Shown here: positions 1 through 64,000 of the stretch, piece by piece
Position numbering within the stretch: the first letter of the stretch is position 1
How the letters are laid out: each line of letters opens with the position of its first letter
Assembly (NCBI RefSeq): GCF_014646155.1
Contig: NZ_BMMX01000001.1
Span: 421,720-485,719, forward strand
Direction of reading: 5' to 3'
DNA length: 64,000 nt
Origin: Mangrovihabitans endophyticus
Lineage (GTDB): Bacteria; Actinomycetota; Actinomycetes; Mycobacteriales; Micromonosporaceae
Made by a program: the position numbers and the translations under genes
Notes under the pieces: model-generated
What the model was told of the DNA's origin: nothing
Database searches by the model: none
What the model saw: the letters and a program-made list of their open reading frames with translations, nothing else

Positions 1-1230
1 CTACGCGGCCCTGGCCAATCTCCTGATCGACTTCCACCGGCGGCTCGCTGTCCGTCCGGCCGACCGGCTGCTCGCCGTCACCACCCTCGGCTTTGACATC
101 GCGGGGCTGGAATTCCTCCTTCCCTTGGTGAGCGGCGCGACCGTCGTGCTCGCCGCTGAGGCGCAGCAGCGTGACCCGGCGCGCCTCGCGGCCCTGATCC
201 AGCGGGCCGGGATCACGATCATGCAGGCCACGCCATCCCTGTGGGAGCTCCTGCTGGACACGTCGGCGGTAGATCTCTCGCGGGTGCGCGCCGTGGTGGG
301 CGGCGAGGCGCTGTCGGCCTCGCTAGCCGAGCGGATGCGCGCGGCAGGGGCCGTGGTGACCAACGCGTACGGGCCTACCGAAACGACCATCTGGTCCACG
401 GCGTACACCCTCGACGGCAGGGAGCGCAAAGGCGCGCCCCCCATCGGGACGCCTTTGCGCGAAACCACCGTCCATGTGCTGGACGACCGGCTGAGGCCGA
501 GTCCGGACGGGGCCGTGGGCGAGCTTTACATCACCGGATCCGGGGTGGCCCGCGGCTACCTCAACCGCCCCGGGATGACGGCTGCCCGGTTCGTGGCGAA
601 CCCGTTCGGGCCACCGGGTGATCGGATGTACCGCACCGGCGATCGGGTCCGCCGAGCGGCCGACGGCTTCATGGAGTTCGTGGGCCGGGTCGATCACCAG
701 GTGAAGATCCGCGGCCATCGGGTGGAGCTCGGTGAGATCGAGGCGGCCGCCGAGGAGTTGCCGGGCGTCGCCCGCGCGGTCGTCGTCCTGCGCGAAAACC
801 GGTCGGGGCACAAGCAGCTCACCGCCTACGTGGTGCCGCTCGCCGGCGTCGAGCCGGATTCCCGTCGCCTACGCGGGCTGCTTGCCGAGCGGCTCCCACA
901 GCACATGGTTCCGCACACGGTGCTGCTGCTCCACAGCCTGCCACAGACCCCGAACGGCAAGGTGGACCGCGCCGCCCTCCCCGCTCCCGAAACGGCGGTA
1001 CGAGCGGGCACGGTAGCGCCCGGGTCCGCCGCGGAGGAGAGGTTGTGCGGCCTGTTCGCTGAACTGCTCGGCGTGCCGAGGGTCGGAGCCGCGGACGACT
1101 TTTTCGCGCTCGGCGGCGATTCCCTGCTGGCGATCCGCCTGATCGGCCGGATCCGCGACGAGTTCGGTGACGAACTGGACGTGCGCGAGCTCTTCGAAGC
1201 GCCCACCGTCCGCGAGGTGGCCGGCCGACT
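1..1230 (+). other. NRPS module: A (partial)-PCP, glycine-like code
   Basis: The visible A domain starts at the A4 region. Residues aligned by eye to the GrsA phenylalanine pocket read D-I-L-Q-V-G-A-I-W(-K). This is two changes from the established glycine code DILQLGLIWK seen in daptomycin-type synthetases. The carrier serine sits in LGGDSL, a form often found before epimerases, yet a condensation domain follows here. Glycine is the best guess. Confidence 0.7.
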
Positions 1231-4200
1231 GCGTCAATCGACGGCTTCCCGATCCGGTCCGATACGCATCGAGCGTCCGGCGCGGCTCCCCCTGTCCTCG
1301 GCACAGCGCCGGTTGTGGTTCCTCAACCGGCTGGAAGGGCATGCCGCCAGCTACAACGTTCCGATGCGCCTGCGGCTGCACGGCGCTCTCGACCGGCCGG
1401 CACTGGACGCGGCGCTGGCCGATCTCGTCGCCCGGCACGAGCCGCTGCGAACCAGATACCGTGAAGCCTCCGGTGAACCGTGGCAGGAGATCGTGCCGCC
1501 CGCCGACGCCCGGCCCGCGCTGTTCGTGACCGCGTGCGCGAGCAGCGCCGAAGCCGCGCAGATCGCCGGCCAGTTCTTCGCGGAAGGCTTCGAGCTCGGC
1601 ACGGACCTTCCGCTGCGCGCCCGGCTGCTCCGCATCGGCCCGAGGGAGCATGAGCTGCTGCTGGTGGTCCACCACATCTCCTTCGACGGCCTGTCCACCG
1701 TCCCGCTGACCAGGGATCTCCTCGCCGCATATGACGCCCGTCGGAGGGGCGCGGCATCCCCGTTCGGTGAGCTGCCGCTCCAGTACGCGGACTATGCCCT
1801 GTGGCAGCAGCGGCTGCTGGACCATCCGGAGGCACCTGCCAGCCCGGCCGGGGCTTCCCTGCGCTACTGGCGTGCTCTGCTGGAGGGAGCACCCGCGGAG
1901 CTCGAGCTGCCGTTCGACCGGCCACGCCCGGCCCGAGCCTCCTTTCGCGGGGAGACCGTCACCATCGAGGCGGACAACCGGCTGCACCACGAGTTGGCCG
2001 AGCTCGCCGGAGAGACCGGGGCGAGCCTTTACATGGCCTTCCAGGCCCTGCTCGGCGCCCTGCTGACCCGGCTGGGAGCGGGCACCGACCTGCCGATCGG
2101 ATGCCCCGTCGCCGGACGCGACGATCCGGCGTTCGACGACCTGGTGGGCTTCTTCGTCAACACGCTGGTGTTGCGCACCGACACCTCCGGCGATCCCAGC
2201 CTGCGCACGCTGCTCGCGCGGGTGCGTGACCTCGACCTTGCGGCCCTCGCGCATCGTGACGTGCCGTTCGAACTGGTCGTCGAGGCGATCGGACCGGCCC
2301 GTTCGCTGGCCCGGCACCCGTTGTTCCAGGTCCTGCTGGTGTCACAGGGTGTCGCTGCGCCCGCGTACGAGCTTGGCGATCTGCGTGTGGAACGAGCGGA
2401 GGAGTCCAACGGCACCGCCAAGTTCGACCTCTCGTTCAGCTACACGGAGCGCCGGACGCCGGACCGGAAGCCGGCGGGTCTGGACATCACCATCGAGTAT
2501 GCGACCGCGCTGTTCGACCGCCCCACCGTTGAGCGGATCGGCGGGTATCTCCGGCAGCTCATGCGGTCCGCCCTGAGGCACCCCGACACACGGCTCAGCC
2601 GACTGGACATGATCCCTGCGCAGGAACTGCGCGACTTGCTCGAGGGCTGCAACGACACGGCGGCCGCCGTGGGTTCCACGAGCCTGCCGGACCTGCTGGA
2701 CTTGCAGGCCGGACGCACGCCGGACGTCGTCGCCGTGCGCCACGAGGACCAGTCCCTGACCTATGCGCAGCTCGGTGCACTCGCCAACCGGATGGCGCGC
2801 CTACTGATCAGGCGCGGTGCGGGGCCTGAATCGGTGGTGGCGATCCGGGCGCCGCGCTCGCTCGACCTGATCGTGGCCACGATTGCGGTGATCAAGACCG
2901 GGGCGGCCTATCTGCCGCTGGATCCCGGCTATCCGGTGGAGCGGATCGCGTACCTGATCCGCGACAGCCGGCCCGTCTGCGTGCTCACCACCACGGCGAT
3001 GGCGGCCGGAACGCCCGGAGACAGTCCCCAGCTCGTCATCGACAGTCCCGAGACCAGCAAACTGCTGGATTCTCTGCCGGATACCGTTCTCACCGACGAC
3101 GAGCGCCTGCAGCCGGTGCGCCCCGAGCACCCCGTCTATGTGCTCTACACGTCCGGGTCAACCGGGCGGCCCAAGGGGGTGTTGCTGCCCTCGCGGGCGA
3201 TGGTCAACCTGCTGGCATGGCACGCCCAGACCATGACGGGTGGGGTGGGCCGAACCACAGCTCAGTTCGCGAACCTCAGCTTCGACGCCGCCGCGCAGGA
3301 GATCCTGTCGGCGCTGACGACGGGCAAGACGCTCGCCGTGCCCCTCGACGATTGCCGGAAGGACTCCGAACAGTTCGTCCAGTGGCTCCACCGAATGCGG
3401 GTGAACGAACTGTTCGCTCCCACACCGGTCGTGGAGACCCTGGCCGAAGCCGCCGACCGGCTCGGCTTGGAACTGCCGGACCTGACCGATGTCGCCCAGG
3501 CAGGGGAGGCTCTCAGGCTCAGCCCCGTGCTGCGCCGGTTTTTCGCACCGGGCAGGGGACGGCGGCTGTACAACTACTACGGCCCCACCGAGACACATGT
3601 CGTCACCGGTTGCGTCGTGCCCGATGACTGCCTGACGAGCGGCGACAGCGCGCCCATCGGGCCGCCGATCTGGAACACCAGAGCGTACGTCCTGGACCCG
3701 GCGCTGACTCCCGTGCCGCGCGGTGTCGCCGGCGAACTGTATCTGGCCGGCGACCAGCTCGGCCGCGGCTATCTGAACCGCCGCGACCTTACGGCGGAGC
3801 GATTCGTCGCGAACCCGTTCGGGCCGCCCGGTGATCGGATGTACCGGACGGGCGACCTGGTGCGCAGGCGCCCCGACGGCTCGCTGCACTTCCTCGATCG
3901 CACCGATTTTCAGGTGAAACTGCGCGGATTCCGTGTCGAGCCGGGGGAGGTGGAAGCGGTGTTGGCGGAACATCCGGAGGTCATGCGGGCCATCGCACTG
4001 ATCCGTGAGGACCGCCCCGGGGACAAGCGCCTGGTGGCCTACGTGGTTGGTGGGACGAGCGGCGTACCGCACCCGGCCGCCTTGCGGCAGTTCGCGGCCC
4101 GACGGCTTCCCGACTACATGGTGCCGGCGGCCGTGGTGGTGCTGCCGGAGATACCGCTCACCCCGAACGGCAAGGTGGACCGGCCGGCACTGCCCGCGCC

Positions 4201-4504
4201 TGTGTACGCGGCCGAGGCAGACGGCCCCGCCCCGGCGAACGCGCGGGAGGTCGCCCTGTGCCGGTTGTTCGCCGACGTCCTGGGTGTGCCACGAGTCGGC
4301 CTCGCCGACGACTTCTTCGGGCTCGGCGGCCATTCCCTGCTGGCTACCCGCCTGATCAGCCGGATCCGCGCCGAGCTGCATTGCGAGCTGGACATCCGCG
4401 ATTTCTTCGACGACGCCACGGTGCGTGGGATCGCGGCCCGCCTGAACCCCACCGTCACCGAGCGACTCGCCTTGCGTCGGATGCGCGCCCCGGAAAGCAA
4501 ATGA
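1..4504 (+). CDS. NRPS, 3' part (A-PCP-C-A-PCP), 5' end outside window
   Basis: Multimodular non-ribosomal peptide synthetase, open from base 2 to the TGA at 4502-4504; its start lies upstream. It begins inside an adenylation domain just before core A4 and then shows an A5 YGPTE motif, A7 YRTGD, A10 NGKVDR and a carrier with LGGDSL near base 1110. A condensation domain (HHISFDG near 1672), a complete second A domain (TSGSTG near 3150) and a second carrier (LGGHSL near 4320) follow. There is no epimerase or thioesterase, so the chain must pass to another protein. Pocket residues read by eye suggest Gly then Pro. The next gene follows after a strong GGAGGG ribosome site, which suggests one operon with the dioxygenase. 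The family call is certain; substrates are inference. Confidence 0.95.
1270..4460 (+). other. NRPS module: C-A-PCP, proline-like code
   Basis: The condensation domain is of the LCL type ([17 protein letters not shown]) with HHISFDG. The A domain pocket reads D-A-Q-F-A-A-Y-V-V(-K), close to the established proline code DVQLIAHVVK. It also shares the unusual YGPTETHVV core and the [10 protein letters not shown] segment with the proline-like domain at 50690-53860. A proline derivative (hydroxy- or methylproline) is equally possible. The module ends the protein. Confidence 0.65.
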
Positions 4505-4517
4505 GGAGGGACCACGA

Positions 4518-5345
4518 ATGAGCTCTGCCCCCGGCACCGCACTGAGCGAGCTGGCCAGCGCCTATGAGCGCGATGGTTGGTGCCCACTCCCGTACCGCTT
4601 GAGCACGTCCGCGGTCGCGCTGCTGCGTGATCGCGTCGGAGCGATCTGCCGGCAGGCCAGGCCGGAGGTGATCTGGGAGAAGGGTGGCAAAGCTGTCCGC
4701 GCCATCCACGGCTGTCACCGCTTCGACGAGGTGTGCGCGGCGCTGACCCGCCATCCGCGGCTCGTGGCCCTCGCGGAGAGCTTCCTCGGCGGACCGGTGT
4801 ACGTCTACCAGTTCAAGGTCAACCTCAAGCAGGCCCGTGAGGGGGCTGCCTGGCCCTGGCATCAGGACTTCGCCTTCTGGAAACGGGAGGACGGCATGCC
4901 GCAGCCGGATGCGGTGAACATCGCGTTTTCGCTGGACACGGTCCATGAAGGCAACGGACCGCTGACCGTCATTCCCGGCTCGCATCACCTGGGTCTGCAG
5001 GACATGTACGCCGATGGCGACGCTGCCCAGCGCTCCGACTGGCAGCGGCATGTCTCGGCAGACCTCGCCTATACGGTCGCCGCGGAGCGCGCGGGAAAGC
5101 TGGCGGATGAACTAGGCACGCAACTGATCACCGGTCCGGCCGGCTCGATTCACGCCTTTCACCCGAACATCGTCCATTCCTCGACCAACAACGAGTCCGC
5201 GGACCGGCGAGCTCTGCTGCTCATCACGTACAACGCGGTGCGCAACAGCCCGCCGGCGCCGACTCGTCCCGATTTTCTGGTGGACCGCAATACCGCGCCG
5301 ATTGTCGCGCACGAAGACCACCGTCTCGAACTGTGCCCGTCATGA
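4518..5345 (+). CDS. PhyH-family Fe(II)/2-oxoglutarate dioxygenase
   Basis: A 275-residue protein of the phytanoyl-CoA dioxygenase superfamily, cytosolic, which normally hydroxylates an unactivated C-H bond using 2-oxoglutarate and oxygen. The iron facial triad is visible: H115 and D117 in WHQDF, and H220 in the IVHSSTNNES segment. Arginines at 230-231 are suitable for holding 2-oxoglutarate. The ATG at 4518 has GGAGGG seven bases upstream and lies 13 bases past the NRPS stop. Because the preceding module has a proline-like pocket, free or carrier-bound proline is a plausible substrate; relatives include ectoine and proline hydroxylases. Another amino acid cannot be excluded. Confidence 0.85.
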   Translation: MSSAPGTALSELASAYERDGWCPLPYRLSTSAVALLRDRVGAICRQARPEVIWEKGGKAVRAIHGCHRFDEVCAALTRHPRLVALAESFLGGPVYVYQFKVNLKQAREGAAWPWHQDFAFWKREDGMPQPDAVNIAFSLDTVHEGNGPLTVIPGSHHLGLQDMYADGDAAQRSDWQRHVSADLAYTVAAERAGKLADELGTQLITGPAGSIHAFHPNIVHSSTNNESADRRALLLITYNAVRNSPPAPTRPDFLVDRNTAPIVAHEDHRLELCPS

Positions 5346-5466
5346 CAATGGGGAGCCGCGCCGCGATTCCAGGAGACCATGGCGTACCTTCCCGGCCGGT
5401 CATCCGCCTCGGGGTTCTGATCCGACCCGCCACGGACCACGGCACCATCACCAAGGAGATTCAGAA

Positions 5467-6618
5467 ATGCAGCAAGCGTACGAGGAACAGCAGAGGGTCT
5501 GGCGGGTCCTCGAGTCGATTGCGGTCACCGACTATTCGGATTCCTGGTTCGAGCAGGCAGTCCATCTTGTGAAAGGACTGGAAGCCGTGGATCTGCTGAT
5601 CGTGCTGGCGGCCAGGCACAAGATGGTGCCGGCACTGGCGCAGTTCTACCGCAGCGCCGCGCTGACCTCGACCCTGCCGGTAGGTCTGCGCGATATGCTG
5701 TCCGGCTCGCTCGCCTGGAACCAGTACAAGGTCGCAGAGCTGCGCGACGAGAGCATCGACATCGCCGGCCGGTTCGCGGAGCGGGGCGTCCGGGCAGCGT
5801 TCAACAAAGGAATAACGCTGCAACACTCCCTCTACGGCGGGCGAGGCGTCCGCAGCTTCGCAGACATCGATGTCATGGTGCACCCCGACGACGCGGCCGC
5901 GGTCCGTGAGGCGCTGCAGAGCCTCGGCTACATGGCGGACCACCAGTATGACCCTGATAGCGGGGGACTTGCCCCGCTACCTCGGCAAACCGTCCTCATG
6001 TACCGGCTCTACCCGGATCATCTCCCGCACTTGCTCCGCATCGATGCGGACTCCGGTATCCCCGTCTTCGTGGCCGATGTGGCGATGAGTCTCACCTGGC
6101 ACGGCAGCGCCTGGCAACTCCCGATGGATGAAGTGATGGGAAGCGTCCGGAAGACCCCGGTCGGGCCGGAGGCACGGCACCTGCTTCCCACGCTGGGAGA
6201 CGATTACGCGTTCCTCTTCGTCGTGCTACACCTCTTCCGCGAGGGCTGGTTCGAACGCACCATAGTCGAGGGTGGGCTGCGGATCTCCCAGTTCGCCGAT
6301 GTCTGGCGGTACTGGCGGCATTGGGGCCGGGAGCATGCCGAACAGTTGCGCACTCTCATCCGGCGCAACGGGCTGATGCCGCCCGTCGCCTGGGTCACCC
6401 ACCATGTTGATGGCTTGTACGGCAGCACTATGACCGCCGACCTCGATCTGGACGCCTTCTGCGCGCCGGAATGGCTCCACAGCGCGGGCGGCAGCAACGG
6501 CGGCTATCTCGCCTGGGACGGCGACATGCGCAGCCGGCTGTTCGGCAAGGACCCGGTCGCTCTGGCGCCCGCTGACGAGCCGCCGCACGGCGCACGGGCA
6601 CGCGGCCGGGTCGGGTGA
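5467..6618 (+). CDS. Nucleotidyltransferase-fold protein (NTP_transf_5-like)
   Basis: A 383-residue soluble protein resembling the uncharacterised nucleotidyltransferase family (Pfam NTP_transf_5). The segment GVRSFADIDVMVHPDD near residue 135 has the G...D-x-D pattern of the nucleotidyltransferase active site, preceded by FNKGITL. The start at ATG 5467 is preferred over the longer open frame because AAGGAG lies at 5453-5458, eight bases before it. The gene follows the dioxygenase after 121 bases, so it is probably in the NRPS operon. Its role is unknown. Nucleotidylation of a small molecule (resistance) or of a protein are possibilities. The stop codon lies inside the hairpin at 6614-6662. 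Confidence 0.75.
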   Translation: MQQAYEEQQRVWRVLESIAVTDYSDSWFEQAVHLVKGLEAVDLLIVLAARHKMVPALAQFYRSAALTSTLPVGLRDMLSGSLAWNQYKVAELRDESIDIAGRFAERGVRAAFNKGITLQHSLYGGRGVRSFADIDVMVHPDDAAAVREALQSLGYMADHQYDPDSGGLAPLPRQTVLMYRLYPDHLPHLLRIDADSGIPVFVADVAMSLTWHGSAWQLPMDEVMGSVRKTPVGPEARHLLPTLGDDYAFLFVVLHLFREGWFERTIVEGGLRISQFADVWRYWRHWGREHAEQLRTLIRRNGLMPPVAWVTHHVDGLYGSTMTADLDLDAFCAPEWLHSAGGSNGGYLAWDGDMRSRLFGKDPVALAPADEPPHGARARGRVG

Positions 6619-6662
6619 CCGGTCGGCCGACCGCGGCGGCAACGCTGCGGCCGACGGTCACC
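6614..6662. terminator. Hairpin between convergent genes
   Basis: GGTGACCGGTCGGCCG (6614-6629) pairs with CGGCCGACGGTCACC (6648-6662): 15 base pairs with one bulged G and an 18-base loop. It sits between the ends of the nucleotidyltransferase gene (+) and the methyltransferase gene (-). No T tract is visible, as is usual for high-GC actinomycete terminators. A 14-base perfect palindrome (6620-6633) lies within the left arm. Confidence 0.6.
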
Positions 6663-6688
6663 ATGCCGTGCCGGGGGCGGCGATCGGA

Positions 6689-7675
6689 TCAGCGGAGTTT
6701 GCGGCCGATACCGATCACCGCGGTGCGGGGCACCGTGCATCGCCACTGTCCATCGGGCTGTGGCTGCACCCGCAGCCCGGGTGTCATGGGCTCCTGAAAG
6801 ATGCGCCGGGCACGCTCGATGACTACCCGGTCGGCCTGATCGCCGAAGGCGTGGGCGATGCTCACCAGGCCATACATGTCGAGCAGGTAGCGCCCGAGGC
6901 TCAGCTCCGCCGCGTCGGCGGTGTCGGCGACCGCGACATAGGGATCCGGCATGTCGGCGACCTCGTACGATTCGAAGCCCGCCTTGGCCAGGTAGCCGAG
7001 AATCTCCTCCCGGGTGAAGTGCGCGAAGCGGTGCCCGGTCAGCGAGTTGGGGTCGACGAACTCGCTGAACCAGGTGTCCATGGCGGATCCGACCAGGAAG
7101 TCGTGCAGCACCAGCGTGCCACCCGGCCGCAGCACCCGGTAGGCATCGCGGACGACGTTCACCCGGTCCTCCGGGTCGATGTGGTGCGCCCCGTAGGCGA
7201 TCAACACGCCGTCCACCGAGTCGTCCCGGGCGAGCAACCGGTCCGCCCGCTGCAGCAGCGCGGGCATCCCCGCGTCCCACGCCGCCTGCACCATGTACGG
7301 CGACACGTCGCAGGTGAGGATGTTCAGGTCGGTCCGGCCGAGCGCCGTGGCGACCCGGCGTACCAGGCCGTCGCCGCCGAGCACGTCGAGGACCACCTTG
7401 GTCCCCGGCTCGGCTCCGGCGGTGAGATGGTCGAGCAGCGTGGCGATGCCCGTGGACCGCGCCATGAGGATCTGGGCCTGCGCCCGCAGGTACGACTCGC
7501 CGCGCCCGCCTTGCGGCATCTCGCCGAAGTCGTCCCCGGCGAGCCGCTCGGTGTCGCGTAACGACGCGTACCAGGCGCGCGCGCGATCCGGGTCGATCCG
7601 CGCGATGAGGTCGGGGTGATGTCGTCGGAGCCGCCCCAGGGCGCCGGACGGGTCGAGGTCGATGCCGGTTGTCAC
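6689..7675 (-). CDS. Class I SAM-dependent methyltransferase
   Basis: A 328-residue Rossmann-fold methyltransferase, last gene of the P450 operon. Motif I reads VVLDVLGGDG (in place of the common LDLGCGTG), followed by an acidic CDVSPYM strand and the post-II segment DAYRVLRPGG. The GTG at 7675 is chosen because GGGAGGA lies just upstream and the ferredoxin gene ends 31 bases before it. The LGGDG form recalls aromatic C-methyltransferases of natural-product clusters, but O- or N-methylation is equally possible. Residue 39 is a TTA codon (7559-7561). The substrate cannot be told from sequence. Confidence 0.8.
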   Translation of the reverse strand: MTTGIDLDPSGALGRLRRHHPDLIARIDPDRARAWYASLRDTERLAGDDFGEMPQGGRGESYLRAQAQILMARSTGIATLLDHLTAGAEPGTKVVLDVLGGDGLVRRVATALGRTDLNILTCDVSPYMVQAAWDAGMPALLQRADRLLARDDSVDGVLIAYGAHHIDPEDRVNVVRDAYRVLRPGGTLVLHDFLVGSAMDTWFSEFVDPNSLTGHRFAHFTREEILGYLAKAGFESYEVADMPDPYVAVADTADAAELSLGRYLLDMYGLVSIAHAFGDQADRVVIERARRIFQEPMTPGLRVQPQPDGQWRCTVPRTAVIGIGRKLR

Positions 7676-7706
7676 GAGGGTCTTCCTCCCTGCTCTGCGG
7701 AGTCGA

Positions 7707-7940
7707 TCAGCGGGCCGGTGCCAGGACCGCACCGTCGGGGATGCGCTGTACGCGGATCGCCTCCACCGGACACGAGTTCGCCGCGTCCAGGAGGGCGTCG
7801 TCGGGAGCGACTCGCTCCGCCAGGGGACGTGAGACCCCCGAGTCGTCGAGCGCGAAATATTCGGGAGCGCTGCTGGTGCACATGCCCGAGCCGATGCAGG
7901 TAGCCCGGTCGACGCTCAGCCGCCATTCAGCCTCGTTCAC
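7707..7940 (-). CDS. Small ferredoxin (3Fe-4S/4Fe-4S type)
   Basis: A 77-residue ferredoxin typical of those encoded beside actinomycete P450s. It shows CIGSGMC near the N-terminus and a distal CPVEAI near residue 57, the spacing of single-cluster (usually 3Fe-4S) proteins. It should pass electrons from a ferredoxin reductase, not encoded in this window, to one or both neighbouring P450s. The start is GTG at 7940, 38 bases after the P450 stop. Confidence 0.9.
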   Translation of the reverse strand: MNEAEWRLSVDRATCIGSGMCTSSAPEYFALDDSGVSRPLAERVAPDDALLDAANSCPVEAIRVQRIPDGAVLAPAR

Positions 7941-7978
7941 GACTCACCGTGCCTTCGGGTCGGAGAGGGGATCCACGG

Positions 7979-9202
7979 TCATGTCCATCGGACGTCAACG
8001 GGCAGCGCGCGCACGCCGAGGTTGACCCTCGGCGCCCGGTACTGCAGCGGGGCACTACGGTCGACCGAGACCTCCGCGCATCGCTGGAACAGCGTCATCA
8101 GCGCGATCTGGCTGACCATCCGGGCCAGCGGAGCGCCGAGACAGAAGTGCATGCCGTGCCCGAAGCCGAGGTGCCTGTTCGGTGTGCGGCGAATGTCGAA
8201 GCGCCAGGGCTCGGGGAATTGAGCCTCGTCCATGTTGGCGGATGCGGTCCAGACGATCACTGCGCGGTTCGCCGGGATGGTCTGGCCGCCGATGGTCACC
8301 TCGCGAGTGGTCAGCCGCAGTGTGCGCGGCAGCGGCCCGCGGTAGCGGAACACCTCCTCGATCGCACCCGGCAGCAGGGACGGATCGGCGCGCAGTTCGG
8401 CGGCGACAGCGGGCTGCTCGTCCAGGCAGAGCACCGCGTTGCTGAGTAGCATCGCCGTGGTGCCGTGCCCGGCCAGCAGGAGGACGGCCGCCAGACTGGT
8501 GATGTCGTCGTCGGTGAGTCGTTCGCCGTCCACCTCGGCGTCCACCAGGCGACTGATCAGGTCGTCGCCGGGGTCGGCGCGGCAGCGTGCGATGCGTTCG
8601 TGCAGGTACGTCTCCATTTCCTGCAACTGGGCGGCGAGGGGATCGTCGGCGCCGCGGTCCTGCCCGGAATCCGGGGACAGCAGCACTTCGGCCCAGCCCT
8701 GGAAGGCCCGGCGGTCGTCCGGTGGTACGCCGAGCAGCTCGCAGAGAACGATCATGGGCAGCGGGTGCGCCAGCGATTTCAGGAGATCGAAGTTTTCCGC
8801 GCCGGCCACCTGGTCGAACAGATCCGCGGTGATGCGGCGGATCCGCGGCTCCAGGCGGGTCACGAGGCGGGCGGTGAAGGCCTGGTTCACCAGCGCGCGG
8901 TACCGGCGATGGGTGGGCCGGTCCATGGTGAAGAAGCTGGCTCGGGTGAGCCGTTCGAGCACCGGACTGGGCGCCACGTCGATGCCCGCCGCGCGTCGTG
9001 CGCCGCGCAGGTCGCCGGAGAAGGACTCCCCGTCGACCAGGACCTGCTGGGCGTCGGCGTAGCGGAACACCTGCCAGGCGTCATATTGCGGCAGATGGTC
9101 GACGGGGCGGCTGCCGCGCATGCCGTCCAGCCAGGCGTACAACTCGTTGACCGGCGGGTCGGCGGAGACGGCGCGGACGGGGATGGTGGGAGTGTCATCC
9201 AT
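7979..9202 (-). CDS. Cytochrome P450 (second of pair)
   Basis: A 407-residue bacterial class I cytochrome P450. The heme-thiolate loop is FGHGMHFCLG, the I-helix reads LLLAGHGTTAM (acid replaced by H before the TT), and the K-helix ExxR is EEVFRYR. Its ATG at 9202 overlaps the end of the upstream P450 by eight bases, so the two are translationally coupled. It probably oxidises an amino acid precursor, a carrier-bound residue or the finished peptide. Which reaction (beta-hydroxylation, desaturation or cross-linking) is not visible. Confidence 0.92.
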   Translation of the reverse strand: MDDTPTIPVRAVSADPPVNELYAWLDGMRGSRPVDHLPQYDAWQVFRYADAQQVLVDGESFSGDLRGARRAAGIDVAPSPVLERLTRASFFTMDRPTHRRYRALVNQAFTARLVTRLEPRIRRITADLFDQVAGAENFDLLKSLAHPLPMIVLCELLGVPPDDRRAFQGWAEVLLSPDSGQDRGADDPLAAQLQEMETYLHERIARCRADPGDDLISRLVDAEVDGERLTDDDITSLAAVLLLAGHGTTAMLLSNAVLCLDEQPAVAAELRADPSLLPGAIEEVFRYRGPLPRTLRLTTREVTIGGQTIPANRAVIVWTASANMDEAQFPEPWRFDIRRTPNRHLGFGHGMHFCLGAPLARMVSQIALMTLFQRCAEVSVDRSAPLQYRAPRVNLGVRALPVDVRWT

Positions 9203-10445
9203 CGCGGGTCACTTCCTGGAGTTCGGTGGCGCGTCCCGCGGCAGGCGAGAAGCTGATGGGCAATGCGGTGAGGAAGCGGAAGTTGATGCTGTCCAGCCAC
9301 GGCGGGTTCTCGTCGAGCAACCGCCACTGCCGGGTGCGAGCCAGCAGCGTGCCTATGGCCGCCTCGATTTCCACAAGGGAGAGCGCCGCGCCGAGGCAGT
9401 AGTGGATGCCGTGTCCGAACGAGAGGTGGTCGCCCGCGCGGCGAGTGACCAGCAGGCTGTCCGGGTCGGAATAGTGCCGGGGGTCGCGGTTTCCGGCGCC
9501 GAGCACCAGCGTGACGGAGTCGCCGCGCCGGATCCGATGGCCGCCGTACTCCAGGTCGGCGAGGGCGATGCGCGTGGTGAACTGGACGGAGCTGTCATAG
9601 CGCAGGAACTCGTGCACCGCGCCGGGGAGGAGTTCCGGCTGGTCGCGCAGCAGATCGGCCTGGTCGGGATGGGCCATGAGCGCCAACACCGCGTTGCCGA
9701 TCAGATGGGTGGTCGTGGCCTGGCCCGCGTCGATGAGGAGCAGGAGATTGGCGATGATCTCGTCGTCGGTGAATGCGGCTCCGGCCTTCCGCGCGGCCAT
9801 CAGTTGCTCCAGCAGATCACCGTCGGCGCCGGCCCGGCGCTGCGCCAATCCCTGCTGGAAGACGGCGCGCAGGCTCTCGATGCGGCCGTGCTCCGCGGTG
9901 GACTGGGTGAAGAACTCGTGCAACAGCCCGCGCCAGTCGTCCAATAGATGGCGTGCGTCGGCAGGCACACCGGCGAGCAGGGCTATGACGTCGCGGCTCA
10001 GCGGCCGCGCGTAGTCGGCGATGACGTCCATCTCGCCGGCGTCGGCGAGCCGGTTCAGCAGGGCGGTCGCGATGCCTTGGATCGCGGGCCGCATCTGCCG
10101 GACGAACCGGGGCGTCAGCACCGGTTTCATCATGCCCCGCAGCCGTTCGTGGCGTGGCGGCTCGTTGAACAGCATCATGTCCGACAGCGCTTCGGCCAAG
10201 GGTTTCATGTCCGACTTGGAAGCCGCCGGGAGCTGTTCGTAGAATTCGCTGATCCGGGCGCCGGAGAGTCGGTTGTCCCGTGACAAATCGACGATTTCGC
10301 GATGGCCGAGAACGATCCAGCTCCGCAGCAGCGGATCCCAGTGAATAGGGCCTCCTGCGCGCAGCCGAGCATAAACGCCATACGTATCGCCAGCCCATTC
10401 TCGGCGCATTATGTCGAGCAGGCTGTTCGTATCACGATGGGTCAT
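9195..10445 (-). CDS. Cytochrome P450 (first of pair)
   Basis: A 416-residue cytochrome P450 opening the P450-P450-ferredoxin-methyltransferase operon. The heme loop is FGHGIHYCLG, the I-helix LLLIDAGQATTTH and the ExxR HEFLRYD. In the I-helix the usual acidic residue before the threonines is replaced by QA, which may mean altered proton delivery. The ATG at 10445 has GGGAG about nine bases upstream. P450s of this kind often beta-hydroxylate residues on carrier proteins; that is inference here. The promoter should lie in the 375-base gap upstream. Confidence 0.92.
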   Translation of the reverse strand: MTHRDTNSLLDIMRREWAGDTYGVYARLRAGGPIHWDPLLRSWIVLGHREIVDLSRDNRLSGARISEFYEQLPAASKSDMKPLAEALSDMMLFNEPPRHERLRGMMKPVLTPRFVRQMRPAIQGIATALLNRLADAGEMDVIADYARPLSRDVIALLAGVPADARHLLDDWRGLLHEFFTQSTAEHGRIESLRAVFQQGLAQRRAGADGDLLEQLMAARKAGAAFTDDEIIANLLLLIDAGQATTTHLIGNAVLALMAHPDQADLLRDQPELLPGAVHEFLRYDSSVQFTTRIALADLEYGGHRIRRGDSVTLVLGAGNRDPRHYSDPDSLLVTRRAGDHLSFGHGIHYCLGAALSLVEIEAAIGTLLARTRQWRLLDENPPWLDSINFRFLTALPISFSPAAGRATELQEVTRDG

Positions 10446-10820
10446 GCGGGCTGTCTCCCGTCCTCTTCGCTGTGCCGGCGCAACGTCCTCGGCGATTTCG
10501 AAGGGTTCTGGAGATGTTGTATAGCAACCGTCGTGAGTGATGTCTACGAGCGTTCTCAGATTCCGGCGGCACCGGTCATCGACATTGAGTTACTGGTGCC
10601 GGTGTTTGAGCCTCGGCTTAATGACCGGCAGGCCTATTACGGGCCGGTGTTAGGTTTCGGGAGGTTCGAAATCCGGAAGGCGGGGCTCTCGCCCGGTGGG
10701 ACTGGCGCGGCATGCACCCCTGACGAAAGTTAGAGACGGTCTGCGACCTTCGGCGGTCCTCGCCGGATCAGGCCGCTTCTAGCATGGCATGCGGCGCTCG
10801 ATCGAAAAACGGGGGCATCG
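10446..10820. promoter_or_regulatory. Divergent intergenic region, P450 operon / ABC-2 exporter
   Basis: A 375-base gap between outward-facing genes that should hold both promoters. No convincing -35/-10 pair stands out. An inverted pair GATTTCGAA (10494-10502) and TTCGAAATC (10675-10683) is present but 172 bases apart and may be chance. A run of GGGGG precedes the exporter ATG. No supportable coding region was seen. Confidence 0.5.
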
Positions 10821-11765
10821 ATGATCGCATTGAGGCAGCTCACGAAGCGGTACGGCGATCGTTTGGCCGTCGACGACCTCACCGTGGATATCGCTCCGGG
10901 ACGGGTGACCGGCTTTCTGGGTCCCAACGGCGCAGGCAAGTCCACCACCATGCGAATGATCATGGGGCTGGACCATCCCACCGCGGGGACGGCGACCATC
11001 GGCGGACTGGAATACCACCGGTTTCGTCATCCCCTGCGGGAGGTGGGGGCGCTCTTGGACGCGAAGGCGTTGCACCCCGGCCGCAGCGCGCGCAACCATC
11101 TGCTGGCGATGGCCCGCAGCAATGGCATCCCGGCCCGGCGGGTGGACGAAGTGCTGGGGATCGTCGGATTGTCGGAGGTGGCCCGCCAGCGAGCCGGTGC
11201 CTACTCCCTCGGGATGGGGCAGCGACTCGGGATCGCCGGAGCGCTTCTCGGCGATCCCGGAACATTGATCTTCGACGAGCCGGTGAACGGTCTCGACCCG
11301 GACGGCGTGCGCTGGGTGCGCGGGCTCGCCCGCTCGCTGGCCGGTGAGGGCCGGACGGTCTTCGTCTCCAGTCATCTGATGAGCGAGATGCAGCTTACTG
11401 CTGATCACCTGGTGGTGATCGGGCGTGGCCGGCTGATCACCGACGCGCCGATCGTGGAGGTTCTCAGCGGGAGCTCGCCGGCCACGGTGCGGATCCGCGT
11501 ACCGGACACCGACGAGCGCTCGGACCTGGCCGGACGGTTGCGTGTGGCGGGGTTCCCGGCGGAGCCGGTCCCACCGGACGGGTTACTCGTGCGCGGCGCG
11601 ACCCTGAGCCAGGTCGGCGATCTGGCCCACGCCGCCGGGGCGCGGCTCCACGAACTGGCGTCCGCGGACCCGTCTCTCGAAGAGGCGTACATGAGGCTCA
11701 CCGGGGACAGCGTGGAGTACCGCGTGCCCACGCAACGCCACCCGGCACCGGAGGAAGCGGGATGA
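10821..11765 (+). CDS. ABC-2 exporter ATP-binding protein (DrrA-like)
   Basis: A 314-residue nucleotide-binding subunit. It has Walker A GPNGAGKST near residue 37, signature YSLGMGQRLG, Walker B LIFDEPVNGLDP and switch histidine in VSSHL, followed by a C-terminal extension typical of the drug-export DrrA class. It pairs with the membrane protein encoded immediately downstream through a 4-base ATGA overlap. Likely role: ATP-driven export of, or resistance to, the peptide or another cell-surface agent. Codon 255 is TTA (11583-11585), so expression may depend on the bldA tRNA if the host is a streptomycete. Confidence 0.92.
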   Translation: MIALRQLTKRYGDRLAVDDLTVDIAPGRVTGFLGPNGAGKSTTMRMIMGLDHPTAGTATIGGLEYHRFRHPLREVGALLDAKALHPGRSARNHLLAMARSNGIPARRVDEVLGIVGLSEVARQRAGAYSLGMGQRLGIAGALLGDPGTLIFDEPVNGLDPDGVRWVRGLARSLAGEGRTVFVSSHLMSEMQLTADHLVVIGRGRLITDAPIVEVLSGSSPATVRIRVPDTDERSDLAGRLRVAGFPAEPVPPDGLLVRGATLSQVGDLAHAAGARLHELASADPSLEEAYMRLTGDSVEYRVPTQRHPAPEEAG

Positions 11766-12556
11766 GCGCGTCCGATGCGCCCCGCCGGGGCGGCGGTGGT
11801 TTCGCCGGTGCGGTGGCGAGCGAGTGGACGAAGGCGATCACCGTGCGCTCCACCTGGGCGTGCCTGGCCTCCGCTGTCGTCCTCGTCGGACTGTACGTCG
11901 TGATCATCGGGGTTTCCCTGCGCTCGCCGGCGCCGGGCGCGGACGCCCCGGCCGAGGTGGTGCCCTCGACGGTAGCGGCGGGCGGACTCATGATCATGGG
12001 CCAGTTCGCCCTCATCACGCTGGCGACGCTGGCGATCGCCGGTGAGTACTCCACCGGCAGCATCCGCAACACGCTGCAGTGCGTGCCGGTTCGCGGCCGG
12101 ATGCTGCTGGCCAAGAGCGCGATGGTCATGCCGATTCTCTTCTCCGCCGGCGTTCTTCTGGGCCTGGCCGGCAGTCTCGCGGCGGACGCGGCGCTGGGTA
12201 CGGTGGCGGCGCCGCAGAGCGGGCCGGAGAGGCTGACCGCCGCGCTGGCCATGGGCGCCTACCTGGCGCTGACCGCCGTGCTGGTCATCGGAATCGGCGC
12301 CATGGTGCGCAGCGTTGCCGGAACACTGACGGTTGGTTTCGTGCTCATTTTGATTCTGCCGATGGCCTTGCAGTCGGCCAGCGTCCACCTGCTCCAGACG
12401 GTCGGCGCCTATTTCCCGGGCAGTGCCGGAATGGCGCTGATGGGAATCGCAGAGGACCAGCCCTATCCAGCCGCAACCGGATTACTGGTGCTCTTGGGCT
12501 GGGCGTTGCTCGGCCTGCTCGGTGGCATGACGCTGCTGAACCGCCGGGACGCGTGA
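11762..12556 (+). CDS. ABC-2 type permease
   Basis: A 264-residue integral membrane protein with about six hydrophobic segments (for example ACLASAVVLVGLYVVIIG near residue 37, and LLVLLGWALLGLLGG close to the C-terminus). This is the usual size and layout of the membrane partner of DrrA-like ATPases. It overlaps the ATPase gene by ATGA. Codon 241 is TTA (12482-12484), so both exporter genes carry the rare codon. It should form a dimer with two ATPase subunits in the cytoplasmic membrane. Confidence 0.9.
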   Translation: MSASDAPRRGGGGFAGAVASEWTKAITVRSTWACLASAVVLVGLYVVIIGVSLRSPAPGADAPAEVVPSTVAAGGLMIMGQFALITLATLAIAGEYSTGSIRNTLQCVPVRGRMLLAKSAMVMPILFSAGVLLGLAGSLAADAALGTVAAPQSGPERLTAALAMGAYLALTAVLVIGIGAMVRSVAGTLTVGFVLILILPMALQSASVHLLQTVGAYFPGSAGMALMGIAEDQPYPAATGLLVLLGWALLGLLGGMTLLNRRDA

Positions 12557-12599
12557 AATCCGGCTCTGCGGCATTTCTCTTCTGACGAAGGGCGAACAG

Positions 12600-14585
12600 A
12601 TGATGCCTGTCAGCAGGCGTGGGCTGCTGCGCACGGCGGTGGGAACGGGCGCGGCGGCGGTGTACGCCGCTGCCACGAGCGATACTTCCCGGGCAGATCC
12701 CGGTGCGTCGCCCGATCCGTACGAGTCCGCGGTGCGTGATGCCCGGCTGACCTGGACGGCGCCACCCGTATCGGGCCCCGGCAGTCCCTGTTTGGGTAAT
12801 GGGTCTGTCGTTTCCCGGGTGTACACGGAACCGGGCCGTTCGGAGCTGTCGTTCGCGCTGGGACCGGCGGACCAGGTGCGGCATGGGCGGGCGCCGGTCC
12901 TGCGGCTGCGACCGCCCGGGGCGCTGAGCGCCCTGACGGTGGTCCTCGATCCCTGGGACGCGGAGGCGACTTTCGCGATGACCACCGCAGAGGGCCGGAC
13001 GGAGCTCACTGCGCTCGTCCAGCGGTCACTCGGCGTGCTGATGATTTCCTGGTCCGGCGACGCGGGACCCACCGGCTGGTCAGCGGAGCGGCCGGGCACG
13101 GGCGAGACGGCCCTGGACTGCCGTGAGATGCGGGCGGACGGCCGAACGCTGCTGCTCGTGGCGACCCACCCGCAAGCGTTGGCCGACGCCGCGGCCGAAT
13201 CCGCCACGGCCCTCATCGACGCCCATCGGGGGTGGTGGCATCGCTTCTACCGGCAGAGTTTCGTCCGGCTGACGGACCGCGCTGTGCAGCGATTCCATTG
13301 GCTCCAACAGTATGCCGCAGCCGCGACGACACCACCCGGGATCCTCCCGGCGGGGCGTTTCCCGCAGTTGCTCATCGGCACCGGCCACCTCGACCTGGGC
13401 CCGCGTGGGGAGCCGGGAACGTCAATCATGGCCGGTAACCCGCTGGCCGCCGGGATGCCGGGGGTGGGGTCGAAGGCGGGCCGGGCCGAGCACCCGGTCG
13501 CGGCGTGGGGTCTGCACCGGCTGTGGTCGATCTGGCAGCACGGCGGCGACCCGGGGGTCGTCGAGAACCTGCTCTACCCGGGTCTGAAGCGGGCGGTTGA
13601 GCTCTATGCCGGTTTCCTGAGGCCGGGACCTGATGGGCACCTGCACCTGCCGCTGACCCATTCGCCCGGGTGGGGGGATGTGGCGGACTGCTCACACGAT
13701 CTCGCGGCGTTGCGGTGGTCGCTGCGAACCCTGCTCTCGCTGCCGACGTCGTCCGAACGAGACGCGGCGGCTCGATCCCGCTGGGGGAGTCTGATGGAGC
13801 GGCTCGTCCCGCTTCATCGCGATGGCGGCGGAGTCATGGTCGGCGCGGGCGTGCCGCTCACCCGGCCGGTCGCCGACCCCGCGCACCTCGCGGCGATCTA
13901 CCCGTACCGGGAGAGCAACTGGCTGGAGCCCGCCGACCGGGAGCTCATGCGCCGCGACGTCGGCCGGTGGGCCGCCCGGCGCGATGGCTGGACGGCCGCC
14001 TCTCACGCGGCAGCCGCCGCGCTGTTCGCCACGACGCGGGACGGGGAGGCGGCGGCGGACTGCCTCGCGCACCTGCTCGACGCCGCGGACTCCACCCTCG
14101 CGGCCGGCGCCTCGGACCACGATGCGGGCGTGGTCGATCAGGATGCTTGGTGCACGGCCGGACAGGCCCTGCTCGACATGCTCGTCCAGGGCGACCGAGG
14201 CGTCGTGGACGTCTTTCCCGCGATTCCGGCGCGCTGGCCGGACCTGACGGTTGCGGGATTGCGCGCGCCGGGACGCCTCATGATCGACGCCGTCCGGGCG
14301 GACGGACGTACCGGTGCGGTCCGGGTGCGTGGCACCCCGGGTCGAGAGGTGATTCTGCGGCACGGCATCTCCGGTACGGTGCTTGTCCACGACGGTGCCG
14401 GCCGGACTCTGCCGGTGGCGGCCCGGAACGAACGCACTGTGGTTCTGCGGTTGCCCGCGAGCGGTGTCGCGGTCGTCGCGGATCGTCGGATCCGCGGGGC
14501 GAATTTCGTGCCGTCGGCGCGGAATCGGCCGTCTGAGTCGTTGGCCGAGGAGTTCAGCGCCGCTGGGGAATGCGCTACTCCATGA
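12600..14585 (+). CDS. Tat-exported GH95-like (alpha-L-fucosidase-like) protein
   Basis: A 661-residue protein with a twin-arginine signal (SRRGLLRTAVGTGAAA, cleavage probably after SRA near residue 32). Segments around HRGWWHRFYRQSFVRL, RFHWLQQYAAAAT and the C-terminal FPAIPARWPDLTVAGLRA resemble the catalytic and terminal regions of glycoside hydrolase family 95, so it may be a secreted glycosidase or a non-catalytic relative. The N-terminal domain seems short compared with usual GH95 proteins. It lies 43 bases after the exporter genes, same strand. No sugar-attachment gene is visible nearby, so its link to the peptide is unclear; it may be a bystander. Confidence 0.6.
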   Translation: MMPVSRRGLLRTAVGTGAAAVYAAATSDTSRADPGASPDPYESAVRDARLTWTAPPVSGPGSPCLGNGSVVSRVYTEPGRSELSFALGPADQVRHGRAPVLRLRPPGALSALTVVLDPWDAEATFAMTTAEGRTELTALVQRSLGVLMISWSGDAGPTGWSAERPGTGETALDCREMRADGRTLLLVATHPQALADAAAESATALIDAHRGWWHRFYRQSFVRLTDRAVQRFHWLQQYAAAATTPPGILPAGRFPQLLIGTGHLDLGPRGEPGTSIMAGNPLAAGMPGVGSKAGRAEHPVAAWGLHRLWSIWQHGGDPGVVENLLYPGLKRAVELYAGFLRPGPDGHLHLPLTHSPGWGDVADCSHDLAALRWSLRTLLSLPTSSERDAAARSRWGSLMERLVPLHRDGGGVMVGAGVPLTRPVADPAHLAAIYPYRESNWLEPADRELMRRDVGRWAARRDGWTAASHAAAAALFATTRDGEAAADCLAHLLDAADSTLAAGASDHDAGVVDQDAWCTAGQALLDMLVQGDRGVVDVFPAIPARWPDLTVAGLRAPGRLMIDAVRADGRTGAVRVRGTPGREVILRHGISGTVLVHDGAGRTLPVAARNERTVVLRLPASGVAVVADRRIRGANFVPSARNRPSESLAEEFSAAGECATP

Positions 14586-14766
14586 TGACTGCGGGATTGG
14601 TGACAATGGGCTTCTTCGTTCTTGCTCGGAGCCACGCCTGGTCCACGATGGCGTGGTGTGTCCGGTTCACCCGCGGGCCGCCTCGCTCGTCGCGACCATT
14701 TCGAACGGAGGCTTGACGGTCATTCGGTTGGAAAACTTTGTTCATCTGTACGGGGGAGGCATCGAG

Positions 14767-15768
14767 GTGCATATCAGATTCGGAATAAATGATCTTGCGA
14801 GGACCAGGTTCGTCTCCACATGCGGCCCTGCGGCGGAGACATTCTTCGCTGCCCGGGTGCTGGTCGGCCGCGGTGGGGGCGCCGTCTTCGAACGATGGCG
14901 CCGCGCGGTGCGAGCCAAGCTCGGCAGTCATCCCAAAGCGATGAGCCTGCTCGCCAAGGACTTCACCCCGTCGGCGGCCTGTTACGACGATCCGGACGCC
15001 CGCTTCGAGCCGATGAAACACCTGCTCGCCGACGTCGCGCCCGAGCAACGCGGCGACGTCGCCTCAGCCTTGCGGTACTTTTCCCGCGTCGGCATCGCCC
15101 CGTACTGGCCGCGGATACACGCCTATGTGGACAGCGAGCGTCTGTCCCGTGCCCAAGCGCTGCTCACGGACGGCGTCGAACACCTCTTCGGCTGTCTCCA
15201 CCCGTTGATACGCTGGTCCTCTCCCGCCCTCGAACTGCGTCACCTTGAGGACCGGGTGATCTGTCTCGACGGGCGCGGTCTGCTCATCGCACCCTCGCTC
15301 TTCCTCTTCGATCTGCCCCGGGTGCTCTTTCCCGATCGGGACGACAGCGACGATCCACCCGTCCTGGTCTATCCCGCGCCGTTCAACATCGCGGCGGCGA
15401 AGGTGCTCTGGAATCTCAGCTACCCGGGGGACAACTCGCTCGGCGCGCTGATGGGCAGCACCCGGGCCGCCTTGCTCCGCTCGCTGCGGCTGAGCCACAC
15501 CACGACCGATCTGAGCCGGCGCCTCGGGGTCTCCCCGGCCGCGGTCAGCCAGCACACCTATATCCTCCGGGAGGCCGGCCTGATCATCACCCGCCGGGAC
15601 AAGAACACGGTCTGGCACTCCCTCACCTACCTCGGCGCAGCGCTGATCAGAACCAATGACCCCCTCGAACAGCACACGGGGGAGCTGGACGATCTCACCG
15701 TCCCGCCGCAGTGGTTGGCCCGGCCCCGTTCCACATGCGTCACCAACGTCGAGGGAAGCCTGACATAG
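14767..15768 (+). CDS. Winged-helix (ArsR-like) transcriptional regulator
   Basis: A 333-residue regulator with a large N-terminal domain and a C-terminal winged helix (near residues 235-300: LSRRLGVSPAAVSQHTYILREAGL). This layout matches the actinobacterial ArsR-type proteins with a DUF5937-like N-terminus, whose first residues typically read IRFG..DLART as here. The GTG at 14767 is preferred over upstream starts because GGGGGAGG lies at 14752-14759 and the N-terminus then matches the family. It has a 181-base leader after the GH95-like gene. Its target is unknown, perhaps the neighbouring transporters. Confidence 0.8.
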   Translation: MHIRFGINDLARTRFVSTCGPAAETFFAARVLVGRGGGAVFERWRRAVRAKLGSHPKAMSLLAKDFTPSAACYDDPDARFEPMKHLLADVAPEQRGDVASALRYFSRVGIAPYWPRIHAYVDSERLSRAQALLTDGVEHLFGCLHPLIRWSSPALELRHLEDRVICLDGRGLLIAPSLFLFDLPRVLFPDRDDSDDPPVLVYPAPFNIAAAKVLWNLSYPGDNSLGALMGSTRAALLRSLRLSHTTTDLSRRLGVSPAAVSQHTYILREAGLIITRRDKNTVWHSLTYLGAALIRTNDPLEQHTGELDDLTVPPQWLARPRSTCVTNVEGSLT

Positions 15769-15782
15769 GACCCTTCGCGATG

Positions 15783-15870
15783 GAACCTTTTCACCGTGGC
15801 GAGGCTGGCATATGCCGCCGCTGGTCGACGGCGCGCAACCGACGGGCTCGATGGCAGGTTGAAAAGGTTC
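15783..15870. repeat. Spaced inverted repeat between convergent genes
   Basis: GAACCTTTTCA (15783-15793) and its exact complement TGAAAAGGTTC (15860-15870) flank 66 bases. The similarity extends imperfectly outward (GATGGAACC... / ...GGTTCATC). It lies in the 138-base gap between the ends of the regulator and response-regulator genes. It could be paired operator sites or a long-loop terminator; the AT-rich arms stand out from the surrounding GC. Confidence 0.45.
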
Positions 15871-15906
15871 ATCGGGTCGGGCCGGGGGAGTCGACCGGAT
15901 CGACGC

Positions 15907-16560
15907 TCAAGACTGCTCACGTCGGGCCTCGTAGGCGAGGATCGCGATCTGCACCCGATTCGACAGGCCGAGCTTGGCCAGGGAACGGCTGATGTGGGCC
16001 TTGACCGTCCCCTCGCTGATCGCCAGGTCGCGGCCGATCTCGGCGTTGGACAGGCCGCGTGCCACCGCGTCGACGACGTCGATCTCGCGGTCCGTGAGGA
16101 TGGACAGTTGCGCCCTGGCAGCTTTCATCGCGTTGCCGTCTCGTTCCGTGAAGGTGCTGATCAGGCGCTTGGTCACGGTCGGGGCGAGTATCGCGCTCCC
16201 GGACGCGACAGTGCTCACCGCCGATATCAGGTCCCGCGGGCGGATGTCCTTGAGCAGAAACCCGACAGCGCCCGCACGCAGTGCCCGGTGGACGTATTCG
16301 TCAAGATCGAAAGTGGTCAACATGATGATCTTGGCTGTCCTGTCGATGTCGCGGATCTGCTCGGCGGCGGTCATCCCGTCGCAGCCGGGCATGCGCACAT
16401 CCATCAAGATCACATCTGGCCGGTGTCGGCGGACGGCTGCTATCGCGCCGCCCCCGTCGGTGGCCTCCGCGACCACCAGGATGTCGTCCGATGATTGGAG
16501 GATCAGGCGAAGCCCGGCACGGACGAGTTCCTCGTCATCGACGATCAGCACGCGAATCAT
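15907..16560 (-). CDS. NarL/LuxR-family response regulator
   Basis: A 217-residue response regulator. The receiver domain has acidic residues in VDDEE, phospho-acceptor D54 in VILMDVRMPG, and K in FLLKDIRP. The C-terminal LuxR-type helix-turn-helix has LTDREIDVV and SNAEIGRDLAISEGTVKAHI. Its ATG overlaps the histidine-kinase gene by four bases. Given the divergent FtsX-type ABC transporter, it most likely activates that transporter in response to envelope stress or to the peptide itself, probably through the palindrome at 17843-17854. Confidence 0.95.
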   Translation of the reverse strand: MIRVLIVDDEELVRAGLRLILQSSDDILVVAEATDGGGAIAAVRRHRPDVILMDVRMPGCDGMTAAEQIRDIDRTAKIIMLTTFDLDEYVHRALRAGAVGFLLKDIRPRDLISAVSTVASGSAILAPTVTKRLISTFTERDGNAMKAARAQLSILTDREIDVVDAVARGLSNAEIGRDLAISEGTVKAHISRSLAKLGLSNRVQIAILAYEARREQS

Positions 16561-17783
16561 GCCGCCTCCACGGCCGGTGTGGCGGACACCGGAAGCTTGG
16601 CGTGCACCCGGAAGCCGCCCGAATCCTGCGGCCCGGTCTCCAGATCTCCGCCGACCAGCTCCACGCGCTCGCGCAGACCCAGCAGTCCCAGGCCGCCCCG
16701 GGGGGACAGCACCAGGTTCGCGCGCGACGGAGCCGGATTGCGCACCTCCACCTCCAGTGCCGACTTCCGGTAGCGCAACTCGACGTCGGCGATCACCGCG
16801 CCGGCATGTTTGTGCACATTGGTCAGGGCCTCCTGGATCACGCGGTACGCGGTGTGCTCCACCATGGTCGGCAGTGCGTACCGGGGGCCGGACTCCTGGA
16901 ATCGTACGGCCAGCCCGGCAGCCCGAGAATCGTCCAGCAACCTGTCGAGATTCGCCAACAGCGGTCGAGAGTCCGGGTGCGCCTCGGTGTCCTCGCCCGA
17001 ACGCAGAATGCCCAGGACGTCCCGGAGCTGTGCGAGCGCCTCCCGGCCGGTTTCGTGAATCAGCGCCGCCTCGGCGGCGAGCGCCTCGTCCTCGATGTTG
17101 ACCTCCAGCGCACCGGCATGCAGAACCATCAGCGAGACCCGGTGGGCAACGACGTCGTGCATCTCCCGCGCGATCCGGGTCCGCTCCTGAATCTGGGCCT
17201 GCTGGGTGCGTGCGGCCTGACCGCGTTCCAGCTCGTCGGCGTGCTGCCGGAGCTCGGCAACCACCCTCCGCCGGGCGGCAACCCACAGCGAGGCCACCAT
17301 TGGCAGGACGACGAAGAGCGTGGCCCCGCCGAGGGCGGCCTGAACCGTCGGCAGGCCCCAGCCGCCCGGCTGGCCGTCGGCGGTGACGAGGTTGCAGAGC
17401 AGCACCAGCGCGCAGGCCGACACCCCGTAGAGCCACAGCCGGCTGCCCCGCGACCCGGCAGTGACCAGCAGAAATGATGTCGCCGCCAGGCCCGGCCAGA
17501 GCGACAATGCGGCGAAGGCGGCAAACGATGCGGCCACCATGAGCCAGGGGTGGGACGCCGAGACCCAGATCGCCCACCCGGTCAGCATGGCGAAGAGCAC
17601 CGCGGCCACGGCGAACCAGGCCGGCGAGAGCGGGAGGGAGTGCGGATTGCCGCTCACGAACGCGATGCCCGCGAAGAGCAGCGTCGCCACGACCACCACG
17701 AGAGCGATCGGTCTTCGCCCCACCAGACTCGCGCCACCGTGGCGAGATGCCGTCGCGCGGCCGGATGATTCGTCTCTGTGCAC
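16557..17783 (-). CDS. Sensor histidine kinase (HisKA_3)
   Basis: A 408-residue membrane sensor kinase. About five or six transmembrane segments occupy residues 25-170 with very short extracytoplasmic loops, as in kinases that sense within the membrane or through a partner transporter. A HisKA_3 dimerisation domain follows, with H209 in REMHDVVAHR, and then an HATPase domain (N-box QEALTNVHKHA, G-box GGLGLLGLRERV). The start is GTG at 17783. It is the first gene of the two-component operon and diverges from the ABC transporter genes. Confidence 0.93.
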   Translation of the reverse strand: MHRDESSGRATASRHGGASLVGRRPIALVVVVATLLFAGIAFVSGNPHSLPLSPAWFAVAAVLFAMLTGWAIWVSASHPWLMVAASFAAFAALSLWPGLAATSFLLVTAGSRGSRLWLYGVSACALVLLCNLVTADGQPGGWGLPTVQAALGGATLFVVLPMVASLWVAARRRVVAELRQHADELERGQAARTQQAQIQERTRIAREMHDVVAHRVSLMVLHAGALEVNIEDEALAAEAALIHETGREALAQLRDVLGILRSGEDTEAHPDSRPLLANLDRLLDDSRAAGLAVRFQESGPRYALPTMVEHTAYRVIQEALTNVHKHAGAVIADVELRYRKSALEVEVRNPAPSRANLVLSPRGGLGLLGLRERVELVGGDLETGPQDSGGFRVHAKLPVSATPAVEAA

Positions 17784-17914
17784 CTGCCGAGAGTATCCGT
17801 GTCGCCGATGCCGAACGTAGCTCGTCCGTCTCTATTGCTCTATAACTTAAGTTAGCCGCAGGATGGCAGGTCGGCGGATGCCCCGATACCGGGCCGGCCC
17901 AAATAATCGGCATC
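17784..17914. promoter_or_regulatory. Divergent promoter region with palindrome TAACTTAAGTTA
   Basis: This 131-base gap separates the kinase gene (-) from the ABC ATPase gene (+). It contains a perfect 12-base AT-rich palindrome at 17843-17854, a strong operator candidate for the adjacent LuxR-type regulator. The ATPase ATG at 17915 has no clear Shine-Dalgarno sequence. An AAATAATC stretch ending about seven bases before it could be a -10 element for a leaderless or near-leaderless transcript. Confidence 0.55.
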
Positions 17915-18658
17915 ATGAACCAGACGACTACGGCCGTCCGTGCCACCGGCCTGACCAGGATTTACGGCAGCGAGGACGCGAAAGTCACCGCTCTGTCGGA
18001 CGTGTCCGTGGAGTTTGAGCGGGGACAGTTCACCGCCATCATGGGGCCGTCCGGCTCAGGCAAGTCGACACTCATGCATTGCATTGCCGGACTCGATCAG
18101 GTGACCTCGGGGAAGGTGTGGATCGGGGGCACGGAGCTGACCGTCCTCAATGACGATCAATTGACCGCACTGCGCCGGGAAAAGGTCGGTTTCATCTTCC
18201 AGGCATTCAATCTGCTGCCCACCCTGACCGCGCTGGAGAACATCACACTTCCGCTCGACCTCGCCGGCCGTCGCCCCGATCGGTCCGTGGTGGACCGAGT
18301 GGTCGACACGCTGTTGCTGCGGGATCGCCTCGATCACCGTCCCAGCCAGCTCTCCGGCGGCCAGCAGCAGCGCGTGGCCTGCGCACGTGCGCTGGTCACC
18401 GAGCCGGAGGTGGTGTTCGCCGACGAACCGACCGGCGCGCTCGACTCGCAGACCTCCGCGGAACTGCTCGGCTTCCTGCGTCAGAGCGTCGACGATTTCG
18501 GCCAGACCGTGGTCATGGTCACTCACGATCCCACGGCCGCCGCGTACGCCGACAGGGTTCTCTTCCTCGCCGACGGCCGATTGGTCGGGGATCTCACCGC
18601 GCCGACCGCGGACACGGTGCTGGACTGGATGAAGTCCATGGAGAGGGCGGCCCACTGA
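17915..18658 (+). CDS. MacB/LolD-type ABC transporter ATPase
   Basis: A 247-residue ATP-binding subunit. It shows Walker [10 protein letters not shown] near residue 45, Q-loop [15 protein letters not shown], signature [15 protein letters not shown], Walker [14 protein letters not shown] and VMVTHD. The sequence type is that of mechanotransmission ABC systems, which work with FtsX-fold permeases to expel or displace membrane-active peptides. It overlaps the permease gene by one base (TGATG). The neighbouring two-component system on the other strand makes a sense-and-respond resistance module likely. Confidence 0.94.
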
Positions 18659-21165
18659 TGCTGCGCGCGGCTCTGCGAGAACTGTTGGCCCACAAGGGTC
18701 GGATGGCCATGACCATCATCGCCATCGCGCTCGGTGCGGCCGCCCTGGTCGCGAGCTGGGTGGTGAGCGAGTCGATTTCGCACACGCTGGTCAGTGTGGA
18801 CACCCGGACCGACGTCGGCGTCTCGGTGCAGAGCCTGCACCAAGACGCCGCGCTCACCCCAGCGGACCGCGACCGGCTGGCGGCTCTGCCGGGCGTCAGA
18901 CGCGCCACTGGAGTGATCCTGGGCCGGGCCGGTGTGGTGTCGCCCGACGGCAAGCTGGCGTCGGCCGCCACCAGCATGGATCTCGCCGGGACCAACGCCG
19001 ACGACACCGGTCGGATGGTGACAGTCGCGGGCCGCGCCCCGAGCGCTGCGGGCGAGGTCGCCATCAACGCGGATGTCGCCCGGCGCAACGACCTCGCCGT
19101 CGGCATGCCGGTGCGGGTGCTGGTGGCAGACGGCCGGTCCGAGGCCGCGACCGTGGTAGGCACCTTCGATTACCGCACGCTCGGCTCGCCGTCAACCACG
19201 GACTGGGGGTCGGACACCGTGCCGACGGTGGCCTTCGACGCGCAATCCGCGCCGGGCCTGCTCGGCGACCGCTTCAGCCGGATCGAGCTCGCCACGGCGC
19301 CGGGCACGGATCTGAAGCGGCTGCGTGACGCGGCCGAGCGTGTGGTCGGCGGCGTGTCCTACCGGATATCGACCGGGCCCGAGCTGGCGCGCGACGCCCG
19401 CGAGCGCGCCACCTCGGACATCTGGGATCTGCGTTTCACCCTGTTGCCCTTCGCGGTCCTCGCGATGCTCGTCGGCATGACGGTCATCAGCAACACTTTC
19501 ACCATCCTGGTCACCCAGCGCATCCGGCAGTTCGCACTGCTGCGGGCGGTCGGCGCCAGCCGGCGGCAGGTACGCCGCACGGTGCTCGCCGAGGCGGTGG
19601 TGCTCGGCCTGGCCGGTGGCACCGTCGGGGTGCTGCTCGGAGTGGCGCTCGGGCCGGGGGTCATCGCGATCACCCGACCGGCGGACGACATCGACTACAC
19701 GGTGCCCCCGCTCGCCGTCCTGCTCGGCTATCTGGCGGGCGTGCTGATCACCGTCGTCGCGGCCTACGGGTCGGCTCGGCGTGCCTCCGCGGTCTCCCCG
19801 ATGGCGGCGCTGCGCTCCGACGCCACCGTGCCGCGCGACATCCGTACCCGCAATGTGTTGCTGGGTGTCGGGGCGCTGCTGGTCTCCGCGGCGCTGGTCT
19901 TCGCCACCCGCAACCCGAACGCCGGGACGGCGTCGCGGATCGTAGCGATCGGCGGGGCGGTCCTCGGCGGCTTGGGCGTGCTGCTGCTGACCCCGACGAT
20001 CGCCGGCGCGGTCCTGGGCACGGTGATGCGGCTGATGCGCCAGGGCGGCCGTCCGGCCCTGCGATTCGGTGTGCGCAATGCGGCCCGGGACCCGCGCCGG
20101 ACCGCCAGCACTGCTTCCGCGATCACCGTGGGGCTGGCACTGATCTGCGCGTTCGCGAGCCTCAGCGCCAGTCTGTCCACCTTGATCGGCTCCACCACCC
20201 GCGCCACCGTGCCGACCACCACCACCGTGCTCCAGCCCGGCGGGGGCAACGCCGCCACGCTCGACCCGGCCGACCTCACGACCGCCCGCCATCTGCCCGG
20301 CGTCAGTGCCGCGGCGGCCAGCCGGGACATGCTGGTCGACGTCGACTACCCGGGCGGCACCACGAAGCGCCGCGCATCCGCAATCGAGCCGGAGGCACTG
20401 AACGGCCTGCTCACGCCGCACATCACGGGCGGTTCGGGCGACCTGCGCAAGGGATTCGTCATCGCCCAGAACCAGGCCGACATGCTGGGCCTGGGCGTCG
20501 GTGACCCGGTCACCTTGCAGATCACACCGCAGACCTCGGTGCGCTCCCGGGTGGCCGGCGTCTACGAGGCGACCGAGTTGCAGTCCAGCATCTACTTCGA
20601 CGTGTCCCTGGCGCCGACGTCCCTGCGCGAGAGCGTCTCAGTGATCTATCTGACCGGCCCGGACCCGGCGGCCGTCCGGGCCAGGGCCGAGGCGGCCTTC
20701 CGGGACCGCCCGGACGTTACGGTCACCGACCAGCAGGGACTCGTCGCGCAGGGCGTGGAGGCGCAGCGGTTGGCGTTCGTCGTGATGTACGCGATGTTCG
20801 CGGTGGCGTTGATCATCGCACTCTTCGGTGTGGTGAACACGCTGGCGCTGTCGGTCAGCGAACGTGGCCGCGAGATCGGCATGGCCCGGGCGGTCGGCGC
20901 GAGCCGGTCCCTGATCCGCCGCTCGATCCGGGTGGAGAGCCTGGTGATCTCGCTGCTCGGCGCGCTGCTCGGTGTCCTGGTCGGCGTGGCCGTCGGCACC
21001 GTCATGCAACATGCGATGCTCGGGCAGCGACTGTCGGCCGTCACCATTCCGCTCGACCTGATCGGAGCCGGCCTCGCCGCCATCGTCCTGGCCGCGATGC
21101 TGGCCGCGGCGTGGCCGGCGCGCCGCGCGGCGTCCACCGCGGCGCTGTCCGCCATCGCGGAATGA
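18658..21165 (+). CDS. FtsX-like ABC transporter permease
   Basis: An 835-residue membrane protein with two FtsX domains. It has an N-terminal transmembrane helix (residues 17-38), a large extracytoplasmic domain, three helices near 265-390, a second N-terminal-type helix near 485, another extracytoplasmic domain, and three closing helices near 705-825. The usual motifs flank the helices (FALLRAVGASRRQVRR and IGMARAVGASRSLIRR). It functions with the preceding ATPase, probably in removal of envelope-bound peptide. The gene ends five bases before a 42-base perfect hairpin. Confidence 0.93.
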   Translation: MLRAALRELLAHKGRMAMTIIAIALGAAALVASWVVSESISHTLVSVDTRTDVGVSVQSLHQDAALTPADRDRLAALPGVRRATGVILGRAGVVSPDGKLASAATSMDLAGTNADDTGRMVTVAGRAPSAAGEVAINADVARRNDLAVGMPVRVLVADGRSEAATVVGTFDYRTLGSPSTTDWGSDTVPTVAFDAQSAPGLLGDRFSRIELATAPGTDLKRLRDAAERVVGGVSYRISTGPELARDARERATSDIWDLRFTLLPFAVLAMLVGMTVISNTFTILVTQRIRQFALLRAVGASRRQVRRTVLAEAVVLGLAGGTVGVLLGVALGPGVIAITRPADDIDYTVPPLAVLLGYLAGVLITVVAAYGSARRASAVSPMAALRSDATVPRDIRTRNVLLGVGALLVSAALVFATRNPNAGTASRIVAIGGAVLGGLGVLLLTPTIAGAVLGTVMRLMRQGGRPALRFGVRNAARDPRRTASTASAITVGLALICAFASLSASLSTLIGSTTRATVPTTTTVLQPGGGNAATLDPADLTTARHLPGVSAAAASRDMLVDVDYPGGTTKRRASAIEPEALNGLLTPHITGGSGDLRKGFVIAQNQADMLGLGVGDPVTLQITPQTSVRSRVAGVYEATELQSSIYFDVSLAPTSLRESVSVIYLTGPDPAAVRARAEAAFRDRPDVTVTDQQGLVAQGVEAQRLAFVVMYAMFAVALIIALFGVVNTLALSVSERGREIGMARAVGASRSLIRRSIRVESLVISLLGALLGVLVGVAVGTVMQHAMLGQRLSAVTIPLDLIGAGLAAIVLAAMLAAAWPARRAASTAALSAIAE

Positions 21166-21169
21166 AGCC

Positions 21170-21211
21170 AGGGGAGGGCGGTGCCGGTGGCCACCGGCAC
21201 CGCCCTCCCCT
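21170..21211. terminator. 42-base perfect inverted repeat, bidirectional terminator
   Basis: The sequence AGGGGAGGGCGGTGCCGGTG at 21170-21189 is followed by its exact complement up to 21211, making an uninterrupted 42-base palindrome. It lies between the convergent ends of the FtsX permease gene and the aminotransferase-methyltransferase gene, so it can terminate transcripts from both strands. Confidence 0.85.
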
Positions 21212-21217
21212 GCCCTG

Positions 21218-23428
21218 TCAGCTCGCCACGTCCGTCGGTGCCGCAACCGTCGATCGCGGGTGCGCCGAGGACCGGTGCGACGCCCCGCGCTCGTGCGTCG
21301 CGGCGCCGGTGCTCAGCAACCACAGCCAGGTCGACGGCGCTCCGAACGGCTCGCGCCGCAGCGCGGTGAGCCCGGCCGCGGTGAAGGCGTCCTCATAGGT
21401 CCGCAGGCTCAGGATCGGTACGTCCATGTACGCGTGCAGCAGTTCGAACCCGACGGAGAAGATGGGCAGCGTGTCCTGCGGCGCAGCCCAGTTCTGACCG
21501 ACGGTGTCCGCGATGAGGAATCGGGTCGCGTCCGGGAACCGGCGGCGCAAGGACCGCAGCACCCCGGCCGGGTCCCCGGTGGCGTTGAACAGGTCGTGCA
21601 TCATCAGGAAGCTGCTGACCAGATCCACATCGGGAAAGGTGCGCCCGTCCTCGGCCAGGAGATCATCATGCACGACCCGGACCTGTTCGGTCAGCTCCTC
21701 GGCCGCGATCCGCTCCGCCGCCGCCCGCAGCGCGTTCCGATCCACCTCGATGCCCCAGCCGCGGCCGGTGCGCGACCTCCGGCTGAGCCGCACCAGCCGG
21801 CTGCCGTCGCCGCACCCGAGGTCCGCGACGGCGTCGAATTGCAGGTCGGCGACGACGGACTCCTCGATGGTGAGCATCAGGGACTTGCCGACCATGCCGG
21901 AACCCACGGCGACATGGCCGCCATCCCGGTCGACGCCGTCACCGAACCGGGCCTCGCCGGTAGCCATCGCCGCCAGAGAGCTCAGCATCTCGCCGTAGCC
22001 ACCGACCCCCCAGGTGAAGAAACCCCGGTACGGCAGCAGCGCCGTCCCGTTCTCGGTCAGCGCGACCGCGAAGTCGGCCGGGTCCGCCGGGCTGGGCAGG
22101 GAGTCGAGTCGCAGATAGCCGAGGAGAACGGCGGTGCGCAGCAGGGGCGCCAGCTTCCCCGGATCGCTGCCAGTCCGCTGGGCCAGCTCGGTCAGCGTGC
22201 GGTCGCCCTCCTGCAACGCCCGCCAGACGTCGAGCTGGTTGAGTGCGAACACCACGTTCGCGCCGACGTATCCGTTGAACAGCGTCGACGGCGCCAGCCC
22301 GTGGGCCGGTGGCGCGATCCCCGCGCCGGATGCGCCCAGACCGGCCCGCTCCGTGCCGTGGGGCGCCGGTGTGACAAGCACCTCACGCAGCGCGCGGCAG
22401 ACCGCGTCCACCTGATCCTGGGTGCCCACCGTGATGCGGAGGTGCCCGGGCAGCCCGAAACTGGTCAGGTCCCGTACCAGGACGCGTTCCTGGTCCGCGA
22501 GGACCCGAGCGAGGGCGGTGCTGTCGCCGGGCGTACGAACCAGCACGAAGTTGGTCACCGAGGGTACGTACGACAGGCCGAGCGCGGCCAGGCCGTGACA
22601 CATCCGGTCCCGTGCGGCGGCGGTGCGGCAGCGGATGTCGTCCAGATAGTCGTCCGCGCCCAGGGCGGCCAGGGCCGCCTCCTGGGCCGGACGGTTCACG
22701 CTGAACGGCAGCGACTCGCCGACGTTGCGGATCCGGGCGATCAGATCAGCAGGGCCCGCCGCGTACCCGATCCGCAGCGAGGCCAGGCCCCACGCCTTCG
22801 AGAAGGTCCGCAGGACCAGGAGCCGCCGGCCGTCGCGTACCGCGCCGAGGGCGTATTCGTAGGCTGGTCCGGCGTACTCCATGTACGCCTCGTCGAAGAC
22901 CGCGACGGTGCCGGCCATCTCGGCGGCCCGGATCAGCCGCTCGACGTCGGCGGGTTCCATGACGGTCCCGGTCGGGTTGTGCGGGTTGCAGATGTAGGCC
23001 ACCGCGTATCCACGGCCGAGCGCGTCGGTGAGCGCGTCGACCGGCACCCGGTGGTTTTCCATCGGCAACCGGTCGACCGAGGCGTGGGCGATACCGGCGG
23101 AGGCGGCGTACCCGGGGAACGTGCCCTCGGTGACCAGCACCCGGTCGCCGGGCGAGAGCAACGCCAGCGCGGTGATCAGGACGAGTTCGTCGGCGCCGTT
23201 GCCGATCGCCAACGAGTCCTCCGGCATGCCGAGCCCTGCGGCAAGACGGCGTCGCAGCGCCGCCCGGCTGCTGTCGGGGTACGTCGCGCACCGCGTCTCC
23301 AGCTCCTTGATCGCCGTCTCGATCACACCCGGCGGGGGGCCGTACGGGTTCTCGTTGCAGTGCAGCCGGATGGCGCTGTCGTCGTCCGGGAGAGTGTGGT
23401 GGGACATCAAGTTGGGCACGCGGGACAT
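21218..23428 (-). CDS. Fused HisC-type aminotransferase / SAM C-methyltransferase
   Basis: A 736-residue two-domain enzyme. Residues 15-352 are a fold-type I aminotransferase of the histidinol-phosphate family (NPHNPTGT near 148, PLP lysine K211 in TFSKAWG). After a glycine/alanine-rich linker (about 352-385), the second half has a winged-helix dimerisation segment (385-460) and a Rossmann methyltransferase (VADLGCGDGS near 534; SSFLMMHDLFN), like MppJ or MarI-type 2-oxoacid C3-methyltransferases. Separate enzymes of this pair (MarG and MarI; StnR and StnQ1) convert tryptophan via indolepyruvate to beta-methyltryptophan, so one protein could do both steps here. ATG 23428 has GGAGGGAAG upstream; the longer upstream frame is not coding-like. 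Confidence 0.85.
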   Translation of the reverse strand: MSRVPNLMSHHTLPDDDSAIRLHCNENPYGPPPGVIETAIKELETRCATYPDSSRAALRRRLAAGLGMPEDSLAIGNGADELVLITALALLSPGDRVLVTEGTFPGYAASAGIAHASVDRLPMENHRVPVDALTDALGRGYAVAYICNPHNPTGTVMEPADVERLIRAAEMAGTVAVFDEAYMEYAGPAYEYALGAVRDGRRLLVLRTFSKAWGLASLRIGYAAGPADLIARIRNVGESLPFSVNRPAQEAALAALGADDYLDDIRCRTAAARDRMCHGLAALGLSYVPSVTNFVLVRTPGDSTALARVLADQERVLVRDLTSFGLPGHLRITVGTQDQVDAVCRALREVLVTPAPHGTERAGLGASGAGIAPPAHGLAPSTLFNGYVGANVVFALNQLDVWRALQEGDRTLTELAQRTGSDPGKLAPLLRTAVLLGYLRLDSLPSPADPADFAVALTENGTALLPYRGFFTWGVGGYGEMLSSLAAMATGEARFGDGVDRDGGHVAVGSGMVGKSLMLTIEESVVADLQFDAVADLGCGDGSRLVRLSRRSRTGRGWGIEVDRNALRAAAERIAAEELTEQVRVVHDDLLAEDGRTFPDVDLVSSFLMMHDLFNATGDPAGVLRSLRRRFPDATRFLIADTVGQNWAAPQDTLPIFSVGFELLHAYMDVPILSLRTYEDAFTAAGLTALRREPFGAPSTWLWLLSTGAATHERGASHRSSAHPRSTVAAPTDVAS

Positions 23429-23514
23429 GCGGTGGCTTCCCTCCGGCTTGGGGCACGGTCGCGCCGGCTTCGGCTCGGCCGCTGTCGAATGTGTGCAGCG
23501 GTGCGTCCGGTCGG

Positions 23515-26241
23515 TCAGAACGTCACGCCGGGTGATTGGAACGCGGGGCCGAGGACGGGTGACGGGTCGTCGCCGGCGGGCACGTCGAACAACTTTCGAG
23601 CCTGGACCTGGAGCTGGTACATGAGGCCGACGACGTCGTCGAGCTCCTCGGGGTGCCCGTCGACCACCCGATGCAGCCCGGTCAGCAGATTCGTGTAAAA
23701 GGTGTCGCAGAGGGTGGACTCGCGGCGGGCGACCGAGCCGGCCGCGAGCCGATAGGTGTCGGGGTCGTCGACCATCGGGTAGACGCCTGCCGGGTCGAAC
23801 GGGATCGCCGGGCCTTCGAAGACCCATCGGCCGTCCGCGGCGCGGATCAGTTGCCGTCCCTCCACGATCTCCTGGAACCGGTAGTAGTGTCCCAGCTCGT
23901 CGGGGTCGGCGAGGCCGTCGTCGTCGAGGTCGTGCGGGCTGCCCTCACCCTGCTCGATGATCTCGAAGATGGCGAGCAGGGCCGACGTGCGATCGGTCAC
24001 CCGGATCAGCACCCCGGGCGCATCCGGCCAGGCGATCTGCCGGGCCTGGTCCCCGGTGAACAGGTTGCCGGCCCGGTCCAGGCGGGTGACGGCTCTGGCG
24101 ATCTGGTTGTAGAACCATCCGATGGTCTGCGGGTGGTACTCCGCCTTCGCGAACCACTTCTCAAGCGCGGCCATCGCCGCGGCGTCGGCCGCACGAATGC
24201 GGCCGTCGCGCTCCACCGTGACGCTGTCTCGGTCGAAGACGCGTCCGCGGAAGCGCTTGCCGTCGACCGTCGGGCACTCCGGCTGCTCGATCGCCATGAA
24301 GGTGTCGCGTACGTGGTCGATGCTCATCCGCCGCAGCCGCACGGTCAGGTCGGGCAGGACCGGACCGGGCAGCTTGCCGGGATACGTCGGCACCAGTCCC
24401 GGACGGCCGACCACCGGACGGCCGCCGACCGCATTGAGGAGGTTGCAGACCTGGACCATGTGCTGCATCTCCTCCAGCACCACGCCCCGGATCAGCTCGG
24501 CGATCTCCGTGTTCTGACCGGGTCGGAGGGAGAGAAGGGCGGTCAGGTACGGCGGAATGGTGGCCTGCTCCAGATAGACGGCGGTCTGCAGGACCGCACG
24601 CAGATCGGCGACCGTGTCGATCTCAAGGATCGGCGGCTTCGGAGCGGTGTCCAACCATTTCACGATCATGTCTCGCTTTCCGGGGGAGAGGTCGCGCGTC
24701 ACGGGCATGTGGTTCGGTGAAGCTCGTGGCGCCAGCAAGGTCCGCCTGATATAGACGGCGTGTTTCACCACGTCGTCGTAACGTCCCAGGTCGCAGACTG
24801 CCCGCATGGCCGGGAAGAGGTTCGCGTACTGCTGGAGGATCGGCTGCACGTCGCGGAACCAGGTGGGCCGTTCCGGCGGGTCGAAGGCGGCGAAGACCCG
24901 CACGCTGAGGGTGCCCTCCGGCACGTCCGGCGCGTTGGCGAAGCCGTACTGAAGCTGGGTGACCACCCCGTCCAGATTCGCCCGGGGGCTACCCGGGTCG
25001 ACGCCGGTGAGCGGGACCTCCGCACGACCTCGCCCGTCGGTGACGCAGCGGTCCGGGTGGGTGACGGCGTCCGGATGGGCGCCGGGTTTGAGGAAGATCT
25101 CCGCCCCGGGCAGCGGGCGGCCGTGCCGCAGCGCGTGGAGCACGGCCGTCGCGGAATCCTCGGCGGCGCCGGCGAACAGTCGGAACACGAAACCGTCGGC
25201 TCGCAGGATCGTCGCATCGGCGTTCTCGGCCAGCAGCACGGGCGGCTGCGTCCCGGCGCCCACCACCGCCAGCCGGCCGGTGACCGCGGCGTCCAACTGC
25301 GCGGGTGTCAACGGCACGCTCACGATCCCGGCGACTCGCTCGTAGTCCTCGGGCACGACGTCGATCGGGGCGAGCACGGTCGGCGAGTCTCCCGCCCCGA
25401 GGACGGCCAGGCGCAACGGGCCGGTCTGCACCGGAGGCCCGCCGCGTCCGGTGGCGGGAACGCTGTTGCCGAGGTCGAGCACCACCGTGCGGGCGGCGAC
25501 ATCGATGCGGCAGGGCGCGTGATGCAGCGTGCTGCCGGGCCAGGCCAGCAGCCTCCGTCCTGCCACGAAGTGGTAGGGCTCACCAGACGCGTACGGGCCG
25601 ATGCAACCGACCAGGCGGCCGAAGGTCAGCGTGTCCGGCCACTGCTCGATCCCGTCCTCGACCGCGCCCATGGTGAACTTGATGGAGAGCATGCCGTCGG
25701 CGGTGGCGTCGCGCAGCGCCCGCAGCGCCGGCGAATTCAGCGTCGGCGCCCATCGCACGCCGGTGAGGACGGACTGATATGTCGCTGCGGGATCCCCCCT
25801 GCCGGACGGCAGCTTGGCGCGGATCCACATGTCGTCCATGGCAGCCGGCCGGAAGTCCGCCCGCAGCGCCTCCCGGCCGGTCACGTCCAGCAACCGCAGA
25901 CGCAGTCCCCAGATCTCCGGCACCATCTGGTTCTCCGGATCCAAGTCTGCGAACTTGGCGTTCACCCGCAGGTCGTCGTCGGCCACCCGGCCGTCCACAA
26001 TCGGATCGTCCGCCGCGGCGCCGCCGGGCAGAAGCGCGGCGGTGATCCGGATGTCGGAGAGCCGGATCGAACCGGTGCCCCGTGGATTCCACAACCCGTT
26101 GATGTCCGGCAGGTTCATCCGCCAGGTGAAGCGCGGTTCGAAGAGCTGATTGTCGTAGTACGGCACGGCGTTGTTGATGGTCGCCACGTCCGCCTGGAAG
26201 GTCCCGGCGAAGCAGATCCGGGGAAGGCCGAGGTATGACAA
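23515..26241 (-). CDS. VioB/RebD-like protein with ferritin-like domain
   Basis: A 908-residue protein. The N-terminus (SYLGLPRICFAGTF) parallels that of VioB (MSILDFPRI), and a ferritin-like helical domain spans roughly residues 535-720, with EEMQH at 590-594. VioB, RebD and StaD couple two indolepyruvate imines on the way to violacein or indolocarbazoles. This protein is about 90-100 residues shorter, and no RebO/VioA-type tryptophan oxidase is nearby, so its substrate may be an imine from the neighbouring PLP enzymes. The TTG start at 26241 is supported by GGAGG at 26251-26255 and by the N-terminal match. It lies 21 bases after the halogenase stop. Confidence 0.75.
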   Translation of the reverse strand: MSYLGLPRICFAGTFQADVATINNAVPYYDNQLFEPRFTWRMNLPDINGLWNPRGTGSIRLSDIRITAALLPGGAAADDPIVDGRVADDDLRVNAKFADLDPENQMVPEIWGLRLRLLDVTGREALRADFRPAAMDDMWIRAKLPSGRGDPAATYQSVLTGVRWAPTLNSPALRALRDATADGMLSIKFTMGAVEDGIEQWPDTLTFGRLVGCIGPYASGEPYHFVAGRRLLAWPGSTLHHAPCRIDVAARTVVLDLGNSVPATGRGGPPVQTGPLRLAVLGAGDSPTVLAPIDVVPEDYERVAGIVSVPLTPAQLDAAVTGRLAVVGAGTQPPVLLAENADATILRADGFVFRLFAGAAEDSATAVLHALRHGRPLPGAEIFLKPGAHPDAVTHPDRCVTDGRGRAEVPLTGVDPGSPRANLDGVVTQLQYGFANAPDVPEGTLSVRVFAAFDPPERPTWFRDVQPILQQYANLFPAMRAVCDLGRYDDVVKHAVYIRRTLLAPRASPNHMPVTRDLSPGKRDMIVKWLDTAPKPPILEIDTVADLRAVLQTAVYLEQATIPPYLTALLSLRPGQNTEIAELIRGVVLEEMQHMVQVCNLLNAVGGRPVVGRPGLVPTYPGKLPGPVLPDLTVRLRRMSIDHVRDTFMAIEQPECPTVDGKRFRGRVFDRDSVTVERDGRIRAADAAAMAALEKWFAKAEYHPQTIGWFYNQIARAVTRLDRAGNLFTGDQARQIAWPDAPGVLIRVTDRTSALLAIFEIIEQGEGSPHDLDDDGLADPDELGHYYRFQEIVEGRQLIRAADGRWVFEGPAIPFDPAGVYPMVDDPDTYRLAAGSVARRESTLCDTFYTNLLTGLHRVVDGHPEELDDVVGLMYQLQVQARKLFDVPAGDDPSPVLGPAFQSPGVTF

Positions 26242-26262
26242 GGTACGGGTCCTCCGGCAGGA

Positions 26263-27894
26263 TCAGCGCCCCGGAACGGCGACCTCGGGCGGGAGGCCGT
26301 GCAGATGGGCAAAGTAGGCGTAGTGGCTGGGCAACTGGTCGACGAGTTGCTTCGTCCGGTCCCGGATGCTTTGCAGCTCCCGCTGGGCCGCTGCGTCGTC
26401 GAAGAGTTCGAGCGCGGCGGGTGGACGCAGCGGCAGACCGCCGAGTCCGAGGAGCATCGCGGCGTAGGAATAGGACTCGAAGCCGTGATAGTGCGGGAAA
26501 ACGTTCTCGATGTCCGGCAACTGGGTGCCCCAGCTCTCAAGCCGGGCCGCCAGCGAGTCGGGCATCGGGCGCGTCTTGGTGTCCCGCCAGTAGTCGTTGT
26601 CCTGACGGGCGGCGGCGTAATAGTGCAGGGTCAGGAACTCGCGGACGCCGTCCATCACGTTGGCGACCTGACGGTTGTACGAGGCGGTCACCGCGTCGCT
26701 GAAGCCGCGGCCGGGGAAGTGCTTGACCAGTTGCTCGATGCCGTTCTGGATGAAGAAGATGCCGGTCGATTCCAGTGGTTCCACGAACCCGCTGGACAGC
26801 CCGACGGCGACGCAGTTGCGCACCCAGGACCGGGCACTGCGGCCGATGCGCATCTTGATGTGGTTGGCCTGCGCCTCCTCGCCGTCCGGCCCGACGAACG
26901 CGCGCAGTGTCCGCTCCGCGGTATCCGCGTCGCAATACGAGCTGGAGTACACATAGCCGGTGCCGACGCGACCGAGGAGCGGAATCGTCCAGATCCAGCC
27001 CGCGTCCTGCGCGGTGGCCGTGGTACACGGCCGGATACCGCGGCGGGCCATGTCGACCGGCACTCGCAGCGCCACCGCCCTGTCGTTGGGCAGTGTGTCC
27101 TGATAGGACACAAACGGCTCTTCGGCCACCCGGTTCATCAGCAGGGAACGGAAGCCGGTGCAGTCGATGAAGAGATCGCCGGACAGGTCGCCGTGTTCGG
27201 CCGTGGTGACCCGTTCGATCCATCCGCCTTCGTCGAGCACCACGTCCACGACGTCGTCCAGCACCTGCCGGACGCCGCGGTCGACGGCGTAGCCGGTCAG
27301 GTAGCGGGCGAGCAGCGCGGCGTCGAAGTGGTAGGCGTACGGGAACTGTGTGTCCTGCTCGGTGAGGGTGGTGCGATACTGCGGCGTGTCGCCGTCCTCC
27401 CGGAAGTCCTGCTCGAAGATGCCGTTGTCGAGGTACCGCGGCGAACGCATGGCGTCGCAGAGCGAGGCGATGAGGAAACAGTCCCGGTCGAAGCGCTCGC
27501 CCGGCCGCAGGTGCAGCCACCAGTCGGTGATCGGGAAGCCGTCCACGACCCGTAGCCGCTCGAACGGGTGATAGAAGTGGTGCCCCGGTCGCCGCCAGTC
27601 CTCGAACCTGATGGCCAGCTTGTAGGTGGCCTTACAGGCCGGCATCCATTCGGTCTCGTCGAGGCCCAGGTACTCGAAGAAGTGCCGTACGGTGCTGAAG
27701 GTGGCCTCGCCGACGCCGATCGTCGGCACGTTCTTCGACTCCACCAGTGTGACGCGGAGGGCGTCGCCGAACGCGGCGCGCAGGTAGGAAGCGGTCATCC
27801 ATCCGGCGGTGCCGCCGCCGACGATGACCACGTCCCGGACCGGCCGGTGCCCTAACTCGTGTGTGGTTGCCGTCATGTGTGCTCCCGTTATCAT
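26263..27894 (-). CDS. Flavin-dependent tryptophan halogenase
   Basis: A 543-residue FADH2-dependent halogenase of the PrnA/RebH family, chlorinating or brominating an indole ring. It has GGGTAGW (FAD binding), catalytic-type lysine in ATYKLAIRF (about residue 92), the diagnostic WIWTIP motif, and GFVEPLESTG, which holds the conserved glutamate. The ATG at 27894 forms an ATGA overlap with the preceding stop; an alternative ATG at 27876 would give 537 residues. The leucine codon at 27853-27855 (residue 14) is TTA. The flavin reductase encoded two genes upstream would supply reduced flavin. Regiochemistry (5, 6 or 7) and free versus bound tryptophan cannot be told. Confidence 0.93.
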   Translation of the reverse strand: MITGAHMTATTHELGHRPVRDVVIVGGGTAGWMTASYLRAAFGDALRVTLVESKNVPTIGVGEATFSTVRHFFEYLGLDETEWMPACKATYKLAIRFEDWRRPGHHFYHPFERLRVVDGFPITDWWLHLRPGERFDRDCFLIASLCDAMRSPRYLDNGIFEQDFREDGDTPQYRTTLTEQDTQFPYAYHFDAALLARYLTGYAVDRGVRQVLDDVVDVVLDEGGWIERVTTAEHGDLSGDLFIDCTGFRSLLMNRVAEEPFVSYQDTLPNDRAVALRVPVDMARRGIRPCTTATAQDAGWIWTIPLLGRVGTGYVYSSSYCDADTAERTLRAFVGPDGEEAQANHIKMRIGRSARSWVRNCVAVGLSSGFVEPLESTGIFFIQNGIEQLVKHFPGRGFSDAVTASYNRQVANVMDGVREFLTLHYYAAARQDNDYWRDTKTRPMPDSLAARLESWGTQLPDIENVFPHYHGFESYSYAAMLLGLGGLPLRPPAALELFDDAAAQRELQSIRDRTKQLVDQLPSHYAYFAHLHGLPPEVAVPGR

Positions 27895-29189
27895 GGTGCT
27901 CTCAGGTCGTGAATGGCAGACAGCGTGTCCGCGATCTCGCGGGGAAAGTTGACGATGGACGTGCCGATCCGGGCGTACGGCGGCGGGTTCGGCGAGGTGC
28001 TGATGCGGATCCGTCGCTCCGCCAGGCGGTCGGCCGTCTGCGCGCCGGTCAGTCCGTCGACGTCGAAGCAGGTGATGCCCGCGCCGAGCGCCGGGTCGAG
28101 GGGGGTGCGCAGCGCCACGTGCGGCATGGCCGCGAGTCCCTCGCGCAGATGGGCGGACAGCTCCGTGACGCGCTCCGCGACGGCCGAGCGGCCGATGCCG
28201 CGGTGGAACGCGACCGCCGCGGGAAGGGCGAACATGTGCTCGAACGCGTGGAACGTGCCGGGTGTCATGTTGGCGATGCTGTCCTCGCGGAAGATCGGGG
28301 TCACCGCGGGCCGTAGGTAGGGCCACGCGTCGCGGCGCCCCCAGATCAGCCCGGTGCCGCGAGGACCGCACAGCCATTTGTGCGTGCCCGCGGCCACGAC
28401 GTCGGCTCGCAGGTCGGGCAGGTCGGTGTCGACCGCCGCGAGACCGTGCACGCCGTCCACGATCAGCAGACACCGGTCCTCGGCGGCCCGGCCCCGGTTG
28501 GCCTCGGCCACTACGTCCGCCACGGCGGCCACGGGCATCCGGACACCGGTGCTGGACTGCACCCATGTGACGCCGACCGCGCGGGTCGCCGGACGGATCT
28601 CCTGTTGCAGGCGACCGACGATCTCGTCGACGGTGGCGTTCTCGGGGGCTGCGAACAGCGGTACGGTCCGCACCGTACCGTCATGCTTGTCGGCGGCGAG
28701 GATGGCCGCCCCCAGATGCGCGACGTGTTCCCGGTCGCTGAGCAGGAACTCCTGGCCGGGGCGCAGCGGGATTCCGTTGTAGACGTGGCCGAGTCCGACA
28801 GTCGTGTTCCCGGTGAGTGCGTACTCCTCGGCGGCGCCGCCGAGATAGCCGGCCAGCTCCGTGCGTACCCGGTCCCAGCCGGTCGGCCCGTCCGGCAGGG
28901 TGAGGCTGTCGACACGGGTGGGATCGGCGTCGATCTGCCGGCTCAGGTACGCGATCGCGTGACGTACCGGTTCCGGGTGCGACGAAAGGAAGAAGGCCGC
29001 CAGGTTGATCCATCGCGGGTCCAGCCGGAACTGGCGACGAACTGCCGTCCAGTCCGTCCCGCCGGCGGCGTAGGTCTCCCCGCCGGCGGCGTAGGCCGTC
29101 CCGTCGGCCGCGGCGGCGCCGACGACCGTGCCGGCTACGGCCGCGCTGGCACTTGCCAGGACTGTTCGGCGTGTGATTCCGGACGTCAT
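27891..29189 (-). CDS. Tat-exported class V aminotransferase-fold PLP enzyme
   Basis: A 432-residue PLP protein of the class V family (isopenicillin N epimerase/cysteine desulfurase-like), with the cofactor lysine K271 in AAGTHKW. A twin-arginine signal (TRRTVLASASAAVAG) and a short linker precede the domain, predicting a folded, exported enzyme. That is odd between two cytosolic enzymes. Just after the signal an 18-base stretch is nearly duplicated (AYAAGGE / TYAAGGT). Start ATG 29189 has GGAGGAGG upstream and an ATGA overlap with the flavin-reductase stop; the gene also overlaps the halogenase start. The reaction is unknown: transamination, epimerisation or lyase chemistry on the amino acid or peptide. 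Confidence 0.85.
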   Translation of the reverse strand: MTSGITRRTVLASASAAVAGTVVGAAAADGTAYAAGGETYAAGGTDWTAVRRQFRLDPRWINLAAFFLSSHPEPVRHAIAYLSRQIDADPTRVDSLTLPDGPTGWDRVRTELAGYLGGAAEEYALTGNTTVGLGHVYNGIPLRPGQEFLLSDREHVAHLGAAILAADKHDGTVRTVPLFAAPENATVDEIVGRLQQEIRPATRAVGVTWVQSSTGVRMPVAAVADVVAEANRGRAAEDRCLLIVDGVHGLAAVDTDLPDLRADVVAAGTHKWLCGPRGTGLIWGRRDAWPYLRPAVTPIFREDSIANMTPGTFHAFEHMFALPAAVAFHRGIGRSAVAERVTELSAHLREGLAAMPHVALRTPLDPALGAGITCFDVDGLTGAQTADRLAERRIRISTSPNPPPYARIGTSIVNFPREIADTLSAIHDLRAP

Positions 29190-29737
29190 GTGTCCTCCTC
29201 CGCGGTGGTCCAGGACGAATACCGATGCATCCCGCGCAGAAGCGGGATCATGGTGGAGCAGGTATGCCGGATGGCGGTGACGGCGCCGAACAAGACGATG
29301 TGATCGGCGATGGGCACAGCCTCGGCCGTGCGGCAGTCGGCTATGCCGTGCGCGTCGTCGATCAGGTGCGGCCCGGCGGCACCCGGCTCGTGTTCCCACC
29401 GGACTCGGTCGAATCGATCCGGAACCGCCGACGCGAACAACACGGCCGTCGCGCGGGCGGTGTGCCGCAGCAGGTTCACCGCGAACGTCCGCCGCCAGAG
29501 CACCGAGGCGAGCGTCGGGCTGCCCTGTCGTAGGCAGATGGACAGCATCGGCGGAAACAGCGACACACTGCACACCGAGGAACAGGTCATCCCGCGTGGA
29601 GCGCCGGCCGCGTCGGTGGTGGTGACCACGGCCACGCCGGTGGGAAAAGTCGCCATCAGGGAACTGAAATCCGTGCCGCTCACCGGGGCGTCGCCGACGT
29701 TCGGCAGTATCGCTGGCTCGTCCGTTGAACTCGTCAC
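29186..29737 (-). CDS. Flavin reductase (HpaC/RebF-like)
   Basis: A 183-residue short flavin reductase of the flavin_Reduct family, with the typical core ATFPTGVAVVTT and RGMTCSSVCSVSLFPPMLSI. It reduces FAD with NAD(P)H and would feed FADH2 to the tryptophan halogenase two genes downstream, as RebF does for RebH. The GTG at 29737 has GGAG seven bases upstream. It is the first gene of the five-gene operon running down to 21218, overlapping its neighbour by ATGA. Confidence 0.9.
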   Translation of the reverse strand: MTSSTDEPAILPNVGDAPVSGTDFSSLMATFPTGVAVVTTTDAAGAPRGMTCSSVCSVSLFPPMLSICLRQGSPTLASVLWRRTFAVNLLRHTARATAVLFASAVPDRFDRVRWEHEPGAAGPHLIDDAHGIADCRTAEAVPIADHIVLFGAVTAIRHTCSTMIPLLRGMHRYSSWTTAEEDT

Positions 29738-30209
29738 GGTGCGACTCCGATCCGATCGTCGATTCGTGCGCGGACGATGTGCATTGACGGGGGGAACCGT
29801 ACCATCGACTTTCGTTTACGGCTCCGTTGTTAAGTGGCGTCGGAAAGTCGCTGATTGGCCGTGGACGGCCGTGGTTAAGTCACCGGCTAAACACCGATGT
29901 AAAAGGCTCTCAGGCGTCGTCCACGGATCGGCTGCCTTGCTTGAGGACCACATTCACCTGCGAAGTTGCCGCCCGAAGTATCGCTTGACGTTCATGCCGC
30001 GGCCCGGCTACGGTCGGCGTGCCGGCTGACTGACACCGGTGTCATATTATTGACGGGGTTGGATTTTCTCCGCGGTCCGCATTTTTGCGATGACGAATCT
30101 TGAGGGTGTCACACGGTTCCAGGATCTCGCCAATTATATTTACGTGTATAAATGTTTTGGGTATTGTGCGCGGCGGGCCGAAAAGGCTCGACAGGGAGTC
30201 GGGTGACGA
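29738..30209. promoter_or_regulatory. Divergent control region, Trp operon / main NRPS operon
   Basis: A 472-base gap between outward-facing operons, notably AT-richer near 30100-30165. A perfect 14-base palindrome TGACACCGGTGTCA lies at 30031-30044 with an extra half-site GGTGTCA at 30105-30111, a likely operator. A stretch TTATATTTACGTGTATAAA at about 30134-30152 may hold a -10 element. GTTAAGT occurs twice in the same orientation (29829-29835 and 29874-29880), 45 bases apart. AGGGAG at 30193-30198 is the NRPS ribosome site. No gene is supported. Confidence 0.6.
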
Positions 30210-61707
<31,498 letters not shown>

Positions 61708-61711
<4 letters not shown>

Positions 61712-64000
61712 ACCAGTTCGGGTTGCAGGACATCCTGCCCCTGTCGCCGTTGCAGGAGGGAATCCTCTTCCACCATGTGTACGACACGACAGCTCCGGAC
61801 ATCTACGCCGTGCAGATCGTCGTCGACCTGGCGGGAGCGCTCGACGCGGCGGCGTTGCGGGCCGCCGCCAACGGCCTGCTGCGCCGGCACGCCAACCTGC
61901 GCGCCGGGTTCCGGTACGAGGGGATCAGCCGCCCCGTGCAGATCGTCCCCCGGTGGGCGGAGACGCCGTGGCAGGAGATCGACCTGCGTGACCTCGAACC
62001 GGAGCGGGTGCCCCGGGAGACCGAGCGGATCGTGGCGGCCGACCGCGCCCGCCGGCTGGACCTGGCCAGGCCGCCGCTGCTGCGGTTCACGCTGCTGCTC
62101 CTGCCCGGCGCCCGGCATCGGTTGATCCTGACCTTCCACCACATCCTGCTCGACGGCTGGTCGATCCCGCTGCTCTGGGGGGAGTTGCTCGCGCTCTACC
62201 GAGCCCACGGTGACGATCGCGGGATGCCGCCGGTCCGCCCGTACAAGGACTATTTGAGCTGGCTGGCCGAGCAGGACCAGGGCGCGGCGCAGCGGGCCTG
62301 GCGGGCGGCGCTGGACGGGCTGAGCGAGCCGACGCTGGTGGCGCCGGGCCTGCCGCCGGCGGGTCAACCGCCGGAACAGTTGCAGGCCACGCTGAGCGAG
62401 GCCACCACTGCCTCGCTCACCGAGTGGTCCCGCGGGCAGGGGCTCACCCTCAACACGGTGATCCAGGCGGCGTGGGCGCTGCAACTGGCCCGGTTGACCG
62501 GGCGCGACGACGTGCTCGCCGGCATCACGGTATCCGGCCGTCCCGCCGAGCTGGACGGCATCGACACCATGATCGGCCTGTTCATCAACACCGTGCCGTT
62601 GCGGGCGCGGCTGCTACGCGGCGAGTCCCTCACCGGCCTGCTGCACCGGCTCCAGTCGGAGCAGGCCGCACTGATGGCACACCAGCACCTCGGGCTCGCC
62701 GAGATCCAGGGGCTCGCCGGACTCGGCGGACGGGCCGCGCTCTTCGACACCATCGTGACGTTCGAGAACTACCCGGCCCGTGCCGGCTCCGGTGCCGCCG
62801 GAGCGGAACTGCGGGTGACCGGCGTCCAGAGCGTGGACGCCAACCACTATGTGCTCTCCCTGGTCGCCGCGCCGGGCACGCGCCTGCTGCTTCGGCTGGA
62901 CCACCGCACCGACGCCGTCTCCCAGGAGACGGCCGAGCGCATCCTGACCGGTGTCGTGGAGATCGTCGAGGCGGTGGCCGCCGCGCCGGACCAACCCGTC
63001 GGGCGGCTGCTGTCCGCCGCGGCGGACGTCCGGCAACTCCCGGACGCCGCGTTCGGCCGGGACACCGCACCGCAGGTGACCGGCCTGCCGGAGCTGTTCA
63101 GCCGGGTGGCCACCCGCGACCCCGGCGCCGTCGCGGTGGTCTCCGACGCCGGGACGCTGACGTACGCTCAGCTCGACGCGCACGCCAACCGGCTGGCACA
63201 TCAACTGGTCGCCGCCGGTGTCGGCCGCGAGACACCGGTCGTGATGCTGTTGGAGCGTACGGCCGCGGTGCCGGTGGCCGTCCTGGCCGTGTTGAAGGCC
63301 GGCGGCTTCTACGTGCCGCTGCACGACAGCTATCCGGTGGAGCGGATGCGGGCCGCCGCGGCGGAGGTGGGCGGCGAGATCATTCTGGCCGACCGGTGGA
63401 CCGCCGACCGGGCCGCGGCCGTGGGACTGCGCACGATCCTCGTGGAGGTCGGCGCCGAGGCGGGCGCCGACTCCGGCCCGGACGTGCCGGTGCACCCCGA
63501 CCAGGCCGCCTACGTCATGTTCACGTCGGGTTCGACGGGAACGCCGAAGGGCGTCGTGGTGACCCACCGCGGCGTGGCCGAGCTGGCGCTGGACCGGCGG
63601 TGGGCGGGCGGCGCTCACGAGCGGGTGCTGATGGCCGCCGCCCGCGCCTTCGACGCCTCCACATACGAGCTGTGGATCCCGCTGCTCAGCGGGGGCCGGA
63701 TCGTGCTCGCGCCACCGGGACGGCTCGACGTGGACACGATCCGCCGCACGATCGCCGCGCACGGTGTGACCGGCGGGCTGCTCACCACGGCGCTGTTCAA
63801 CCTGATCGCCGAGGAGGCTCCAGAGGCGCTCTCCGGCATGCGGGAGGTCACCACCGGTGGCGACGCCGCCTCGGCCGAGGCGTTCCGCCGGGTGCTGAGC
63901 CATTGCCCCGACCTGGTAGTCACGAACCTCTACGGGCCGACCGAGATCACCATGAACGCCACCCACCACGCGGTGCGCGCGGGGGACGAACTGGGCTCCT
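61708..64000 (+). CDS. NRPS, 5' part (C-A...), continues past window
   Basis: The start of a further synthetase: the GTG at 61708 overlaps the previous stop by GTGA and has GGAGGAG upstream. The first 764 residues are visible. They hold a DCL-type condensation domain ([22 protein letters not shown] near residue 146), fitting the upstream epimerase, and an A domain up to just past YGPTE (TSGSTG near 607). The pocket reads D-A-Y-L-T-G-L-M-N(-K), for which no confident match is known to me. The gene is the fourth NRPS in the window and presumably carries the remaining modules and release domain beyond the edge. Confidence 0.95.

Follow-up and report, generated by a model that had tools for sequence, protein, structure and literature searches.

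A tailoring operon beside a telomycin-type peptide synthetase in Mangrovihabitans endophyticus may direct chlorination, β-methylation and extracellular maturation of a lipopeptide

What does a five-gene operon encoding a flavin reductase, a class V PLP enzyme, a halogenase, a ferritin-like protein and a fused aminotransferase–methyltransferase contribute to the large non-ribosomal peptide synthetase (NRPS) beside it? We examined this in a stretch of 64,000 nucleotides from Mangrovihabitans endophyticus (contig NZ_BMMX01000001.1, positions 421,720 to 485,719), hereafter the window. The gene coordinates (Table 1) place all five genes on the minus strand at 21218–29737, in the order, with the two 4-base ATGA overlaps and with the gaps of 21 and 86 bases that the initial annotation had given, and they confirm that this is a tailoring operon adjoining an NRPS. 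The Pfam assignments of the five proteins were all above cut-off. As judged from the layout, the operon and the NRPS likely share a promoter region; no sigma-70 consensus pair was found in 29600–30300. We propose, leaning only slightly in favour of this reading, that the operon serves a telomycin-type cluster as its tailoring arm, and that the peptide would be chlorinated and β-methylated and, outside the cell, first deacylated and then altered at its N-terminus.

Table 1. Features of the locus, numbered from the first base of the window
Feature	Positions	Strand	Basis or remark
Second cytochrome P450, g25	7979–9202	−	Pfam
Cytochrome P450, g26	9195–10286	−	Co-conserved with the ferritin-like gene across three related clusters
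ABC transporter, ATPase and permease	17915–21165	+	Translations; possible exporter by sequence
HisC-like aminotransferase fused to MppJ-like C-methyltransferase	21218–23428	−	736 aa; Aminotran_1_2 202.3 bits
Large ferritin-like protein, distantly VioB/RebD-related	23515–26241	−	908 aa, TTG start; PF12902 193.1 bits
Flavin-dependent halogenase, tryptophan 5-halogenase type	26263–27894	−	543 aa; PF04820 Trp_halogenase 462.1 bits
PvdN-family class V PLP enzyme, Tat-type signal	27891–29189	−	432 aa; Aminotran_5 95.8 bits
Flavin reductase	29186–29737	−	183 aa, GTG start; PF01613 Flavin_Reduct 104.6 bits
Intergenic region between operon and first NRPS gene (divergent)	29738–30209	.	Gene layout
NRPS gene 40	30210–44363	+	Four adenylation domains: DLTKIGAVN, DASTVAAVE, DVWHISLVD, DAKNLGHVN
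NRPS gene 41	44360–61711	+	Five adenylation domains: DVFSLAAVY, DILQLGLVW, DVQYAAHVV, DAAMIGAVT, DAGALGVVL
NRPS gene 42	61693–64000, on to 68841 beyond the window	+	Two modules, DAYLTGLMN and DVQFISQVI, and thioesterase

The initial annotation had presented the five-gene combination as new. We found that four of the five families also occur in Streptomyces sp. LUP47B, in a cluster of the same type (NZ_MJAH01000029.1 and a second contig, probably one cluster split over two), which weakens that claim; the part that stands is the PvdN-like enzyme, for which the LUP47B genome has no match above 55 bits. Identities were 76% for the halogenase, 53% for the flavin reductase, 63% for the ferritin-like protein, 55% for the fusion, 65% for P450 g26 and 61% for an acylase, and the LUP47B cluster also has the ligase, ACP, MbtH and NRPS pieces (50–58%). 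Relatives of the ABC transporter lie on LUP47B contig C19 (ATPase 58%, permease 27%). In LUP47B the fusion is likewise fused and adjoins the ferritin-like gene, whereas the halogenase and reductase, two genes from each other, are on the other contig; 12 adenylation domains were found there, with a Thr-like code, not Leu, before the last Pro. An alpha/beta hydrolase, g45, gave matches at E 1e-70 in 47 of 350 genomes of the family, including the host and, by coordinates, A. utahensis. Among ten of these neighbourhoods that were compared, G1145 proved a full relative, and three gave no NRPS match. L226, L229, L231 and L232 (the first two on short contigs) had related NRPS modules (50–54%) without an acylase or ferritin-like match; L228 and L230 encode P450s like g46, and their NRPS matches were weak. 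Not all related NRPS clusters therefore possess the ferritin-like gene. Literature searches, in which subscription journals were thinly covered, gave no report of the operon combination among the matches listed. As judged from these sequences, the operon as such is not unique, and its PvdN-like member appears to set the host cluster apart from the relatives examined.

The halogenase resembles the tryptophan 5-halogenases, not RebH. It matched the Trp 5-halogenase 8fov at 835 bits, and its best six PDB matches were all tryptophan halogenases (three 5-, one 6- and two without a position label), which supports a genuine tryptophan halogenase and counters the refuting case of a non-indole one. It carries the GxGxxG, WxWxIP and QFPYAYHF motifs and has the same HYHGFESYS motif as 8fov. 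In a comparison of triads both enzymes read FES, whereas PyrH reads FET and the 6-halogenase SttH reads LPP, suggesting 5-chlorination as the probable regiochemistry.

The ferritin-like protein had been described as VioB/RebD-like. A ferritin-like domain is indeed present, with the PF12902 match limited to residues 551–793 after a long N-terminal part, whereas membership of the VioB family did not hold: the protein scored 16.9 bits against TIGR04492 (cut-off 1250). It is a distant VioB/RebD relative only. The TTG start is supported by the orthologues, which have the same (V/M)SYLG beginning. These orthologues share 63% (LUP47B), 52% and 54% identity in three related clusters, where those of P450 g26 share 65% (LUP47B), 63% and 60%; the gene thus occurs in four such clusters, two of them without the fusion. 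Residues E558, E591, H594, E652, E766 and H785 were invariant in all ten aligned sequences and are putative metal ligands. A contig search with the protein gave 17 stretches, none confirmed, and was insensitive, missing two relatives later found via the acylase. A structure prediction from a three-sequence alignment was unusable (mean pLDDT 37.7, pTM 0.25). In Azospirillum, Mycetohabitans and Gloeothece the two parts of the protein are adjacent separate genes, from which no function was learned.

It had also been suggested that the operon holds a RebF/RebH/RebD-like set for an imine-derived tryptophan unit. The ferritin-like protein would then couple or oxidise an indolepyruvate imine, giving an imine-derived or dimeric indole unit, and it does resemble RebD-like proteins weakly over a long alignment (26% identity across 646–760 positions; E 2e-10 and 3e-11, small local database), shares its putative metal ligands with them and lies in one operon with a halogenase and a reductase. 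However, the RebD-like proteins of G618 and G655 reached 680 and 788 bits against TIGR04492, likewise below the VioB cut-off. Their genes adjoin a PF01593 amino-acid oxidase (with a P450 also there in G618), whereas no PF01593 match lies at 385–540 kb of the host contig, the nearest being at 560.6 kb. Furthermore, two clusters with orthologues have neither fusion nor halogenase on the stretches examined. With the halogenase also of the 5-type, neither the set nor the imine-derived unit was borne out, and we consider imine or dimer chemistry here very improbable. Rather than joining indolepyruvate imines into dimers, the ferritin-like protein is inferred to act with P450 g26 as an oxidase at the level of the peptide or of a residue.

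The suggested fusion of an aminotransferase with an α-keto-acid C-methyltransferase was upheld and fits β-methyltryptophan in a telomycin-type peptide. The methyltransferase half gave weaker Pfam matches (up to 34.5 bits), and its best structure match was MppJ (85 bits), with a 2-ketoarginine methyltransferase at 60 bits; the fusion thus resembles α-keto-acid C-methylating enzymes, which is consistent with the β-methyltryptophan of telomycin. The MarG/MarI/MarH-type pathway to that residue comprises an aminotransferase, a keto-acid C-methyltransferase and a cupin-type partner, MarH. The first two are present here as one protein; no cupin-type MarH partner was found among the subset of cluster genes run against Pfam. 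Members of this methyltransferase family also use 2-ketoarginine as a substrate, and both A. utahensis and G1145 have glutamate mutase genes (MutE, B12-binding), which would yield β-methyl-Asp, with the ferritin-like gene on one side and P450 g26 on the other (Pfam-tested in A. utahensis; the G1145 copies 74 and 73% identical). The fusion might therefore make another β-methyl amino acid, for example β-methyl-Asp or β-methyl-Glu, to be oxidised by the ferritin-like protein and P450 g26. We regard this as rather unlikely: the fusion was found in the two clusters with the codes DAAM[IV]GAVT and DAG[AT]LGVVL, from which the six readable G1145 codes differ, its methyltransferase half is closer to MppJ than to the 2-ketoarginine enzyme, and the telomycin composition given in PMC6331918 includes β-methyltryptophan, with no chlorinated residue in it. 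β-Methyltryptophan is the product we favour.

The NRPS has 11 modules, with 4+5+2 adenylation domains over genes 40–42, and ends in a thioesterase; by eye, gene 40 begins with condensation-type sequence. By comparison with known codes, we read DLTKIGAVN as Asp-like, DASTVAAVE as aromatic-like, DVWHISLVD as Ser, DILQLGLVW as Gly-like and DVQYAAHVV as Pro-like. Gly-like then Pro-like codes at modules 6–7, and a Pro-like code at module 11, are arranged as in telomycin. Residues 2–5 of telomycin are Ser, Thr, allo-Thr and Ala; codes for Ser2, Thr3, allo-Thr4 and Ala5 were not matched by DASTVAAVE, DVWHISLVD, DAKNLGHVN and DVFSLAAVY, the last of which yielded no residue assignment. The Tem22 dimodule has the codes DAYLTGLMNK and DVQFVSQVMK (PMC9113097, Table 7); the terminal dimodule here has the identical Leu/Ile code over nine positions and a Pro code that differs at two of nine. 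The same paper gives a within-clade identity to Tem22 of at least 80%; our own comparison draws on published codes and composition. The cluster also has an AMP ligase (PF00501, 208 bits), which we infer to be a fatty acyl-AMP ligase for a lipid start, and a free ACP (PF00550, 56 bits; locus L005). Another chlorinated peptide from S. canus, krisynomycin, was ruled out, being described as a heptadepsipeptide with prenylated and 7-chloro-tryptophan. Collectively, these features point to a telomycin-type lipopeptide NRPS, not that of telomycin itself.

The class V PLP enzyme, previously considered a precursor enzyme, is instead a PvdN-family protein with a Tat-type export signal by motif. It scored 320 bits against the PvdN model NF051467, whose curated equivalog cut-off of 650 was not reached, and 271.3 bits over 7–423 against PDB PvdN 5i90, with the next family at 55.6 bits. 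The protein starts with MTSGITRRTVLASASAAVAG, in which a TRRTVL motif precedes a hydrophobic stretch; the signal was called by motif, against the Tat consensus. In the same cluster an acylase matched PF01804 (412 bits) and the PvdQ model (583.9 bits, below the curated cut-off of 950) and has a signal peptide, judged by eye. It is predicted to be a secreted, PvdQ-family enzyme that removes the lipid. Acylase homologues are common in the genus of LUP47B (368 of 392 genomes at E 0.001, many weak), and the acylase alone is therefore not diagnostic; among the matches listed from those 392 genomes, only LUP47B exceeded 54% identity.

According to PMC6206403, PvdQ acts before PvdN in pyoverdine maturation, and the residue altered by PvdN has free α-amino and α-carboxyl groups. 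An α-linked Asp1 would be without the free α-carboxyl, unlike that substrate, and this counts against our reading. The PvdN-like enzyme might also be no peptide-tailoring enzyme, serving an unrelated extracytoplasmic reaction or having recently been inserted into the operon. It was not found in the genomes of LUP47B (best match 55 bits) and A. utahensis (56 bits) or on the G1145 stretch examined, and of 67 genomes in the genus just two, the host included, gave matches at E 1e-50. PvdN-family homologues above 200 bits were present in 12 genomes; in the nine examined, over 20–60 kb or to the contig end, no NRPS match was found. However, four-base overlaps join the gene to both of its neighbours, which makes co-translation within the operon likely, and the cluster also encodes the classical type of partner, a PvdQ-like acylase; we thus give a bystander role little credence.

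Under the tailoring-arm reading, the steps might run as follows. The flavin reductase, presumed to supply FADH2, would support the halogenase in forming 5-chlorotryptophan, and the fusion would turn tryptophan into indolepyruvate, methylate its β-carbon and restore the amino group. AMP ligase and ACP would load a fatty acid, and the NRPS would assemble an 11-residue cyclic depsipeptide from both units, with further oxidations by the P450s and the ferritin-like oxidase. The lipid form would be exported, the secreted acylase would strip the fatty acid, and, on the pyoverdine model, the Tat-exported PvdN-like enzyme would modify residue 1 once freed. More tentative, and on balance doubtful, is the larger proposal that a Gram-positive bacterium uses pyoverdine-style maturation of residue 1, PvdQ-like then PvdN-family, for a chlorinated telomycin-type antibiotic, together with a ferritin-like oxidase shared by a subgroup of clusters and with chemistry unlike indolepyruvate-imine dimerisation. 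If true, PvdN-type chemistry would extend from siderophores to an antibiotic. Telomycin is described as acting on bacterial membrane cardiolipin (PMC4807238), and a related cluster that supplies chlorination and N-terminal editing would be a lead to new analogues. The ferritin-like family, otherwise represented by RebD/VioB and unnamed gene pairs, would gain a defined pathway as a setting for functional tests.

Among known systems, RebD, StaD and VioB share with the ferritin-like protein a long N-terminal part, a ferritin-like domain and invariant putative metal ligands, whereas the protein here has 26% identity, no oxidase partner and another cluster type. MppJ and the 2-ketoarginine methyltransferase likewise C-methylate α-keto acids; their aminotransferases are separate, whereas a HisC-like one is fused here. 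Pyoverdine maturation also combines an Ntn-type acylase with a Tat-signal class V PLP enzyme within one NRPS cluster, and differs in that the present system concerns an antibiotic-type depsipeptide, a Gram-positive host and an Asp-like first residue, with no chromophore genes evident in the set of genes scanned. Telomycin (tem/tlo, Streptomyces canus) shares the undecapeptide size, the AMP ligase and ACP start, post-release lipid removal, the terminal dimodule with its identical Leu/Ile and near-identical Pro codes and the β-methyltryptophan expected here; the codes at modules 2–5 differ, and the Trp 5-halogenase and the PvdN-like enzyme are extra in M. endophyticus.

The five-gene layout proposed for the operon was borne out by the gene coordinates, with two 4-base overlaps and gaps of 21 and 86 bases, and 472 bases separate the operon from the divergent NRPS genes. 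The region was also read beyond the window, over C1:385000-539999 of this draft genome (220 contigs, 7.58 Mb). A second NRPS-containing region, with Ser-, Gly- and Pro-like codes and genes for a carbamoyltransferase, a TPP enzyme, an Fe-ADH/TauD fusion, a luciferase-like protein and PhyH, adjoins on the left.

Features of the cluster, its flanks and related loci
Feature	Position	Remark
P450 g26	9195..10286 (-)	
Glycoside-hydrolase-95-like protein	12819-14585	
Aminotransferase-methyltransferase fusion	21218..23428 (-)	
Ferritin-like protein	23515..26241 (-)	908 aa
NRPS gene 40	30210 onward (+)	four adenylation domains
NRPS gene 41		five adenylation domains
NRPS gene 42		two adenylation domains and thioesterase; ends past window
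MbtH-like gene	after NRPS genes	from sequence
Penicillin-amidase-type acylase, alpha/beta hydrolase, P450, Asp/Asn beta-hydroxylase-type gene	after NRPS genes, with MbtH-like gene	
ATPase-type gene, AMP ligase, 82-aa ACP	next after the preceding group	
Two P450 genes and methyltransferase	left of operon	
ABC transporter genes	left of operon	from sequence
Second NRPS-containing region	1-7675 and G000:C1:390373-428337	
EBO-operon-like genes	G000:C1:502272-509111 (L005:2273-9112)	right of window, directly after AMP ligase and ACP
Glutamate mutase genes (MutE, B12-binding), Actinoplanes utahensis	L196:15412-17221	Pfam-tested
Glutamate mutase genes (MutE, B12-binding), genome G1145	L227:13990-15805	
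WelO5-family protein, Streptomyces sp. LUP47B	L193:12599-13432	44 bits

The initial annotation was right in placing a tailoring operon beside an NRPS, but its reading of a RebF/RebH/RebD set was not supported. The ferritin-like protein scored 16.9 bits against the VioB model and its A. utahensis orthologue gave no match to that model at 0.001, while RebD-like proteins from two other genomes (G618 and G655) scored 680 and 788 bits. The RebD-like genes adjoin a PF01593 oxidase, and in G618 also a P450; no PF01593 match was found within C1:385-540 kb. By BLAST, the ferritin-like protein was 26% identical to these RebD-like proteins, and nearer kin (32-38%) came from Azospirillum, Mycetohabitans and Gloeothece, as pairs of genes, one annotated 'hypothetical protein' and the other 'ferritin-like protein'. 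Six putative metal ligands were invariant in all ten aligned sequences. The split pairs of Mycetohabitans and Gloeothece lie near EBO-like genes, as does the cluster here, whose set comprises UbiA prenyltransferase, TIM-barrel isomerase, TatD-like hydrolase, type I phosphodiesterase and inositol-phosphate synthase types.

Related clusters were sought by screening the 80 loci retained from an acylase search with the cluster proteins, and the same cluster type was found in two of them, Streptomyces sp. LUP47B and A. utahensis NBRC 13244. LUP47B contig C22 carried matches to P450 g26 (65%), the ferritin-like protein (63%), the fusion (55%), the hydrolase (63%), the acylase (61%), MbtH (81%) and NRPS pieces (50-58%). 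Its contig C19 carried an NRPS gene start at the contig end together with the ACP (47%), ligase (60%), halogenase (76%) and flavin reductase (53%), and our working assumption is that a single cluster has been broken across the ends of these two contigs. As regards the EBO-like set, C19 also carries a g54 homologue (59%). The WelO5-like protein of LUP47B, which matches a carrier-independent halogenase family, possibly serves a second halogenation or a hydroxylation. P450 g26 (63% and 60%), the ferritin-like protein (52% and 54%), acylase, hydrolase and MbtH were retained in A. utahensis and G1145, respectively. No fusion or halogenase match was found on the cluster contig stretches of these two, both of which begin inside NRPS genes; a 44% A. 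utahensis halogenase lies on a different contig beside other NRPS genes. Among the four clusters with the ferritin-like gene, P450 g26 occurs in all and the halogenase and fusion in two each, so we read the ferritin-like protein as a putative tailoring oxidase tied to P450 g26 and not to tryptophan chlorination or methylation. In four more NRPS stretches, whose modules are related, both the acylase and the ferritin-like gene were missing. In each of the three relatives, a counterpart of the glycoside-hydrolase-95-like protein (37-39%) lies on a contig of the cluster.

The fusion matched HisC-type aminotransferases over residues 15-350, a 2-ketoarginine methyltransferase model over residues 386-639 (77.7 bits) and MppJ over residues 467-694 (85 bits), and both halves were conserved in LUP47B (58 and 54%). 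Given the telomycin kinship described below, beta-methyltryptophan is the natural reading of its product. The chief argument that it makes another beta-methyl residue comes from A. utahensis and G1145, where glutamate mutase genes, flanked by the ferritin-like gene on one side and P450 g26 on the other, hold its place; LUP47B and M. endophyticus have the fusion there, beside the ferritin-like gene, and no mutase genes were found at the corresponding place in LUP47B.

The best PDB matches of the halogenase were tryptophan 5-halogenase 8fov (835 bits) and 6-halogenase SttH (804 bits), followed by two tryptophan halogenases whose target position is not given (784 and 762 bits) and 5-halogenase PyrH (653 bits); RebH and PrnA scored 368-376 bits. 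According to PMC5071727, the triad F-E-T distinguishes PyrH from SttH, with L-P-P. The triad is F-E-S here, as in 8fov, and F-E-P in LUP47B; we predict 5-chlorination for the enzyme here and, less firmly, for that of LUP47B. Both halogenase clusters share the module 2 code DAST[VI]AAV[ED], and a daptomycin Trp code also ends in an acidic residue. Resting on this likeness, Cl-Trp at position 2 is only a guess.

The alignment of the class V PLP enzyme with PvdN runs from the signal region through residue 423 and keeps the lysine motif THKW. PMC6206403 describes PvdN as Tat-exported and converting pyoverdine residue 1, a glutamate whose alpha-amino and alpha-carboxyl groups are both free, to succinamide after PvdQ strips the fatty acid; PMC11794154 terms the reaction oxidative amidation. 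Because a PvdQ-family acylase accompanies the PvdN-like enzyme here as in pyoverdine maturation, a parallel two-step maturation, acylase then PvdN-like enzyme, is an attractive possibility. Against this, only 2 of 67 genomes of the genus had a match at 1e-50, M. endophyticus included. Among 298 genomes searched, 12 others had homologues above 200 bits; nine of these neighbourhoods and one more from the genus were examined, and NRPS hits were found in none of the ten. Furthermore, an alpha-linked Asp1 would require a PLP reaction other than PvdN's. No PvdN-like protein was found anywhere in the LUP47B or A. utahensis genome, where the top hits reached 55 and 56 bits, and the G1145 stretch likewise lacked one. 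Two homologues from the same bacterial family (loci L049 and L051) show, by eye, a lipobox-like cysteine downstream of a twin-arginine motif, which suggests lipoprotein versions. The 11.85 Mb Nonomuraea gerenzanensis record NZ_LT559118.1, labelled plasmid, is by its size probably a chromosome.

The 11 pocket codes, nine positions each mapped by motif with position 278 uncertain in some, were in order DLTKIGAVN, DASTVAAVE, DVWHISLVD, DAKNLGHVN, DVFSLAAVY, DILQLGLVW, DVQYAAHVV, DAAMIGAVT, DAGALGVVL, DAYLTGLMN and DVQFISQVI. Telomycin Tem22 has DAYLTGLMNK (called Ile) and DVQFVSQVMK (Pro), and the compound has a two-residue tail and loses its lipid after release (PMC9113097); an undecapeptide, it includes among its residues beta-methyltryptophan, dehydrotryptophan, beta-hydroxyleucine and two 3-hydroxyprolines (PMC6331918). 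The module codes, set beside these facts, identify the cluster as telomycin-type, although modules 2 to 5 differ and it is not the telomycin cluster itself. Collectively, the five-family operon belongs to a telomycin-type cluster, to which the PvdN-like enzyme is an unusual addition.
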